Below, one piece after another: positions 1 to 64,000 of a stretch of 64,000 nucleotides of DNA (position 1 is its first letter; each line of letters starts with the position of its first letter). Both the position numbers and the translations under genes were made by a program. The stretch is from positions 558,001 to 622,000 of the forward strand of contig NZ_CP094828.1 in the NCBI RefSeq assembly GCF_022865125.1, read 5' to 3'. The notes under the pieces were generated by a model. It was not told the origin of the DNA, did not search any database, and saw only the letters and a program-made list of their open reading frames with translations. Source of the stretch: Acuticoccus sp. I52.16.1. GTDB lineage: Bacteria > Pseudomonadota > Alphaproteobacteria > Rhizobiales > Amorphaceae.

Positions 1-827
1 ATCAGCAGCGGGCGGTCGGCATCGTCCATCAGGTCGCGGGTGACGCCGCCGAGGATGATCTCCGTCAAGCGCGAGTGGCCGTAGGCGCCGGAGACGACGA
101 GGTCGGCCTCCATCTCCGCAGCGTGGCGCAAGATCGCGGTGGCGATGGAGCGGTCCTGGCGCGGGATCGCGTCGACCGAGACCGGCAACCCGTGGCGAGC
201 GAGCATGGTGGCGAGGTCGGCGCCCGGTTCCTCGCCGTGTCCGGCCGGACCGACGCGCGGGTCGACGCAGACGATGTGCACGTCCTTCGCCGCCACCAGC
301 AGGTCGAGCGCGTCGTGCACCGCGTGCACCGCCTCCGCCCCCGGATACCAGGCGACGGCGACCCGGGTGCCGAGGTTGGCCAGCGAGGCGCCCGGCGGCA
401 CGATCAGCACCGGGCGGCCACTGTCGAACAGGGTCGCGTCGACCAGGCTGTGCCAGTCGTAATCGTCGAGGTCGCGCAGGAAGACGGTGAGGTCGGCGTA
501 GCGGGCCTGGCGGGCGAAGGTCTTGCCCACCTCGCCCGACGGCACCACCACGGCGCGGGTCTCGTAGGAGACGCCGGTCCGGGCGAGCCGCTCGCCGGCG
601 AAGGTCGCGCGGGCCTCGACCTCGGCGCGCGTGTCGGCGAGGTCCGCGGCGTAGACGTCCGGCGGGATGTCGGGCAGGCCGGCATAGGCGAGCGTGGGCG
701 TCGCGGCGACGGCGAGCGCCACGACGTGCGCCCCGTGCGTGGCCGCGAGCGCCGCGACTTCGGACAGGAGCGAGGCGCCGGCCTCGCTATCCTCGGCCTG
801 GACGAGGATCGTTTTCACTGCTGTCAT
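1..827 (-). CDS. Universal stress protein, tandem UspA domains (partial, C-terminus cut by window start)
   Basis: About 275 residues are visible, beginning MTAVKTILVQAEDSEAG from an ATG at 827. The length fits two fused UspA domains. The second domain, near residues 150-275, ends in the ATP-binding pattern G-x2-G-x9-G-G-V-T (GAYGHSRLTEIILGGVT), the usual nucleotide loop of ATP-binding Usp proteins with Gly replacing the last Ser. The first domain lacks a clear copy, as often seen in tandem proteins. Usp proteins are cytoplasmic and accumulate under starvation, redox or oxygen stress. The gene is divergent from the phasin-like gene at 1080, and a perfect FNR-type box lies 110 to 123 bp upstream of its start, so oxygen-responsive control is likely. 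The last residues lie outside the window. Confidence 0.9.
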   Translation of the reverse strand, partial: MTAVKTILVQAEDSEAGASLLSEVAALAATHGAHVVALAVAATPTLAYAGLPDIPPDVYAADLADTRAEVEARATFAGERLARTGVSYETRAVVVPSGEVGKTFARQARYADLTVFLRDLDDYDWHSLVDATLFDSGRPVLIVPPGASLANLGTRVAVAWYPGAEAVHAVHDALDLLVAAKDVHIVCVDPRVGPAGHGEEPGADLATMLARHGLPVSVDAIPRQDRSIATAILRHAAEMEADLVVSGAYGHSRLTEIILGGVTRDLMDDADRPLL

Positions 828-909
828 GGTAGCCTCCAAGACGGACCGCCGCTGCGAGCGCGCGGCGTTTCGAGCGGGCCGCGTCGGACCGTCGGCTCGA
901 ACGAACCGA

Positions 910-950
910 ATGCTACAGCCTCGTCCGACGACGGCTTTGATGTCCATCAA
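910..950 (-). promoter_or_regulatory. FNR/FixK-type box with matching -10 element upstream of usp
   Basis: A perfect TTGAT-GTCC-ATCAA dyad sits at 937-950, identical in its half-sites to the FNR/FnrL/FixK consensus. Read on the minus strand, TAGCAT at 915-910 lies where a -10 hexamer should be if the dyad is centred near -41 (start site about 902-903). This is the class II activator position and would give a leader of about 75 nt before the usp ATG at 827. The spacing is computed from the sequence; binding and the start site are inferred. The same box lies about 130 bp upstream of the phasin-like gene on the other strand, where it would be less well placed. Confidence 0.7.
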
Positions 951-1079
951 CGCAGCGTCGCAGACGACGATATTTCTTGGTGGCCGCGCGACGACTGCTA
1001 CATCAGATTGCCGCATGCGGCGCGTATTCAACCAGAGGACATTGCCCGAAGGGCATCCGAACGCGGAGGAGAGAGAGCG

Positions 1080-1439
1080 ATGCGACACCATGGCGAAGTC
1101 TTGGCTCCCGCCCTGCCCAATCTGCCGGTGATGACGCCGAGCGAGCCGGTCGAGGCCGCGACGCGCACCGCCTGCCAGCTCACGAGCGAGCTGACGCGCG
1201 AGACCGCCCGGTTCCTGAGCCTTCGGCTCCAGCGCTACGCCGACCTGGAGCTGCGGCTGGCGCGCAGCTCCGGCCCGATGGCACCGATGGACGTCTTCAT
1301 GGACTTCTCGCGCCAGACGATGCTCGACTATACGCGCGAGCTGGAGCGCCTGCCCTTCCTCTGGAGCCGCATGTCCGAGGACGCGTTGCTGGCGATGGAT
1401 GCCCCGCGCGGCACCGGCAGGCCGCCGGCGATCGAGTAG
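1080..1439 (+). CDS. Phasin-like family protein
   Basis: This 119-residue protein starts at an ATG preceded by a purine-rich GGAGGAGAGAGAG site, which decides the start inside a longer open frame. The middle, about residues 25-95 (TACQLTSELTRETARFLSLRLQRYADLELRLARS... MDVFMDFSRQTMLDYTRELERL), is a helical, amphipathic stretch with the layout of the phasin_2 family: a helix with regularly placed Leu, a short Gly/Pro break, then 'F..R.T..Y..E...L'. Phasins coat polyhydroxyalkanoate granules; short members also occur in strains where granules are not proven. No PHA synthase or PhaR gene is in this window. The family call rests on pattern and composition only. It may share oxygen control with the divergent stress gene. 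Confidence 0.6.
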   Translation: MRHHGEVLAPALPNLPVMTPSEPVEAATRTACQLTSELTRETARFLSLRLQRYADLELRLARSSGPMAPMDVFMDFSRQTMLDYTRELERLPFLWSRMSEDALLAMDAPRGTGRPPAIE

Positions 1440-1521
1440 CGCGCGGCACCCGCGACGGCGGGACGACCGCCGGGCAGCCGGGCGCCAGCGCGCCGGGGGA
1501 CGCCTGAAGGGCGGCGCGGGA

Positions 1522-2409
1522 TCAGTCGCCGATCGGCCGGTCGGCGTCGGACATTCCCAGTGCGCTGAGGCTCTGGCGGATCCGGCGCAGGCCCTCCAGG
1601 ACCTCCGGGCCGCGCACTGATGCGACCGACGTGGCGAGGACGTCCACCACGGTCAGCATGGCGTAGCGCGCGGGGCTCGGGCGGGTGATCTGGCCGTCGC
1701 TCGGGATGCTGAAGCCCAGCAGGATCTCGCTTTCGCGCGCCAGGGCCGACTGCGGATTGGTGATGGCGATCGTCGTCGCCCCGTAGGCGCGGGCGATGCG
1801 TGTCGCCTCCACCACCGAGCGCACCGAGCCCGAGCTGGACAGCGCCACCACCGTCGTCCCTTCCTGCGCCACCGCGGCGACCATGCGCTGCATCTGTCCG
1901 TCGGTGTGGGCGGCGACGGGCACGGCGAGGCGGAAGAGCCGGTTCTGCAACTCCACCGCCCCCATCGAGGACAGGCCGCCGGACCCGAACGTCACCACAT
2001 GGCGCGCGCCGGAGATCGCCAGCGCGGCGCGGGCGACGAGGCTCATGTCGAGCGCGGCGACGGTGCGCTCGATGGCCGCCGTCGCGCCGTCGCGCACCAG
2101 GGTGAGGATGTGCTCGTCGTCCGGGCTGCGCTGCACCGGCTCGGGGAACATGGTGAACCCGCCGACGGCCACCACCTGCGCCAGCCGCAGCTTGAAATCA
2201 CGCAAGCCCTCGCAGTTGAGGGCGCGGCAGAAGCGGGTGACGGTGGGCTCGGACACGCCGGCCTGTGCGGCGAGGGTCTGGATCGGCGCCTCGGACGCGT
2301 CGCTCGGCCGGTCGAGCACGATCTGGGCGAGGCGCATCTCGGCCGGGCTGCCAGCCTGGGCGAGGTGGCGCAGGCGTGCCACCATGTCGATCGTGCGCGG
2401 TCCGTCCAA
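1522..2409 (-). CDS. MurR/RpiR family transcriptional regulator
   Basis: An N-terminal winged helix-turn-helix of the RpiR type (about residues 10-80, with IQTLAAQAGVSEPTVTRFCRALNCEGLRDFKLRLAQ) is followed by a SIS domain (about 120-250, with HVVTFGSGGLSSMGAVELQNRLFRL and VVALSSSGSVRSVVEATRIARAYGATTIAITN). SIS domains in this family bind phosphosugars or related small molecules and release DNA. I chose the TTG at 2409 because GAGAGGGGG lies just upstream; an ATG at 2385 is the alternative and gives 287 residues. The gene is divergent from the RidA/hydrolase/TRAP cluster and is its most likely local regulator. The ligand is unknown. Confidence 0.9.
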   Translation of the reverse strand: MDGPRTIDMVARLRHLAQAGSPAEMRLAQIVLDRPSDASEAPIQTLAAQAGVSEPTVTRFCRALNCEGLRDFKLRLAQVVAVGGFTMFPEPVQRSPDDEHILTLVRDGATAAIERTVAALDMSLVARAALAISGARHVVTFGSGGLSSMGAVELQNRLFRLAVPVAAHTDGQMQRMVAAVAQEGTTVVALSSSGSVRSVVEATRIARAYGATTIAITNPQSALARESEILLGFSIPSDGQITRPSPARYAMLTVVDVLATSVASVRGPEVLEGLRRIRQSLSALGMSDADRPIGD

Positions 2410-2732
2410 GGTGCCCCCTCTCGGTCGGCGCTCGGCCAGCGTGGCGCGCCCGCCGCCACGCACCGGGGCGCAGCGTGAGGACACAAGAGGCGCAGCGTGG
2501 CCGCGCCCATGTCAGTTTGCAACATGAATTGCGCGCCGCTCGCCGCCCAGACGGTAAGCATCCGGACCAAAACTGAGCCAAATGCAGGAAAGTTACACAT
2601 GGCGTCTTGCGGGACGCCACACCCCGCTTCTACGCTGCTGCAACCCATCGGCCGACCCGGCGGGGCTGGCCGCGTGCGTGCTCCGGCCACCCGTGCCCGG
2701 CCGCCGCCATAACCCACGCGAGGAGCCCAGAA
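2410..2732. other. Divergent intergenic region between the RpiR gene and ridA
   Basis: This 323-bp stretch holds no convincing gene. It should carry both divergent promoters and an operator. The least GC-rich part is about 2565-2600. A perfect 7-bp inverted repeat, TGGCGTC/GACGCCA with a 6-nt loop, spans 2600-2619 and could be an operator or a leader hairpin for the rightward transcript. No clear -35/-10 pair stands out. The right end contains the AGGAG site used by ridA. Confidence 0.5.
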
Positions 2733-3095
2733 GTGGCGAAACAATGCTTCGGCAACGCCGCCGTCCCCCTCTCCCCCGCCGTCCGCGCCGGTGACTTCAT
2801 CTACGTCTCCGGCCAGGTGCCGGTGGCCGACGGCGCCGTCGTCGCCGGCGGCATCGCCGAGCAGACGCGTCAGGTGCTGAAAAACATCCAGGCCGTCCTG
2901 ACGATGGCCGGCGCCGCGATGAGCGACGTCGTCAAGACCACCGTGATCCTGACCGACGCCAAAGAGTTCGCCGAGTTCAACAAGACCTACGCCGAGTTCT
3001 TCCCGTCCGAGCCCCCCGCCCGGACCACGTCCGAGCAGAAGCTGATGATCGACATCAAGGTCGAGATCGACGCGATCGCCTACAAGCCGCTCTGA
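2733..3095 (+). CDS. RidA family (YjgF/YER057c/UK114) protein
   Basis: At 120 residues this matches the usual RidA length. It shows the conserved 'FIYVSGQVP' strand (residues 22-30), 'TVILTDAKEFAEFNKTYAEFF' (70-90) and the PPARTT motif whose Arg97 corresponds to the carboxylate-binding Arg of active imine deaminases, followed by 'VEIDAIA' (110-116). RidA hydrolyses reactive enamine/imine intermediates such as 2-aminoacrylate made by PLP enzymes. The start is a GTG with AGGAG seven bases upstream; the open frame runs further 5' without support. It heads a co-directional cluster that includes two PLP enzymes, which fits a protective or pathway-specific deaminase role. Confidence 0.9.
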   Translation: MAKQCFGNAAVPLSPAVRAGDFIYVSGQVPVADGAVVAGGIAEQTRQVLKNIQAVLTMAGAAMSDVVKTTVILTDAKEFAEFNKTYAEFFPSEPPARTTSEQKLMIDIKVEIDAIAYKPL

Positions 3096-3182
3096 GCGGC
3101 GCGCCGTCCCGTCGCCGCGCGTCCGGCGCGGCGACACCCCCGCAGCCAGGGCCTCGCACCGAGGCGCAATAGGACACGCTCC

Positions 3183-4319
3183 ATGGGTCCCGACCTCATC
3201 TTGAAGGGCGGGCGGGTGATCGACCCGTCGCAAGGCATCGACACAGTCACCGATGTCGCCTTCTCGAACGGCGCCGTCAGCCGGATCGCCGACGATATCG
3301 CCCCCGGCAACGCCGAGGTGCGGGACGTCTCCGGCAAGATCGTCACCCCCGGCATCATCGACCTGCACACCCACGTCTACTGGGGCGGAACCTCGCTCGG
3401 CGTCGACCCGGAGATGTTCGCGCGCGACAGCGCCGTGACGACGATGATCGACACCGGGTCCGCCGGTCCCGGCAACTTCGCCGGCTTCCGCAAGCACGTC
3501 ATCGAGCCGGCCGAACCGCGCATCCTCGCCTACCTGCACGTCTCGTTCGCGGGCATCTACGGCTTCCACACCAGCCTGATGGTGGGCGAGAGCCACGACT
3601 GGCGGCTGATGGCCCCGCGCCTCGCCGCCGAGGTCATCGAGGCCAACCGCGACGTCATCGTCGGCGTGAAGGTGCGCATCGGCCGCCACGCGTCGGGCCC
3701 GTCGGGGATCGACCCGCTGATCGTCGCGCTCGACGTGGCACGGGAGATGGACCTCCCGGTGATGTGCCATATCGACGAGCCGCCGCCCTCCTACGAGGCC
3801 GTCGTCGCGATGCTGCGCGAGGGCGACGTGCTGACCCACTGCTATCGCCCCTTCCCCAACTCGCCCGTCGACCCCGACGGTACGATCCGCCCCGAGGTCC
3901 TCAAGGCGCGCGACCGCGGCGTCTATTTCGACATCGGTCATGGCATGGGCTCGTTCTCGTGGAAGACGGCCAAGGCGATGATGGCCGCCGGCTTCCCGCC
4001 CGACACCATCTCTTCCGACGTGCACGCCTTCTGCATCAACGGTCCGGCCTACGACCAGCTGATGACGATGACGAAGTTCCTGCACCTCGGCATGCCGCTG
4101 ACCGAGGTGATCGAGCGCTCCACCGCGGTGCCGGCGAAGGCGCTGCAGCGGCCGGAGCTGGGCACCTTCGGCCCCGGCAACGTCGGCGACGCGTCGATCG
4201 TCTCGGTCGTCGAGGGCGAGTTCGAGCTGGCCGACGTGCGCGGCCTCGTCGAGACCGGGACGCAGAAGCTGAAGGCCGAGGGCGTGGTGCTCGCCGGCCG
4301 CTGGTGGCACGGCGAGTAG
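3183..4319 (+). CDS. Amidohydrolase-superfamily metallohydrolase (deacetylase/dihydroorotase-like)
   Basis: The 378-residue protein begins with the small beta domain 'LILKGGRVIDPSQGID' and then shows the binuclear amidohydrolase ligand set: H62 and H64 in LHTHVYWGG, K163 in VGVKVRIG (candidate carboxylated lysine), H196 in CHIDEP, H219 in THCYRP and D279 in SSDVHA. This is the pattern of the 'amidohydrolase/deacetylase' subgroup related to dihydroorotase and D-aminoacylase, which act on amide, lactam or carbamoyl bonds or remove acetyl groups. All ligands are present, so activity is expected. It lies 4 bp upstream of a creatininase-family gene, implying consecutive or alternative amide cleavages. 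The substrate is not deducible from sequence. Confidence 0.85.
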   Translation: MGPDLILKGGRVIDPSQGIDTVTDVAFSNGAVSRIADDIAPGNAEVRDVSGKIVTPGIIDLHTHVYWGGTSLGVDPEMFARDSAVTTMIDTGSAGPGNFAGFRKHVIEPAEPRILAYLHVSFAGIYGFHTSLMVGESHDWRLMAPRLAAEVIEANRDVIVGVKVRIGRHASGPSGIDPLIVALDVAREMDLPVMCHIDEPPPSYEAVVAMLREGDVLTHCYRPFPNSPVDPDGTIRPEVLKARDRGVYFDIGHGMGSFSWKTAKAMMAAGFPPDTISSDVHAFCINGPAYDQLMTMTKFLHLGMPLTEVIERSTAVPAKALQRPELGTFGPGNVGDASIVSVVEGEFELADVRGLVETGTQKLKAEGVVLAGRWWHGE

Positions 4320-4323
4320 CGCC

Positions 4324-5097
4324 ATGTACTGGGAGCGGATGACCCGCGACGAGTTGAACGCGGCCGACAAGGGCGTCCCGCTCGTCGTCTCCATCGCCGC
4401 GGTCGAGCAGCACGGCCCGCACCTCGCGACCGGGACGGACGCCTTCATCGGCAACCACTTCCTCGCCGCGCTGGAGGCGGCACGGCCCGCGGGCGTCATC
4501 GTCCTGCCACAGGTCGCGGTCGGCTGCTCGGAGCATCACATGGACCTCGGCGGCACGCTGACGGTCTCCCACGCGACGTTCACCGCCTACGTGATGGACG
4601 TCGTCGGCTCCGCGCTGCGGCACGGCTTCCGCAATGTGCTGATCCTCAACAGCCACGGCGGCAACCAGGCCGTCGGCGGCACGATCGCGCAGATGCTGGC
4701 GCAGGATCACCCCGATTGCCGGATCGTCTTCACCACGTGGTGGCAGCTCGCCGGCGCGCGGCTGCGCGAGCTAGTGGAGGGGGGGCGCGGCGCGGTCGGC
4801 CATGCCTGCGAGTTCGAGACGTCGCTGCTGATGGCGGCCGAGCCGGACGCGGTGCGCGACGCGCTGATCCCGGCGCGCGGCGACGCCCCCACCTTCCCGT
4901 GGGCCGAGGGCGACATGCTCAATGGTGCGGCGGCTCTCTGGGTGCGGCCGATGTCGGCGCTGACCGGCGGCACCGGCGTGCGCGGCGCTCCGGCGCTGGC
5001 GAACGCGCCCAAGGGCACCGCCATCACCACCGCCGTCGTCACGCGCCTCGTCGAAATCGTCGATGATCTTCAAAAGGATGTGCCGGAATCTGAATAA
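4324..5097 (+). CDS. Creatininase family amidohydrolase
   Basis: This 257-residue protein carries the creatininase-family metal motif EQHGPHL (E28, H30, H33), D39 in GTDAF, H111 in NSHGGN and the stretch GHACEFETS (159-167). The usual 'HAGE.ETS' has Cys instead of Gly here. Family members (creatinine amidohydrolase, MftE-like and FAPy-hydrolase-like proteins) hydrolyse cyclic or linear amides with two divalent metals. It follows the metallohydrolase gene by 4 bp in the same direction, so the two are surely co-transcribed. A true creatininase role is unlikely without a creatinase or sarcosine oxidase gene nearby; an unknown amide is more plausible. Confidence 0.85.
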   Translation: MYWERMTRDELNAADKGVPLVVSIAAVEQHGPHLATGTDAFIGNHFLAALEAARPAGVIVLPQVAVGCSEHHMDLGGTLTVSHATFTAYVMDVVGSALRHGFRNVLILNSHGGNQAVGGTIAQMLAQDHPDCRIVFTTWWQLAGARLRELVEGGRGAVGHACEFETSLLMAAEPDAVRDALIPARGDAPTFPWAEGDMLNGAAALWVRPMSALTGGTGVRGAPALANAPKGTAITTAVVTRLVEIVDDLQKDVPESE

Positions 5098-5160
5098 ACA
5101 TGCGGCGTCGGCGCTCACACTTTCACCATCGCGCCGGCAAATATTCGGCATTCCGCGGCC

Positions 5161-5188
5161 TTGATTGAGGAACAGCAATCATATTAAT
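5161..5188 (+). promoter_or_regulatory. Possible promoter for the TRAP genes
   Basis: The gap 5098-5265 contains an unusually AT-rich patch for this genome. TTGATT at 5161-5166 and TATTAA at 5182-5187 could serve as -35 and -10 elements with a 15-bp spacer, which is short. They precede dctP and its strong GAGGAGAGA ribosome site. The call rests on base composition and hexamer similarity alone. Confidence 0.3.
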
Positions 5189-5265
5189 CTGAACTGATCT
5201 ATCAAACATCTAGCGCCATGGACCGCCGATCGAGGCCAAACCTAGGCGCGGCAGAGGAGAGACAG

Positions 5266-6354
5266 ATGACGTTTTGGGCTGATACCAAAGGACGGCTGGG
5301 CGGCGCCGTCGCCGTCGCGGCGCTGACCGCCGGCCTCGCGATGCCGGGCGCGGCCTCCGCGCAAGAGTTCACCATGGCGATCGCCCACCTCGCCCCCGAG
5401 GACATGGACAACGAGATCCAGCCGGCGCTCGTCCACTTCAAGTCTCTCGTCGAGTCGAAGACCAAGGGCGAGGTCGAGGTCGAGATCTTCGGCGCCGGCC
5501 AGCTGGGCTCCGAGGTCGAGACCGGCAAGCAGGCGCAGGACGGCGCGCTGTTGCAGTCGACGATCATCTCGTCCGGCGCGATGAGCTCCTTCTTTCCGAA
5601 GTACCAGGTCATCACCGCGCCCTTCCTCTTCCCCAATTACGAAGTCGCACACGCCTTCTTCGACGGGGCGTGGTTCGCCAACTTCATGAAGGGCTCCATC
5701 GAGGAGTCGGGCCTGCGTTATCTCGGCACGTTCGACGACGGGGGCGGCTTCGTCGCCTTCACCAACAACGGCAAGCTGATCAAGACGGTCGACGATCTCG
5801 CCGGCATGAAGATCCGCGTCGAGGAGAACCCGGCCCACGTCGCCACCATGAAGGCGCTCGGCGCCTCGGCGACCCCGCTCCCCTGGGGCGAGGTGGTGAC
5901 CGCGCTCTCGACCGGCCTCGCGGACGGCCAGTTCAACGCGCCGGGTGTGTCCAAGAACTTCTCGCTCTGGGAAGTGAACGATTACACGACCCTCTCGGGC
6001 CACGTGTACAACTCGCAGTCCTGGCTGGTCTCCGAGGAGTGGTTCCAGTCGCTCCCCGAGGAGTACAAGGAAGCCGTCATCACCTCCGCGCGTGAGGCGA
6101 TCGAGCTGGCGCACGGCATTTCGGCGCTCGCCGCGATCAAGGGCTGGCAGGCCTCCTGCGAGAACTTCGACGAGTGCTACGTCCTGCCCGACGAGGAGCG
6201 CACGAAGATGGCCGACATCGCGCGTCCGGCCTGGCAGGAGTGGATCGTCGGCGACTTCGGTCTCGACGCCGCGCTGGTGGACGAGCTGTTCGCCACCGTC
6301 GAGGAGATCAAGGCCGACGTGACCGAGACCGACATGGAACGCTACGGCAACTGA
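5266..6354 (+). CDS. dctP: TRAP transporter substrate-binding protein, DctP family
   Basis: The 362-residue precursor has a typical signal peptide with cleavage expected after ASA at residue 32 (MTFWADTKGRLGGAVAV... PGAASA/QEF). The mature part shows DctP features: 'AHLAPEDMDNEIQPALVHFKSLVESKTKGEVEVEIFGAGQLGSEVET', the 'MKIRVEENPAH' segment whose Arg normally pairs with the ligand carboxylate, and 'PLPWGEVVTALSTGLADGQFNAP'. It should bind an organic anion in the periplasm and deliver it to the DctQM permease encoded next. I prefer the ATG at 5266, with GAGGAGAGA upstream, over an in-frame ATG at 5218, because it gives a clean signal peptide. A strong hairpin follows its stop. Confidence 0.93.
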   Translation: MTFWADTKGRLGGAVAVAALTAGLAMPGAASAQEFTMAIAHLAPEDMDNEIQPALVHFKSLVESKTKGEVEVEIFGAGQLGSEVETGKQAQDGALLQSTIISSGAMSSFFPKYQVITAPFLFPNYEVAHAFFDGAWFANFMKGSIEESGLRYLGTFDDGGGFVAFTNNGKLIKTVDDLAGMKIRVEENPAHVATMKALGASATPLPWGEVVTALSTGLADGQFNAPGVSKNFSLWEVNDYTTLSGHVYNSQSWLVSEEWFQSLPEEYKEAVITSAREAIELAHGISALAAIKGWQASCENFDECYVLPDEERTKMADIARPAWQEWIVGDFGLDAALVDELFATVEEIKADVTETDMERYGN

Positions 6355-6365
6355 CGCCGACGAGG

Positions 6366-6390
6366 GCGCGGGCGGCACTCCCGCCCGCGC
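6366..6390 (+). terminator. Hairpin after dctP (differential-expression stem-loop)
   Basis: A perfect 10-bp inverted repeat (GCGCGGGCGG/CCGCCCGCGC, 5-nt loop) begins 11 bp after the dctP stop and has no T-run. In binding-protein transporters such intercistronic hairpins often stabilise or partly terminate the message so that the periplasmic protein outnumbers the permease. The remainder of the 179-bp dctP-dctQ gap is GC-rich and has no gene that I can support. Confidence 0.55.
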
Positions 6391-6533
6391 GACAGCCGCG
6401 CCCGGCGCGGCACACGCGGACCGGCCTCGCCCCGACGCGCGAACGGGCGGCGCCGAACTCGCCCCGCGTCCGTGCGCTGCGCAGGCGGCGCGGCGGCCGG
6501 CCCCGGAACGGCACACCCTTCAGAAAGGCCCCT

Positions 6534-7067
6534 ATGACGTTCTCGCGCAGCCGGCTCTCGGCCGGTTTGAACCGGGCGGTCAGCACCGTCTGCGTCCTCT
6601 TCATATTGGCGATGCTGGCGATATCCTTCTCCGGCTTCTTCTACATGATCGTCACCGGGGACGCGCTGTCCTGGACCTACTCGCTGGCGCGGCTCTTCAT
6701 TCCGTGGCTCGGAATGCTCTCGCTCACGGTCGCCTTCTGGCATGGCGAGCACATCGCGATGACGGCGATCATCGCCATCCTTCCCCAGCCCGTCGTCACG
6801 GCGCTGCACATCCTCAACACCGCCCTCGTCGCGCTCTTCGCGGGCCTGCTGATCTGGTACGGTTGGAAGTTCTTCTCCAAGTCGACCGACATCTACATGG
6901 TCTCCGACACCATCCAGATCCACGCCCAGTGGGTCACCGCGTGCGTGCCGGTGACGGGCGCCGTCCTCCTCGCCCACGTCCTGTGCGGGGCCAACCTCCT
7001 CGATGAAGAAAGCCCGATGGACGAAGCGCGCGAACTCGCCGCCGGCGAGAAGGACAACCGCCCATGA
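6534..7067 (+). CDS. dctQ: TRAP transporter small permease, DctQ family
   Basis: The 177-residue protein has four hydrophobic segments (about residues 18-40, 50-68, 85-105 and 130-150), matching the DctQ fold. It includes the 'GMLSLTVAFWHGEHIAMTAI' region, equivalent to the conserved 'G.......HI.V' motif of small TRAP subunits. The start at 6534 is an ATG preceded by GAAAGG; the open frame continues upstream into low-complexity GC-rich sequence without support. Its end overlaps the dctM start by ATGA, so the two permease parts are translationally coupled. Confidence 0.88.
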   Translation: MTFSRSRLSAGLNRAVSTVCVLFILAMLAISFSGFFYMIVTGDALSWTYSLARLFIPWLGMLSLTVAFWHGEHIAMTAIIAILPQPVVTALHILNTALVALFAGLLIWYGWKFFSKSTDIYMVSDTIQIHAQWVTACVPVTGAVLLAHVLCGANLLDEESPMDEARELAAGEKDNRP

Positions 7068-8341
7068 CCTCCGCGATCATCGTCTTCGTCGTCCTCCTCT
7101 TCATCGGCACGCCCATCGCGCTTCTGATGACCTTCTCGGGCCTCGCCGGGAGCTGGGAGCTGGGCGGGCTGCGGTTCATCCAGATCATCGCCGAGCGGAT
7201 GTTCTCGGGCGTCTCGGGCTACCTCCTGATGGCGGTGCCCTACTTCATCTTCACCTCGGAGCTGATGAACCAGGCGGGGCTCACCGAGCGTCTGGTGGCG
7301 TTCAACAACGCACTGCTGGGGCGGGTGCGCGGCGCACTCAGCCACGTCAACATCGTCGTCAGCCTGTTCTTCTCCGGCCTCACGGGCGCGGCGATCACCG
7401 ACACCGTCGCCGTCGGCAAGATCCTCATCCCCGCCATGAAGAAAGAGGGGTACACCCCCGCCTACGCCGCGGCGGTGACGGCCTGCTCGTCGATCATCGG
7501 CCCGATCATCCCGCCGTCGGTGGTGATGGTCGTCTACGCCGCGATCCTGCACAACGTGACCGTGCTCGACCTCTTCGCCGCCGGCATCCTGCCGGGCGTC
7601 TTGATGACGGTGGCGCTGCTGATCGCCTCGTTCGTCATGGCCTGGATCTACAAATTCCCCCGCCACGGCGACACGAACCTGAAGGACGCCGCGCGCGCCT
7701 TCATTCCGACCATCCCGGCGCTCCTGGTGCCCGTCATCATCCTGGGCGGGATCCTGGGCGGGCTCACCACGATCACCGAGGCCTCGGCGTTCGCGGCGAT
7801 GTACACGCTGGTGCTGGGTTTCCTCGTCTACCGCACGCTGACGCTCGCCAAGGTGTGGGCCTGCCTCGTCGCCACGGTGCGCTTCTCGGGCGTGGTCTTC
7901 TTCCTGCTGGCGTCGTCGACTGTGCTGGGCTGGTTCGTCACCCGCTCCGGCCTCGCCCGCGACGCGGCCGGCATGATCACCGCGATCTCCGACAACTGGA
8001 TCGTGCAGATCGGCCTCGTCAACGTGCTGCTCATCCTGCTCGGCACGGTACTCGACGTTCTGCCGGCGCTGGTCGTCGTGGCGCCCGTCCTGGTGCCGGC
8101 GATGGTGCAGCTCGGGTTCGACCCGCTGCACTTCGCCATCGTCATGATCATCACGCTCAATGTCGCCAACATCACCCCGCCGGTGGGGATGACCTTGATG
8201 ACCGCCTCGCAGATCGCGGGCGTCCCCTACCACCGCGCGATCGTGACCGCCCTGCCGTTCTACCTCAGCCACCTCGCGGTGATCGTCGTGGTATCGTTGT
8301 GGCCCGCGTTCGTGCTCTTCATTCCGAGCCTGTTCGATTAA
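7064..8341 (+). CDS. dctM: TRAP transporter large permease, DctM family
   Basis: The 425-residue integral membrane protein has about 12 hydrophobic segments and classic DctM signatures: 'GVSGYLLMAVPYFIFTSELMNQAGLTERLV', 'FSGLTGAAITDTVAVGKILIPAMKKEGYTPAYAAAVTACSSIIGPIIPPSVVMVVYA' and a final 'ITLNVANITPPVGMTLMTASQIAGVP'. It is the Na+-coupled translocation subunit in the inner membrane. It overlaps dctQ by 4 bp. The transporter sits between hydrolases and PLP enzymes, so it very likely imports their substrate. Confidence 0.95.
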   Translation: MTSAIIVFVVLLFIGTPIALLMTFSGLAGSWELGGLRFIQIIAERMFSGVSGYLLMAVPYFIFTSELMNQAGLTERLVAFNNALLGRVRGALSHVNIVVSLFFSGLTGAAITDTVAVGKILIPAMKKEGYTPAYAAAVTACSSIIGPIIPPSVVMVVYAAILHNVTVLDLFAAGILPGVLMTVALLIASFVMAWIYKFPRHGDTNLKDAARAFIPTIPALLVPVIILGGILGGLTTITEASAFAAMYTLVLGFLVYRTLTLAKVWACLVATVRFSGVVFFLLASSTVLGWFVTRSGLARDAAGMITAISDNWIVQIGLVNVLLILLGTVLDVLPALVVVAPVLVPAMVQLGFDPLHFAIVMIITLNVANITPPVGMTLMTASQIAGVPYHRAIVTALPFYLSHLAVIVVVSLWPAFVLFIPSLFD

Positions 8342-8360
8342 CCCGGCTTCCCGGCCGGGT
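8341..8360 (+). terminator. Short hairpin between dctM and the aminotransferase gene
   Basis: A perfect 7-bp inverted repeat (ACCCGGC/GCCGGGT, 6-nt loop) begins at the last base of the dctM stop codon. It has no T-run and the next gene starts 18 bp later, so it is more likely an RNA-processing or attenuating element than a full terminator. Confidence 0.35.
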
Positions 8361-8378
8361 CCCTCTGGAGACCGTCCC

Positions 8379-9752
8379 ATGGCGCTCGACGCCCCCACCA
8401 ACTCGACCATCATCGCCGATTTCCGCGACCGCACGCGCCGCTCCGCCGCACAGGCGGAGAAGGCGCGCACGGTGTTCCCGTCCGGCATCACCCACGACGC
8501 GCGGCACATGCTGCCCTACCCGGTGACCGTCGATCAGGGAAAGGCGAGCCGCAAATGGGACATCGACGGCAACGAGTACGTGGACTATTTCGGCGGCCAC
8601 GGCGCGCTGATCCTCGGCCACTGCCACCCGCGGGTGACGGCGGCCATCAAGGAGGCGGTCGACGACGGAACGCAGTTCGCCGCCTCCACCACGCGTGAGT
8701 GCACCTGGGGCCAGGCGGTGATCGACATGGTCCCCTCCGTCGAGCGGGTCCGCTTCACCGCGTCCGGGACGGAGGCGACGCTGCTCGCGCTGCGCCTGGC
8801 GCGCGCCTACACCGGCCGCACCAAGCTCCTGCGCTTCGCATCCTACTTCCACGGCTGGCACGACCACATGACCAGCGGTTACGCCAATCACTTCGACGGC
8901 TCGCCGACCGCCGGGGTCCTGCCGTCGATCGCCGCCGACGTGATCCTGATCGCGCCGAACGACGTGGAGGGCGCGCGTGCGGCTCTGGCGAGCGGCGACG
9001 TCGCGGCCGTCATCATCGAGCCGACGGGCGCCTCGTTCGGGCGCGTGCCGGTGGCCGACGGCGTGCTGGAGGCGCTGCGCGAGGCGACGACGGCGACCGG
9101 CACCCTCCTCGTCTTCGACGAGGTGATCTCCGGCTTCCGCGTCGCCCCCGGCGGAGCGCAGGAGGCCTCGGGCGTGATCCCGGACCTCACCACCATGGCC
9201 AAGATCGTCGCCGGAGGACTTCCGGGTGGCGCGGTCGGCGGACGGGCCGACATCATGGAGCGGATCGACTTCGAGGCGGCCGCCGAGAAGGGGTTCGAGA
9301 AGATCGCCCATCCCGGCACCTTCAACGCCAACCCGGTCACCGCCGCCGCCGGCATCGCCGCGCTCGACATCATCGCCAAGGGCGGCGTCTGCGAGCATGC
9401 CAACGCCTACGCCGCCGAGCTGCGGGAGAGGCTGAACCGCCTGTTCGCGGCCACGGGCGTGCCGTACGCCGCCTACGGGACCTATTCGGGCTTCCACATC
9501 TTCCTCAATGTCGAGAAGCGCTCGATCGACCCCACCGCGTTCGACCCCTTCACGGTGCCGTGGAAGGAGCTGAAGGCCGCGCCGTCGACCTTGGTCGACC
9601 GGCTGCGCATGGCGATGATGCTGAACGGGGTCGATCTCAGCGGCTGGCCGGGCGGCCTCGTCAGCGCCGCCCACACCGATGCCGACATGGCTTTGACGAT
9701 GACCGCCTTCGAGGCGGCCCTGCAGCGCCTCAAAGACGAGCCGGACCTGTGA
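8379..9752 (+). CDS. Class III PLP aminotransferase, glutamate-1-semialdehyde aminomutase-like
   Basis: The 457-residue enzyme resembles GSAM: 'YVDYFGGHGALILGHCHPRV' (residues 68-86), 'RFTASGTEATLLALRLARA' (125-143), 'HGWHDHM' (158-164), the PLP-contacting FDEVISGFR with D247, and the Schiff-base lysine K275 in MAKIVAGGLPGGAVGG. Such non-hemL homologues in catabolic clusters usually act as omega-transaminases or aminomutases on small amino acids. It follows dctM by 37 bp and its TGA stop overlaps the next gene's GTG start. A haem biosynthesis role is unlikely in this context. The amino donor and acceptor are unknown. Confidence 0.87.
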   Translation: MALDAPTNSTIIADFRDRTRRSAAQAEKARTVFPSGITHDARHMLPYPVTVDQGKASRKWDIDGNEYVDYFGGHGALILGHCHPRVTAAIKEAVDDGTQFAASTTRECTWGQAVIDMVPSVERVRFTASGTEATLLALRLARAYTGRTKLLRFASYFHGWHDHMTSGYANHFDGSPTAGVLPSIAADVILIAPNDVEGARAALASGDVAAVIIEPTGASFGRVPVADGVLEALREATTATGTLLVFDEVISGFRVAPGGAQEASGVIPDLTTMAKIVAGGLPGGAVGGRADIMERIDFEAAAEKGFEKIAHPGTFNANPVTAAAGIAALDIIAKGGVCEHANAYAAELRERLNRLFAATGVPYAAYGTYSGFHIFLNVEKRSIDPTAFDPFTVPWKELKAAPSTLVDRLRMAMMLNGVDLSGWPGGLVSAAHTDADMALTMTAFEAALQRLKDEPDL

Positions 9753-10807
9753 AGATCGCCGACGTCGACACCCCGGCGATCCTCGTCGACACCGCGCGCG
9801 CCGAGGCCAACCTCGCCCGCGCGCAGGCCTACGCCGACACGCACGGCCTGACGCTGCGCCCGCACATCAAGACGCACAAGCTGCCGATGTGGGCCGCGCG
9901 GCAGGTGGCGCTGGGCGCGGCCGGCATCACCTGCCAGAAGATCGGTGAGGCGGAGGTGATGGCGGACGCCAGCATCACCGACATCTTCATCCCCTACAAC
10001 ATCCTGGGCGCGGCCAAGCTCGAGCGCCTCGCCGCGCTCCACGCGCGCGTCGCCTTGTCCGTCGCGGCCGACAGCGCGGTGACGGTGGCCGGCTACGCGG
10101 CGCGCTTCGACGACCCCGCGCGCCCGCTGCCGGTGCTGATCGAGATCGACACCGGCGCCAAGCGCTGCGGCGTCTCGTCCCTGCCGGATCTGGTCGAGCT
10201 GGCACGGGCGATCGACGCGGCACCCGGCCTGGTCTTCGAGGGGATCATGACCTACCCGCCGCGCGGGCGGACGGCGGATGTCAACGCCAAGCTGGGCGAG
10301 GCGGCCGGTGTGCTGAAGGCGGCCGGGCTGCCGCCGCGACGCATCTCGAACGGTGGCTCGCCCGACCTCTACCACGCCGCCGAGGTGACGAACGCGACCG
10401 AGCATCGTCCCGGAACCTACATCTACTCCGACCGAATGCAGGTGGCGTTCGGCCTCGGCCACCTCAGCGACTGTGCGCTGACGGTGCTCGCGACCGTCGT
10501 CAGCCATCCTGTCCCCGGCCGCGTGGTGCTCGACGCCGGCTCCAAGGCGCTGGCGGCCGACGCCGCGCCGGTGCCGGGCCACGGCTACCTCGTCGAATAT
10601 CCGGATGCGATCGTCACCTCGCTCAGCGAGGAGCATGCGGTCGTGGACGTGTCCGACTGCCCCACCGCGCCGGCGATCGGCGAGCGCGTGCGGGTGATCC
10701 CGAACCACGTCTGCGTCGTGTCGAACCTCTTCGAGGTTGTGCATCTGGTGGACGGCGACACCGTGAAAGAGGTCGTCCCCGTGGCCGCCCGCGGCCGCCT
10801 GGGCTGA
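9749..10807 (+). CDS. D-threonine aldolase / D-serine dehydratase-like PLP enzyme
   Basis: The 352-residue fold-type III PLP protein opens with 'DTPAILVDTARAEANLARAQAYADTHGLTLRPHIKTHK'; K41 in RPHIKTHK matches the Schiff-base lysine of D-threonine aldolases. 'IEIDTGAKRCGV' and 'RISNGGSPDLYH' follow, and the C-terminal PNHVC supplies the His-x-Cys metal pair of this family. Members cleave D-beta-hydroxy-amino acids to glycine plus aldehyde, or dehydrate D-serine. The start is a GTG overlapping the preceding stop codon (GTGA), so the two PLP enzymes are coupled. The product could feed the neighbouring transaminase, and enamine by-products would suit RidA. Confidence 0.88.
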   Translation: MKIADVDTPAILVDTARAEANLARAQAYADTHGLTLRPHIKTHKLPMWAARQVALGAAGITCQKIGEAEVMADASITDIFIPYNILGAAKLERLAALHARVALSVAADSAVTVAGYAARFDDPARPLPVLIEIDTGAKRCGVSSLPDLVELARAIDAAPGLVFEGIMTYPPRGRTADVNAKLGEAAGVLKAAGLPPRRISNGGSPDLYHAAEVTNATEHRPGTYIYSDRMQVAFGLGHLSDCALTVLATVVSHPVPGRVVLDAGSKALAADAAPVPGHGYLVEYPDAIVTSLSEEHAVVDVSDCPTAPAIGERVRVIPNHVCVVSNLFEVVHLVDGDTVKEVVPVAARGRLG

Positions 10808-11181
10808 AGCCCCCACCCGCCGCGGGGGCGCCCATCATCCGCGGCGGCCGGCCGACGACCCGAACGCCGCCGCGCCCTGGAGAGGCCCGGCGGCGCCGCG
10901 TTCCGGCCCGGCCGGGCATCCCACGGCGAACGACCGAGGCCTTCATCAGCGCGCCCATGCCGAGGCACCCCGCAACCCGGCGGCGGCGATGAACCAGGCG
11001 CGACCGACCGCACGCCGCGACGACGCCGTGGCCATCGCAACTCCGCCGGCCGATGCAGACAGGGAGAACCCGGTCAGATCGAAGGCGAGGTCAGAATGAA
11101 AGCGCGGCGAGAGCGCCGCTGCGGCGAGGAATGCCGAGCGGCCGCATGTCGTGCGGCTGATTTTTGATGGTGTGATTTGTT
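10808..11181. other. Gene-free region between the catabolic cluster and tRNA-Gly
   Basis: This 374-bp stretch has no supported gene; short frames on both strands lack ribosome sites and protein-like composition. Its left part holds the GC-rich hairpin annotated separately at 10865-10895, which probably ends the rightward operon. The right end near 11155-11181 becomes more AT-rich and lies just downstream of the tRNA, which is read leftward. No T-run terminator is visible there. Confidence 0.5.
10865..10895 (+). terminator. Terminator-like hairpin after the catabolic cluster
   Basis: A 12-bp stem with one mismatch (CGCCGCCGCGCC against GGCCCGGCGGCG) and a 7-nt loop lies 57 bp after the last gene of the cluster. 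No U-tract follows, so it may act with Rho or as an mRNA 3' stabiliser. The fold is seen in the sequence; function is inferred. Confidence 0.45.
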
Positions 11182-11256
11182 TGGAGCGGGCGATGGGATT
11201 CGAACCCACGACCCCAACCTTGGCAAGGTTGTGCTCTACCCCTGAGCTACACCCGC
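11182..11256 (-). tRNA. tRNA-Gly(GCC)
   Basis: On the minus strand the cloverleaf reads with acceptor GCGGGTG pairing with CGCCCGC (one G-U pair), a D-arm GCTC...GAGC, an anticodon stem and loop with CTTGCCAAG giving anticodon GCC, and a T-arm with GGTTCGAATCC. The discriminator is U, as in most bacterial tRNA-Gly, and the 3' CCA is encoded at 11184-11182. Total length is 75 nt with CCA. The gene lies alone between the catabolic cluster and glk. Confidence 0.97.
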
Positions 11257-11376
11257 ATCCGAGCAACGGCGCCGCGTCAGCGCGTTGCGTGGCAGCCATA
11301 TGGACGATTAGCCGGGAGAGCGCAAGCCCTCATTTCCGACCTTTTCCACATGGCCCCGATTCTCCCCGGCGCACAC

Positions 11377-12441
11377 CTAGGGCACCAGCCCGTTCGGCCC
11401 GAACCTGCGCTCCGACAGGTCGAGCGCGAACCGCTCCGGCAGGGTCGCGAAGCTCGCCATGCCCGACACCGCCGGCTTCGGCTCGGTGATGAGGTAGGTG
11501 GGGATGTCGCGCATGATCGCCGCATGCGGGGCCTTCGCCTCGAACGCGGCGCGAAAGCCGCTGGAGGCGATCCGATCGGCCAGGCGCGGCACGATCCCGC
11601 CGCCGATATAGACGCCGCCCTTGGCCAGCGTCACCAACGCCAGATCGCCGGCCATCCGGCCCAGATAGGTGAGGAAGAGGTCGATCGCCTCCGCGGCGAT
11701 CACGTCGTCGTAGCCGAGCGCGTGCGTCACCTCCGAGCCCTCGGTGCACCAGGGGTCCTTGCCGTCGGCTCGGGCGATGGCCCGGTAGATCCGCGCCAGC
11801 CCCCGGCCCGACAGCAGCGTCTCGCCGCTGATGCGCCCGTGCAGCCGGTCGATGTGCGGCCAGATCTGGAAGTCGCGGTCGGTCTCCGGCGCCAGCGAGA
11901 CGTGCCCGCCCTCGCCGGCCAGCGGCGTATAGCGTTTGTCGCCATAGACCATGACGGCGACGCCCAGCCCCGTCCCCGGCCCGATCACCACCCGCGGCGC
12001 GCGCGGCACGGTCTCGCCGGCACCCACTTGCAGCAGCTGCTCCCCGTGGAGGTAGGGGAGCGAGAGCGCCAGCGCCTCGAAGTCGTTGAAGGTGATCACG
12101 GTGTCGAGGTTGAGCTGCCGGCACAGCGCAACCGGGTCGATCTCCCAGTCGGCGTTGGTGAGCTTGACATGGGCACCGGTGATGGGGCCGGCGGCCGCGA
12201 TCAGACAGGAGCGCGGCATGATGGCGGTCGCGTCGAGCACCGTCGCCTCCGCCGCGCTGGCGAAGTCGGGGAAGGCGGAGGTCTGCACCGTGGGGAAGTC
12301 GCGCACGGGGCTATGGGCTTCGGGCAGGACGGCCAGGCGCACGTTGGTGCCGCCGATGTCGGCGATGAGGACCGGGAACGACAGGGGGCGAAGATCGCCG
12401 GCTCTTCTGCGGGGTGTTTTCATGTCCCCATTTTGCGGCAC
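11377..12441 (-). CDS. glk: Glucokinase (Glk family)
   Basis: The 354-residue protein has the ASKHA phosphate loop 'LIADIGGTNVRLAVL', 'AAAGPITGAHVKLTNADWEID', the catalytic-Asp region 'TFNDFEALALSLPYL', 'VVIGPGTGLGVAVMVYGDKRYTPLAGEGGHVSLAP' and 'KGGVYIGGGIVPRL', all typical of bacterial glucokinases of the E. coli Glk type. It phosphorylates glucose with ATP in the cytoplasm. The start is a GTG at 12441 with AAGGAG eight bases upstream; an internal ATG at 12423 has a poorer site. It is divergent from the URC genes, with 152 bp between, and convergent in sense with tRNA-Gly downstream. Confidence 0.92.
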   Translation of the reverse strand: MPQNGDMKTPRRRAGDLRPLSFPVLIADIGGTNVRLAVLPEAHSPVRDFPTVQTSAFPDFASAAEATVLDATAIMPRSCLIAAAGPITGAHVKLTNADWEIDPVALCRQLNLDTVITFNDFEALALSLPYLHGEQLLQVGAGETVPRAPRVVIGPGTGLGVAVMVYGDKRYTPLAGEGGHVSLAPETDRDFQIWPHIDRLHGRISGETLLSGRGLARIYRAIARADGKDPWCTEGSEVTHALGYDDVIAAEAIDLFLTYLGRMAGDLALVTLAKGGVYIGGGIVPRLADRIASSGFRAAFEAKAPHAAIMRDIPTYLITEPKPAVSGMASFATLPERFALDLSERRFGPNGLVP

Positions 12442-12593
12442 GCGGGCGCTCCTTCAACGGTGTGGCGACGATTCCAAGTGTGGCACCGTCGAACAAGATG
12501 TGCGAAAGGGCGCCCTTCCTTCCCGTTAAGGACCGGGCAATCGGGACCGAAGACACCATATTTTCGGGATCTTATTGCCCCAGGAGACCGGCT

Positions 12594-13844
12594 ATGGGCG
12601 ACCCCATCAATCGCAAGACCCACATACGCCTCACGTCGCACCCTGGGAACGGGCGCACCTTGCGCTTCCCGCTCCATTGGGGAGCGGAGGATCCCATCGC
12701 CCGCGGGCCGATCGTCGGCACCGTCACCGAAGCGGGGGATCGCAATGCCATCGGCACCCACGGCGGCTCCTATTCGCTCTATCGCGCTCTGGCGGTAACG
12801 TCCGGCGCGCTCAATCCGATCCGCCGGCCGGACCTTCACAACACCTCCCCGGTGGTGCCGATCGGCCCGCACCCGTCCTGGTTCGACGCCAAGCGCATCG
12901 TCTCGTTGGACCCGTTCGGCCATATCGCGGCCGAGGCGTTCGGCCCGCTGATCGCCGAAGGGGTCGATATCCGGCCGACGATCGCGATCACCCGTGCGCA
13001 CCTCACCATGCATGAGCTGAACGACGCGGTCGCCAAGGGGCGGCTGAAGGTCGACGGCACGATCATGAAGGAGAGCGGCGACGTCGCCGTCACCAAGGCG
13101 GCGATCGAGCCGGTGTGGTACCTTCCCGGCATCGCCGAGCGGTTCGGCGTCGAGGAGACGCGCCTGCGCCGCGTCCTCTTCGAGCAGACCGGTGGCATGT
13201 ATCCCGAACTCGTCACCCGGCCGGACCTCCTCGCCTTCCTGCCGCCGATCGGCTCGATCAGCGTGTACATCTTCGGCGACGCGGCCAAGCTCGCCGACCC
13301 GGCGCACCGCCTCACCTGCCGTGTCCACGACGAGTGCAACGGCTCGGACGTGTTCGGCTCGGACATTTGCACCTGCCGGCCCTATCTGATCCACGGGATC
13401 GAGGAATGCGTCGCCGAGGCGCAGCAGGGCGGCGTCGGCCTGGTGGTCTACAACCGCAAGGAAGGCCGGGCCTTGGGCGAGGTGACGAAGTTCCTGGTCT
13501 ACAACGCCAGGAAACGCCAGGAGGGCGGCGACACCGCGGCCGAATACTTCGAGCGGACCGAGTGCGTCGCCGGGGTGCAGGACGCGCGCTTCCAGGAGCT
13601 GATGCCGGACGTCCTGCACTGGCTGGGCGTGAAGAAGATCCACCGCTTCATCTCGATGAGCAACATGAAGTACGATTCCATCGTCGGCTCGGGCATCGAG
13701 ATCGGCGAGCGGGTGTCGATCCCGGACGAGCTGATCCCGGCCGACGCGTCGGTCGAGATCGAGGCCAAGAAGGCGGCCGGCTACTACTCCGAGACCGGCC
13801 ACCGCGAACTCGGCACGGTGAAGGGCCGCGGCATCGATGAGTGA
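12594..13844 (+). CDS. GTP cyclohydrolase II-like protein of uracil catabolism (URC1 family)
   Basis: This 416-residue protein is about twice as long as RibA. The C-terminal half carries the GTP cyclohydrolase II core: Zn ligands C248, C259 and C261 (HDECNGSDVFGSDICTC), Y286 and the 'NRKEGRALGEVTKF' loop equivalent to RibA 'RQEGRGIGL', and 'LGVKKIHRFISMSNMKYDSIVGSGIEI'. The N-terminal 200 residues match the extra domain seen in URC1-type proteins. In the URC pathway, first described in the yeast Lachancea kluyveri, URC1 works with URC4 (DUF1688) and UPRT to break down uracil; the exact reaction of URC1 is not settled. The start is an ATG with AGGAGA. It overlaps the next gene by 8 bp. A riboflavin role is less likely in this company. 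Confidence 0.9.
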   Translation: MGDPINRKTHIRLTSHPGNGRTLRFPLHWGAEDPIARGPIVGTVTEAGDRNAIGTHGGSYSLYRALAVTSGALNPIRRPDLHNTSPVVPIGPHPSWFDAKRIVSLDPFGHIAAEAFGPLIAEGVDIRPTIAITRAHLTMHELNDAVAKGRLKVDGTIMKESGDVAVTKAAIEPVWYLPGIAERFGVEETRLRRVLFEQTGGMYPELVTRPDLLAFLPPIGSISVYIFGDAAKLADPAHRLTCRVHDECNGSDVFGSDICTCRPYLIHGIEECVAEAQQGGVGLVVYNRKEGRALGEVTKFLVYNARKRQEGGDTAAEYFERTECVAGVQDARFQELMPDVLHWLGVKKIHRFISMSNMKYDSIVGSGIEIGERVSIPDELIPADASVEIEAKKAAGYYSETGHRELGTVKGRGIDE

Positions 13845-15105
13845 GCGGCCCGAGATCGACGACACGCCCGAGCCCGACAGCCCGGAGATCGAGGCCGCGC
13901 GCCACCTCCTCTCCGCAGAGGCGGTGCGCGAGCGCTCCGCCGCCCTCTTCGCGCACATCGAGGCCGGCAAGTCGGAGCATTTCCGCTTCGACGCGGCCGC
14001 CCTGCCGGCGATCGCCGACCGCGTCGCCGCGGTGACGCGTGAGCGCTACCCGGACCTCGCCGTCCCCCTGCACGCCCGTTTCCGCCATTTCGAGAGCCCG
14101 GGCCTGGACCGGTTCGCCAGCCTCGCCGCGGCGCGCGAGTGGGCGACGCCGCAGGAGGCCGCCCGCGCCATGGGCGACCTCGCCATCGTCTCGGTGCTGC
14201 TGGACGCCGGCGCCGGCCCCACCTGGCGCTACCGCGAGGCGGCGACGGGCGAGGTCGCCGGTCGCTCCGAGGGGCTGGCGCTCGCCTCGTTCGCGATGTT
14301 CGCCTCGGGCGCCTTCTCCGCCGTCCCCGCCGACCCGCTGCGGGCGGACGCGGCGGCGCTGGAGATCGTCGGCGAAGAGGAGTTCGCCGACGGCTTCCAG
14401 ATCAGTGCCGACAATCCGCTGGAGGGCGCCGAGGGCCGCCGCGCGCTGCTGGCGAGCCTTGCCGCCGCGACCCGCGCCGCGCCGGACCTCTTCGCCACCG
14501 AGGACGACCCGCGCCCCGGCGGCCTGATCGACGCGCTGGCCGCCGAGGCCGTCGACGGCGAGCTGCCGGCGACGATGATCCTCGCCATGGTGCTGGAGGG
14601 CCTGGCGCCGATCTGGCCGAGCCGGCTGGAGCTGGGCGGCATCGCCCTGGGTGACGCGTGGCGCCATCCCGCGCTCGGCGACGGCACCCCCGGATCGGAC
14701 ATCGTCCCCTTCCACAAGCTCTCGTCCTGGCTCTCCTATTCGCTGGTGGAGCCGCTGGTGATCCGCGGGATCGACGTCGTCGACCTCGACGCGCTGCCGG
14801 GCCTCGCCGAGTACCGCAACGGCGGGCTCTTCGTGGACGGTCGCGCGCTGAGCCTCGTCGCCCCGCCCGCCGCGCCGCTGCCGGTGGACCACCCGCTGAT
14901 CGTCGAGTGGCGCGCCGCGACCGTGACGCTGCTCGACCGACTGGCGCCGATGGTGCGCGAGCGGCTCGACGCCCCGCCCGAGGCGCTGCCGCTGGCGGCG
15001 ATCCTGGAGGGCGGCACCTGGGCGACCGGGCGCCTGCTGGCCGCCGAGGCGCGTCCCGACCGCACCCCGCCGATCGCCATCATCAGCGACGGCACAGTGT
15101 TTTAA
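13837..15105 (+). CDS. DUF1688 family protein (URC4 homologue)
   Basis: A 422-residue cytoplasmic protein without signal or membrane segments. Recognisable DUF1688 stretches are 'HFRHFESPGLDRF'-like near residues 85-95, 'RSEGLALASFAMFASGAFSA' (about 145-165), 'ISADNPLEGAEGRRALLASLA' and the C-terminal 'IVPFHKLSSWLSYSLVEPLVIRGIDVVDLDALPGLAEYRNGGLFVDGRAL'. The yeast homologue URC4 is needed for uracil degradation, but its biochemical activity is unknown. Placement between a URC1-like cyclohydrolase (8-bp overlap) and uracil phosphoribosyltransferase makes the assignment firm. It is one of the least understood conserved enzymes in this window. Confidence 0.9.
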   Translation: MSERPEIDDTPEPDSPEIEAARHLLSAEAVRERSAALFAHIEAGKSEHFRFDAAALPAIADRVAAVTRERYPDLAVPLHARFRHFESPGLDRFASLAAAREWATPQEAARAMGDLAIVSVLLDAGAGPTWRYREAATGEVAGRSEGLALASFAMFASGAFSAVPADPLRADAAALEIVGEEEFADGFQISADNPLEGAEGRRALLASLAAATRAAPDLFATEDDPRPGGLIDALAAEAVDGELPATMILAMVLEGLAPIWPSRLELGGIALGDAWRHPALGDGTPGSDIVPFHKLSSWLSYSLVEPLVIRGIDVVDLDALPGLAEYRNGGLFVDGRALSLVAPPAAPLPVDHPLIVEWRAATVTLLDRLAPMVRERLDAPPEALPLAAILEGGTWATGRLLAAEARPDRTPPIAIISDGTVF

Positions 15106-15222
15106 CGCACCCTTCAGCACGCTGACGGCGGGCGCGGATGATTGCTTTGATCCGCCCGCTATGGTCCGATTTGCGGCGCTCGTATGGCCAAGCGTCGCAG
15201 CGCCGCAGGAGACCTTTCGCGA

Positions 15223-15876
15223 ATGCCGACCGACACGACCAGCACCCACCCCAACGTCACCGTCATCGACCACCCGCTGGTGCAGCACAAGCTGACGCTG
15301 ATGCGGCGCAAGACGACGTCGACGGCGAGCTTCCGCCAGCTCCTTCGCGAGATCGCGATGCTCCTGTGCTACGAGGCGACGCGCGACCTGGAGCTGGAGC
15401 TGGTCGAGATCGAGACGCCGATCCAGGCGATGCAGGCGCCGGTGCTGGCGGGCAAGAAGCTGGTCTTCGCCTCGATCCTGCGCGCCGGCGAGGGCCTGCT
15501 CGACGGCATGCTCGACCTCGTCCCGGCCGCCCGCGTCAGCCACGTCGGCCTCTACCGCGACCCCAACACGCTGTCGGCGGTGGAGTATTATTTCAAGGCG
15601 CCGGACGACATGGGCAACCGCCGCGTCATCGTGCTGGACCCGATGCTGGCGACCGCCAACAGCGCCATCGCCGCGATCGACCGCCTGAAGGAAGCCGGCG
15701 CCACGGACATGAAGTTCGTCTGCCTGCTGGCTTCGCCGGAGGGGGTCGAAAACCTTTCGGGCCACCATCCGGACGTGCCCATCGTCGCCGCGGCGGTGGA
15801 CGAGCGCCTCAACGACCACGGCTATATCGTGCCGGGTCTGGGCGACGCGGGCGACCGGATGTTCGGCACCAAGTAG
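15223..15876 (+). CDS. upp: Uracil phosphoribosyltransferase
   Basis: The 217-residue protein matches Upp along its length: '[40 protein letters not shown]', '[29 protein letters not shown]', the PRPP-binding loop [10 protein letters not shown] (the usual form is ATGGS or ATGNS), and the uracil-binding end '[20 protein letters not shown]'. It makes UMP from uracil and PRPP. In the URC pathway UPRT (URC6 in yeast) supplies the ribosylated intermediate for breakdown, so here it may be catabolic as well as salvage. I chose the ATG at 15223, with AGGAGA ten bases upstream; an in-frame ATG at 15184 adds 13 residues without a good site. Confidence 0.93.
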
Positions 15877-15884
15877 CCGCCCGC

Positions 15885-15902
15885 ACGGCGCCGGGGCGCC
15901 GT
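15885..15902 (+). terminator. Terminator-like hairpin after upp
   Basis: A perfect 7-bp stem (ACGGCGC/GCGCCGT) with a 4-nt loop starts 9 bp after the upp stop, without a T-run. It probably marks the end of the URC transcript before the LysR gene. Confidence 0.45.
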
Positions 15903-15991
15903 CAAGCCCGCCGAACGTCGGGGCGGGCGGGGCGCGGCCGATCGCGTCCGCGGCAGTTGTGAAGCACGGGATGTGCAGCCATGCTGACGCC

Positions 15992-17032
15992 ATGGACGCC
16001 AAGGACACGACGCACCAGTTCACGCTGCGCCAGCTGCAGATCTTCTGGGCCGTCGCGCAGTCCCGCTCGCTGACGCGGGCCGCCAAGCAGCTCGACGTAC
16101 GCCAACCGTCGATCTCGCAGCAGCTCAGCCGCATGGAGCATCAGCTCGGCGGCAAGCTCATCCGCTACGTCGGCAACGAGCTGCGCCTCACCCCGGCGGG
16201 GGAGTTCCTGCTGGCCGAGGCGGGCGGCATCCTGGAGGCGGTCGACCGCGCCAGCGCCGGCCTCAACGAGTATTTCGAGGGGGTGCGCAGCCAGCTCACC
16301 GTCGGCGCCCTCCCCTCGATCGCACGCAACATCGTCGCCCCCGCCTTCGCCCGCATGCGGCGCGACCATCCGGGCTACGTCCTCGACCTCGCCGAGGTGA
16401 CGCCGCGGGAGGCGCGCGAGCAGCTCAACGGCCGCCTGTTCGACGCGGCGGTGATGTCGGACTACTCGGAGGGGACCGGCCAGGGCTTGCGGCGCGTCGA
16501 GATCCTGGGCGACCGCCAGCTCCTCGCGGTGCCGCGCCACATGCCCGACCTCAGCACCATCGCCGACCTGACGCGCGACCTCCCGGCCGAGGCGCTGGAC
16601 ACGATGAACCGCACCGCGCGCTACGCCTTCGGCAGCGAGCACACCGCACGTGTCACGGCCTGGTACGAGCGGCTGTTGCCCGATTCGGGCGCCACGTTGC
16701 GCTGCCGCACCTTCGAGAGCGCGCTCGCCTTCGTCGAGGAGGGCCAGGGCGTGGCCATCGTGCCGGAGCTTTCGGTGCGCCAGGGGCCGCGGCTCCTCTT
16801 CGACGTGGCGCTCTACGACCTTGGTCTACCGGTGCGGCAGACCGTTCTGCTGACGCCGTTCCAGACCGCCCGCATGCCCAGCATCGTGGCGCTGGAGGCC
16901 GCACTGAAGGCCGCGTCGGCGGGGTTGGAGCCCCTGGAAACCCGGCCGATTCCGGCATTCGTGCGCCAATCCGACCTGGGACCGGCGGGTGCTTCAGACG
17001 CGAACCTATATGCACCGCCTTCCGGCCCATAA
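15992..17032 (+). CDS. LysR family transcriptional regulator
   Basis: The 346-residue protein has the LysR winged HTH at residues 10-70 (FTLRQLQIFWAVAQSRSLTRAAKQLDVRQPSISQQLSRMEHQLGGKLIR) and a periplasmic-binding-protein-like effector domain from about 95 to 300. I chose the ATG at 15992; a GTG at 15959 would add 11 residues. The gene lies 115 bp after upp and 113 bp before pqqA, all in the same direction, so its target is not obvious. It could act on the URC genes, on pqq, or elsewhere. The C-terminal 30 residues (ETRPIPAFVRQSDLGPAGASDANLY) are a family-variable tail. Confidence 0.9.
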   Translation: MDAKDTTHQFTLRQLQIFWAVAQSRSLTRAAKQLDVRQPSISQQLSRMEHQLGGKLIRYVGNELRLTPAGEFLLAEAGGILEAVDRASAGLNEYFEGVRSQLTVGALPSIARNIVAPAFARMRRDHPGYVLDLAEVTPREAREQLNGRLFDAAVMSDYSEGTGQGLRRVEILGDRQLLAVPRHMPDLSTIADLTRDLPAEALDTMNRTARYAFGSEHTARVTAWYERLLPDSGATLRCRTFESALAFVEEGQGVAIVPELSVRQGPRLLFDVALYDLGLPVRQTVLLTPFQTARMPSIVALEAALKAASAGLEPLETRPIPAFVRQSDLGPAGASDANLYAPPSGP

Positions 17033-17037
17033 GGAAC

Positions 17038-17060
17038 GATCATAGGCGCGTCCTATGGTC
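17038..17060. promoter_or_regulatory. Inverted repeat between lysR and pqqA
   Basis: CATAGG-N5-CCTATG is a perfect 6-bp dyad (17041-17057), extended by G, A and T/G to a 9-bp arm (17038-17060) with one mismatch as DNA. It begins 6 bp after the lysR stop and ends 86 bp before the pqqA start. It could be an operator for pqq or the lysR 3' hairpin; it lacks a T-run. Confidence 0.4.
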
Positions 17061-17145
17061 CCTATCGCTTGCCGCGCGCGGGGTGGGACGAGACATTCAA
17101 CGGCACCTGGTCGAACGGCCAGTGCCACTCAGAGGGAGACGAAAC

Positions 17146-17229
17146 ATGAAGAAGACCTGGACCAAGCCCGCCATTCAGCAGAAGCCCGCCGGCATGGAAG
17201 TGACGGCGTACGTGAACCCGACGTTCTGA
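17146..17229 (+). CDS. pqqA: PQQ precursor peptide PqqA
   Basis: A 27-residue peptide, MKKTWTKPAIQQKPAGMEVT followed by AYVNPTF, with the PqqA hallmark GMEVTAY. E18 and Y22 form the E-x3-Y pair that PqqE cross-links and from which PQQ is built; 'WTKP' near the N-terminus is also typical. The start ATG is preceded by GAGGGAGAC. It is 91 bp upstream of pqqD, with a strong hairpin between, as expected for a substrate peptide needed in excess. Its small size makes it easy to overlook. Confidence 0.95.
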   Translation: MKKTWTKPAIQQKPAGMEVTAYVNPTF

Positions 17230-17236
17230 ACGTCAC

Positions 17237-17283
17237 GCGCCGCTCCCGCTCGCGCTCCCTGTCGCGTCGGGCGGGAGCGGCGC
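17237..17283 (+). terminator. Perfect 13-bp hairpin between pqqA and pqqD
   Basis: GCGCCGCTCCCGC at 17237-17249 is exactly complementary to GCGGGAGCGGCGC at 17271-17283, with a 21-nt loop. It begins 7 bp after the pqqA stop. No long T-run follows (ACCCTTTCC). The likely role is a partial terminator or mRNA-stabilising stem giving more pqqA than pqqDE message, as reported for pqq operons in other bacteria. Confidence 0.65.
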
Positions 17284-17320
17284 ACCCTTTCCGGCGATCA
17301 CGACGAGCCGAGCCCCACCC

Positions 17321-17611
17321 ATGATGACCCCCCTCAGCCCGAGCGACACCCTCGTGCGCCCCACCTGGGCGCGACTGAAGCGGTGCGACGTGCGCGGCGT
17401 CTGGGTCCTGCTGGTGCCCGAACAGGTGCTCTACCCCTGCCCCACCACCGTCGAGGTGCTGGAGCGGCTCGCCACCCCCACCCGCTTCGGCGACGTGCTG
17501 GCGGCCCTGGCGCAGGAGTACGACGCCCCGATCGACGTGATCGAAGAAGACCTCGGCCCGCTCGTGTCGGGCCTGGTGGAGCAAGGCTATGTCCGACGCG
17601 TCCACGCTTGA
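17321..17611 (+). CDS. pqqD: PQQ biosynthesis peptide chaperone PqqD
   Basis: The 96-residue protein has the PqqD winged-helix pattern: 'RPTWARLKRCDVRGVWVLLVPEQVLYPCPTTVEVLERLATPTRFGDVLAALAQEYDAPIDVIEEDLGPLVSGLVEQGYV'. PqqD binds PqqA and presents it to the radical SAM enzyme PqqE. Two adjacent ATGs (17321 and 17324) are possible starts and neither has a strong ribosome site. The stop lies 22 bp inside pqqE, an overlap that couples their translation. The usual pqqB and pqqC genes are absent between pqqA and pqqD. Confidence 0.92.
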   Translation: MMTPLSPSDTLVRPTWARLKRCDVRGVWVLLVPEQVLYPCPTTVEVLERLATPTRFGDVLAALAQEYDAPIDVIEEDLGPLVSGLVEQGYVRRVHA

Positions 17612-18722
17612 GCGCCCCGACGCCGCGCCCGCGACCGCGACGCCCGTCCTCCTCGGCCTCCTCGCCGAGGTCACCCATCGCTGTCCGCTGCAGTGTCCCT
17701 ACTGCTCGAACCCGGTGGCGCTGGAGGCGCCGGCGCGCGAGCTGAGCGTCGCCGACTGGGGCCGCGTCTTCCGCGAGGCGGCGGCACTGGGCGCGCTGCA
17801 ACTCCACCTCTCCGGCGGCGAGCCCCTCGCCCGGCGCGACATCGTCGACATCGTGCGCGAGGCGCGGGCTGCGGACCTCTACATCAACCTCATCACCGCC
17901 GCCGTGACGCTGACGCCCGAGCGCGCCGACGCGCTGGTCGAGGCCGGCGTGGACCATGTCCAGGTCTCGCTGCAGGACGCGACCGCGACCGGCTGCGGCG
18001 ACATCACGAACATGAAGGGCGCCTTCGCCAAAAAGATCGCCGCCTGCAATCTCGTCACCGAACGCGGCCTGCCGCTGACGCTGAACGCCGTCGTCCACCG
18101 CCGCAACCTCGACAACGTGGACAAGATGGTCGATCTGGCGGTGGAGCTAGGCGCACACCGGCTCGAGATCGCCAACACGCAATATTATGGTTGGGCGCTC
18201 GCCAACCGCGCCGCGCTGATGCCGCGGCCGGAGCAGGTGGAGCATGCGAACGCCGTCGTCGAGGCCGCGCGCGAGCGCCTGCGCGGCGTCCTGGCGATCG
18301 ACTACGTCCTGCCGGACTACTACGCCCGCTTTCCCAAGCCCTGCATGGGCGGTTGGGGGCAGCAGTTCCTCGCCGTGGCACCGTCGGGCGACGTGCTGCC
18401 GTGCCACGCCGCCGCCAGCATCCCGGACATGGTGTTCGACAATGTGCGCAAGATGTCGCTCGCCGAGATCTGGCGCGCCTCGCCCGCGTTCGAGCGGTTC
18501 CGCGGCACCGACTGGATGCGCGAGCCCTGCCAGAGCTGCACCCGCCGCGACGAAGACTTCGGCGGCTGCCGCTGTCAGGCGATGATGGTGACCGGCGACG
18601 CCGCCAACACCGACCCGGTGTGCGTCCTCTCCCCCCATCGCGCCGCACTCGACGCCGCGCTGCAAGCCGCCCTCGGCGCCGAGGACACCCCGTTCCGCTG
18701 GCGCCGTTACGCGCGCGATTAG
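17589..18722 (+). CDS. pqqE: PqqA peptide cyclase PqqE (radical SAM/SPASM)
   Basis: The 377-residue enzyme has the radical-SAM cysteines C32, C36 and C39 (RCPLQCPYCSNP), 'LHLSGGEPLARRDI' for SAM binding, and a C-terminal SPASM region with clustered Cys (CMGGWGQQFLAVAPSGDVLPCH, EPCQSCTRRDEDFGGCRCQAM, DPVC) for auxiliary Fe-S clusters. PqqE joins Glu and Tyr side chains of PqqA in the first step of PQQ synthesis. Length and motifs are standard. The start ATG overlaps pqqD. PqqB and PqqC must be encoded elsewhere if PQQ is made. Confidence 0.95.
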   Translation: MSDASTLERPDAAPATATPVLLGLLAEVTHRCPLQCPYCSNPVALEAPARELSVADWGRVFREAAALGALQLHLSGGEPLARRDIVDIVREARAADLYINLITAAVTLTPERADALVEAGVDHVQVSLQDATATGCGDITNMKGAFAKKIAACNLVTERGLPLTLNAVVHRRNLDNVDKMVDLAVELGAHRLEIANTQYYGWALANRAALMPRPEQVEHANAVVEAARERLRGVLAIDYVLPDYYARFPKPCMGGWGQQFLAVAPSGDVLPCHAAASIPDMVFDNVRKMSLAEIWRASPAFERFRGTDWMREPCQSCTRRDEDFGGCRCQAMMVTGDAANTDPVCVLSPHRAALDAALQAALGAEDTPFRWRRYARD

Positions 18723-18737
18723 GCCCTTGCGCGGCGC

Positions 18738-18761
18738 GCCGCCCGCCCTGCGCGGGGCGGC
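18738..18761 (+). terminator. Hairpin after pqqE
   Basis: GCCGCCC and GGGCGGC form a perfect 7-bp stem with a 10-nt loop, 15 bp after the pqqE stop and without a clear T-run. The rest of the 234-bp gap to gfa is less GC-rich and could hold a gfa promoter, though I see no convincing hexamers. Confidence 0.4.
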
Positions 18762-18956
18762 TCGCGGTTCTTCTCGAAAACCGACCGTAAAATTGGGGCC
18801 TTGAGGGTCGTAAGACCTTGGTCGCGATGCCGCGAGGCCCATAGCGGCTCTATACTTCAGCCGCTTTTACTTCGTGCGTCCTGGCGACTGCCTCGCACGC
18901 GCACGACTTATTGGCAGGACCGACCAACAAATACCGATTGGGGAGGACGTCCGGTC

Positions 18957-19532
18957 ATGGCAGTATCCATCCATCCATCCGTCGACCAGGGGGTGCCGGC
19001 AGGGCAGCCGGGGTTCTCGGGCGGCAAGCTCACCTGCAAGTGCGCGACCGACAAGGTCGAGGTCACGCTCACGTCCAACACCGCCCACAACCACGTCTGC
19101 GGCTGCACCAAGTGCTGGAAGCCGGCGGGGGCGAACTTCTCGATGGTCGCGGTCGTGCCGCGCGATCATCTCTCCGTCACCGCGCACCAGGAGAAGCTCA
19201 AGCCGGTCGACACCAGCGCCGCCATCGTGCGCCACGCCTGCACCGGGTGCGGCACGCACATGTATGGGCGGATCGAGAACACCGGCCACCCGTTCCACGG
19301 CCTCGACTTCGTCCACACCGAGCTGTCCGACACCAGCGGTTGGTCGCCGCCGGAGTTCGCCGCCTTCTGCTCGTCGATCATAGAATCGGGCTTCCCGCCC
19401 GACCGGATGGGCGAGGTGCGCGCCCGCCTCACCGAGTTGTCGCTCACCCCCTACGACTGCCTCTCGCCCCCGCTGATGGACGCGATCGCCACCCACGTCG
19501 CCAAGCAGAACGGCAAGCTCGCCGCCGCCTGA
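18957..19532 (+). CDS. gfa: S-(hydroxymethyl)glutathione synthase (glutathione-dependent formaldehyde-activating enzyme)
   Basis: This 191-residue protein contains all zinc cysteines of Gfa: C-x-C in [10 protein letters not shown]-x-C-x2-C in [17 protein letters not shown], and C-x2-C in [13 protein letters not shown]. '[17 protein letters not shown]' and '[18 protein letters not shown]' are typical of the Gfa subgroup rather than generic CENP-V/GFA proteins. It speeds condensation of formaldehyde with glutathione for oxidation by a GSH-dependent formaldehyde dehydrogenase, which is not in this window. The ATG at 18957 has GGGGAGGAC upstream. Its place after pqqADE suggests formaldehyde made by a PQQ alcohol dehydrogenase. 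Confidence 0.93.
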
Positions 19533-19730
19533 TCCCAGGCGAACGACGCCCGGATCCGACGGCCGACCGATGGCCGACACGACGACGGCCGCCGGCGAGC
19601 ATCCTCGCCAGGCGGCCGACGTTTGCGCGATCGCCCGCCGCAGCGGGGGCGGCCGGAGCCGCGCGTCGCCCTATCGTGAGGCTGGAGCATCCCGCGTCCT
19701 GACGAACGCAGACGAGATGCCCCGATCTCT

Positions 19731-19988
19731 TCAACGCCCCCGGATCATCCGGCCGCCCGCGATGAGCAGGCAGGCGCCGATGACGGCCGTCACGAGATAG
19801 GCGAAGATGCCCTCGCCGAAGCCGGTGTCGAGCGCGGCCAGGATCGCGTTGAGGACCACCGCACCGGCGATGCCGAGCACGATGTTCATCAGCAACCCCA
19901 TGTCGCTGCGCATGAATTTCTCCGCCAGCCAGCCGGCGATGCCGCCGATGATGACGGCCGACAGGATTCCGACGCCGTTCACGTCCAT
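19731..19988 (-). CDS. GlsB/YeaQ/YmgE family stress-response membrane protein
   Basis: An 85-residue protein made almost wholly of three hydrophobic helices with the family pattern 'SAVIIGGIAGWLAEKFMRSDMGLLMNIVLGIAGAVVLNAIL', formerly called transglycosylase-associated protein. Homologues are small inner-membrane proteins induced by acid, osmotic or general stress; no activity is established. It has a GAGGGGA ribosome site and is divergent from the uronate dehydrogenase gene. The 198 bp between gfa and this gene's stop show no other feature. Confidence 0.88.
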   Translation of the reverse strand: MDVNGVGILSAVIIGGIAGWLAEKFMRSDMGLLMNIVLGIAGAVVLNAILAALDTGFGEGIFAYLVTAVIGACLLIAGGRMIRGR

Positions 19989-20082
19989 AAGTTCCCCTCC
20001 GAAGCAGCGGACACGACGCGTTGCACACCGTGCCCTTCCCAGCGTAGGTCAACGAGCAAACAGCGAAGAGGTTGCACGCGCG

Positions 20083-20913
20083 ATGGATACGATCGTCATG
20101 ACGGGAGCGGCCGGCGGTGTCGCGACCATGCTCCGCCCGTTGCTGCGTGCGCACTACGACCTCGTCCTGTCCGACCGCGGCGCCGCACCCGGCGACCTCG
20201 CCGCCAACGAGCGTTGGACCACCGCCGACCTCACCCGCCCGGACGAGCTGGCGCCGCTGATGGCCGGTGCCGACGGGCTGATCCACCTCGGCGGCCAATC
20301 GGTCGAGGCGGACTGGGACACGGTCAACATGGCCAACATCCAGGGCTACCAGAACATCCTGGAGGCCTCCCGCGCGGCGGGGGTCGGACGGGTGATCTTC
20401 GCCTCCTCCAACCATGCCTGCGGGTTCTATCCGCGCACGCGGCGCATCGGCATCGACCAGGCGGTGCGACCGGACGGCTTCTACGGCGTCTCCAAGGCCT
20501 TCGGCGAGGCGCTCGGCTCGCTCTATGCCGACAAGTGGGGCCTGCGGGTGATGTCGATCCGCATCGGCAACATCGCCGAGCGGCCGGCGGACCATCGGCG
20601 CCTGTCCATCTGGCAGCACCCCGAGGACCTCGCCCAGCTGATCCGCATCGGCCTGGAGCACCCCGAGATCCATCACGCGATCGTCTACGGTGCCTCCCAC
20701 AACGAGCGCGCCTGGTGGGACAACGGCACCGCGCTCTCGCTCGGCTATCGCCCGAAGCACAGCGCCGAGGACCACGCCGACTACGCGATGGCCGAGCAGG
20801 CCAAGGTCGGCCCGGAGCCGATCGGAGACCTCTTCCAGGGCGGCACCTTCTGCGCCGACGGGTTCGACGGCGACCTGGAGCGGACGCTCACCGCACGCCT
20901 GCCGCGCACCTGA
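20083..20913 (+). CDS. udh: Uronate dehydrogenase (SDR/NAD-epimerase family)
   Basis: The 276-residue protein has an N-terminal NAD loop (MTGAAGGVATML), an acidic residue after beta-2 (LVLSDRG) for NAD, the YGVSK catalytic pair and 'RIGNIAERPADHRRLSIWQHPEDLAQLIRIGLE', a stretch characteristic of uronate dehydrogenases. Udh oxidises D-glucuronate or D-galacturonate to aldarolactones. I take the ATG at 20083, with GAAGAGG upstream, though the frame is open further 5'. It is followed closely by a LysE exporter, aldose epimerase and an aldehyde dehydrogenase, which supports an oxidative sugar-acid route. A hexuronate or pentose version cannot be told apart by sequence. Confidence 0.85.
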   Translation: MDTIVMTGAAGGVATMLRPLLRAHYDLVLSDRGAAPGDLAANERWTTADLTRPDELAPLMAGADGLIHLGGQSVEADWDTVNMANIQGYQNILEASRAAGVGRVIFASSNHACGFYPRTRRIGIDQAVRPDGFYGVSKAFGEALGSLYADKWGLRVMSIRIGNIAERPADHRRLSIWQHPEDLAQLIRIGLEHPEIHHAIVYGASHNERAWWDNGTALSLGYRPKHSAEDHADYAMAEQAKVGPEPIGDLFQGGTFCADGFDGDLERTLTARLPRT

Positions 20914-20920
20914 GCGCCGC

Positions 20921-21538
20921 ATGACGCTCGACAGCGCGACCCTCGCCGTCTTCCTGCCCGCCGCGGCGCTGGTCGCCTCGACGCCCGGCGCCAACAACCT
21001 CCTGGCGCTCAGCTACGGTATCAAGGCCGGTTTCCGGCCGACGGTGGTGAGCCTCCTGGGACGCATGTGCGCCTTCGCGATCCTCATCGCGCTGGTGGCG
21101 GTCGGCCTCGGCGCGGTGGTCGCCGCCTCGCAAACGGCGTTCACGGTCATCAAATGGTTCGGCGTCCTCTACCTCGTGTGGCTCGGGGTCGGCATGTGGC
21201 GCACACCGGTGCACGAGGCCGGCGAGGTACCTGACGGCACCGGCCTGGCGCTCGCCCGCCGCGCCTTCTGGGTGGCGCTCGCAAACCCGAAGTCGATCCT
21301 CATCTTCACCGCCTTCATCCCGCAGTTCATGTCGCCGGACGGGAATTGGGCGGTCGACTTCACCGTGCTCAGCGCCATCTACCTCGCGGTCGAGTTCTGC
21401 TTTGCCTGCGGTTACACCGGCGCGGGCGCCTCGATGCGCCGGCTGAAGCTCACCGCCTCGCGCATGCGCTGGGCCAACCGCATCACCGGGGGCACCATGA
21501 TCGGCGCCGCCGGCCTCCTCGCCATCACCCAGAAGTAG
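20921..21538 (+). CDS. LysE/RhtB family translocator
   Basis: The 205-residue integral membrane protein has six predicted helices. The LysE motif 'ASTPGANNLLALSYGIKAGFRPTVVSLLGRM' near residues 18-48 corresponds to the family 'PGP....+......G.+.G'. 'RRAFWVALANPKSILIFTAFIPQF' is also typical. Family members export amino acids or other small metabolites. It begins 7 bp after udh and ends 14 bp before galM, so it is part of the sugar-acid operon, where an exporter for amino acids is unexpected; it may relieve an intermediate. The ATG at 20921 is the first after the udh stop. Confidence 0.87.
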   Translation: MTLDSATLAVFLPAAALVASTPGANNLLALSYGIKAGFRPTVVSLLGRMCAFAILIALVAVGLGAVVAASQTAFTVIKWFGVLYLVWLGVGMWRTPVHEAGEVPDGTGLALARRAFWVALANPKSILIFTAFIPQFMSPDGNWAVDFTVLSAIYLAVEFCFACGYTGAGASMRRLKLTASRMRWANRITGGTMIGAAGLLAITQK

Positions 21539-21552
21539 CCGCGGAAACTCCC

Positions 21553-22518
21553 ATGACGATCGAGACATTCGGCGAATTTCGCGGCGCTCCGGTGCACCGC
21601 GCGACACTTACCTCGGACGCGATCACGCTGAAGCTCATGAACTATGGCGGCGTCGTGCAGAGCTGGGAGGTGCACGGACCGAACGGGCCGATGCAGGCCA
21701 CGCTCGGCTTCGACACCTTCGCCCCCTACCCGGAATGGAGCCGCTCGTTCGGCATCATCGCCGGCCGCCTCGCCAACCGGGTGCACGAGGGCCGCTTCAA
21801 CCTGGACGGCGAGACCTTCCAGCTCGACCAGAACGAGGGCCGCAACCACCTCCACGGCGGCTCGGCCGGCCTCGGCCGCCAGCTCTGGGGCCTGGAAGCG
21901 GACAGGCGCAGCGCGCGGCTGACGCTGACGAGCCCGGACGGCGACATGGGCTACCCCGGCACCGTTCACTTCACGGTGGACGTGATGCTCGACGGCCCGA
22001 CGGTCACCTTCGCGATGACCGGCGTGCCGGACCGGCCGACCCCCATCGCGCTGGCGCAGCACTCCTACTATGCGCTCGGCGGCCCGGTGGCGGACCACGT
22101 CCTCCATATCGAGGCGCATGAGGTCACGGTGACGGACCCGGCCAACATCCCCACCGGCGAGCTGCTCGCGGTCGCCGGCACCGAGTACGACTTCCTGACC
22201 CCGCGCGCGATCGGCGACGCCGAGCTCGACATCAACTTCTGCCTCTACGAGCGGGCGCCGGCGGCGACGCTCCAGGGCCGCGACATGACGCTGGTGCTGG
22301 CGACCGACCGGCCGGGCCTCCAGGTCTACAACGCGTTCGACATGCCGACGATCGAGGCACCGGGCCTCGGCGGGGCGCAGTACGGCCCGTTCTGCGCGGT
22401 GGCGCTGGAGGCGCAGGACTGGCCCGACAGCGTCAACCACGACAACTTCCCCGACGTCGTCGCGACACCCGAGCGGCCCTACAAGCAGACGACGTCGATC
22501 ACGCTGCTGCCGCGCTGA
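21553..22518 (+). CDS. Aldose 1-epimerase (galactose mutarotase family)
   Basis: The 321-residue protein resembles GalM: 'ITLKLMNYGGVVQSWEV', 'ATLGFDTFAPYPEWSRSFGIIAGRLANRVHEGRFNLDGETFQLDQNEGRNHLHGG' with the conserved N-R...H segment, 'ALAQHSYYALGG' containing the catalytic His, and a late 'AVALEAQDWPDSVNH' with the catalytic Glu. It interconverts alpha and beta aldoses in the cytoplasm. In this operon it likely supplies the anomer used by the dehydrogenase. The ATG at 21553 follows the lysE stop by 14 bp. Confidence 0.9.
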   Translation: MTIETFGEFRGAPVHRATLTSDAITLKLMNYGGVVQSWEVHGPNGPMQATLGFDTFAPYPEWSRSFGIIAGRLANRVHEGRFNLDGETFQLDQNEGRNHLHGGSAGLGRQLWGLEADRRSARLTLTSPDGDMGYPGTVHFTVDVMLDGPTVTFAMTGVPDRPTPIALAQHSYYALGGPVADHVLHIEAHEVTVTDPANIPTGELLAVAGTEYDFLTPRAIGDAELDINFCLYERAPAATLQGRDMTLVLATDRPGLQVYNAFDMPTIEAPGLGGAQYGPFCAVALEAQDWPDSVNHDNFPDVVATPERPYKQTTSITLLPR

Positions 22519-22697
22519 GGCGCGCCGGCCATTCACCGGCCACCCGTCCGCGGGCGCTTTCTTCAGACGCCCGGCAATTGGCATCGCCTTGCCATAAAAC
22601 TGTGCGTCCGCTACCTCCTCAGGGCAGCAGACCTAGAAACACTAATACATCTGTCGGTGTCCCCGCGTGGGATACGGAAGAGCCAAGCAGGGTCAAT

Positions 22698-24137
22698 ATG
22701 GACACGTTCAGCAATTTGATCGGCGGCGAGTGGACCGAGGGAGCCAACGTCACCGAGAACATCAACCCGTCCAACACCGACGACGTGATCGGCCGCTACG
22801 CTTCGGGCGACGCGGCGCAGGCGAACGCGGCGATCGCCGCCGCCAAAGCCGCGGCGCCGGCCTGGGCGCGCACCAACGTCATGGTGCGCCACAACATCCT
22901 GAAGGCGGCCGCCGCCGAGATCTTCGCCCGCTCCAAGGAGCTGGGCGACCTTCTGGCGCGCGAGGAAGGCAAGACGCTCGCCGAGGGGATCGGCGAGGCG
23001 GGCCGCGCGGGTCAGATCTTCGACTTCTTCGCCGGCGAGTGCCTGCGCCTGGCGGGCGACAAGGTGCCGTCGATCCGCCCGAATGTCGAGATCGAGATCA
23101 CCCGCGAGCCGATGGGCGTCGTCGGCATGATCACGCCGTGGAACTTCCCCATCGCGATCCCAGCGTGGAAGCTCGCCCCGGCGCTCTGCTACGGCAACAC
23201 CGTCGTCATGAAGCCGGCGGACCTGACGCCCGGCTGCGCCTGGGCGCTGGCCGACATTCTGAAGCGCGCCGGGCTGCCGGACGGTGTCTTCAACCTCGTC
23301 ATGGGCAAGGGCTCGATCGTCGGCGAGGCGATCCTCTCCTCGCCGGACGTGGACGCGGTCTCGTTCACCGGCTCGGTCGCGACCGGCAAGCACGTGGCGC
23401 AGAAGTGCATCGAGCACATGCGCAAGTTCCAGCTCGAGATGGGCGGCAAGAACCCGATGATCGTGCTCGACGACGCCGACATCGACGTCGCCGTCGACGC
23501 GTGCGTGAACGGCGCCTATTTCTCCACCGGTCAGCGCTGCACCGCCTCCTCGCGCCTCATCGTGACCGAAGGCATCCACGACAAGTTCGTCGCCGCCTGC
23601 ATCGACAAGCTGAAGTCGCTCTCGGTGGACGACGCGCGCAAGGACGGCACGCACATCGGCCCCGTCGTCGACCAGAAGCAGCTCGACACGGACATGAAGT
23701 ACATCGAGGTCGGCCGCGGCGAGGACAACGCCAAGCTCGCCTGGGGCGGTGAGCGCCTCAACCGCGGCACGCCGGGCTTCTACCTGCAGCCGGCCCTCTT
23801 CACCGAGACCACCAACGACATGCGCATCAACCGCGAGGAGATCTTCGGTCCCGTCGCGACGGTGATCCGCGTGAAGGACTACGACGAGGCGCTCGCCACC
23901 GCCAACGACACGCCGTTCGGCCTGTCGGCGGGCATCTGCACCACGTCGCTGAAGCATGCCTCGCACTTCAAGCGCAACGCGGAGGCGGGCATGGTGATGG
24001 TCAACCTGCCGACCGCCGGCGTCGATCCGCACGTGCCGTTCGGCGGGCGCAAGGGCTCGTCCTACGGTGCGCGCGAGCAGGGCCGCTACGCCGCCGAGTT
24101 CTACACCACCGTCAAGACCGCGTATCAGCTCGCATGA
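22698..24137 (+). CDS. Aldehyde dehydrogenase, probable alpha-ketoglutaric semialdehyde dehydrogenase
   Basis: The 479-residue enzyme has the ALDH active site: N149 in TPWNFP, K172 in VMKPAD, FTGS at 223-226, E247 in LEMGGKN and C281 in STGQRCTAS. The C-terminus GGRKGSSYGAREQGRYAAEFYTTVKTAY closely resembles alpha-ketoglutaric semialdehyde dehydrogenases of pentose and hexarate pathways. It would oxidise 2,5-dioxopentanoate to 2-oxoglutarate with NAD(P)+. The ATG at 22698 lies inside a longer frame and has a modest ribosome site (AGGGTCAAT). It overlaps the next gene by ATGA. A 179-bp gap separates it from galM, so it may have its own promoter. Confidence 0.87.
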   Translation: MDTFSNLIGGEWTEGANVTENINPSNTDDVIGRYASGDAAQANAAIAAAKAAAPAWARTNVMVRHNILKAAAAEIFARSKELGDLLAREEGKTLAEGIGEAGRAGQIFDFFAGECLRLAGDKVPSIRPNVEIEITREPMGVVGMITPWNFPIAIPAWKLAPALCYGNTVVMKPADLTPGCAWALADILKRAGLPDGVFNLVMGKGSIVGEAILSSPDVDAVSFTGSVATGKHVAQKCIEHMRKFQLEMGGKNPMIVLDDADIDVAVDACVNGAYFSTGQRCTASSRLIVTEGIHDKFVAACIDKLKSLSVDDARKDGTHIGPVVDQKQLDTDMKYIEVGRGEDNAKLAWGGERLNRGTPGFYLQPALFTETTNDMRINREEIFGPVATVIRVKDYDEALATANDTPFGLSAGICTTSLKHASHFKRNAEAGMVMVNLPTAGVDPHVPFGGRKGSSYGAREQGRYAAEFYTTVKTAYQLA

Positions 24138-24895
24138 CCGACGCACAGCGCCTCGCCGCCGCCTTCGTGAGCGGCGGCCCCCTCACCGAGCTGACCCAGC
24201 CGCCGGCGGACGTCGCCGCGGCCTACGAGATCCAGGACGCGATGCGGGCCGCCCTCGGCAAGCCCATCGCCGGCTGGAAACTGGCGCAGACCGTGCCCCC
24301 GGCGCAGGCCGCCGCCGGCCTCGACGCGCCGACCGTCTCGCCGCTCCTTGAGGGGATGATCTACCCCGACGGGACCGAGTTTCCGGCCGACCGCTTCCTC
24401 TCCCCGGAGGCGGAGGCGGAGATCGTGCTGGAACTCGCCGACGCGATCACCGCACCGGCGACGCCCGACGAGGTGAAGGCGGCGTGCGCGGGCTACCGCC
24501 TGGCGATCGAGATGGCCGACAGCCGCTATGCGGACAAGCCGTCGATGGGCGCCAAGGCGGTGATCGCCGACATGAACTCCTCCAACGCGCTGATCATCGG
24601 CGAGCTGCGGCCGATCGACGGCATGCTGGCGGTCGCGCGCGGCCCGCTGACGCTGACGCTGGGCGACGGCACGGTGTTGCAGCCGCTCGGCGCGGACTGG
24701 CGGCCCAACCCGTTCGAGGTGGTGGCGTTCCTGTCGCAGTTCGCGACGGCGCGCGGGCACACGCTGGAGGCGGGCGCGGTGATCACCACCGGCACGCATA
24801 CCAAGCCGACCCGCACCGGTCCGGGCACGATCACCGCGACTTTCGAAGGCGTCGGCAGCGTGTCCTGCAAGGTGCCGGCGCTGCGCGGCGCCTGA
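24134..24895 (+). CDS. FAH-fold hydratase/dehydratase (2-keto-4-pentenoate hydratase-like)
   Basis: This 253-residue protein follows the MhpD pattern: 'AAYEIQDAMRAALGKPIAGWKLAQT' (about 35-60), 'EAEAEIVLELADAI' with acidic metal ligands, 'RLAIEMADSRYADKPSMGAKAVIADMNSSNALIIGE', and 'ALGADWRPNPFEVVAFLSQF... ITTGTHTKPT'. Such enzymes hydrate 2-keto-4-pentenoates in meta-cleavage pathways, while other FAH-fold proteins dehydrate 2-keto-3-deoxy sugar acids. The ATGA overlap with a ketoglutaric-semialdehyde-type dehydrogenase favours the second role, making 2,5-dioxopentanoate for it. No aromatic ring-cleavage gene is nearby. Confidence 0.82.
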   Translation: MTDAQRLAAAFVSGGPLTELTQPPADVAAAYEIQDAMRAALGKPIAGWKLAQTVPPAQAAAGLDAPTVSPLLEGMIYPDGTEFPADRFLSPEAEAEIVLELADAITAPATPDEVKAACAGYRLAIEMADSRYADKPSMGAKAVIADMNSSNALIIGELRPIDGMLAVARGPLTLTLGDGTVLQPLGADWRPNPFEVVAFLSQFATARGHTLEAGAVITTGTHTKPTRTGPGTITATFEGVGSVSCKVPALRGA

Positions 24896-24988
24896 TGCAT
24901 GATCGCCGTGCGCCGCCACCGGCGCACGGCCCATACCGCGCCGACCGCGCCACGACGTAGGGCGGCGGCCCACCCAGGAGGCCCCGCC

Positions 24989-25345
24989 ATGCTCGATCGT
25001 CTTGCCGCCGCCGCGCTGATGCTCGCGGTCCTCGCAGCCGGTACCGGCGCACCGCCCGCCGCGGCGCAGAGCTACGACTGCTCCAAGGTGATGGCCGCCG
25101 ACGAGAAGGCCGTGTGCAACTCCCCCCGCCTCTCCGCGCTCGACGACGAGATGGCGAAGCTCTACGACGCCATCCGCCGCTGCGCGCTGATGGGAACGCG
25201 CGGCGAGGTGACCGACAGCCAGCACACCTTCATGGCCGAGCGCGCCGCCTGCGGGGCCGACGACGCCTGCCTGACGTCCCTCTACACCGACCGCGTCGCC
25301 ACCCTGGGCAAGATCAAACGCGAGATGGGCCCCGGCGCCTGCTGA
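24989..25345 (+). CDS. Secreted DUF1311 / LprI-like small protein
   Basis: The 118-residue precursor has a signal peptide (MLDRLAAAALMLAVLAAGTGAPPAAA/QSYDC) and six cysteines in the mature part. The segment 'YDCSKVMAADEKAVCNSPRLSALDDEMAKLYDA' matches the DUF1311/LprI N-terminal repeat (C...K....E..IC..P.L..LD..L...Y), found in lysozyme-inhibitor-like periplasmic proteins. The ATG at 24989 has CAGGAGG at good distance. It probably folds through disulphides in the periplasm; its function is unknown. It is the last gene before convergent trmJ. Confidence 0.85.
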   Translation: MLDRLAAAALMLAVLAAGTGAPPAAAQSYDCSKVMAADEKAVCNSPRLSALDDEMAKLYDAIRRCALMGTRGEVTDSQHTFMAERAACGADDACLTSLYTDRVATLGKIKREMGPGAC

Positions 25346-25351
25346 GCCTCC

Positions 25352-25368
25352 CCCGCCGGCCCGGCGGG
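25352..25368. terminator. Hairpin between convergent DUF1311 and trmJ genes
   Basis: CCCGCC/GGCGGG with a 5-nt loop forms a perfect 6-bp stem in the 54-bp gap between convergent stops. It could end both transcripts; no T-runs flank it. Confidence 0.4.
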
Positions 25369-25399
25369 CGCGCGCGGGCGCCCGTCTTGCGCGCCGCCC

Positions 25400-26170
25400 T
25401 CAGTCGCCCGAACGCGGCGGGCGCTGTGGGTCGAGGTGGTTCAGGACGCCGCGCAGGGTGCGGACCTGTTGGCGGTCCCACCCCGCGTCGGACAGTGTCG
25501 TGAAGAGGTTGCGCTCCATGCGCTCGGCCATCCCCTCGGGCCGGAAATAGCCCGTCGGCTTCAGCAGCGAGACGAGGTGGCGCCACAGGCCCGTTACTTC
25601 CTGGCGCGTCGCGGGCGGTTGATCGGGCGGCGGCGCGGCCGGAAGCTCGCGCGCGACACGGCGCCATTCGTACGCCATCAGCAGCACCGATTGGGCGATG
25701 TTCAGCGAGGCGAATTCCGGATCCACCGGGAACGACACGATGATCGAGGCGAGCGCCACTTCCTCGTTCTGCAGGCCCCATCTCTCGCGGCCGAAGAGGA
25801 TGCCCGTCGGCCCGGTGCGCGTCTCGGCGACGAGTTCGGCGAGTCCCGCCTCCGGCCCCTCGACCCGCTTCGTCATGTCGCGCGGGCGGCGCGTGGTGGC
25901 GATCACGAAGGTGAGGTCCGCGATCGCCTCCTCCAACGTGGCGAAGACGCGCGCATTGTCGATCACGTGAGCCGCGCCCGACGAGGCGGCGCGGGCCTTC
26001 TCGTTGGGCCAGCCGTCACGCGGGGCGACGAGGCGCAGGTCGGTGACGCCGAAGTTGGCCATCGCCCGCGCGGCGGTGCCGATATTCTCGCCGAGCTGCG
26101 GCTCGACGAGGACGACGGCGGGGGGCGGCACTAAGGTCGGTGCCGCAACTTCCTTCGTGGCATCGGTCAT
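25400..26170 (-). CDS. trmJ: tRNA (cytidine/uridine-2'-O-)-methyltransferase, TrmJ-like SPOUT family
   Basis: At 256 residues it shows the three SPOUT motifs: '[28 protein letters not shown]' (motif 1, with Asn and Arg), '[22 protein letters not shown]' (motif 2) and '[19 protein letters not shown]' (motif 3). The alpha-helical C-terminal third ([37 protein letters not shown]) is the TrmJ tRNA-binding tail. It methylates the 2'-OH of residue 32 in tRNAs with SAM. It is divergent from icd, with 63 bp between starts. Confidence 0.9.
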
Positions 26171-26233
26171 GCTAAGGCGGCGCCCAGATCCGCGGTGAAC
26201 GCGGAATGTCCCTTAAAGACGCAAGGTCCTGGA

Positions 26234-27451
26234 ATGGCGAAGATCAAGGTTGCAAACCCCGTCGTAGAGTTGGACGGGGACGAGATGACCCGCATCATCT
26301 GGCAGTACATCAAAGACAAGCTGATCCACCCGTACCTGGACATCGACCTCGAATATTACGACCTCGGTGTCGAGCACCGCGACGCCACCGACGACCAGGT
26401 CACGGTCGACGCGGCCAACGCCATCAAGCGTCACGGCGTCGGCGTCAAGTGCGCGACGATTACGCCGGACGAGGCGCGCGTGGAAGAGTTCGGCCTCAAG
26501 AAGATGTATCGTTCCCCCAACGGGACGATCCGCAACATCCTCGGCGGCGTCATTTTCCGTGAGCCGATCATCTGCCGCAACGTGCCGCGGCTGGTGCCGG
26601 GCTGGACCGAGCCGATCATCATCGGCCGTCACGCCTTCGGCGACCAGTACCGCGCGACCGACTTCGTGGTGCCGGGCAAGGGCAAGCTGACCTTGACGTT
26701 CACGCCCGAGGGCGGCGAGCCGCAAGAGCACCAGGTGTTCGACTTCCCGGGCGGCGGCGTCGCGATGGCGATGTACAATCTCGACGATTCGATCCGCGAT
26801 TTCGCCCGCGCCTCCATGAACTACGGCCTGATGCGCGGCGTGCCGGTCTACCTCTCCACGAAGAACACCATCATGAAGGCCTACGACGGGCGCTTCAAAG
26901 ACATCTTCCAGGAGATCTACGACGCCGAGTTCGCGGCCGACTTCAAGGCCAAGGGCATCACCTACGAGCACCGCCTGATCGACGACATGGTCGCCTCGGC
27001 GATGAAGTGGTCCGGCGGCTACGTCTGGGCGTGCAAGAACTACGACGGCGACGTCCAGTCCGATACGGTCGCCCAGGGCTTCGGCTCGCTGGGCCTGATG
27101 ACCTCGGTGCTGATGACCCCGGACGGTCAGACGGTCGAGGCCGAGGCCGCGCACGGCACGGTCACGCGCCACTACCGCCAGCACCAGCGCGGCGAGCAGA
27201 CGTCGACCAACTCCACGGCGTCGATCTTCGCGTGGTCGCGTGGCCTCGCCCACCGCGCCAAGCTCGACGGCAACGACGACCTGAAGATGTTCGCCGACAC
27301 GCTGGAGAAGGCCACCGTCGGCTGCATCGAGGACGGGCACATGACGAAGGACCTCGCGCTCCTCGTCGGTGCCGACCAGGGCTGGGAGACGACGACCGGC
27401 TTCCTCGATTCGGTCTCCGCCCGCCTCGAGAAGGACGTGGCGAAGGCGTAA
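26234..27451 (+). CDS. icd: NADP-dependent isocitrate dehydrogenase (eukaryote-like homodimeric type)
   Basis: The 405-residue enzyme shows '[22 protein letters not shown]', the phosphorylation-loop and substrate region '[33 protein letters not shown]', '[18 protein letters not shown]', and the metal-ligand region '[55 protein letters not shown]' followed by '[14 protein letters not shown]'. It converts isocitrate to 2-oxoglutarate with NADP+ in the TCA cycle. The start ATG at 26234 gives the canonical MAKIKV N-terminus. A strong intrinsic terminator follows the stop. Confidence 0.96.
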
Positions 27452-27478
27452 GCGCCCGCCCATCGCCGACGACGACCG

Positions 27479-27505
27479 AAGAGCGGGCCCCGGCCCGCTC
27501 TTTTT
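27479..27505 (+). terminator. Rho-independent terminator of icd
   Basis: AAGAGCGGG and CCCGCTCTT form a stem around CCCCGG, followed by a run of five T from 27501. It lies 28 bp after the icd stop. This is the only textbook intrinsic terminator in the window. Confidence 0.85.
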
Positions 27506-27583
27506 CGTCGGCCAGCGGCCAGAGCGCATTTTCGTCGGCCAGCGGCCGGAGCCCGTTTTTCGCCGGCCAGCGGCCGGAGCCCA
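27502..27583. repeat. Three tandem 27-bp repeats downstream of icd
   Basis: Three copies of about 27 bp start at 27502, 27529 and 27556, each reading TTTTCGtCGGCCAGCGGCCg then AGCcCa with small changes. The core CCGGCCAGCGGCCGG is self-complementary, so each unit can fold. The third copy runs up to the ribosome-binding area of the following methyltransferase gene. The frame is open through all copies, so part could even be translated, but I see no protein signal. Confidence 0.8.
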
Positions 27584-27597
27584 TGGGAGCGCATGAG

Positions 27598-28263
27598 ATG
27601 TTCGACGATCCCGCCGCGGTCGCACGGTACGCCGACGGGCCGCCCCGACAGGTGCCGGGCTTTCACGACCTGCACACGATGGCGCTGGTGCTCCTCTCCG
27701 GCCACGTGCCGGCGCGGGGGCGCGTGTTGGTCCTGGGCGCGGGCGGCGGCCTGGAGCTGAAGGCGTTCGCCGCCGCACGTCCCGGCTGGCGTTTCGACGG
27801 GGTCGACCCGTCGGCCGAGATGCTGGGCCTCGCCGCCGCCAACACGGCCCCCTTCGCCGCGCGCATCGCCCTGATCGAGGGCACGATCGACGCCGCCCCC
27901 GCCGGCCCGTTCGACGGCGCGGTGTGCCTGCTGACGCTCCACTTCATCGCGCCCGACGAACGCCGGCGCACGCTGGAGGCGCTGCGCGCGCGGATGGCGC
28001 CCGGGGCTCCGCTCGTCGTCGCGCATCACAGCGTGTCGCGGGAGCCGGCGGAACGCGCGTTCTGGCTGGCGCAGTACGCCGGGTTCGCGGCCGAGAAAGG
28101 CGTCGACCCGGAGCGCGCCGCCAAGGCCGGCGCGTCGATCGCGCAGCATCTGCCGCTGCTGGCGCCGGAGGAGGACGAGGCGATCCTGGCCGCCGCCGGC
28201 TTCACGGACATACGCCTCTTCTATGCCGCCTTCAGCTTCCGCGGTTGGGTCGCCGTCGCGTGA
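27598..28263 (+). CDS. Class I SAM-dependent methyltransferase
   Basis: The 221-residue protein has motif I 'VLVLGAGGGLELKAFAAARPGWRFDGVDPSAEMLGLAA' (about residues 40-80), an acidic motif II (VDPS), 'PFDGAVCLLTLHFIAPDERRRTLEALRARMAPGAPLVVAHHS' and a final 'FYAAFSFRGWVAV' strand. It most resembles the methyltransferase_25/11 type that acts on small molecules. I chose the ATG at 27598, with GGGAG eight bases upstream; an in-frame ATG at 27583 is possible. Substrate unknown. It stands alone between the icd terminator and a RidA-like gene. Confidence 0.8.
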   Translation: MFDDPAAVARYADGPPRQVPGFHDLHTMALVLLSGHVPARGRVLVLGAGGGLELKAFAAARPGWRFDGVDPSAEMLGLAAANTAPFAARIALIEGTIDAAPAGPFDGAVCLLTLHFIAPDERRRTLEALRARMAPGAPLVVAHHSVSREPAERAFWLAQYAGFAAEKGVDPERAAKAGASIAQHLPLLAPEEDEAILAAAGFTDIRLFYAAFSFRGWVAVA

Positions 28264-28349
28264 CGCGGGCGCCGTGTGAGGCGCGTGGCAGCCGTATTGC
28301 ATTCCATCGGCGACGGCAGACGCCGACCACCCTTGATGGAGCCACCCAC

Positions 28350-28832
28350 ATGTTCAGGACGATGACCCGCGCCGCGGCGCTGGCGACCGCGCTCGCCCTC
28401 CCCCTCGCTGCCGCCGCCCAGGAGGGCGACACGGCCCCCAACGGCGTCGTGACGCTCTACCCGGACGGGATGTTCCCGCCGACCGGCACCTGGAACCTCG
28501 CCACCCGCGCGGGCGACTTCGTCTACGTGGCGGGGATGCGCGGCATCGTGCCGGAGACGAACACGCTGGCGGAGGGCAACGAGGCGCGCGTCCGGCAGGC
28601 GTTCGTGAACATGCAGACCATCGCCGCCTCGCAAGGAGCGACGTTGCAGGACGCGGTGCGCATCGTCGTCTACGTGACGGACATGTACCGCTACCGCCCG
28701 ATCGTGAACCAGATTCAAGAGGAACTCTGGGCCGGCCGCCCCTACCCGCCGCGCACGATCATCGAGGTCGACCGGCTGAACCAGGACGACATCGTCGAGG
28801 TCGAGGGAACGTTCTACGCGCCGCGGAGCTAG
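28350..28832 (+). CDS. Secreted RidA-family protein
   Basis: A 160-residue precursor with a clear signal peptide (MFRTMTRAAALATALALPLAAAA/QEGD) followed by a RidA domain: 'TWNLATRAGDFVYVAGMRGIVPETNTLAEGNEARVRQAFVNMQTIAASQGATLQDAVRIVVYVTDMYRYRPIVNQIQEELWAGRPYPPRTIIEVDRLNQDDIVEVEGTFYAP'. The PPRTIIEV motif keeps the functional Arg, so deaminase activity is possible. Most RidA proteins are cytoplasmic; export to the periplasm points to another substrate. The ATG at 28350 is set by the signal sequence; no strong ribosome site is seen. Confidence 0.87.
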   Translation: MFRTMTRAAALATALALPLAAAAQEGDTAPNGVVTLYPDGMFPPTGTWNLATRAGDFVYVAGMRGIVPETNTLAEGNEARVRQAFVNMQTIAASQGATLQDAVRIVVYVTDMYRYRPIVNQIQEELWAGRPYPPRTIIEVDRLNQDDIVEVEGTFYAPRS

Positions 28833-28919
28833 GGCGGATCGGCGGGCGGGGGCGGGGTCCATCGTCAGCGGAAGCGGCATCTGCTAAGCGCCTGCCGTCA
28901 TCGTGAAGGATACCCGCCT

Positions 28920-29279
28920 TTGTCCGCCATACCCGTCCCGGTCGCGACGATCGGCCTGCTCATCGCTTCCAACGTCTTCATGACGTTCGCCTGGTACGGG
29001 CACCTCAAGTTCAAGGCCGCGCCGCTGGTGGCGGTGATCCTGGTGAGCTGGGGTATCGCGCTGTTCGAGTACATCCTGCAGGTGCCGGCGAACCGGATCG
29101 GCTACGGCACCTTCAGCGGCGCGCAGCTGAAGACCATCCAGGAGGTCATCACCCTGTCGGTCTTCATGATCTTCTCGGCGACCTACCTGGGGGAGCCGAT
29201 CCGCTGGAACCACGCCGTCGGCTTCGCGCTGATCGCCGGCGGCGCATGGTTCGTGTTCCACGAGTTCGGGCGCGGCTGA
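28920..29279 (+). CDS. DMT-like membrane protein, DUF486 family
   Basis: A 119-residue protein with four hydrophobic helices and the DUF486 pattern 'TIGLLIASNVFMTFAWYGHLKFKAAPLVAVILVSWGIALFEYILQVPANRIGYGTFSGAQLKTIQEVITLSVFMIFSATYLGEPIRWNH'. The family is related to small drug/metabolite transporters but has no known substrate. The start is a TTG preceded by AAGGA at eight bases. It converges on mfd, with 4 bp between the stops. Confidence 0.88.
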   Translation: MSAIPVPVATIGLLIASNVFMTFAWYGHLKFKAAPLVAVILVSWGIALFEYILQVPANRIGYGTFSGAQLKTIQEVITLSVFMIFSATYLGEPIRWNHAVGFALIAGGAWFVFHEFGRG

Positions 29280-29283
29280 CGGC

Positions 29284-32200
29284 TCACGCGGCCGCCTTCT
29301 CCTCCTGCTCGGCGAGCTTGGCCATCTTGGTCAACAGGACCGCGACGCCCTTGGTGCGCTTGTCGGGATCGGGCCAGTCGCGGATGAAGACCACCTTCTG
29401 GTCCGGGCGCATCTTGGCGAGCGAGCCCTCGCCGGCGATCATCTGGACGAGCCCCGAGGCGTTGTTGAACTCGTTGTTGCGGAACGAGACGACGCAGCCC
29501 TTCGGCCCGGCGTCGATCTTCTCGACGTTGGCGCGCCGGCACAGGCTCTTGATGTAGACGATCTTCATCAGCCACTCGACCTCCTCCGGCACCTTGCCGA
29601 AACGGTCGACCAGCTCGGCGCCGAACGCGTCGATAGATTGCGCGTCGTCGAGGTCGGCGAGGCGGCGGTAGAGGCTCATGCGCAGCTGCAGATCGGGAAT
29701 GTAGTCCTCCGGGATCAGCACCGGGATGCCGACCGAGATGTGCGGCGACCACTGGTCCGGCGCCTCTTCGTCGGAGCCCGATTTCAAGGTCGCCACCGCC
29801 TCCTCCAGCATCGACTGGTAGAGCTCGAAGCCGACCTCCTTGATGTGCCCCGACTGCTCTTCTCCCAGGAGGTTGCCCGCGCCTCGAATGTCGAGATCGT
29901 GGGAGGCGAGCTGGAAGCCGGCGCCCAGCGTGTCGAGCGAGGAGAGCACCTTGAGACGCCGCTGCGCCGGGCCGGTCAGCGTCTTGTCCACCGGCGTCGT
30001 CATCAGCGCGTAGGCTCTGGTCTTGGACCGGCCGACGCGGCCGCGGATCTGGTAGAGCTGCGCCAGGCCGAACATGTCCGCCCGGTGGACGATCAGCGTG
30101 TTGGCGGTCGGGATATCGAGCCCCGATTCCACGATGGTCGTCGCCAGCAGCACGTCGTACTGCCCGTCGTAGAAGGCGTTCATCACATCGTCGAGCTCGG
30201 TCGGCGACATCTGCCCGTGCGCGACGGCGACCTTCACCTCCGGCACGTGCTGCTCCAGAAACTCCTTCTGACCCGCGAGGTCCGACACGCGCGGGCAGAC
30301 GTAGAAGGACTGGCCGCCGCGGTAGCGCTCCCGCAGGAGCGCCTCGCGGATCGTCAGCGCGTCGAACGGGGTCACGAACGTGCGCACCGTCAGCCGGTCG
30401 ACCGGCGGCGTCGCGATGAGCGACAGCTCGCGCACGCCGGTGAGGGCGAGCTGCATCGTGCGCGGGATCGGCGTCGCCGAGAGGGTGAGCACGTGGACGT
30501 CGGACTTGATCTCCTTCAGCCGCTCCTTGTGCTTGACGCCGAACTTCTGCTCCTCGTCGACGATCAGCAGGCCGAGGTCGCGGAACTCGATCCCCTTGGC
30601 GAGGAGCGCGTGAGTGCCGACGATGATGTCGACGTCGCCGTTCTTCAGCCCCGCCTTCACCTCGCGCATATGCTTGGGGCCAACGAGGCGCGAGGCCTGC
30701 TCGACACGCAAGGGCAGGCCGGCGAAGCGTTCGGCGAAGGTCTTGTAGTGCTGGCGCGCGAGGAGCGTCGTCGGCACGATCAGCGCCACCTGCTTGCCGT
30801 CCATCGCGGCGAGGAAGGCGGCACGAATCGCCACCTCCGTCTTGCCGAAGCCGACGTCGCCGCACACCAGGCGGTCCATCGGCGTGCCTTTGGCGAGGTC
30901 CTCGGCCACCGCCTCGATGGCGGAGAGCTGGTCGTCGGTCTCGTTGTAGGGAAACTTGGCGACGAACTCGTCGTAGACGCCGGTCGCCGGCTCGATCACC
31001 GGGGCCTTCTTCAGGAGGCGCTGCGCGGCGGTCTTGATGAGACCGTCGGCGATCTCGCGCACGCGCTCCTTCATCTTCGCCTTGCGCGCCTGCCAGCCTG
31101 CGCCGCCCAGCTTGTCGAGGACGACGCCCTCGGTGTCCGCCGCGCCGTAGCGGGACAGGAGGTCGATGTTCTCGACCGGCAGGTAGAGTTTGTCGTCCTT
31201 CTGATAGGCGATCTCGACGCAGTCGTGCGGCGCGCCGGCGGCCTCCAGCGTCTTGAGGCCGATGAACCGGCCGATGCCGTGGTCGACGTGGACGACGAGG
31301 TCGCCCTCCGCCAGCGAGGATGCCTCGGTAAGGAAGTTGGCGTCGCGCTTGCGCTTGCGGCTGGAGGAGACGAGACGGTCGCCCAGAACGTCCTGCTCGG
31401 CGACGATGACGTAGTTGGGCGTCTCGAACCCGGTCTCCAGCTCCATCACCGTGAGCGCGGCCTCGGCCTTGGGGAGCGCGCCGGCCTCCTCGATCGTGCC
31501 GACTTCGGTCATCGCACCGACGCCGTGGTCGCGCAGCACCTGCGCCATGCGCGAGCGCGAGCCCTCCGACCATGAGGCGATGATCGGCCGCCGCCCGTCC
31601 TTGCGGATCGCGTTCACATGGTCGACCAGGGAGACGAAGATGTTGACGTTGCCGGCCGAGCGCTCCGCCGCGAACGAGCGGCCGACCTTGCCGCCCGCCG
31701 GGATCGTCAACTGCTCGGGCCGCTCCGGCTCGTCGAACGGCGACAGGCGGATGACGCGGTGCCCCTCCAGCATCTCCTCGGTGGAGAGGCCGGTGAGGTA
31801 GAGTTCGTCGGTCGGCAGCGGGTTGTAGGGCGCGCCCTTGAGCGACTGCTCGATCGCCGTGGTGCGGGCCGCATAGTGGTCCTCGATCTCGGCGACGCGC
31901 TTGGCGACGGCGTCCTCGGCCAGGTGGTCGATCACCATCGGAGCGCCGGGCACGTAGTCGAACACCGTCGCGAGGCCCTCGTGGAAGAGCGGCATCCAAT
32001 GCTCGACGCCCGCCGCGCGCACGCCTTCGGAGACGGAGTGGTAGAGGATGTCGTCCTTCGTGGCGGCGCCGAAGCGGCGCAGGTAGCCCTCGCGGAAGCG
32101 CGAGATGGTCTCCTCGTCGAGGATCACCTCGCTCATCGGGATCAGCTCGATCATCGGCCACTGGCCGGTGGTGCGCTGCGTGTCGGGATCGAACGGGCGG

Positions 32201-32838
32201 ATCGTCTCCAGCGTGTCGCCGAAGAAGTCGAGCCGGACGGGCTGCTCGGTGCCGGGCGCGTAGAGGTCGACGATGCCGCCGCGTACCGCATATTCACCCG
32301 CCTCGCGCACCGTGGGCGTGCGCAGGAAGGCGTTGTCCTCCAGCCAGGCGAGGACGTCCTTCATGACGACGTCCGATCCGGCGGCGTGGCGCAGCGTGGC
32401 GCGGCGGATCACCTCCGGCTTGGGCGCACGCTGCAGGATGGCGTTGGCGGTGGTCAGCACCACCATCGGTCCGTCGCCGGCCTTGCGCGCGGCGAGTGTC
32501 GCCAGTGCGGCGGCGCGGCGTGCCTGGACGAGCGCGGAGGGCGAGGCGCGATCGTAGGGCATGCAGTCCCAAGCCGGCAGGCGCACCACCGCCAGCTCCG
32601 GCGCGAAGAAGGCGAGCGCGTTCTCCGCCGCCTTCAGCCGCGCCCCGTCGCGCGCGACGAACATCACCGCATCGCCCGTCGCGGCGGCCATCGTGGCGAG
32701 AACCTCGCCTTCCATGCCGTCGGGGACTTGCGTCACGGTCAATTCGCGCGGCAAATCCGGTTCGGCGAGCCGCTTCAGGCTCGGCTTGGCAAGTTCCTTG
32801 ATTTCGGCGATCGAGAGCGCCTGCGCCTTTTTGGCCAT
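29284..32838 (-). CDS. mfd: Transcription-repair coupling factor Mfd
   Basis: At 1184 residues it has the full Mfd plan: an N-terminal UvrB-homology region ('GDAVMFVARDGARLKAAENALAFFAPELAVVRLPAWDCMPYDRASPS'), the RNA-polymerase-interacting CarD-like domain ('SSLAEGDLVVHVDHGIGRFIGLKTL'), then a RecG-like motor with Walker A 'CGDVGFGKTEVAIRAAF', the DEEQ box (LLIVDEEQKFGVKHKERLK), 'TLSATPIPRTM' and 'RGRVGRSKTRAYALM', and a C-terminal TRCF domain. It removes stalled RNA polymerase and recruits UvrA. The ATG at 32838 touches the sdhE stop (TGATG), so the two are coupled. Confidence 0.97.
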   Translation of the reverse strand: MAKKAQALSIAEIKELAKPSLKRLAEPDLPRELTVTQVPDGMEGEVLATMAAATGDAVMFVARDGARLKAAENALAFFAPELAVVRLPAWDCMPYDRASPSALVQARRAAALATLAARKAGDGPMVVLTTANAILQRAPKPEVIRRATLRHAAGSDVVMKDVLAWLEDNAFLRTPTVREAGEYAVRGGIVDLYAPGTEQPVRLDFFGDTLETIRPFDPDTQRTTGQWPMIELIPMSEVILDEETISRFREGYLRRFGAATKDDILYHSVSEGVRAAGVEHWMPLFHEGLATVFDYVPGAPMVIDHLAEDAVAKRVAEIEDHYAARTTAIEQSLKGAPYNPLPTDELYLTGLSTEEMLEGHRVIRLSPFDEPERPEQLTIPAGGKVGRSFAAERSAGNVNIFVSLVDHVNAIRKDGRRPIIASWSEGSRSRMAQVLRDHGVGAMTEVGTIEEAGALPKAEAALTVMELETGFETPNYVIVAEQDVLGDRLVSSSRKRKRDANFLTEASSLAEGDLVVHVDHGIGRFIGLKTLEAAGAPHDCVEIAYQKDDKLYLPVENIDLLSRYGAADTEGVVLDKLGGAGWQARKAKMKERVREIADGLIKTAAQRLLKKAPVIEPATGVYDEFVAKFPYNETDDQLSAIEAVAEDLAKGTPMDRLVCGDVGFGKTEVAIRAAFLAAMDGKQVALIVPTTLLARQHYKTFAERFAGLPLRVEQASRLVGPKHMREVKAGLKNGDVDIIVGTHALLAKGIEFRDLGLLIVDEEQKFGVKHKERLKEIKSDVHVLTLSATPIPRTMQLALTGVRELSLIATPPVDRLTVRTFVTPFDALTIREALLRERYRGGQSFYVCPRVSDLAGQKEFLEQHVPEVKVAVAHGQMSPTELDDVMNAFYDGQYDVLLATTIVESGLDIPTANTLIVHRADMFGLAQLYQIRGRVGRSKTRAYALMTTPVDKTLTGPAQRRLKVLSSLDTLGAGFQLASHDLDIRGAGNLLGEEQSGHIKEVGFELYQSMLEEAVATLKSGSDEEAPDQWSPHISVGIPVLIPEDYIPDLQLRMSLYRRLADLDDAQSIDAFGAELVDRFGKVPEEVEWLMKIVYIKSLCRRANVEKIDAGPKGCVVSFRNNEFNNASGLVQMIAGEGSLAKMRPDQKVVFIRDWPDPDKRTKGVAVLLTKMAKLAEQEEKAAA

Positions 32839-33119
32839 CACCCTGCCTTGTGAAACGCGATGACGCGATAAAGAACCGCGCTCTGATGATTTTCGGGAAT
32901 ATCGGTCTGCTCGGTGATCCAGGCATAAAGCTCCGGATCGGGGACGCTCATCAGAGCCTCCATCTCGGCGACGTCGGCTTCGCTCCACTCCTCGATGGTG
33001 GCGTCGGCGAAGCGGCCGAGCAGGAGGTCCATCTCGCGGGTGCCGCGGTGCCAGGTGTGGAAAAGCAGGCGCTTCTTGCGCGGGTCGAGACCTGCGGAGG
33101 AACGGGTCGTACCGGACAT
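32838..33119 (-). CDS. sdhE: FAD assembly factor SdhE
   Basis: A 93-residue helical protein with the SdhE signature RGTRE (R25-E29, the RGxxE motif that contacts the flavoprotein) in 'RKKRLLFHTWHRGTREMDLLLGRFAD' and 'EALMSVPDPELYAWITEQTDIPE'. SdhE promotes covalent FAD attachment to SdhA. The start at the ATG at 33119 gives a standard length. It shares one base with the mfd start codon. Divergent to recG, with a 74-bp gap, an arrangement common in alphaproteobacteria. Confidence 0.93.
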   Translation of the reverse strand: MSGTTRSSAGLDPRKKRLLFHTWHRGTREMDLLLGRFADATIEEWSEADVAEMEALMSVPDPELYAWITEQTDIPENHQSAVLYRVIAFHKAG

Positions 33120-33193
33120 ACTTCTCTTTCCGCGCACGTTGAAACGTGGCATATCACAACGCAAGATGGTCGGCCGTCCGGGAGGACGCCGAC

Positions 33194-35308
33194 GTGACAG
33201 GCAACGTCGATATCGGTCGTCTGATCGCCCCGGTCAATCGCCTCGATGGCGTAGGCCCCGGCAGAGCGGATCGCCTGGCCCACCTCCTGGGCCGCGAAAG
33301 CGCCGCCGAGACGCGCATCTTCGACCTGTTGAACCACATGCCGAGCGGCGTCGCCGACCGCCGCACCATCACCCCGGTCGCCGAGGCGCCGGAGCGTGGA
33401 ACCGCCACGTTTACGGTGAAGATCACGCGGCATGAATCGAGCCGCACCCCCAAGGGCCCGGTGCGCGCGTTCGGCGAGGACGAGACCGGCGAACTCGCGA
33501 TCGTCTTCTTCCGCGGGGGCATCAAGTGGATCGTCGGCACCTATCCGATCGGTGCGTGGGTGCGCGTCTCGGGCGAGACGACGTGGCGCGACGGTCGGCC
33601 GCAGATCGTCCACCCCGACGCATCGGCCGTCGTCGAGGCGCCGGATGCCCCCGCCGGCCCCGGCTTCGGCCTGGAGCCGCAATATCCGATGACGCAGGGG
33701 CTGACCCCCGGCGTGTTGGCGGGCGTGATCGGAAACGCGCTGGAAAAGATCGGCGACGTGCCCGAATGGCTGGACCCGCCGCTGATGGCGCGCGAGCGCT
33801 GGCCCGCCTTCGCCGAGGCCTACACCGCCGTCCACCGCCCCGCCGAGGTGGCGGACATCCTCCCCGCCTCCCCCGCGCGCCGGCGCCTCGCCTACGACGA
33901 GCTGCTGGCGAGCCAGCTCGCACTCGCCATCGTGCGCGACCGCGAGCGCACCCGGCGCGGGCGGGTGCGCAAGTGGGACCCCACCGCGATCGACGCGCTG
34001 GAGGCATCGCTCCCCTTCGCCCTCACCCCCTCGCAGCGCCTCGCGATCGCCGAGGTCGCGGGCGACCTCGCCGCCGAGCACCGCATGACCCGCCTCGTCC
34101 AGGGCGACGTCGGCTCCGGCAAGACGGTGGTGGCGATGGTCGCCGCCGCGATGGCCGCCGGCGACGGTGGGCAGACCGCGATCATGGCCCCGACCGACCT
34201 CGTCGCCCGCCAGCACTACGAGACGCTGGCGCGCTACCTGGAGCCTGCCGGCATCGCCGTGCGGCTCCTCACCGGCCGCGTGCCGGAGAGCGAGCGCAGC
34301 CGTGCCATGGCCGCGCTCGCCAGCGGCGAGGCGAAGGTCGCCGTCGGCACGCACGCCCTCTTCCAGGGTGCGGTGGAATTCGCCGACCTCGCGCTGGTGG
34401 TGGTCGACGAGCAGCACCGCTTCGGTGTCTCCCAGCGCATGGCGCTGACACAGAAGGGGCCGACCTCCGACCTCCTGGTAATGACCGCGACGCCGATCCC
34501 GCGCACCCTGGTGCTGGCGAGCTACGGCGACATGGACGTCTCCCGCCTCACCGACAAGCCGGCCGGCCGCCAGCCGATCGAGACGCGCGTCGTCGCCGAC
34601 ACCCGCCTCGGCCAGATCATCGACCGCCTCGCCGCCGCCGTCGCCCGCGGCGAGAAGGCCTACTGGGTCTGCCCGTTGGTGGAAGAGGGCGAGGAGAGCG
34701 AGCTGCAATCGGCCATCGCCCGCCACAAGGTGCTGGCCGAGCGGCTCGGCCCCGTCGTCGGCCTCGTCCACGGCCGCACCCCGGTCGCCGAGCGGGAGGA
34801 CATCATGTCCGCCTTCAAGGACGGCGACCTCTCGGTCCTCGTGGCGACCACCGTGGTGGAGGTCGGCGTCGACGTGCCGGACGCGACCATCATGGTCATC
34901 GAGAACGCCGAGCGGTTCGGCCTCTCGCAGCTTCACCAGTTGCGCGGGCGCGTCGGGCGCGGGTCCAAGCCCTCCACCTGCCTCCTGCTCTATCGTTCGC
35001 CGCTGGGGGCCATCGCGCGCCAGCGGCTCGACACCATGCGGGCCACCAACGACGGCTTCCGCATCGCCGAGGACGACCTGAAGCTGCGCGGCGAGGGCGA
35101 GTTGCTCGGCACCCGCCAGTCCGGTGCACCGCAATTGCGCGTCGCCGACCTGGAGCGCGACGGCGATCTGTTGGCGACGGCGACGGACGACGCGCGCATG
35201 GTGGTGGCCATGGACCGCGACCTCGCCGGCGAGCGCGGCCGGGCGCTGAAGCTGCTGCTGACCCTCTACGAGCGCCGCCGCGCCATCGAGCGGCTGCGCT
35301 CCGGGTAA
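33194..35308 (+). CDS. recG: ATP-dependent DNA helicase RecG
   Basis: The 704-residue protein has the N-terminal wedge/OB region ('RLDGVGPGRADRLAHLLG', 'IVFFRGGIKWIVGTYPIGAWVRVSGE'), then SF2 motifs: Walker A 'QGDVGSGKTVVAMVAAAMA', the DEQH box (VVVDEQHRFGVSQR), 'MTATPIPRTL', 'VATTVVEVGVDVPDA' and 'QLRGRVGRG'. DEQH rather than DEEQ distinguishes it from Mfd. RecG remodels stalled forks and branches Holliday junctions. The start is a GTG with GGGAGGA eight bases upstream. Its stop is 3 bp from the convergent imelysin-like gene. Confidence 0.96.
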   Translation: MTGNVDIGRLIAPVNRLDGVGPGRADRLAHLLGRESAAETRIFDLLNHMPSGVADRRTITPVAEAPERGTATFTVKITRHESSRTPKGPVRAFGEDETGELAIVFFRGGIKWIVGTYPIGAWVRVSGETTWRDGRPQIVHPDASAVVEAPDAPAGPGFGLEPQYPMTQGLTPGVLAGVIGNALEKIGDVPEWLDPPLMARERWPAFAEAYTAVHRPAEVADILPASPARRRLAYDELLASQLALAIVRDRERTRRGRVRKWDPTAIDALEASLPFALTPSQRLAIAEVAGDLAAEHRMTRLVQGDVGSGKTVVAMVAAAMAAGDGGQTAIMAPTDLVARQHYETLARYLEPAGIAVRLLTGRVPESERSRAMAALASGEAKVAVGTHALFQGAVEFADLALVVVDEQHRFGVSQRMALTQKGPTSDLLVMTATPIPRTLVLASYGDMDVSRLTDKPAGRQPIETRVVADTRLGQIIDRLAAAVARGEKAYWVCPLVEEGEESELQSAIARHKVLAERLGPVVGLVHGRTPVAEREDIMSAFKDGDLSVLVATTVVEVGVDVPDATIMVIENAERFGLSQLHQLRGRVGRGSKPSTCLLLYRSPLGAIARQRLDTMRATNDGFRIAEDDLKLRGEGELLGTRQSGAPQLRVADLERDGDLLATATDDARMVVAMDRDLAGERGRALKLLLTLYERRRAIERLRSG

Positions 35309-35311
35309 TCT

Positions 35312-36457
35312 TCAGCGGCTGCCGGTGCCGCCCGCGGGGGCCACGCGGTCGAGCATGAGCGGGTCCAGCGCCTCCGGCGCGAAGCCGAACGCCTCCGCGA
35401 CATCCGTCTGCACGTAGCGCTGCACGGCCGAGAGCTGCGTCGTCATCGCGGCGACCGTGGTGCGGGACGGTGTCGCCCGCAGCTCGGACGACCGGTCCGA
35501 GAGGGCCGCGAGGTTCTGAACCAGCGTCGCCGTGGCGGTCTGCGCGTCGGTTCCGGGCATCGCATAGGCGTTGACCACGCGCGCCATGTCCGTCAGCGCC
35601 GCGAGGCGGCCCTGCACGAAGGCGGCGTTGGCGGGCTCGCTGAAACTGATCTGGCCCGACGCGCCGCGCGGGCGGGGCGACAGGACGTCGACCGTCCGCC
35701 CCAGGGTGCGCAGCATGCCGGCGAGGAGGTCGAACAGGCGGCGCCGCGCGCCCTGCTCGGTCTCCGGCTCGGACCACTGCGGGTCGAGATGGCCCTTGTC
35801 CCACCGCCGCTCCAGCGTGCGCGCGGTGTTGGCGACATGGGCTGCCAGCGTCACCGCCAGCGGGCACCGCCCTTCGTCGTCCTCGAGGTGGAAGAGCGCG
35901 TATTCCAGCGCCGGCAGGCCGACGTAGCCGGGCTCCAGGTTGCGCAGCGCGGCCAGCGTGGCCGGCCCGTCCGGCGCGCTCCCCAGCAGCACGTTGAACT
36001 GCGTGCGGGCGATCGCCTCCTCGCCGAACGGCGTCAGCACGCTCGTCGAGGCGGCGCGGTTGTACTCGCTGGCGAAGGCGAGCGAGACCGCCGCGCTCGC
36101 GGCGCGCATGGTGCGCACGTAGCCGACCTCGAGGTCCCGCGGCGAGCGCCGCTCCAGCGAGCAGAGCCGCAGCACGACGTTCTGCAACCGCGCCGACGTG
36201 CGCGAGAAGGCCGCGAAGCGCGGCTTGACGAGACCACGGCCGAGCTGCGCCAGCGGCGGCTCGTTCAGCGCATCGGAGGGCGCGGGGGCGGCGGCGGGGT
36301 CTGCCGCGGCGGCCGGGGGGCGCGGGGTTTCTGTCGGGACGGCATCGCCGGCGTCCTGCGCCATGGCGAAGCCGCTCCCGGCGGCGAGCGCCGCCGCGAA
36401 TGCGATGGCGCGGGCGCTAGCGCAGCGACGCAAAGATCTCGTCCAACCGCTTGGCAT
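35312..36457 (-). CDS. Imelysin-like (peptidase M75 family) secreted protein
   Basis: A protein of about 381 residues with an Arg-rich n-region and hydrophobic signal (RSLRRCASARAIAFAAALAAGSGFAMAQ), a Pro/Ala-rich linker, and an all-helical body. 'GYVGLPALEYALFH' matches the imelysin 'G..A.EYLLF' motif, and 'RCPLAVTLAAHVANTARTLERRW' is also typical. Family members are periplasmic or surface proteins, several linked to iron uptake. The start is uncertain: ATG at 36457 (used here) or a nearby TTG; either way it overlaps the end of the upstream glycosyltransferase gene by up to 41 bp. No iron-uptake genes are adjacent. Confidence 0.72.
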   Translation of the reverse strand: MPSGWTRSLRRCASARAIAFAAALAAGSGFAMAQDAGDAVPTETPRPPAAAADPAAAPAPSDALNEPPLAQLGRGLVKPRFAAFSRTSARLQNVVLRLCSLERRSPRDLEVGYVRTMRAASAAVSLAFASEYNRAASTSVLTPFGEEAIARTQFNVLLGSAPDGPATLAALRNLEPGYVGLPALEYALFHLEDDEGRCPLAVTLAAHVANTARTLERRWDKGHLDPQWSEPETEQGARRRLFDLLAGMLRTLGRTVDVLSPRPRGASGQISFSEPANAAFVQGRLAALTDMARVVNAYAMPGTDAQTATATLVQNLAALSDRSSELRATPSRTTVAAMTTQLSAVQRYVQTDVAEAFGFAPEALDPLMLDRVAPAGGTGSR

Positions 36458-38873
36458 ATTTGCGTGCCTGCGCCTCAATCGAGAAGTTCTTCGCCACGAA
36501 CGCCTTGGCCCGCTCGGCCCGCCGCTGCCGCTCGGCGGGATCGGCCCGCACCGCCCGCATCTGCTTCACCGCACTCTCCAGCTTCGGTTGCGCCCAGACC
36601 TGGTTGCCGTCGACGAAAATATACTCGTTCGGCTTCGGCTCGACGAGATCGTAATCGACGATCCACGAGTGCTCCGGCTTGGTGAAATCCATGTTGCCGG
36701 AATAGCCGGTGGTGAGGATCGGCACGCCGATGCTCATCGCCTCGATCAGGCCGAAGCCCCACCCCTCCGAGCGGTGCAGCGAGACGTAGCAGTCCGCCCC
36801 GCGCTTCAGCTTCATCAGGTCGCCGTAGCGCAGCGTCTCGTTGAGGATGGTGATGCGCGGGTCGGAGGCGGCGACCTCCAGCAGCGCGTCCCAGCGCATC
36901 GTCTGGTGCGGATCGTCGACGAAGTCGCGGTTGTGCGTCTTGAGGACGAGGAGCACGTCCTCGTCCATCCCGAAGGCCGCCTGGAACGCCTTCACCACCC
37001 CGTGCGGGTTCTTGCGCTCGACGAACGAGAACGAGTCGAACGTCGCCAGGAAGACGAACGTCTCCGGCCCCACCGGCAGCCGCTCGCGCACCCAGGCGCG
37101 CGAGGCCTCGCGGCCCGGATCCGGCACCTGCTCCACCGCCATGCCGACGTTGCGCACCGGCTTGCCGCCCATCACCGGCTCGTAGATCTCGACACCGTAG
37201 TCGGTCGCGACCCAGATCTCGTCGACGAGATCGAACGAGAGGATCTGCGCGTCCGACGGGCGCGACAGCTCCCAGAAGTAATAGCCGATGTTGTAGGCGC
37301 CGTTGTAGGTATCGGGCAGGTAGGCGAGCGCCATCGGCAGCGTCTCGCCGTTGAGGTGGATGAGGTTCACCTTGGCGGGCTTGGGCTCGTCGAACGCGAG
37401 GTCCTTGGTGTTCATCCCCACCGGCGCCGGATTGTCGAGATCGAAGTCGACCACGTTGGGCTCGTAGCCCGCCGCCTTCAACGTCTCGAACGACAGGCGC
37501 GAGGCCTGGCCGAGGCCGGAGGACTTGGCCATCGGGCCGATGATCTGCAGGGGGACCCGCTCGTTGCGCGGTGCCGTCGCCGGCGGAAAGCGGGCCGCGT
37601 CGAACCGGTTGCCGCGCGCGTCGAACGTGTTGTAGCGCAGCCGCTTCAGGTCGAACGCGTTCGTCAGCAGATACTTGGCGAAGCGTTCGGCGTCGAACAC
37701 CTCCGAGATCGCCTCGCCGCTGGTGTGCAGCACCTGGATCGACTTGTCGAACGGGGTCTCACGCGGCGGCCCCTCGAACATCGCCGTGAGGTTCTTCGTC
37801 GGCAGGTAGCGGATGATGGAGGGCTGGCTGATCGCCTCCAGCAGCAACCACACGTGCATCAGGCGGCGATGGTCCGGCGTCGACAGGTCGAGCACGTCGT
37901 AGCGCGGGTTGGCCTTGTGCTCCTCCTCGATGAAGCGCGACAGGGCCCAGTCCTCACCGCGGTAGACGGCCGGCACGCGGCGCAGCACGTCGACATAGTA
38001 GTCCGGGATGAGGCAGTCCTCGACGTGCAGGTCCATCGCCTTTTCCAGGCACCACCAGCGCACGAACGCCTCGTACTGGTCGATCCCCGCCAGCGGGAAG
38101 GCCTCGGCCGCGCCCGGCGTCGTCAACGCGTAGGACAGCGAGGCCTGGGAGAGCTTGAACCTGTTGCCGACCAGCGGCACCGGCGCGTTGAGGTAGGCGA
38201 TCTCGTCCGCCCCCAGCGGGATCCGCAGCGGGTGGCGCATGGTGATGTAGTTGTCGAGATACCAGCGCAGGAAGCGGTTCTTGGCCGTCTCCGACCCGTC
38301 GATCGGCAGCCCCTGGCCCAGCTTCAGCCGGGTGTGCTGGAACTCCAGATACTTCGACATCGACTGGCGCACGTTGCCGGTCATCGCCCCCTCGAAGGCG
38401 AACATCGTCTCGTGCAGGGGGTAGCGCTTGGGCTCGCCGCGCAGCGGCGCGCGCTCGATCGCGGGACCCGCTTTGGCCACCAGCGAGATCGCGTTCTCCA
38501 GCGCCGGGGCGACGGCGGCGCGGATGTCGTCGGTCACGCCGCTGCGGTTCTCCAGCATGCGGCGGGCGACCCGCTCGTAGGTCCCGTCACCGCGGCGCAC
38601 GAAGAACTCGAACGGCAGGTCCCGTTCCATCATCGCCGCACGCAGCCCGTCGGGCAGCTTCCAGTAGAAGCCGGAGCGCGCCGGGCCGAGGCCGGCCTGC
38701 TCGACGTCCTTGCGGCGCACGTCGGCCCGCACGATCGCGGTCGGCACACCGTCGACCACGAACTGCAAGGTCAGCGGGGCGTGCATGGGGTCGGACTTGT
38801 CCGTGACCCAGCCCGACACCTCGTTGGATGAGAAGACGTCGATGTTGAGGGCGTAGATGGACGTCTCGCTCAC
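36417..38873 (-). CDS. Large glycosyltransferase with extra N-terminal domain
   Basis: This 818-residue protein ends in a GT-B/GT4-like domain (about residues 430-818): 'GPMAKSSGLGQASRLSFETLKAAGYEPNVVDFD', 'IWVATDYGVEIYEPV', 'VFLATFDSFSFVERKNPHGVVKAFQAAF' and 'ADCYVSLHRSEGWGFGLIEAMSIGVPILTTGYSGNMDF' with the E-x7-E-type nucleotide-sugar site. Residues 14-75 (VSGWVTDKSDP... DGVPTAIVRADVRRKDVEQAGLGPARSGFYWKLPDG) look like a beta-rich module that I have seen at the N-termini of other proteobacterial sugar or sulfo-transferases. The middle 350 residues are not recognised. It lies 104 bp from gmd on the same strand, so it may use a GDP-deoxyhexose for a surface polysaccharide. Confidence 0.8.
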   Translation of the reverse strand: MSETSIYALNIDVFSSNEVSGWVTDKSDPMHAPLTLQFVVDGVPTAIVRADVRRKDVEQAGLGPARSGFYWKLPDGLRAAMMERDLPFEFFVRRGDGTYERVARRMLENRSGVTDDIRAAVAPALENAISLVAKAGPAIERAPLRGEPKRYPLHETMFAFEGAMTGNVRQSMSKYLEFQHTRLKLGQGLPIDGSETAKNRFLRWYLDNYITMRHPLRIPLGADEIAYLNAPVPLVGNRFKLSQASLSYALTTPGAAEAFPLAGIDQYEAFVRWWCLEKAMDLHVEDCLIPDYYVDVLRRVPAVYRGEDWALSRFIEEEHKANPRYDVLDLSTPDHRRLMHVWLLLEAISQPSIIRYLPTKNLTAMFEGPPRETPFDKSIQVLHTSGEAISEVFDAERFAKYLLTNAFDLKRLRYNTFDARGNRFDAARFPPATAPRNERVPLQIIGPMAKSSGLGQASRLSFETLKAAGYEPNVVDFDLDNPAPVGMNTKDLAFDEPKPAKVNLIHLNGETLPMALAYLPDTYNGAYNIGYYFWELSRPSDAQILSFDLVDEIWVATDYGVEIYEPVMGGKPVRNVGMAVEQVPDPGREASRAWVRERLPVGPETFVFLATFDSFSFVERKNPHGVVKAFQAAFGMDEDVLLVLKTHNRDFVDDPHQTMRWDALLEVAASDPRITILNETLRYGDLMKLKRGADCYVSLHRSEGWGFGLIEAMSIGVPILTTGYSGNMDFTKPEHSWIVDYDLVEPKPNEYIFVDGNQVWAQPKLESAVKQMRAVRADPAERQRRAERAKAFVAKNFSIEAQARKYAKRLDEIFASLR

Positions 38874-38977
38874 GGGGCACTCTCAGTCGATCGCCGGGAT
38901 CGAATGCCCGGGCTTTAAAAACGGTCCCGACGTGTTGGCATCATGCCGCCCCCACGTGCAAGACCGCTTTTGCCGAC

Positions 38978-40072
<1,095 letters not shown>

Positions 40073-40213
40073 TCAGACCTACAATAGAGGCGCGGGTATC
40101 GCAGATTGTCGTCAGGCTCGGGGCTCGAACGAAGGGCGGGCTTTGCGGGCGGCCCTCGGTGGAACTCGCCGACGCCCGCAGGCGCCGGCGGACAGGACCG
40201 GGCGGATCGTCGC

Positions 40214-40993
40214 TCAGAGCGCCGGCAGATCCGGCAACGGCTGGCCGAGCCACTTCTCCGACAGGTCGTTCAATTCGCCGCCCAGCTTCTTGTGCAGGAT
40301 GAAGACGTTGACCCACTGCAACAGGTCGATGTTGCCTTTCTTGACGCCGATGAAGGCGGGCGATTCCTTGATGATGAACTTCGTCTCGATCGACACGTTC
40401 GGATTGTCGGCCCCCAGCTGCGCGGCCACCGTGTTGCCGGTGACGATCACGTCCGTCTGACCGGAGACGAAGGCCTGGATCGTCGCCGCATTGTCGCCGA
40501 AGCGGATGATCTCCAGGTCCTCCGGCCCGTTCTCGGTCAGCTCCAGATCCTCCAGCGTGCCGCCGGTGACGCCCACCTTGTGGCCCGAAAGCTCGGCCAC
40601 CGAGCCGATCGGCAGGTCGGCACCCGCGAACGCGCCGGAAAAGAACGGGGCATAGGCGGACGAGAACCAGATCGACTTGGCCCGCTCCGGATTGGCGCCC
40701 ATGGAGGAGACCACCAGGTCGACCCGGTCGGTCTCGAGGTAGGGGATACGCTGGGCGGAGGTGACCGGGACCAGCTCCAGCTCGACCCCGAGGTTCTCGG
40801 CGATCAGGTTGGCGACGTCGACGTCGTAGCCGACATACTCGCCCTCCATGCCGAGCGAGCCGAAGGGCGGGAAGTTCTCCGGCACGGCGACCTTGATCGT
40901 GCCGGCCGACAGGATGTCCGACAGGTCCGCCAATGCGGGCGTCGCGAACGCGAGCGTGGCCGCCACGGCGGCGGCGATGGTGGTGCGGATCAT
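40214..40993 (-). CDS. Polar amino-acid ABC transporter substrate-binding protein
   Basis: A 259-residue precursor with a signal peptide (MIRTTIAAAVAATLAFATPALA/DLS) and the family-3 solute-binding fold: 'GTIKVAVPENFPPFGSLGMEGEYVGYDVDVANLIAENLGVELELVPVTSAQRIPYLETDRVDLVVSSMGANPERAKSIWFSSAY' and 'VNVFILHKKLGGELNDLSEKWLG'. It captures an amino acid or related compound in the periplasm for the two permeases encoded upstream. The ATG at 40993 has AAGGAG upstream. It is the last gene of the ABC set and lies 32 bp after the second permease. Confidence 0.92.
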   Translation of the reverse strand: MIRTTIAAAVAATLAFATPALADLSDILSAGTIKVAVPENFPPFGSLGMEGEYVGYDVDVANLIAENLGVELELVPVTSAQRIPYLETDRVDLVVSSMGANPERAKSIWFSSAYAPFFSGAFAGADLPIGSVAELSGHKVGVTGGTLEDLELTENGPEDLEIIRFGDNAATIQAFVSGQTDVIVTGNTVAAQLGADNPNVSIETKFIIKESPAFIGVKKGNIDLLQWVNVFILHKKLGGELNDLSEKWLGQPLPDLPAL

Positions 40994-41025
40994 GGTTGCT
41001 CCTTCTCGGATGGTGTCGGGGATCG

Positions 41026-41733
41026 TCAGCCCGCGGCCGTCTTGTCGGCGCCGTGGACCGCGCCGAGGCGGCGCTCCAGGCGGCGGGACAGCTTGGACAG
41101 CGGGAAACAGAGGCAGAAGTAGATCAGCGCCATCAGCGGGAAGATCACGAACGGCTCGGTGCCCGGCACCGGCGCGTTGGCCCAGCGCCGGCCGATGGTC
41201 ATCAGATCGTGGAAGCCGATGATGTAGGCGAGCGAGGTGCCTTTGATGATCTGCACCATGAAGCCGACCGTCGGCGCCAGGGCCAGCCGCAGGGCCTGCG
41301 GGGCGATGATCTTCACCAGCACCGGGCGAAACCGCAGCCCCAGTGCGAAGCCGGCCTCCCACTGCCCCTTGGCGACGCCCCGCACCGCCCCCGCCCACAC
41401 CTCCGAGAGGTAGGCGCTCGCGTAGAGCGTGAGCGCCACCGATGCCGCGACCCAGGCGTCGATGTTCATGCCGATCAGCCGCGGCACGCCGAGCCCCAGC
41501 AGGAAGAGGAGCATCAGCAGCGGGACCGATTGGAAGAGCCAGATGTAGCCCGACGCCAGGATCCGCGCGGCGCGGCTCGTCGTGATCTTCAGTGTGGCGA
41601 CGGCGGCGCCGATCAGCCCGCCGCCGACGAAGGCGATCAGGGTCAGGTAGATGGTGAACTGCGTGGCGAAGAGGAGCTGGGCGACGACGAAGCCGTACGG
41701 CTTGCCGAGGATGCCGACGAAGAACTCGCTCAT
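41026..41733 (-). CDS. Amino-acid ABC transporter permease (HisMQ type), second subunit
   Basis: The 235-residue membrane protein contains the BPD permease loop 'EVWAGAVRGVAKGQWEAGFALGLRFRPVLVKIIAPQALRLALAPT' (EAA motif contacting the ATPase) and 'ASGYIWLFQSVPLLMLLFLLGLGVPRL' of the His/Glu/Gln/Arg subgroup. About five to six membrane helices. Its ATG overlaps the stop of the first permease by 4 bp. The partner ATP-binding gene is not found in the window. Confidence 0.92.
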   Translation of the reverse strand: MSEFFVGILGKPYGFVVAQLLFATQFTIYLTLIAFVGGGLIGAAVATLKITTSRAARILASGYIWLFQSVPLLMLLFLLGLGVPRLIGMNIDAWVAASVALTLYASAYLSEVWAGAVRGVAKGQWEAGFALGLRFRPVLVKIIAPQALRLALAPTVGFMVQIIKGTSLAYIIGFHDLMTIGRRWANAPVPGTEPFVIFPLMALIYFCLCFPLSKLSRRLERRLGAVHGADKTAAG

Positions 41734-42407
41734 CGCGCCCTCTGCCAGGAGAAGAGCCGGTGCTGCAGGACCGTCAGCCCCGCTTTGAAGCCGAGCGCGA
41801 TGACGACGTACATCACCGTCAGAACCGTGAAGACCTCGAACGAGCGGAAGGTGCGCGAGTCGATGTAGAGGCCCGCGCTGGTGAGATCGGGCACGCCGAT
41901 CTCGGCGACGATGCCGGTGGTGAGGAAGAGGAAGATGAACTGGCTGTTGAGCGACGGGTACACCGCCGCCACCGCCTGCGGCAGGATCACCTTGCGGAAG
42001 GCGAGCATCGTCGAGAGGCCCAGCGCGCGGGCGGCCTCGACCTGCCCCTTGGCGATCGAGAAGAGGCCGGCCCGCAGGATCTCGGCGAAATAGGCCGAGA
42101 AGTTGAGCGTCAGCGCCAGCGCCGCGTGCGCCCAGAACGGCCACGCATAACCCAGCAGCATCGGCAGCCCGAACGCCACGAAGAAGAGCTGCACGATGAG
42201 CGGCGTGTTGCGCACGAACTCGACGTAGACCACCGCGATCTGCGCCGCGACGGGGACGTTGAAGTAGCGCGCCGACGCCAGCGCCATCGCCAGCACGAAG
42301 CCGACGATGCCGCCGGCCGCGGCGAGCGCGATGGAGAACCCCGCCCCTTCCAAGAGGCGCAGGAGGTACTCCTCGCTGCGCCAGATTTCGAAGAATCTGA
42401 ATTCCAT
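41730..42407 (-). CDS. Amino-acid ABC transporter permease (HisMQ type), first subunit
   Basis: The 225-residue membrane protein has 'YVEFVRNTPLIVQLFFVAFGLPMLLG' and the EAA loop 'EILRAGLFSIAKGQVEAARALGLSTMLAFRKVILPQAVAAVYPSLNSQFI', standard for polar amino-acid permeases. It heads the three-gene ABC set. The ATG at 42407 has GGGAGGCG upstream. It is followed by the second permease with ATGA overlap. Confidence 0.92.
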   Translation of the reverse strand: MEFRFFEIWRSEEYLLRLLEGAGFSIALAAAGGIVGFVLAMALASARYFNVPVAAQIAVVYVEFVRNTPLIVQLFFVAFGLPMLLGYAWPFWAHAALALTLNFSAYFAEILRAGLFSIAKGQVEAARALGLSTMLAFRKVILPQAVAAVYPSLNSQFIFLFLTTGIVAEIGVPDLTSAGLYIDSRTFRSFEVFTVLTVMYVVIALGFKAGLTVLQHRLFSWQRAR

Positions 42408-42462
42408 TCGCCCGCCTCCCCTCGCGGGGAAGCAAGCGATGTGCCGATCGTTCAGGCTTCGA

Positions 42463-43707
42463 TCAGGTCAGGCGGACGAGCCCGTCGATCGGACGCAGAC
42501 CGGCCGTTCCGGGGAAGACCGCGTCGCCCAGCAGCCCCGGCGCGAGGCCGAGGTGATCGCGCGCGACCCCCTTCAAGACGGCGCGCAAATCGGTGGTGGG
42601 GGCGAGGTCGCGGCCCTCGAAGAGCGCGTTGGGGGCGAGGCCCGGCCAGTCGGCCACCACGCGCCCGCCCTTCACCGCGCCGCCCAGGAGCATCGCCACC
42701 GTGGCGGTGCCGTGGTCGGTGCCGTCGCTGCCGTTCATGCGCACCGTGCGGCCGAACTCCGTCATCACCGAGACGACGGTGTTGTCCCACGCCGGGCCCA
42801 ACGAATCGCGCAGCGCGCCGATGGCGAGGTCGAGCGCGATCAAGGCGCGGCCGATGCGGCCGGAGGTGACGCTCTGGCGCAGGTGCGTGTCGAAGCCGGA
42901 CATGTCGAGGAAGCCCACGCGCGGGCCGTGGTCGCGGCTCATCGCGCGCCCGGCGGCGGTGGCGGCGGCGACCACCTCGCGCTGCATCGCGTTGGCCTCC
43001 ATGGTGCCGAGCATCGACTTCACGGCCGCGTCGGTCTCCATCTCGGAGCCGGTGATGCGGGCGAGGTCCAGCCCCTCGGCCATCGCCCGGGCGAGCACGG
43101 GGTCGGTGTGCTCGTACATCATCAGGAGGCGGTTGCGGGTGTCGTCGGACGCCTCGTCAAACCCGGCGGGCAGCCAGGTGACGACCCGCGGCGCGCCGCG
43201 CAGCGTCAGCGGCGTGGTGGTGGCGGCGGCGAACGCGCCGTCCCTGGCGACACGGTCGTCCGCCGGCAGGCCCTGAATGATGCGGCCGAGCCAGCCGTCC
43301 TTGTGGTGCGCCTGGGAGGTGGTGCCGTTCTCCAGGATGTCCTGCGCGTCGAAATGCGAGCGCTCGCGGTAGGCGGTGTGCGCGGCGTGGACGAACAGCG
43401 CCTCGCCGCGACCGTAGAGGTCCGCCAGCCGCGTCATCAGCGGGTTGAGGACGAAGAAGCCGTCGAGCGGGATCGCCGCGTCCGCCCCCTCGAGCGGCAT
43501 CGAGAACTCGTCCCGCACGGCCTCGTATGCCGGGTCGCCGACCGGGGCGACGACGGCCAGACCGTCCATCCCGCCGCGCAGGATGACGGCGATGAACCGC
43601 GGGTCGCGTGCGCCGGCGGCACGGGCGATCTTGGGGATCGAGGCCCATGCCGTGAACGCCGCGCCGCCCGCCAGAACCGCACGCCGAGAAGGATGCAGCA
43701 TACTCAT
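42463..43707 (-). CDS. DUF1501 family protein, Tat-exported
   Basis: The 414-residue protein begins MSMLHPSRRAVLAGGAAFTAWASIPKIARA, a twin-arginine signal. The body matches DUF1501: 'FIAVILRGGMDGLAVVAPVGDPAYEAVR', 'HSHF'-like 'RSHFDAQDILENGT', 'GFLDMSGFDTHLRQ', 'VVSVMTEFGRTVRMNGSDGTDHGTATVAMLLGG', a sulfatase/alkaline-phosphatase-like fold with conserved D/H metal ligands. Function is unknown. The start overlaps the DUF1800 stop by 4 bp, and the two families are nearly always paired. Confidence 0.92.
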   Translation of the reverse strand: MSMLHPSRRAVLAGGAAFTAWASIPKIARAAGARDPRFIAVILRGGMDGLAVVAPVGDPAYEAVRDEFSMPLEGADAAIPLDGFFVLNPLMTRLADLYGRGEALFVHAAHTAYRERSHFDAQDILENGTTSQAHHKDGWLGRIIQGLPADDRVARDGAFAAATTTPLTLRGAPRVVTWLPAGFDEASDDTRNRLLMMYEHTDPVLARAMAEGLDLARITGSEMETDAAVKSMLGTMEANAMQREVVAAATAAGRAMSRDHGPRVGFLDMSGFDTHLRQSVTSGRIGRALIALDLAIGALRDSLGPAWDNTVVSVMTEFGRTVRMNGSDGTDHGTATVAMLLGGAVKGGRVVADWPGLAPNALFEGRDLAPTTDLRAVLKGVARDHLGLAPGLLGDAVFPGTAGLRPIDGLVRLT

Positions 43708-45062
43708 CTCCGTTGAAACGCCGGACTCATGAGGAGGAGAACCATGGCTTGATGGCGATCTTCCGCCCGATCCACGGTTTCGGCAACGAACGGATCGAGG
43801 TCTTCGCCCAGCAGCGTGCGCGCCAGACTCCGCGCGTCGACGCTGCGGCCGAAGCGGCCCACCATGGTGCCGGCGAAGTCCACCCGCTCCAGCACACTGT
43901 CGCCGCCCAGGAAGTCGTTGTCGTCGTAAGGCCAGCCGGCCGGCGACGGCGGATCCCAGATCGGCTGCCCCAGCGTTTCGCACGCCTCGTCGACGAAGCG
44001 CGGCGGGGTGTCGGGCGCCTGCAATGTCCGCCCGGCGGCGACGAGGAAGTCGTACGGCGGCACCACTTTGGTCGGCTCGCCGGCCCACGCATCCGGGTGG
44101 GCGATCAGCGCGAAGGCGAGCTCGGCCAGATTGCCGCCGCTCTTCACGAACGTCACCCGCAGCGTCTCGACGAGATCGGCCGAGGCCGCCTCGCCCACGA
44201 AATGGCGCGCAAACTTGTGCGAGATGTGCCGGGCGGTGGCCGGGTCGGCGGCGAGGTCGTCCAGCACCGCCATCAGCTGCGCTTCGCCCTTCTGGCGGTA
44301 GGTGCGGCCCATGATGGTGCGCGGCCCCGGCTCGTGCCAGCGGCGGTCGAACACGGGGTTGCGCGGGCGCGGGTCCATGCCGCCGGTCCACCCGGTCAGC
44401 GTCAGTGCCAGCGCGTTGACGTCGCCCTGCCCGTACCCGCCGTCGACGCCGACGGTGTGCAGCTCCAAAAGCTCGCGGGCGAGGTTCTCGTTGACGCGCG
44501 ACTTGCCCTGACGCCGGCCGATCGGACTGCCCGGCCCGAACGAGCGCGCATTGTCGAGGTAGATGAGCATCGCCGGGTGCGTGATCGCCGCCTTCAGCAT
44601 GTCCGCGAACGTGCCGGTGACGTGGGCGCGGATCACCTCGCGCTCGTAGTTGCCGGCGACGGCGCGCACGGGGACCTTCTTGGTCTCCACCGCGAAGTGG
44701 TTGGACCAGAACAGCACCAGCCGCTCCAGGAACGGGGCGTCGGTGGTCACGCCGTGGCGGTAGCGGGCGGCGACTTCGCTCGCCATCGCTTCGCGCACCA
44801 CCTTCTGGCGGGCGCGGGCGGCCTCCTTGCGGGTCATCTCAGTCGCCGCGGTGCCACCATTGCGATTGGCGCGGGCGGCGACGCGGAACTCGCGATCGCG
44901 GTCGACGTAGCGGCTGCGGATGGTGTCGAGGTCGTCCATGCCGCGGATGGTCGCCGCGCGCGGCCGGTCCAGCTCGGCGGCGAGACTTTCGCGCGTCCTC
45001 GCGGGGCCGCGGTCGGGACCGAGGCCGAATCGTGTGGCAGCCGTCAACGCGGGCGAGCGCAT
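43704..45062 (-). CDS. DUF1800 family protein
   Basis: The 452-residue protein shows DUF1800 stretches: 'FLERLVLFWSNHFAVETKKVPVRAVAGNYEREVIRAHVTGTFADMLKAAITHPAMLIYLDNARSFGP', 'VNENLARELLELHTVGVDGGYGQGDVNALALTLTGWT', 'ARHISHKFARHFVGEAAS' and 'PPSPAGWPYDDNDFLGGDS'. It lacks an obvious signal peptide, so it may act in the cytoplasm or travel with its Tat-exported DUF1501 partner, with which it overlaps by ATGA. No biochemical function is established for either family. Confidence 0.92.
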   Translation of the reverse strand: MRSPALTAATRFGLGPDRGPARTRESLAAELDRPRAATIRGMDDLDTIRSRYVDRDREFRVAARANRNGGTAATEMTRKEAARARQKVVREAMASEVAARYRHGVTTDAPFLERLVLFWSNHFAVETKKVPVRAVAGNYEREVIRAHVTGTFADMLKAAITHPAMLIYLDNARSFGPGSPIGRRQGKSRVNENLARELLELHTVGVDGGYGQGDVNALALTLTGWTGGMDPRPRNPVFDRRWHEPGPRTIMGRTYRQKGEAQLMAVLDDLAADPATARHISHKFARHFVGEAASADLVETLRVTFVKSGGNLAELAFALIAHPDAWAGEPTKVVPPYDFLVAAGRTLQAPDTPPRFVDEACETLGQPIWDPPSPAGWPYDDNDFLGGDSVLERVDFAGTMVGRFGRSVDARSLARTLLGEDLDPFVAETVDRAEDRHQAMVLLLMSPAFQRR

Positions 45063-45246
45063 GGGGTCACCTCCCTGCCACCGAAGCGCACGGGGGTCCG
45101 GCCCCCATCCGCTGCGGTATCATGTCGGCCGCGTGGTCCGCACCGCGTCACCGCGACACGCCGGGCCACGCAGCCCGGAGGGCGACACTGCCCTCCATTG
45201 CGCCCCTCTGATGCCCGCCGGCGCGTGAACCGGCGTTGAACGCGGC

Positions 45247-46413
45247 CTACTTCAGCGGCTGGAGGATGGAGACATAGTTGGCGACCGCCGCGCCGCCCAT
45301 GTTGAAGACGCCGCCGATGTCGGCGTTCTTCAGCTGCATCTCGCCCGCCTCGCCGGCGAGCTGCATGGCCGAGACGACGTGCATCGACACGCCCGTCGCG
45401 CCCACCGGGTGCCCCTTGGCCTTGAGGCCGCCGGAGACGTTGACCGGCAGCTTGCCGTCCGCCTCGGTCCACCCTTCGAGGATGGCGCGCGCGCCCTCGC
45501 CTTCCTTGGTGAGGCCCATCGCTTCGTACTCGATCAGCTCGGCGATGGTGAAACAGTCGTGCGTCTCGACGAAGGAGAGGTCGTCCAGCGTGACGTTGGC
45601 GGCGGCGAGCGCGCGCTGCCACGCCTCGCGGCATCCCTCGAACTGGATGATGTCGCGCTTGGACATCGGCAGGAAGTCCTGCACGTGGGTCATGTTGCGG
45701 AAGGCGACGGCCTTCTTCATCCCCATCGCGGTGGAGAAATCGGCCAGCACCACCGCCGCCGCACCGTCGGAGACGAGCGAGCAGTCGGTGCGCTTCAACG
45801 GGCCGGCGACGACGGGGTTCTTGTCCGACTCGGTGCGGCAGAACTCGAAGCCGAGGTCCTTGCGCATCTGCGCGAAGGGGTTCTTCACGCCGTTCTTGTG
45901 GTTCTTGGCGGCGATCTTGGCGAGCGCATCCGACTGGTCGCCGTAGCGCTGGAAGTAGTTGCCGGCGATCTTGCCGAAGACACCCGCGAAGCCGGCCGGA
46001 ATGTCGCCCTCTTCTTTCAGGTAGGCCGCGCGCAGGAGGTTCTCGGCGATCTGCGGGCCGGGCGTCGTCGTCATCTGCTCGACGCCGACGACGAGGACCA
46101 TCTTGGCCTCCTTCGCGGCGATCGACTTCAGCCCCTGGCGGATGGCGCCCGATCCGGTGGCGCAGGCGTTCTCGACGCGCGTCGCCGGCTTGAAGCGCAG
46201 CCGGTCGTCGGCCTGGAGCACCAGAGAGGCGGTGAAGTCCTGCTTGGAGAAGCCGCCGTTGAAGTGGCCCAGCACGATCTCGTCGATGTCGTCCGGACCG
46301 ACGCCGGCGTCGGCCATCGCGTCGGTCGCGACGCGGGCGACGAGGGACTCCACCGTCTCGTCGCCGAGCTTTCCGAAGGGCGTATGGGCCCACCCCACCA
46401 TCGCTGCCGTCAT
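45247..46413 (-). CDS. Thiolase family protein (acetyl-CoA acetyltransferase / SCP-x-like)
   Basis: The 388-residue protein has the nucleophile C84 in RVENACATGSGAIRQG, the catalytic His region 'VETHDCFTIAELIEYEAMG', and 'VSGGLKAKGHPVGATGVSM' with the last catalytic His. The HDCF motif marks the SCP-x/thiolase-like subgroup rather than PhaA/FadA. It could cleave or condense acyl-CoA. The ATG at 46413 has GGAGGAACC upstream. It lies downstream of the SDR and acyl-CoA synthetase genes but is separated by 228 bp with palindromic repeats. Confidence 0.9.
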   Translation of the reverse strand: MTAAMVGWAHTPFGKLGDETVESLVARVATDAMADAGVGPDDIDEIVLGHFNGGFSKQDFTASLVLQADDRLRFKPATRVENACATGSGAIRQGLKSIAAKEAKMVLVVGVEQMTTTPGPQIAENLLRAAYLKEEGDIPAGFAGVFGKIAGNYFQRYGDQSDALAKIAAKNHKNGVKNPFAQMRKDLGFEFCRTESDKNPVVAGPLKRTDCSLVSDGAAAVVLADFSTAMGMKKAVAFRNMTHVQDFLPMSKRDIIQFEGCREAWQRALAAANVTLDDLSFVETHDCFTIAELIEYEAMGLTKEGEGARAILEGWTEADGKLPVNVSGGLKAKGHPVGATGVSMHVVSAMQLAGEAGEMQLKNADIGGVFNMGGAAVANYVSILQPLK

Positions 46414-46462
46414 AGGTTCCTCCATCGTGCGCGGCCGGCGCCGCTCTTGTTCGCGCGGCCGT

Positions 46463-46547
46463 GCCGCATGGTTGAGCGGCCCCGCCGCATCTGTCTGCAA
46501 TGCGGCCAAGCCGCATCAGTCTGCAATGCGGCCCCGCCGCATTCGCG
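46463..46547. repeat. Palindromic 26-bp direct repeats upstream of the thiolase gene
   Basis: Two near-identical 26-bp units lie head to tail at 46484-46509 and 46510-46535 (GCCGCATCwGTCTGCAATGC then GGCCmm), with one internal difference plus the last two bases. A shortened copy precedes them (46463-46483) and a partial one follows (46536-46547). Each unit ends ATGCGGC and the next begins GCCGCAT, so every junction is a dyad. The array lies 50-134 bp upstream of the thiolase start, where an operator or a leader structure would be. Confidence 0.8.
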
Positions 46548-46641
46548 TGCTATGTCACATAACGATCGCTGCGCGACTTTGACAGGGCCCGGCGCGTTCG
46601 TCAGCCAAAATCGTCAGACGGTTTTGCGGCGAGCGCGCCGC

Positions 46642-47427
46642 TCAGTCGACCGGGACGACGATGTTGAGCGGCAGCCGGCCCCCGTCGGCGTAGACGGTCT
46701 GTCCGGTGATGTAGCTCGACTCGGGCGAGGCGAGGAAGGCGACCACCGCGGCGATCTCCTGCGGGCGGCCCATCCGGCCCATCGGCGTGCGCGACATCAA
46801 TGTCTTCACCGCCTTGGAATCGCGGGTCGCGCGCGGCGGCAAGTCCCCCTCCATGGTGCCCGGGCCGACGGCGTTGACGCGGATACCCCACGGCGCCAAG
46901 GCCAGCGCGCTCACCCGGATCAGCTGCGTCATCGCCCCCTTGGAGACCGAATAGGGCACCTCCGAGGTCATCGCGAAGACCGCGTTGACCGAGCTCATGT
47001 GGACGATCGTGCCGGGCGCCCCCCCGTCCTCGACCCGTTCCACCATATGCCGCGCGACGCCCTGCGAGATCAGGAAGGCGCCCTTGAGGTTCACGCGCAG
47101 GACCCGGTCGAAATCCTCCTCGGTGAGGGCCAGGAATTCCGCCCCGCCGTCGATCGCCGCGTTGTTGGCGAGCACGTCGACACCGCCGAAGGTTTCGATC
47201 GTCGCGGCGATCAGGTTGCGCACGTCGAGCCGCTCGGCGACGTCGCATTCGGTGAACTGCACGTGGCTCTCGGGCCCGAGCGCCTTGGCGACGCGCTCCC
47301 CCTCGCTCGCGTTCACGTCCGCCAGCATGACGCGCATGCCCTCCTCGACCATGCGCTCGGCGACGGCACGGCCGATGCCGCGCGCGGCCCCGGTGACGAT
47401 CGCCACCTTGTCGTTGAGGCCTCTCAC
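46642..47427 (-). CDS. Short-chain dehydrogenase/reductase (SDR)
   Basis: The 261-residue protein is a classical SDR: '[19 protein letters not shown]' (coenzyme loop), 'LADVNAS' with an Asp favouring NAD, 'NNAAID', the catalytic Ser in 'HMSSVNAV', YSVSK and the C-terminal '[19 protein letters not shown]'. The start is a GTG that overlaps the acyl-CoA synthetase stop by 4 bp, so the two are translated together. The substrate is probably a hydroxyacyl or keto compound linked to the neighbouring CoA genes. Confidence 0.9.
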
Positions 47428-49319
47428 GCAGCGGCGCCGGGCTTGCCGAGAGCGGTTTCGATGTCGTCGAGCGCGGCCGGGTCGTCGATGGTGGCGGGCA
47501 TGGTGTAGCGTTCTCCGTCGGCGATTTTCTTCATCGTGGCGCGCAACGTCTTGCCGGAGCGCGTCTTGGGCAAGCGCGGAACGGCGATCACCCGCTTGAA
47601 TGCGGCGACCGGCCCCACCTCCTGACGCACCTTCGCCACGAGTTCGGCCTCCAGCCCGTCGAACGAGGCGTCCGGCCGCAGCACCACGAAGCCGATCGGC
47701 GCCTGACCCTTGATGGCGTCCTCCGCGCCGATCACCGCGCACTCCACCACCGCGGGGTGCGAGGTGAGCACGTCCTCCATCACCCCGGTGGACAGGCGGT
47801 GGCCCGCGACGTTGATGACGTCGTCGGTGCGCGCCATGATGAAGACGTAGCCGTCGTCGTCGATCAGCCCGGCGTCGGAGGTGGCGTAGGTGCCGGGGAA
47901 GGCCTCGAGGTAGGCCGAGCGGAAGCGCGCGTCGTCGTGCCACAACGTCGGCAGGCAGCCCGGCGGCAGCGGCAGGCGCAGCGCGATGTTGCCCATGACG
48001 CCGCGCGGCAGCTCCTCGCCGCTGTCGGAGAGGATCACCACGTCGTAGCCGGGCATCGGCTTGGTCGGCGAGCCGGGCTTGACCGGCAGCGCGCCGAGAC
48101 CGAGCGGATTGCCGCAGATCGCCCAGCCGGTCTCGGTCTGCCACCAATGGTCGATCACCGGGACGCCGAGCGCCCCTTCGGCCCAGGCGATGGAGGCGGG
48201 GTCGGCCCGCTCGCCGGCGAGGAAGAGCGCGCGGAAGCGGGTGAGGTCGAACGCGGCGGGGCGCTCGCCGTCGGGGTCTTCCTTCTTGATGGCGCGGATG
48301 GCGGTCGGCGCGGTGAACAGCGAGACGACGCCGTGCTCGGCGACGACGCGCCAGAACACGGTCGCGTCCGGCGTGCCGACGGGCTTGCCCTCGAACACCA
48401 CCGTCGTCGCGCCGACGAGCAGCGGGCCGTAGACGATGTAGGAGTGGCCGACCACCCAGCCGACGTCCGACGCGGTCCACCACACTTCGCCCGGCGCGAT
48501 GCCGTAGAGGTTGGTCATCGACCATGCCAACGCGACGCAGTAGCCCGCGTTGTCGCGCACGACCCCCTTGGGCCGCCCGGTCGTGCCGGAAGTGTAGAGG
48601 ATGTAGAGCGGGTCGGTCCCCTTGACCGGAACGCACGGCACATGCCGCCGTTCGGCCAGCGCCGCGGCGTAGAGCGGTCCGAGATCGTGGTTACCCGGCC
48701 CGGCGAGGTCCGCCGGGCCCTGCTCGCGCTGCAGGTAGAGCACCGGCGGCGCATCCTTTGCGATGCGCCGTGCCTCGCTGATCAGCGGCTCGTAGGGGAC
48801 GACGCGCGTCGGCTCGATCCCGCACGAGGCGGCGATGATCAGCTTCGGCGCGGCGTCGTCCAGCCGGGCGGCCAGCTCCTTGGCGGCGAACCCGCCGAAC
48901 ACGACCGAGTGGATCGCGCCCAGCCGCGCGCAGGCGAGCATCGCCACGAGCGCATCGGGGATCATCGGCATGTAGACGATCGCCCGGTCGCCCTTGGAGA
49001 GGCCGAAATCCTGCAGCACGGCCGCCAGCGCGTTCACACGCGCGGCAAGCTCGCCGTAGGTCCAGACCGATTGCGTGCCCGTAACGGGGGAATCGTAGAT
49101 GACGGCCGGCTGGTCCGCGCGAGCCGGCAGGTGCCGGTCCACCGCATTCCAGCAGGTGTTCATCACGCTGTCGGCGAACCAGCGGCCGTAGATGCCGGCG
49201 CCCGGGTCGAAAGCGGCTCGCGGCGGCTCGATCCAGTCGACCGCTGCGGCGGCCTTCAGCCAGAAGGCCTCAGGATCCGCACGCCACGACTCGATCGTCG
49301 CCTCATAGAGGTCCGACAT
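47424..49319 (-). CDS. Propionyl-CoA synthetase-like acyl-CoA synthetase (PrpE/Acs family)
   Basis: At 631 residues it matches PrpE in length and in motifs: '[81 protein letters not shown]', '[15 protein letters not shown]' and the C-terminal catalytic lysine in [18 protein letters not shown]. It makes an acyl-adenylate and then acyl-CoA, likely from propionate or another short acid. The ATG at 49319 sits behind GGGGAGGGGGG. It heads a set with SDR and thiolase, suggesting short-chain acid or ketone degradation. Confidence 0.9.
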
Positions 49320-49404
49320 TCCCCCCTCCCCGATTGCGCACCTTGTCGCGGCGCGTCGGTGGAACGATGCCACCAACGCCCCAGTGGCGCAAACGGGAGA
49401 GCCG

Positions 49405-49569
49405 TCAAGCTCTTAGGCGGGCGATCTCATCCTTCAGACGGAGTTTCTCTCGCTTCAGCTGGGCGGAGACCAGCTGATCGGCACTGGGTTGGGTGACTAG
49501 GGTTTGCAGCTCAGCTTCGATCGCGGCATGCTTGCGCTCTAGCGCAGCCTTGCGTGCCTCAGCGGACAT
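49405..49569 (-). CDS. DUF465 (YdcH-like) small protein
   Basis: A 54-residue, highly charged helical protein reading MSAEARKAALERKHAAIEAE and ending QLKREKLRLKDEIARLRA. The pattern 'L..KH..I..E........D...+..LK+.KL.LKDEI..L' is that of DUF465 coiled-coil proteins. GGAGGGG lies a few bases before the ATG at 49569. Function unknown; alphaproteobacteria often encode several. It lies between the synthetase gene and the efflux pump. Confidence 0.85.
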   Translation of the reverse strand: MSAEARKAALERKHAAIEAELQTLVTQPSADQLVSAQLKREKLRLKDEIARLRA

Positions 49570-49600
49570 CGGCCCCTCCGTGCTTAGCTGGGTAAGAGAA

Positions 49601-49648
49601 TAGCACTTTCGGACGCGAGATCTACACCTTTAAGTCGAAAAAGTGCTA
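49601..49648 (-). terminator. Inverted repeat spanning the efflux-gene stop codon
   Basis: TAGCACTTT and AAAGTGCTA are perfect 9-bp arms separated by 30 nt. The right arm contains the TAG stop of the Bcr/CflA gene. On the minus strand the distal arm is followed by TTCTCTT, a weak U-tract. A terminator is plausible though the loop is long. Confidence 0.4.
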
Positions 49649-50890
49649 CTTCGATGCGTCACCATGTTGCGGCGAGGCATGCATCAACCGCCCCCGCTCC
49701 GTGATCACGACAATCACCAGCGATATCAACGCGAAGAAGCAATAGCCGGTGAACAGCGGGTACGCCGATCCGTCGTAAAGCTGACCGACCGCGCCGCCCA
49801 GAATCGCCCCCAGCGCCGTCATCGCGAAGCCCACGAACGACGACCCCGTGCCGGCGATCGCCCCCAGAGGCTCCATGGCCAGCGCGTTGAAGTTCGGAAG
49901 CATCAACCCGACCAGGAAAAAGGACAGCGACAGGAACGCCACCAACAGCCCCACGGGGAATTCGCCGATCGCGACATGCACGATGTTCGCCACGACCGCG
50001 ACCAGCGCGAACACGATCAACGCTCCGTGCGACAGTCGACGCATGCCGATTCTCTCGACCACGGTGGAATTGACGAGACTGGCGACGACCATACCGCCCG
50101 CGACACTGGCAAAAATCAGCGGAAACCACGTGACGATGCCGTAGATGTCCTCGAACATCTGCTGAGCACTGGCGATATACGTAATCAGGCAGCCGAAGAT
50201 GAAGCCCAGGCTCATCGTATAACCGACGGTCTGGCGACTCTCCAGGATGGTCTTCAGCGCCACCAGCACCGGGACCGCCTTGCGTACCCCCTCGCCGGTG
50301 CGCGGGTTGGTCTCCTCCAGCCGCACCCCGATCCAGACCATCACGCACAACGCAAACGCGAGAAGGAACACGAAAATCGGCTGCCAGGACCCCAATAACG
50401 CGAGAAGGCTCCCCAGCGACGGGGCGATGATTGGCAAGATGATGAACACCATCATCACGATGCTCATGATCTGGCTCATCCCGCGGCCGACGTACCGGTC
50501 GCGCACCACCGCCACGGCGACGACGCGCGGGCCGGACGCGCCCAGCCCCTGCACGGCACGCGCCGCCAGCAGCATCTCGAAGCTCTGGGCGAAGATGGCG
50601 AGGATCGTCCCGGCCGCATACAGCAGGAAGCCCCCCACCAGCACCGGCTTGCGCCCGAGCCGGTCCGACATCGGCCCCACCACCAGATGCCCCGTCGCGA
50701 AGGCGGCCATATAGGTCGTGATCACGAACTGCTGGGTGTTGGCGTCGGTGAGCTGAAAGTCTGCGGCAATGTCCGGCAACACCACGAGCATGATGTCGAC
50801 CGACAGCGCCGTGAGGGCCATCGACATCGCCATCATGCCCACAAACTCGGCCATGGACGAATTGCCGAGCTTGCGAGATTGATCACTCAT
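49646..50890 (-). CDS. MFS multidrug efflux transporter, Bcr/CflA family
   Basis: The 414-residue protein has 12 predicted helices. 'VLPDIAADFQLTDANTQQFVITTYMAAFATGHLVVGPMSDRLGRKPVLVGGFLLYAAGTI' includes the MFS motif A (GPMSDRLGRKP), and 'ARAVQGLGASGPRVVAVAVVRDRY' is the Bcr/CflA motif B and C region. It would export drugs or metabolites with proton antiport. It starts 75 bp after the AbrB-type gene, same strand. Confidence 0.92.
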   Translation of the reverse strand: MSDQSRKLGNSSMAEFVGMMAMSMALTALSVDIMLVVLPDIAADFQLTDANTQQFVITTYMAAFATGHLVVGPMSDRLGRKPVLVGGFLLYAAGTILAIFAQSFEMLLAARAVQGLGASGPRVVAVAVVRDRYVGRGMSQIMSIVMMVFIILPIIAPSLGSLLALLGSWQPIFVFLLAFALCVMVWIGVRLEETNPRTGEGVRKAVPVLVALKTILESRQTVGYTMSLGFIFGCLITYIASAQQMFEDIYGIVTWFPLIFASVAGGMVVASLVNSTVVERIGMRRLSHGALIVFALVAVVANIVHVAIGEFPVGLLVAFLSLSFFLVGLMLPNFNALAMEPLGAIAGTGSSFVGFAMTALGAILGGAVGQLYDGSAYPLFTGYCFFALISLVIVVITERGRLMHASPQHGDASK

Positions 50891-50965
50891 ATCGCTTCTT
50901 TCTCAATTTGCTTGCTGCGACACCTAACGCATTCGACGGGGAGCGAAAGGCATGGCAGGTGCGCG

Positions 50966-52072
50966 CTACTCGCCGATCGAACGTTCGTTTCGCCAGCGAC
51001 GCCCGAGTAGCGCGATGACCGGCGGCAGCGATAGCGACAGGAGGATCATGCGCGCGGTGTGGATGAGCGCGACGAATGCCACGTCGTAGTTCAACAGGAA
51101 TGACAGCGCGATCATCGTATCGATCCCGCCCGGCGCATAGGCGAAAAAGACCGTCCCCACCGGGCGCGCCAGGATCGCCGCGAACGCGACGGCCAGCACC
51201 AGCGACACCGAGGCCGCCGCCACGAACGCCCCCAGCGAGGCGACGAACATCCGGGCCAGCCCCTCGCGTTGAACGCCGCGGAACCGCAGCGCGACGGACG
51301 TGCCCAGCATCACGAGCGCGAAGGCGGCCATCCAGTCCGGGATCGCCACCCGCGCCAGGCCGGTGACCGACATGGCCGCCCCCGCGATCAACGGCCCCAT
51401 CAGCGCCGGCGCCGGGATGCGCGCCACATAGGCCAGCGCCACCGCCCCCGCCGTCAGCGCCAGGGTGAAGGCGACATCGAAGGCGGCGATGTCGTCGGGC
51501 GCCATCTCGAGGTCGCTCGCATCCGAGCCGCCGAACACGAAGGGGATCAGTGCCACCAGGATGAAGAGCCGCAGCGACTGCGCCATGACCACGCGGTCCA
51601 TCCGCGCGCCGCCCTCTGTCGAGACGGCGAGCACCAGCGGCAGGTTGCCCGGGATCGACCCGCACAGCGCCGACAGCCTGTCCCACCCGCCGAGCCAATA
51701 GAGCACCGCCGCGCTCGCGGCCGACGTGCCGACGACCACGAGGACGAGGCCGATCAGCGCGACCGGCGCCGTCACCAGCTGCTCCAGCGCGGCGAGGCTG
51801 ATGCTGGACCCCATGACGGTCCCCAGCACCGAGAACGAGCCGGAGCGCACCGCATTGGGCAGGGTCACCGGAACGCCCGCGACGAGGGCGACCGCCACTG
51901 CCGCCGCCGAGCCGGTCAGGAAAGCCGCCGGCATGCCGAATGCGTGGAAGACCAACGCGCCGAAGGTACCGATGCCGACCGTCAGCAGCGCGACGGCGAC
52001 GCGCGCCGGCGTCCAGGTCGGCTGCGCGCTCTCCTGCGCCGCCTCCCTCGTTTGATGGATGGACGGCGGCAT
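50966..52072 (-). CDS. AbrB family membrane protein (PF05145-type)
   Basis: The 368-residue integral membrane protein has about 10 helices arranged as two similar halves, each with a 'G......P......' gate: 'FHAFGMPAAFLTGSAAAVAVAL... GSFSVLGTVMGSSIS' and 'RIPAPALMGPLIAGAAMSVTG... ALVMLGTSVALRF'. 'SIPGNLPLVLAVSTEGGARMDRVVMAQSLRLFILVALIPFVF' and 'AYAPGGIDTMIALSFLL' are family hallmarks. The old names 'ammonia monooxygenase' and 'AbrB regulator' are misleading; it is more likely a transporter. It starts 8 bp after gltD and is probably co-transcribed with it. Confidence 0.85.
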   Translation of the reverse strand: MPPSIHQTREAAQESAQPTWTPARVAVALLTVGIGTFGALVFHAFGMPAAFLTGSAAAVAVALVAGVPVTLPNAVRSGSFSVLGTVMGSSISLAALEQLVTAPVALIGLVLVVVGTSAASAAVLYWLGGWDRLSALCGSIPGNLPLVLAVSTEGGARMDRVVMAQSLRLFILVALIPFVFGGSDASDLEMAPDDIAAFDVAFTLALTAGAVALAYVARIPAPALMGPLIAGAAMSVTGLARVAIPDWMAAFALVMLGTSVALRFRGVQREGLARMFVASLGAFVAAASVSLVLAVAFAAILARPVGTVFFAYAPGGIDTMIALSFLLNYDVAFVALIHTARMILLSLSLPPVIALLGRRWRNERSIGE

Positions 52073-52080
52073 GGAGCTCC

Positions 52081-53499
52081 TTAGCGCGGGAGCGTCGTCG
52101 CCCCCATCAGGTCGAGGTCGATGGCGCGCGCGGCCTGCCGACCCTCGCGGATCGCCCAGACCACGAGGCTCTGTCCTCGCCGCACGTCACCCGCGGCATA
52201 CACCTTCGGGACGGAGGTGCGATAGTCCTGCGTGTTGGCGACGACGTTGGTGCGCTGGTCCAGCTCGAAGGCGCCACCGGAGAGGTAGGTGTCGAGCCGC
52301 GGGCCGGAGAAGCCGATCGCCACCAGCACGAGGTCGGCCTTGATGTCGAACTCGGTGCCGGAGATCGGCTTGCGCGAGGGGTCGACGCGGGCGCAGCGCA
52401 CGTGCGTCGCGCGGCCCTTCTTGCCGACGATCTCCAGCGTCGCCACCGCGAACTCGCGGTCCGCGCCCTCCGCCTGGGAGGACGAGGTGCGGAACTTCGT
52501 CGGCCAGTAGGGCCACACGACGTCCTTGTTCTCGCGGATCGGCGGCATCGGGCGGATGTCGAGCTGGGTGACCTGCAGCGCGCCCTGTCGGATGGACGTG
52601 CCGATGCAGTCCGACGCCGTATCGCCGCCCCCGATGACGACGACGTTCTTGCCCGAGGCCACGATGGGCGTGTCCTCGAACGGCTCGCGGCCGACGCGGC
52701 GGTTCTGCTGCACCAGGAACGGCATCGCGTAGTGAACGCCGGCGAGGTCCAGCCCCGGCAGGCCCGGATCGCGCGGACGCTCGGCACCCGTCGTCAGCAG
52801 CACCGCGTCGAACTCACCCGCCAGCTGCGTCAGCCGCGCATCGTCCACGTCGGCGCCGAAGTGGAAGACCACGCCCTCGGCCTCCATCTGGCCCTGACGG
52901 CGATCGATGCTGGTCTTCTCCATCTTGAAATCGGGGATGCCGTAGCGCAGCAGGCCGCCGGACTTGGCGTACCGCTCGAACACGTGCACCTCGTGGCCGA
53001 CGCGCGCGAGTTGCTGCGCCGCCGCCATACCGGCCGATCCGGCGCCGACGACGGCGACCTTCTTGCCCGTCAGCCGCGCAGGCGGCTGCGGCGTGATCCA
53101 GCCGTTGTCCCACGCCTTGTCGGCGATCGCCTGCTCGATCGCCTTGATGGCGACCGGGGTGTTCTCGATGTTGAGCGTGCAGGCTTCCTCGCACGGGGCG
53201 GGGCAGACGCGGCCGGTGAACTCCGGGAAATTATTGGTCGAGTGGAGGTTGCGGGCCGCCTCCTCCCAGTCGTGGGCGTAGACGAGATCGTTCCAGTCGG
53301 GGATCTGGTTGTCGACCGGGCAGCCGGCGTCGGACTGGCAGAACGGGATACCGCAATCCATGCAGCGCGCCGCCTGCCGTTCCACTTCCGGCTCCGAGAG
53401 CGGAAGCGTGAACTCCTTGAAATGCCGAATACGATCGGCCGCCGGCTGATACTTCAGCTCCTGCCGGTCGATCTCCAGGAAACCCGTGACCTTCCCCAT
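52081..53499 (-). CDS. gltD: Glutamate synthase small subunit
   Basis: The 472-residue flavoprotein shows N-terminal Fe-S cysteines ([25 protein letters not shown] and [14 protein letters not shown]), an FAD loop '[46 protein letters not shown]', an NADPH loop '[22 protein letters not shown]' and the final '[29 protein letters not shown]'. It passes electrons from NADPH to GltB. The ATG at 53499 has AAGGAGTGAC. gltB lies 2.5 kb upstream on the same strand, with three genes between. Confidence 0.96.
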
Positions 53500-53653
53500 C
53501 GTCACTCCTTCATTCACCACCATCGATGACTGCAACGGATGACGGTTCGGGTCAATCTTCGCGTGCGGCCATCGTCGCGTAGACCGTACGGCGACGCGTT
53601 CACGCCACAGATCAGTGTGTTGGCGCGCCGAATAGCACAACGAAGCGCAAAGT

Positions 53654-54517
53654 CTACGCCTCGCCGCCGAGGGATCGGATCCGCCAGGAGGCGCCGCCGT
53701 CCTGCGCCAGCCGCGCCGTCAGAGCCGGAAGGAGGACGCCGAGCTCGGCCTCCAGCGTGAACGGCGGGTTGACGACGATCACGCCCGAGCCCGACAGGCC
53801 CGCCGCGCCCGCGTCCCGCACGCTCATCTCGGCGGCGAGGATCCTGGGGATCCCTACCGCGCGCAGGTCACGGTGGAGGATGTCGACCGGCGCGCCGGCC
53901 TTCAGCGGATACCAGAGCAGATAGACGCCGTTGGCGAAGCGCCGGTGCGCCGCCTTCAGACCGTCCACCAGGCGCCCCCAGTCGGCCGCCTCCTCGAACG
54001 GCGGGTCGACGAGCACCAGGCCGCGCCGCTCCTTGGGTGGCAGATGGGCCCCCAGCGCCAGCCAACCGTCGAGGTGCAGCACCTTGATGCGTCCGTCCCG
54101 GCCCAGCGCGTCCACCAGCAGCCCATGGTCGACCGGGTGCAGCTCGATGGCCTCCAGCGCGTCGTCCGCGCGCAGCATCTGCTGCACGATCAGCGGCGAA
54201 CCCGGATAGTGCAGCAGCCGGCCCGCGTTGACGGCCGCCACCGCCGCGCGGAACGGCGCCAGCAGCGCCTCGGCCTCGGCCGTCAGCGGGGCGCCGTCCA
54301 GCCGGCCGATCCCCTCGCGCCATTCCGGCGAGCGGACCGCCTCGGACGCGCCGAGGTCGTAGAGGCCTATGCCGGCGTGCGTGTCGATCACGCGGATGGG
54401 CTTGGCCTTGCGCTTCAGGTAGTCGAGGATCCGGGTGAGGACGACGTGCTTGAGGATGTCGGCATGGTTGCCGGCGTGGAAGGCGTGACGGTAGTTCAGG
54501 GCCGGTCCGCCGCCCAT
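53654..54517 (-). CDS. rlmJ: 23S rRNA (adenine(2030)-N(6))-methyltransferase RlmJ
   Basis: The protein carries the RlmJ N-terminus '[49 protein letters not shown]', the methyltransferase motif '[11 protein letters not shown]' (DPPF for adenine N6) and '[11 protein letters not shown]'. It methylates A2030 of 23S rRNA. Family members begin [11 protein letters not shown]; here that Met position is CTG at 54499, so either CTG is used or translation starts at the ATG at 54517 (used here, 287 residues), overlapping the preceding nucleosidase gene by 22 bp. Neither has a strong ribosome site. Confidence 0.9.
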
Positions 54518-55413
54518 TCGGCCAGGAAGGCCCGCAGCACGGCCGCCGAGTTGGCTGCCGCGAGGCCCATGAAGACTTCCATCTCGTTGGCCGCGCCGCT
54601 GCCGCCGGCGAGGTCGGACAGCGAGCGGAAGGCGATGAACGGGACGCCGTTGGTCGCCGCCACGTGCGCCACCGCGGCACTCTCCATGTCGACCACCTTC
54701 GCCTCGAAGGTGTCGAAGATGTACGCGCGCACGTCGGCATTGTCGACGAAGGCCGAGCCCGAGACGCCCTTGCCGCCGATTGTGATCCCCGGCGCCTCGG
54801 TCAGGCAGAGGTTCTCGGTCATGCAATCGTCGAGCGTGAGATCCTCCACCGCGGCGCGCGCAGTCTCCAGCAGCGCCCGGTCGACGGGGAACCAGAACCG
54901 GTGCTCCGGCTCCTCCACGCCCTCGCTGCGCACCAGCTCCGGCTGCGGGAAGATCATGCCGAGGTTGGCGATATCGCGGTGCATGAAGGGCGGCACCTCG
55001 TAGCCCTCGCCCGTCTGCCGCGCGAGGAGCACGTTGAAGTAGGAGCCCCATTCGGCCGGCACCACGACCTCCCCCAGCGTCAACGACGGATCGACGCCGC
55101 CGGCGATGCCGGAGAAGGCGATGGCCGCGACGTCGTAGCGGTCGACCACCATCTGGGCCGACATGGCGGCGTTGACCATGCCGACGCCCGACAGCAGCAG
55201 CACCACCGGCGCGCCCTCGATCTCGCCGGTCACGAACCGCACGCCGTGCTCGACCGTGTCGGCGCGGTTCTCCAGCATGTCCTGCAGGACGCCCCACTCC
55301 GGCGCGAAGGCCGACATCACCGCGATGCGGGGCGTACCGTCGGCCCCCTCCGCCACGGCGGGGGCGGCGGAAAGGGCCAGCGCGGCGATCATCGGCAGAA
55401 TCGGGCGAAGCAT
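54496..55413 (-). CDS. Exported MTA/SAH nucleosidase-like protein (PNP/UDP superfamily)
   Basis: The 305-residue precursor has a signal peptide (MLRPILPMIAALALSAAPAVA/EGAD). The body follows MtnN: 'IAVMSAFAPEWGVLQDML' with a Glu at the E12 position, 'VLLLSGVGMVNAAMSAQMVVDRYDVAAIAFSGIAGGVDPSLTLGEVVVP', 'VVDMESAAVAHVAATNGVPFIAFRSLSDLAGG' with the ribose-binding Glu and catalytic Asp. The catalytic set looks intact. The classical enzyme is cytosolic, so a periplasmic form suggests scavenging of extracellular nucleosides. It lies 26 bp after the DUF2938 gene. Confidence 0.85.
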   Translation of the reverse strand: MLRPILPMIAALALSAAPAVAEGADGTPRIAVMSAFAPEWGVLQDMLENRADTVEHGVRFVTGEIEGAPVVLLLSGVGMVNAAMSAQMVVDRYDVAAIAFSGIAGGVDPSLTLGEVVVPAEWGSYFNVLLARQTGEGYEVPPFMHRDIANLGMIFPQPELVRSEGVEEPEHRFWFPVDRALLETARAAVEDLTLDDCMTENLCLTEAPGITIGGKGVSGSAFVDNADVRAYIFDTFEAKVVDMESAAVAHVAATNGVPFIAFRSLSDLAGGSGAANEMEVFMGLAAANSAAVLRAFLAEWAADRP

Positions 55414-55439
55414 CGGTGGGTCTCCGGGTACGAGGCGTC

Positions 55440-55916
55440 TCAGCCGGCGAAGACGAGGGCCACCAGCCACATGCCGAGGCCGAACACGGTGTGCGCCGAG
55501 AGATTGACGGCCCGCACGGTCCATTTGTTGGGCCGGCGCGACGCGGCGAAGCCCGCGCCCATGGCCGGCGCCATGACGAGCCAGCCCGCCAGCACCGTGA
55601 CCCAGCCGACGATCAATGCGGGCAGCAGCGTCGGCGCGTCGAGCCAGCCGAGCCCCGCCACGATCACCACGACGCCGACATAGAGGATGCCGATGAGATA
55701 GTGCATCGTCCACCCGACGGCCGTCTCGCCGGGGATCGAGGCGGCGTCGGCGATGCTGGCGTGGACGAAGGTGCCGCGCGGCATGTGGGCGAACCAGCGC
55801 CCGCCCATCGTCCAGTTGGCGCCCGGCAGGCCCAGCCGCGCCAGCAGCATCAGATACAGGTCGAAGATCGCGGTCGCGCCGACGCCGATGAGAACGATGC
55901 GCAGGAAATCGAGCAA
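55440..55916 (-). CDS. DUF2938 family membrane protein
   Basis: A 158-residue protein with four to five hydrophobic helices: 'LDFLRIVLIGVGATAIFDLYLMLLARLGLPGANWTMGGRWFAHMPRGTFVHASIADAASIPGE' then 'HYLIGILYVGVVVIVAG' and 'LPALIVGWVTVLAGWLVMAPAMGAGFAASRRPNKWTVRAVNLSAHTVFGLGMWL'. These match the DUF2938 family of unknown function. It sits 118 bp downstream of gltB and 26 bp upstream of the exported nucleosidase gene on the same strand. Confidence 0.82.
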   Translation of the reverse strand: MLDFLRIVLIGVGATAIFDLYLMLLARLGLPGANWTMGGRWFAHMPRGTFVHASIADAASIPGETAVGWTMHYLIGILYVGVVVIVAGLGWLDAPTLLPALIVGWVTVLAGWLVMAPAMGAGFAASRRPNKWTVRAVNLSAHTVFGLGMWLVALVFAG

Positions 55917-56034
55917 CGGTATTCTCCGTCTTGTCGTGTTGTTGGGGTGCCGGCGGACGCACCGCCGGCCCGGATGCGGGAGGCCACCCGCGCCGCGGCG
56001 GCGATGACGCCGCCCGCCGCCGGGAGACGGCGGG

Positions 56035-59000
56035 TTATTCCGCCGCCATCCCCATGCGCTGCGTCTCCATCTCTTCCATCGCCCGGCGATAGTCGACCGG
56101 CATCACCTTGACGAACTTCGGCCGGAAGACGTCCCAGTGGTCGAGGATCTGCTGGCCGCGCGCCGATCCGGTCCACTTGACGTGGTTCTGGATCATCGTC
56201 AGCAGGCGCTCCTCGTCGTGGTGCGTCATGTTCACCGAGACGTCGACACGGCCCTTGGTCTCGAGGTCGCCGCCGTGATGGTGCAGACGCTCCATCAGGT
56301 CGTCCTCCTCGAGCACCGGCTCCAGCTCGACCATGGCGAGGTTGCAGCGCTTCTTGAAGTCGCCCTCCTCGTCCAGCACGTAGGCGACACCGCCCGACAT
56401 GCCGGCCGCGAAGTTGCGCCCCGTGTAGCCCAGCACGGCCACCGCGCCGCCGGTCATGTATTCGCAGCCGTGGTCGCCGCAGCCTTCCACCACCGCCACA
56501 GCACCGGAGTTGCGCACGGCGAAGCGCTCGCCCGCCACACCCGCAAAGTAGGCCGACCCGGCGATGGCGCCGTAGAGCACCGTGTTGCCGACGATGATCG
56601 ACTCGGTCGGGACGATCATCGAGTCCGGCCGCGGCCGCACGATGATGCGCCCGCCGCACAGGCCCTTGCCGACATAGTCGTTGGCGTCGCCCGTCAGCTC
56701 CAGGGTCACGCCCGCGGCCAGCCACGCGCCGAACGACTGGCCCGCGGTACCGGCGAGCTTCACGACGATGGTGCCGTCGTGCAGGCCCTCCATGCCGTGC
56801 GCCTTGGCGATCTCGCCCGACAGCATGGCGCCGACGGTGCGGTCGATGGAGTTGACCTCGCGCTCGATCACCACCGGTTCCTCGCTGGCGATGGCGGCCT
56901 GCGATTCGGCGATGAGCTGGCGGTCGAGCACGGTCTCGATCGGGTGGAGCTGGCGCGTGGTGTTGCGCTGCTCCTCCATCGGCTCGGGCATCTTCACGAA
57001 GACCTTGCGGAAATCGAGGCCCTTGGCCTTGTAGTGGTCGAGCAGGCGGTGCTGGTCGAGCGTGTCGACCATGCCGATCGCCTCGTCCATGGTGCGGAAG
57101 CCGGCCGCGGCGAGGTAGGTGCGCACCTCCTCGGCCACGAAGAACATGAAGTTGATCACGTGCTCCGGCAGGCCCTTGAAGCGCCGGCGCAGCACCGGAT
57201 CCTGCGTCGCCACGCCCACCGGGCAGGTGTTGAGATGGCACTTGCGCATCATGATGCAGCCGGCCGCGATCAGCGGCGCGGTCGAGAAGCCGAACTCGTC
57301 GGCCCCCAGCAGCGCGCCGATGAAGACGTCGCGCCCGGTCTTCAGCCCACCGTCGACCTGGAGGCGGATGCGGCTGCGCAAGCCGTTGGCGACCAGCGTC
57401 TGGTGCGCCTCGGCGAGGCCCATCTCCCAGGGCGAACCGGCGTGCTTGATCGAGGTGAGCGGCGAGGCGCCCGTGCCGCCGTCGTAGCCGGCGATGGTGA
57501 TATGATCGGCCCGCGCCTTGGCGACACCGGCCGCCACCGTGCCGACCCCCACCTCGGAGACGAGCTTGACCGAGATGTCGGCCGCCGGGTTGACGTTCTT
57601 CAGGTCGAAGATGAGCTGCGCCAGATCCTCGATCGAGTAGATGTCGTGGTGCGGCGGCGGGGAGATGAGGCCCACACCCTGCGTCGAGTGGCGCAGCTTG
57701 GCGATCACCGCGTCGACCTTGTGGCCGGGGAGCTGGCCGCCCTCGCCGGGCTTGGCCCCCTGCGCCATCTTGATCTGGATCTGGTCGGCGTTGACCAGAT
57801 ACTCGGTGGTGACGCCGAACCGGCCGGACGCGACCTGCTTGATCGCCGAGCGCTTGGACGCGCCCGACGGCAGCGGCCGGAAGCGGTCCGGATCCTCACC
57901 GCCCTCACCCGTGTTCGACTTGCCGCCGATCTGGTTCATGGCGAGCGCCAGCGTCTCGTGCGCCTCCTTGGAGATGGCGCCGAGCGACATCGCGCCCGTG
58001 ACGAAGCGCTTCACGATGTCGGCGGCGGACTCCACCTCCTCGACCGGGATCGCCGAGCGGCCGGTTTCCGCGGCATCCTTGATGCGGAAGAGCCCGCGCA
58101 CGGCGAAGCGGCCCGCGTCGTCGTTGATGAGGCGCGAATACTCGTCGTAACGGTCCTGGGCGTTGCCGCGCACCGCATGCTGCAGGTTGGCCACCGCATC
58201 GGCATGCCAGAAGTGGTGCTCGCCGCGCGTACGGAAGGCGTACTCGCCGCCGACCTCGAGGTGACGCGCCATCAGGACGTCGTCCGAGAAGGCGATCCTG
58301 TGGCGCCGCACGGTCTCCTCGGCGACCTCCATCAGGCCGACACCCTCGATCGTGGTGGCGGTGCCGAAGAAGAACCGGTCGACGAAGTCCTGGGACAGGC
58401 CGACCGCGTCGAAGATCTGCGCGCCGCAGTAGGACTGGTAGGTGGAGATGCCCATCTTGGACATCACCTTCAAAAGACCCTTGTCGATCGACTTGATGTA
58501 GCGCTGCACGATCTCCTGATCGTCGACCTCCTCGGGGAAGCCCTTGTGCAGCTCGGTCAGCGTCTCGAACGCGAGGTAGGGGTTGATCGCCTCCGCGCCG
58601 TAGCCGGCGAGGACCGCGAAGTGATGCACCTCGCGCGGCTCCCCCGTCTCCACCACCAGACCGACCGAGGTGCGCAGGCCCTTGCGGATGAGGTGATGGT
58701 GGACGCCCGCCGTCGCCAGCACCGCCGGAATCGCGATGCGCGAGCGCGACACCAGCCGGTCCGACAGGACGATGATGTTGTACCCGTCGCGCACGGCCTT
58801 CTCGGCCCGGTCGCACAGGCGGTCGATCATGTCGGCCATGCCCTCCGCGCCCTGCTCGGCGGGGTAGGTGATGTCCAGCGTCTTGGTGTGGAACTGGTCG
58901 TCGGCGATGTCGCCGATCTCGCGGATCTTCTCCAGGTCGTCGTTGGTGAGGATCGGCTGGCGCACTTCCAGACGCTTGCGCTTGGTCTGCCCTTCGAGGT

Positions 59001-60696
59001 CGAAGAGGTTGGGGCGCGGGCCGATGAACGACACCAGGCTCATGACGAGTTCCTCGCGGATCGGGTCGATCGGCGGGTTCGTCACCTGGGCGAAGTTCTG
59101 CTTGAAGTAGGTGTAGAGCAGCTTGGAGCGGTCCGACAGCACGGAGAGCGGCGTGTCGGTCCCCATCGAGCCGAGCGCCTCCTGCCCGGTGATCGCCATC
59201 GGGGAGAGAAGCAGCTTCAGGTCTTCCTGCGTGTAGCCGAACGCCTGCTGCCGGTCGAGCAGCGACTCGTTGGTGCGCGGCGCGCGCGAGCGGACCGCCT
59301 GCTGGTCCTCCAGCACGATCTGCGTCTTGTCGAGCCAGGCCTGGTACGGCTTCTCCGAGGCGAGCTGGCGCTTGACCTCCTCGTCGGAGATGATGCGGTG
59401 CTCCTCGAGGTCGATCAGCAGCATCTTGCCCGGCTGCAGGCGCCACTTGGTCTTGATGCGGCTGTCGTCGATCGGCAGCACGCCGGCCTCCGAGCCCATC
59501 ACCACCAGCCCGTCGTGGGTCACGCAGTAGCGCGCCGGCCGCAGTCCGTTGCGGTCGAGCGTGGCGCCGATCTGGCGGCCGTTGGTGAAGACGATCGCCG
59601 CCGGGCCGTCCCACGGCTCCATGAGGGCGGCGTGATACTCGTAGAAGGCGCGGCGCTCGTCCGACATCAGCGGGTTGCCGGCCCACGCCTCGGGCACCAG
59701 CATCGCCATCGCGTGGGCGAGCGAGTGCCCGCCCTGGACGAGGAATTCCAGCGCGTTGTCGAAGCAGGCGGTGTCGGACTGGCCCTCGTAGGAGATCGGC
59801 CACAGCTTGGAGATCTCGTCGCCGAAGAGCGACGAGGACGCCGTCGCCTGACGCGCGGCCATCCAGTTCTTGTTGCCGCGCAGCGTGTTGATCTCGCCGT
59901 TGTGGGCGACCATCCGGAACGGATGCGCGAGGCCCCAGGAAGGGAAGGTGTTGGTCGAGAAGCGCTGGTGGATCAGCGCCATCGCCGACTTGAAGCGCTC
60001 GTCCGTCAGGTCGCGGTAGTAGGCGCCGAGCTGATGGGCGAGGAACATGCCCTTGTAGACGATCGTGCGGCACGACAGCGAGCAGATGACGAAGCCGTGC
60101 TCGGCGGGCGATTCGCCGCCGTAGACGGTGTTCGAGATCACCTTGCGCAGGATGAACAGGCGCCGCTCGAAGTCGGTCTCGTTGTCGATCCCCGGGCCGC
60201 GGGCGACGAAGAACTGCTTGATCACTGGCTCGGACGCGGCGACCGACGCCGACAGGATCTCGGAGTTCACCGGAACGTCGCGCCAGCCCAGCAGCGTCTG
60301 CCCCTCGGCGGCGATCACCTCTTCCACGACCGCGGTCTTGGCGACGTGTTCGGGCGGCAGGAAGATCATGCCGACGGCATACTCGCCCTGCGGCGGCAGC
60401 GTGAAGCCGAGCCGCTCGGATTCGGCACGGAACATCTCGTCCGGCATCTGCATCAGCAGGCCGGCGCCGTCACCCATCTCCGGGTCCGCCCCCACCGCGC
60501 CGCGATGGGTCAGATTGACCAGAATCTCCAGGCCCTGTTTGACGATCTCGTGCTTGGCGACATTGTTGATGTCGGCGATGAAGCCGACTCCGCACGCGTC
60601 GTGCTCCTTGTCGGCCCGATAGAGGCCCTCGGTCGGAGCGCGACGGGTCGCGGTGGTCGGCGCGTGAGAGCGTGCGATGGGCAACAACTGGGTCAT
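56035..60696 (-). CDS. gltB: Glutamate synthase large subunit
   Basis: The 1553-residue protein has a short propeptide and then C35 (EHDACGVGFIAD), the N-terminal nucleophile of the class II glutamine amidotransferase domain with 'QRFSTNTFPSWGLAHPFRMVAHNGEINTLRGN'. A central domain, the FMN domain (YDGGTGASPLTSIKHAGSPWEMGLAEAHQTL), the 3Fe-4S cysteines (CIMMRKCHLNTCPVGVATQDP) and a C-terminal GXGXG beta-helix follow. It makes two glutamates from glutamine and 2-oxoglutarate with GltD. The ATG at 60696 has AAGGAG seven bases upstream; an in-frame TTG at 60702 overlaps that site and is less likely. Confidence 0.97.
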   Translation of the reverse strand: MTQLLPIARSHAPTTATRRAPTEGLYRADKEHDACGVGFIADINNVAKHEIVKQGLEILVNLTHRGAVGADPEMGDGAGLLMQMPDEMFRAESERLGFTLPPQGEYAVGMIFLPPEHVAKTAVVEEVIAAEGQTLLGWRDVPVNSEILSASVAASEPVIKQFFVARGPGIDNETDFERRLFILRKVISNTVYGGESPAEHGFVICSLSCRTIVYKGMFLAHQLGAYYRDLTDERFKSAMALIHQRFSTNTFPSWGLAHPFRMVAHNGEINTLRGNKNWMAARQATASSSLFGDEISKLWPISYEGQSDTACFDNALEFLVQGGHSLAHAMAMLVPEAWAGNPLMSDERRAFYEYHAALMEPWDGPAAIVFTNGRQIGATLDRNGLRPARYCVTHDGLVVMGSEAGVLPIDDSRIKTKWRLQPGKMLLIDLEEHRIISDEEVKRQLASEKPYQAWLDKTQIVLEDQQAVRSRAPRTNESLLDRQQAFGYTQEDLKLLLSPMAITGQEALGSMGTDTPLSVLSDRSKLLYTYFKQNFAQVTNPPIDPIREELVMSLVSFIGPRPNLFDLEGQTKRKRLEVRQPILTNDDLEKIREIGDIADDQFHTKTLDITYPAEQGAEGMADMIDRLCDRAEKAVRDGYNIIVLSDRLVSRSRIAIPAVLATAGVHHHLIRKGLRTSVGLVVETGEPREVHHFAVLAGYGAEAINPYLAFETLTELHKGFPEEVDDQEIVQRYIKSIDKGLLKVMSKMGISTYQSYCGAQIFDAVGLSQDFVDRFFFGTATTIEGVGLMEVAEETVRRHRIAFSDDVLMARHLEVGGEYAFRTRGEHHFWHADAVANLQHAVRGNAQDRYDEYSRLINDDAGRFAVRGLFRIKDAAETGRSAIPVEEVESAADIVKRFVTGAMSLGAISKEAHETLALAMNQIGGKSNTGEGGEDPDRFRPLPSGASKRSAIKQVASGRFGVTTEYLVNADQIQIKMAQGAKPGEGGQLPGHKVDAVIAKLRHSTQGVGLISPPPHHDIYSIEDLAQLIFDLKNVNPAADISVKLVSEVGVGTVAAGVAKARADHITIAGYDGGTGASPLTSIKHAGSPWEMGLAEAHQTLVANGLRSRIRLQVDGGLKTGRDVFIGALLGADEFGFSTAPLIAAGCIMMRKCHLNTCPVGVATQDPVLRRRFKGLPEHVINFMFFVAEEVRTYLAAAGFRTMDEAIGMVDTLDQHRLLDHYKAKGLDFRKVFVKMPEPMEEQRNTTRQLHPIETVLDRQLIAESQAAIASEEPVVIEREVNSIDRTVGAMLSGEIAKAHGMEGLHDGTIVVKLAGTAGQSFGAWLAAGVTLELTGDANDYVGKGLCGGRIIVRPRPDSMIVPTESIIVGNTVLYGAIAGSAYFAGVAGERFAVRNSGAVAVVEGCGDHGCEYMTGGAVAVLGYTGRNFAAGMSGGVAYVLDEEGDFKKRCNLAMVELEPVLEEDDLMERLHHHGGDLETKGRVDVSVNMTHHDEERLLTMIQNHVKWTGSARGQQILDHWDVFRPKFVKVMPVDYRRAMEEMETQRMGMAAE

Positions 60697-60848
60697 CGTC
60701 AATCTCCTTCAGCCCGCCGCCAAGCGGGCACGCCTCTTGTTCGGGTCGCTCGTCTCCCTCAGGACGAGCGGCTCGAGCACCCGTCCTGATTGTTCGGAGG
60801 CTCGGCACGCGCTGACACCGTCGGCCGCGCGGCAGGTCGGTATAGCGT

Positions 60849-60868
60849 GTTTGTGCGTAGGCGCAAAC
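60849..60868. promoter_or_regulatory. Dyad upstream of gltB
   Basis: GTTTGTGC-GTAG-GCGCAAAC is an 8-bp inverted repeat with one mismatch, centred about 160 bp upstream of the gltB start. The 256-bp gap between gltB and the dctM stop contains no gene. The dyad has the look of a dimeric regulator's operator; which regulator is unknown. Confidence 0.4.
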
Positions 60869-60952
60869 GGCGGCTCGTCCGGGACGCATCATGCAAGCGC
60901 GCGGCCAACCCGCCAATACCCCCGCACGCGCCCCGACTGTCGCCCGCGACGC

Positions 60953-62227
60953 TTACAGGTTGAACGGCAGCCACAACGCGAGCTGCGGGAACACGGTAAT
61001 CGCCAGCACCGTCAGGAGCATCAGCGCCAGGAAGGGCAGGATCCCGCGCGACACCTCGGTCAACGTTCCGTTGCCGACCGCCTGGATCACATAAAGATTC
61101 AATCCCACCGGCGGCGTGATCAGCGCGCACTCGACCATGATGACGAAGAAGACGCCGAACCAGATCGGGTCGATCCCCAGCGGAATCAAGGCCCCGGCCA
61201 GCACCGGCACCATGATGAGAAGGAGCGACAGGCTCTCCATCACCAGCCCCATGATGAGGAGCACCACCGCCACCGCCATGATGAAGAGGCTCGGCGAGGC
61301 GATCGTGTCGATGATGAAGGACGAGACGTCCTGCGGGATGCGGTAGAGCGCGATCGCCTTGCCGAACACCTTGGCGCCGGCGACGATGAGGAGGATCGCC
61401 ACCGTCGTGCGCATCGACATCACGGTCGCTTCCCACAGCGCCCGCAGCGTCAGGGTCCGCAACACGATGCCGGTGACGAAGAGCGCGCCGGCGAAGCCGA
61501 TGGCGGCCGCCTCGGTCGGCGTATACCAGCCGCGATAGATGCCGGTGATGACGAGGCCCGACAAGAGGATCGTCGGGAAGGCGCGCACGCCGGTCTGCCG
61601 CCGCTCGGCCCAGGTCGCCTTCTCCACCCGCTCCAGCTGCGGCTGCGTGCGCGCGTAGAGGATCGAGTAGATGATGAAGAGCACGATCATGATCAGCCCC
61701 GGCCCGACACCGGCGATGAAAAGCGCCAGCACCGATTCCTCGGTGATCACGCCGTAGATGATCATGATCAGGGATGGCGGGATCAGGATGCCGAGCGTGC
61801 CGCCTGCGGCCAGCACGCCGAAGGTGAAGTGCCGCGGGTAGCCGCGCGACGTCATCTCCGGGATCGCGACCGTGCCGATGGTGGCCGCCGTCGCGACCGA
61901 GGAGCCGGAGATCGCCGCGAAGACGCCGCAGGAGAGGATCGTCGCCACAGCGAGGCCGCCGGGAAGGTGCCCGACCCAGGCTTGCAGCGCGGCGAAGAGG
62001 TCGCGCCCCACCCCGCCCTTCAGCATGACGTTGGCCATCAAGAGGAAGAGCGGCACGGCGACGAGGACGAACGAGTCCATCGCCGACAGGAGCCCCGCCG
62101 GCGCCATCAGCGGCGAGAAGCCGCCGAGCGCCAGGAGGATGATGCCGAGCCCGCCCAGAACGAAGGCGACGGGGATACCCGTCAACAACAGCAGGAAGAG
62201 CGCGACGAGAATGGCAATCGAGATCAC
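60953..62227 (-). CDS. dctM: TRAP transporter large permease, DctM family (second system)
   Basis: The 424-residue membrane protein has about 12 helices and DctM signatures: 'LLSAMDSFVLVAVPLFLLMANVMLKGGVGRDLF', 'SCGVFAAISGSSVATAATIGTVAIPEMTSRGYPRHFTFGVLAAGGTLGILIPPSLIMIIYGVITEESVLALFIAGVGPGL' and 'VECALITPPVGLNLYVIQAVGNG'. It differs from the DctM at 7064 in nearly every variable region, so it serves another substrate. The start is a GTG at 62227 with AGGAGGC upstream, overlapping the stop of a small open frame. Confidence 0.94.
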   Translation of the reverse strand: MISIAILVALFLLLLTGIPVAFVLGGLGIILLALGGFSPLMAPAGLLSAMDSFVLVAVPLFLLMANVMLKGGVGRDLFAALQAWVGHLPGGLAVATILSCGVFAAISGSSVATAATIGTVAIPEMTSRGYPRHFTFGVLAAGGTLGILIPPSLIMIIYGVITEESVLALFIAGVGPGLIMIVLFIIYSILYARTQPQLERVEKATWAERRQTGVRAFPTILLSGLVITGIYRGWYTPTEAAAIGFAGALFVTGIVLRTLTLRALWEATVMSMRTTVAILLIVAGAKVFGKAIALYRIPQDVSSFIIDTIASPSLFIMAVAVVLLIMGLVMESLSLLLIMVPVLAGALIPLGIDPIWFGVFFVIMVECALITPPVGLNLYVIQAVGNGTLTEVSRGILPFLALMLLTVLAITVFPQLALWLPFNL

Positions 62228-62421
62228 GGGCGGGCCTCCTCGGTCGGACGCCCGGCCGCGACGGTGCGTGCGCGGCCCGCCTCTATCGGCGCCGCCGGCG
62301 TGAAGACCACCGGGTCGAGATGTTCGGGATCCCAAATATGATCAAAGAACAACTTTGAGTGTCCCATTGTGAGCCGCATCTCGCAAATTCGGGTGCCGGC
62401 CGCCGGGTCGGGGCGAGCCAC
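62224..62421 (-). CDS. Possible 65-codon gene between dctQ and dctM
   Basis: The frame runs from a GTG 10 bp after the dctQ stop to a TGA overlapping the dctM GTG (GTGA). An inner ATG gives 47 residues beginning MGHSKLFFDHIWDPEHLDPV. The middle (SKLFFDHIWDPEHLDPVVFTPAAP) looks like protein rather than frame noise and is more AT-rich than its surroundings. There is no good ribosome site for the GTG. It would fill the otherwise odd 203-bp gap inside a TRAP operon. I do not recognise a family. Confidence 0.42.
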   Translation of the reverse strand: MARPDPAAGTRICEMRLTMGHSKLFFDHIWDPEHLDPVVFTPAAPIEAGRARTVAAGRPTEEARP

Positions 62422-62430
62422 GAAGGGGGG

Positions 62431-62925
62431 TCAGAGTTCGATGTGATCGGACGCGGCGGTGGCCACACCCTGGCGCGGGACCGCGAAGATCAGCGCCACC
62501 GCCTGGATGGCGATCAGCGCGAAACCGAGCGGCACCGAGGCCTGGCTCACCCACGACGGCAGGTCGAGCATCGACCCCACGGTGCGACCGCGCTCGAACG
62601 AGTTCCAGGCGATCGGCGTGCCGTGCCAGGCCACGAAGCCGGAGATCACCGCCACGAAGACGAGGCTGAACACCTCCATCACGTTGCGCAGTGCCGGGGG
62701 CAGCTTTTCGGTGATGACCGTGACGCGGATGTGGTCGCCCCCGCGAAGGAGGGCCGCGCTCCCGATGAACACGGCCCAGATCATCGCCAGGCGCGAGAGC
62801 TCTTCGGCCCAGATCGTCGGCGCGTTGAAGAAGTAACGCGCCACGACCTCGTATGTGAGCATGACACCGATCGCGAACAGGAGAACCGACGCGATCGCCG
62901 CCGTGACCTGAGCCACTCCCCGCAT
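62431..62925 (-). CDS. dctQ: TRAP transporter small permease, DctQ family (second system)
   Basis: The 164-residue protein has four hydrophobic segments and the DctQ pattern 'ASVLLFAIGVMLTYEVVARYFFNAPTIWAEELSRLAMIWAVFIGSAALLRGGDHIRVTVITEKLPP', including the conserved 'R+FFN.P..W.EE..R......F.G.A...R...HI.V'. It follows dctP by 9 bp. Together with DctM it forms the membrane part of the second TRAP transporter. Confidence 0.92.
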   Translation of the reverse strand: MRGVAQVTAAIASVLLFAIGVMLTYEVVARYFFNAPTIWAEELSRLAMIWAVFIGSAALLRGGDHIRVTVITEKLPPALRNVMEVFSLVFVAVISGFVAWHGTPIAWNSFERGRTVGSMLDLPSWVSQASVPLGFALIAIQAVALIFAVPRQGVATAASDHIEL

Positions 62926-62934
62926 GGCAGTTCC

Positions 62935-63927
62935 TTAGAGGTTCTTGGCCGCGTCGTAGACCGTCTGGCCGAGGTCGCCCGACTCCGACAGCCACTTCTC
63001 GATCACCGGCTGCGAGGCGGTCTTCCAGGCCTCGATCTCCTCCGGCGTCGGGTCGTAGACCGTCATGCCGTGCTCTTCGGCCTGCGCGTAGGCGTCGGCC
63101 TCGATCTGGCTCATCTCGTCACGGACCGACGTCTCGGCCGCGCCGGCCGCCTCGGTGATCCACATCTGCTCCTGCTCGGAGAGACCTTCCCACCAGTCCT
63201 GGTTGACGACGACGATGAACTCGATGTCGGCGACGTTGACGCGGGTGATGGTGTCCATCACGTCCCACAGCGAGCGCGAGGAGACGCCCGACACACCCGT
63301 CATGCCGACGTCGACCGTGCCGCGCTGGTAGGCGAGGAACTGCTCGGAGCCGGAGATGAGGGTGGGCGCACCGCCGACGGTGTCGATCCACTCGCCCAGC
63401 CACTTGCCGAACACGCGCGCCTTCTTGTTCGCCATGTCCTCGGGCGTGGCGATGGGCTCGTCGTTCGACAGGAGGACGACCGAGCCGTACGCCTGCCACC
63501 ACAGCACCTTGTTGCCGGTCTCGGCGATGGCGTCGTCGATCGCCGAGCGAACCGGCGAGCCCGGCGCCACGGCCGCGCGGACCTTTTCCTCGGTGTTGAG
63601 GAGGAAGGGCATGTAGAAGACGTCGACCGCCGGAATTTCGCCGACGAAGCGCGTCAGCGAGGCCACGCCCGCCTCGATCTGGCCGGAGCCGACCGCCTCG
63701 GGCACCTCGTTGTCCTTGTAGAGCTGGGCCGAGTCGTAGATCTCGACGTTGATCTCGCCCTCGGAGATCTTCTCGACCTCCTCCTTGAAGAACAGGAGGT
63801 TCTGGCCGAGGTGCGACTTCAGCGGAAGCTGCAGTGTGATGCGCATCGTGGTCTCGGCCGACGCGGGCAGCGACAGTCCGGCGAGCGCCACGCCGGCGAG
63901 CGCGCCGGCGATCCATTTCTTCGTCAT
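62935..63927 (-). CDS. dctP: TRAP transporter substrate-binding protein, DctP family (second system)
   Basis: The 330-residue precursor has a signal peptide (MTKKWIAGALAGVALAGLSLPASA/ETT). The body shows 'MRITLQLPLKSHLGQNLLFFKEEVEKISEGEINVEIYDSAQLYKDNEVPEAVGSGQIEAGVASLTRFVGEIPAVDVFYMPFLL' and 'NKKARVFGKWLGEWIDTVGGAPTLISGSEQFLAYQRGTVDVGMTGVSG', typical of DctP; the Arg in KKARVFG is at the ligand-carboxylate position. I use the ATG at 63927 with GGGAGGACC upstream. It heads the second TRAP operon; what lies further upstream is beyond the window. Confidence 0.93.
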   Translation of the reverse strand: MTKKWIAGALAGVALAGLSLPASAETTMRITLQLPLKSHLGQNLLFFKEEVEKISEGEINVEIYDSAQLYKDNEVPEAVGSGQIEAGVASLTRFVGEIPAVDVFYMPFLLNTEEKVRAAVAPGSPVRSAIDDAIAETGNKVLWWQAYGSVVLLSNDEPIATPEDMANKKARVFGKWLGEWIDTVGGAPTLISGSEQFLAYQRGTVDVGMTGVSGVSSRSLWDVMDTITRVNVADIEFIVVVNQDWWEGLSEQEQMWITEAAGAAETSVRDEMSQIEADAYAQAEEHGMTVYDPTPEEIEAWKTASQPVIEKWLSESGDLGQTVYDAAKNL

Positions 63928-64000
63928 AGGTCCTCCCTGGGATGCGCCGTTGGCTCGGCGCCGTCTCATTGTCGCCACCATGGGCGAACAAGGAGGCCAT

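Follow-up and report, generated by a model that had tools for sequence, protein, structure and literature searches.

A rare RpiR-linked gene cluster of Acuticoccus with a putative role in the uptake and breakdown of a D-amino acid derivative

In Acuticoccus sp. I52.16.1, eight intact genes on the plus strand (2733-10807 of the window, i.e. the whole 64-kb stretch of DNA analysed), together with a divergent RpiR-family regulator gene, form a gene set that is real and rare, and apparently undescribed so far. At roughly even odds, this set would be an RpiR-controlled operon through which a D-amino acid derivative with an amide or acyl linkage is taken up and degraded. The TRAP transporter DctPQM would bring in a carboxylate, which the amidohydrolase AHS and the creatininase-fold enzyme CRN would hydrolyse in the cytoplasm into one or more D-amino acids. 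A beta-hydroxy-D-amino acid would then be handled by DTA, working as a dehydratase (ammonia-lyase) that needs a metal and PLP, and RidA would hydrolyse the enamine/imine into a 2-oxo acid and ammonia; the aminotransferase AT would transaminate another D-amino acid, with 2-oxoglutarate as the acceptor. The families found support the catabolic cluster put forward in the preliminary description, which combines an uptake system with RidA, a pair of unrelated metallohydrolases and two PLP enzymes, and the D-configured amino acid derivative in its substrate guess is probably right.

Gene content, conservation and candidate operators

Pfam and NCBIfam profile matches bear out the families previously assigned to the eight genes, as well as the RpiR-family gene on the minus strand (1522-2409; Pfam HTH_6 and SIS), the open frame of which could start as far upstream as 2484. 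From RidA to DTA, the successive intergenic gaps are 87, 4, 168, 179, -4, 37 and -4 nt. Seven of eight junctions had been called tight; eight genes only have seven junctions, and the two overlaps and the 4-nt gap agree with that view but the two gaps above 160 nt do not. A single transcript for all eight genes is plausible. On the plus strand, a consensus scan of 2380-11400 returned no promoter-like site, and terminator-like sites at 5568 and 7878, both within genes, and at 11139, past the last gene.

The same gene order is found in five of the eight congeneric genomes searched, own genome included (the window and four of the seven other congeners), and the stretches of about 19.5 kb around the cluster in these four congeners contain no relative above 50% identity for any of 14 non-cluster genes of the window. 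Since the same genes recur in four congeners while the flanking genes differ, the conserved order reflects more than chance. The RpiR copy stands at the same place, being 55-76% identical in the four congeners and 56% in a genome of a different family (G073), where a smaller locus comprises RpiR, RidA, AHS, CRN and a threonine-synthase-like enzyme. AT and DTA are missing from this smaller locus and may therefore be non-core. Among the genomes searched, the complete set is confined to one genus and a single other family has part of it, so that the co-occurrence beside an RpiR gene, proposed earlier as a check, holds within these bounds but not broadly; CRN itself is rare, with one other genome among 387 of the class. 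No description of a matching gene list was found in the open-access literature searched, and the claim that no named pathway has this enzyme list stands to that extent.

RpiR is likely a repressor. Between RpiR and RidA lies a 17-bp palindrome, ATGTCAGTTTGCAACAT (2509-2525), a candidate RpiR operator, the form of which, ATG[TC]N9ACA[TC], is present in five of the six divergent regions and absent from one (L027); the exact ATGTN6GCAACAT occurs a single time in the window, at this very position. A second operator-like site, ATGCAGGAAAGTTACAC (2582-2598), belongs to a conserved block in the alignment of the divergent regions, its pattern matching at the same place in L026 and without match in the other four regions. 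RpiR would repress the operon via these palindromes upstream of RidA.

Transporter, deacylase-type hydrolase and aminotransferase

The transporter genes encode the solute-binding protein DctP with a signal-peptide-like start (5266-6354; Pfam DctP), the small membrane subunit DctQ (6534-7067, start refined; Pfam DctQ) and the large membrane subunit DctM (7064-8341; Pfam DctM, and NCBIfam TIGR00786 above cut-off). The nearest solved sequences of DctP are 4n8g, 4p47 and 4ngu, of which we take 4n8g and 4ngu to be D-Ala-D-Ala complexes. Arg184 (in KIRV) and Asn224 align with Arg173 and Asn213 of 4p47; with 4p47 Arg173 taken as SiaP Arg147, DctP thus has the carboxylate-binding Arg of a DctP-type binding protein. 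Where 4p47 and 7bbr carry an Arg, DctP is hydrophobic, as are 4n8g and 4ngu. The predicted structure of DctP has moderate confidence (mean pLDDT 67), and relatives at 59-67% identity were found in 3 of 191 other genomes of the class, beside their own DctQM only.

AHS (3183-4319, start refined) scores 425 bits against NCBIfam NF006689 (cog3964 amidohydrolase), above the cut-off of 371, and aligned to 2ogj it keeps the HxH, Lys, His, His and Asp that we take to be metal ligands. The cog3964 amidohydrolase 2ogj, which is thus like AHS in presumed ligands and in family (the cog3964 label being, as we assume, that of both), would be Atu3266, an enzyme reportedly hydrolysing acetyl-(R)-mandelate and, weakly, N-acetyl-D-serine. 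At E<=1e-85, AHS relatives occur in 34 of the 387 class genomes, own included; the own genome also carries a second AHS copy. Neighbours were clustered for 19 loci, from 18 AHS regions (one being this second copy) and two plasmid loci: ABC ATPases appear in 8 and peptide-type binding proteins in 6, and no constant enzyme partner emerges among the 19. In G217, as an independent case, AHS adjoins a DTA relative (45% identity) in which the His/Cys pair is kept.

For AT (8379-9752), a GSAM-like reaction had been suggested. A phmmer search gives 400 bits to 6g1f over residues 8-454 vs. 236 for the best GSAM, and the glutamate-1-semialdehyde aminomutase model TIGR00713 is matched at 296 bits, under its cut-off of 527, so that this suggestion gives way to D-phenylglycine aminotransferase (6g1f, 2cy8), the nearest solved relative, both structures presumably being of the enzyme from Pseudomonas stutzeri ST-201. 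The lysine presumed to bind PLP, Lys275, is invariant (10 of 10). AT is accordingly placed by sequence in the D-phenylglycine aminotransferase group, with putative stereo-inverting transamination, as described for D-phenylglycine aminotransferase in an extract of PMC3503884.

A contig scan gave at least 580 AT relatives, of which the best 80 loci were kept (top identity 60% among the matches listed). In the 35 loci traced among these best 80, no relative of CRN, DTA or RidA is near AT, and one AHS relative is, at 40%. Across the 39 clustered AT loci listed, the commonest partner is an SDR-like gene (7/39) and no neighbour is constant; across the 85 AT loci listed, a nitrilase-type amidase adjoins AT in two and an alanine racemase in one, with a weak racemase match (28%) about 5.6 kb off in one. 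AT relatives elsewhere hence have no constant D-amino-acid partner, which counts against the D-amino acid derivative reading. Also counted against it are the lack of a definite step for CRN, the overall proximity of DTA to aldolases, the G073 locus devoid of AT and DTA and the moderate DctP model. In its favour stand the conserved unit, the dehydratase-type metal site of DTA, the AHS and dehydratase-type neighbours in G217, the kinship of AT to D-phenylglycine aminotransferase, the DctP residues likened to those of 4n8g and 4ngu, and the activities given for 2ogj.

The nearest described system and competing explanations

The nearest described system is the ong oxidised-chitin (GlcNAc1A) cluster, to which the present cluster does not belong. 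According to an extract of PMC9537276, ong of Pseudoalteromonas prydzensis ACAM 620 comprises an RpiR repressor, an essential RidA, an amidohydrolase-superfamily deacetylase and a fold III PLP deaminase, distant kin of D-serine deaminase/D-threonine aldolase, which also accepts D-Ser and D-Thr. RpiR, RidA and a fold III PLP enzyme stand together in the window as well, along with an amidohydrolase-superfamily hydrolase. On the side of ong only are, in the same extract, SSS and TonB-dependent transporters, a beta-hexosaminidase, a KDG kinase and a D-aminoacylase-type deacetylase, whereas TRAP, the cog3964 hydrolase, the creatininase-fold enzyme and the class III aminotransferase are specific to the window.

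A comparable amino-sugar-acid pathway, where an N-acetylated aminoaldonate would be imported, deacetylated by AHS and deaminated by DTA and RidA under the repressor RpiR, is possible but unlikely. Besides the likeness to ong, it draws on plasmid loci, five of which were inspected among the 273 plasmid records where DTA has a relative: a sugar ABC transporter is encoded at four of the five, and a gene for GH20 or beta-N-acetylhexosaminidase is present at two, absences being weak because plasmid gene tables are incomplete. Against this reading, GH20 and LPMO_10 have no match at E<=0.001 in the own genome (97% complete), which lowers the oxidised-chitin version; no KDG kinase lies within the cluster, the sole KDPG-aldolase-family match is elsewhere and under cut-off, and AT and CRN are left without a role. 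Moreover, OngB is given as D-aminoacylase-type, subtype V, with Cys/His/His in an extract of PMC12017989, but AHS matches 2ogj-type enzymes and the D-aminoacylase 1m7j only at residues 4-65 (2.3e-5).

RidA (2733-3095, start refined; Pfam Ribonuc_L-PSP) has the motif PAR[TS]T, as do seven of the eight compared copies, the Arg of which is presumably catalytic. DTA (9749-10807; Pfam Ala_racemase_N and D-ser_dehydrat), a fold type III PLP enzyme, had been likened to D-threonine aldolase, the preliminary description thus implying a retro-aldol cleavage of a D-beta-hydroxy amino acid into glycine and an aldehyde. Overall, DTA is indeed nearer to solved aldolases than to dehydratases (186 bits to 4v15, 124 to 3wqc and 87 to 3anu). 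Its metal pair is His320/Cys322, which all 11 aligned sequences share and which aligns with PNHAC of 3wqc, and the alignment has no His at the position of the base His193 (AxDTA numbering). As stated in an extract of PMC4401734, 4v15 has the metal ligands His347/Asp349 and the base His193, and D-serine dehydratase 3ANU, as well as 3LLX, has His/Cys without the aldolase base. D-serine dehydratase (3ANU) and D-threo-3-hydroxyaspartate dehydratase (3wqc) are hence like DTA in fold family, His/Cys and missing base, but far in overall sequence. Aldolase chemistry was rejected on account of His/Cys instead of His/Asp and of the missing base; both features indicate a predicted dehydratase-type enzyme, and dehydration by DTA would explain the presence of RidA, to which a retro-aldol step would leave no evident task. 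With, in addition, 180 bits against the beta-hydroxyaspartate cycle model BhcC (NF045642; cut-off 690), the retro-aldol reading is distinctly unlikely. Speaking for the dehydratase, RidA (64-72% identity), RpiR (42-43%) and a DTA relative with dehydratase signature (62-70%) occur together on plasmids of Nitratireductor and Phyllobacterium; the Phyllobacteriaceae/Rhizobiaceae plasmid clusters, with a content in the order RpiR-DTA-RidA-M81-SDR-ABC, have ABC sugar transport, an M81 metallopeptidase and an SDR where the window has TRAP, AHS, CRN and AT.

The presence of two amidohydrolase-type enzymes, one of creatininase fold, would suit the catabolism of a cyclic amide, i.e. creatinine, hydantoin or dihydropyrimidine. 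CRN (4324-5097, start refined) matches Pfam Creatininase at 195 bits, and its predicted fold matches creatininases, but it falls under all four matched NCBIfam cut-offs, including that of creatininase TIGR04448 (83 bits vs. 235), and has HGGN at the position of HYEN, the Glu122 of which we take to be a metal ligand. CRN is, from its sequence, an HGGN-type creatininase-fold metallohydrolase and no true creatininase; its plasmid relatives amount to 25 records, the best in Roseomonas (50%, near transposases). Dihydroorotase, allantoinase and hydantoinase models are far under cut-off and cover at most the first 90 residues among the 25 matches listed. Given the model scores and the replacement of HYEN by HGGN, degradation of creatinine or another cyclic amide was discarded and is highly doubtful. 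Lastly, mere neighbours with no common pathway, as the gaps of 168 and 179 nt and the AT, DctP and AHS relatives standing elsewhere without the remaining genes could suggest, are very improbable given an order kept in five congeners with differing surroundings and a core seen again in another family.

Significance for D-amino acid metabolism

Dissolved organic nitrogen commonly contains D-amino acids and D-amino acid conjugates; to our knowledge, few complete gene sets leading them from uptake to central metabolism have been described, and we know of no settled natural roles for cog3964 hydrolases, HGGN creatininase-fold enzymes and D-phenylglycine aminotransferase relatives. As these three families are joined here in one putative operon with a screenable binding protein, a DctP screen could hint at the role of all three. 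The co-occurrence of RpiR, RidA and such a dehydratase suggests a reusable module, and the DTA metal site points to dehydratases among the proteins that carry the label 'D-TA family'.

More specifically, and quite tentatively, the cluster might be dedicated to a D,D-dipeptide or similar D-conjugate, e.g. D-serine plus D-alanine from cell-wall turnover, which we hold to be rather unlikely. The TRAP transporter would import the intact conjugate, the cog3964 and creatininase-fold hydrolases would cleave it, the D-serine-like part would undergo deamination by the dehydratase and RidA, and the other part stereo-inverting transamination. If true, cog3964 hydrolases, HGGN creatininase-fold enzymes and D-phenylglycine aminotransferase relatives would each gain a physiological role.

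Organisation and conservation of the gene series

Eight genes, encoding RidA, a cog3964 amidohydrolase (AHS), a creatininase-fold protein (CRN), the TRAP components DctP, DctQ and DctM, a class III aminotransferase (AT) and a fold III PLP enzyme of the D-threonine-aldolase family (DTA), follow one another in one direction at 2733-10807, with intergenic gaps of 87, 4, 168, 179, -4, 37 and -4 nt, and the RpiR gene is divergent. Downstream, a tRNA gene (11185-11256) lies on the opposite strand. AT has relatives at 73-85% identity in four of the seven other congeneric genomes, all of which keep the order RpiR, then RidA-AHS-CRN-DctPQM-AT-DTA, intact with per-gene identities of 54-95%; in the congener G001 (89% complete) the best AT relative reaches only 38%, and two further congeners yield none at E<=1e-60. 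When 14 window genes from outside the cluster were compared with the four congener stretches, no relative exceeded 50% identity. Flanking genes common to stretches at >=50% are restricted to a second TRAP set by RpiR and a set common to the genomes G005 and G073, the latter from a different family. The Q and M genes of this second TRAP adjoin RpiR in all four congeners and in G073, and its binding protein is present in three of the four, the fourth stretch ending before that point. The second TRAP is absent from the window, and the best own-genome match to its binding protein is the window DctP (34%). A threonine-synthase-like fold II PLP enzyme stands immediately 3' of CRN in two genomes (L027:5078-6295 and L152:7950-9173); in the congener G004 the gene is an extra one with CRN on one side and DctP on the other, and the window cluster has none.

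Elsewhere in the window, genes for a GTP cyclohydrolase II-like protein, a DUF1688 protein and uracil phosphoribosyltransferase are consecutive (12594-15876), a combination that corresponds to the gene content of the URC pathway for uracil degradation. A PqqD-like gene precedes one for a radical SAM/SPASM protein with a 23-nt overlap (17321-18722), and a second RidA-family gene (28362-28832) has a frame start that, judged by eye, is signal-peptide-like.

Spread beyond the genus and candidate operator

At E<=1e-45, CRN matched in one other of 387 class genomes, namely G073; at E<=1e-40 there were no others among 396 phylum genomes, nor any in the 16 further genomes of the order to which G073 belongs. 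In G073, RpiR with the second TRAP is divergent from RidA (68%), AHS (68%), CRN (54%) and a threonine-synthase-like enzyme. Since the 19.9 kb examined at this locus lack the first TRAP, AT and DTA, RpiR-RidA-AHS-CRN is the core and the PLP enzymes are the variable part. The co-occurrence beside RpiR that the preliminary description had named as a check on its candidate catabolic pathway was found for the whole series in four congeners, and outside the genus for a partial set only, in G073. The set common to G005 and G073 (57-62% identical), comprising SDR, polysaccharide-deacetylase-like and gamma-glutamyltransferase-like genes and two peptide-ABC ATPases, flanks the cluster in two families (L152:1954-7351 and L024:13962-19501). 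The L024 stretch also holds a second RidA, devoid of the PAR[TS]T motif.

Regarding plasmids, DTA relatives (62-70%) in Nitratireductor and Phyllobacterium are grouped with RpiR (42-43%) and RidA (64-72%), accompanied by SDR, M81 metallopeptidase and sugar ABC genes. At the five plasmid loci examined, RpiR, RidA, M81 and SDR each occur nearby in four; IclR and an amino acid ABC transporter are present at the Chelatococcus locus, and RidA is not in the listed genes at the Loktanella locus.

Between RpiR and RidA, five of six loci, that of G073 among them, carry a 17-bp palindrome (ATG[TC]N9ACA[TC]), which is absent from L027. In the window it occupies 2509-2525, with a less regular second copy at 2582-2598; the former is the single exact match to ATGTN6GCAACAT in 64 kb, and allowing up to one mismatch gives five matches where 0.26 would be expected, the additional four being outside the cluster. 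This candidate operator would be bound by RpiR.

Catalytic and binding sites

In D-threonine aldolase 4v15 the metal ligands are described as His347 and Asp349 and the proposed base as His193, and the same source gives D-serine dehydratase 3ANU, and also 3LLX, as having His and Cys without a His193-type base (PMC4401734). The overall score of DTA favours aldolases (186 bits vs 124 and 87 bits for dehydratases), which counts against a dehydratase and is the respect in which the earlier label of D-threonine-aldolase-like stands. Its site does not follow: His320 and Cys322 (PNHVC) align to PNHAC of D-threo-3-hydroxyaspartate dehydratase 3wqc, His and Cys are invariant in all 11 aligned sequences, the window one counted, and the alignment places no His at position 193. 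Because of this metal pair and the missing His, DTA is probably a dehydratase, as judged from sequence. Dehydratases produce enamines, the kind of compound on which RidA acts. In the genome G217, an AHS relative (63%) adjoins a DTA relative bearing the same His/Cys pair.

The former description of AT as a GSAM-like transaminase is not supported, as AT scores 400 bits against D-phenylglycine aminotransferase vs 236 for the best GSAM and falls below the GSAM model cut-offs. AHS exceeds the NF006689 cut-off and retains the presumed metal ligands of 2ogj. Its paralogue in the own genome (G000:C1:4061893-4063011, 55% identical) has neither CRN nor DTA relatives in the surrounding 9 kb or so, although genes distantly related to DctM and DctP are nearby. 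CRN reaches the cut-off of none of the four NCBIfam models that it matched, has HGGN in place of the creatininase HYEN and is predicted to adopt the creatininase fold (mean pLDDT 70.5). DctP keeps the Arg and Asn matching Arg173 and Asn213 of 4p47, described as carboxylate-binding (PMC11668362), and the SiaP arginine, reported as a selectivity filter for carboxylates (PMC4646407), is taken to be at the same position as Arg173. At the supporting Arg152 position, DctP has a hydrophobic residue, likewise 4n8g and 4ngu. Both of these structures were presumably solved with D-Ala-D-Ala.

Relation to the ong cluster

Among open-access papers in which three or more of the families of this cluster come together, only the one on the ong cluster appeared relevant. 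In ong, an RpiR repressor and a RidA that is essential are joined by an amidohydrolase acting as deacetylase and by a fold III PLP deaminase (PMC9537276). The window set may broadly work like ong, but it does not belong to that type of cluster, because AHS is of a different hydrolase type from the ong deacetylase, the cluster lacks a KDG kinase, the own genome has neither GH20 nor LPMO matches, and two enzymes are extra. The gene unit is real, rare and modular, and its best-supported reading, with a probability of about one half, is D-amino acid derivative chemistry.
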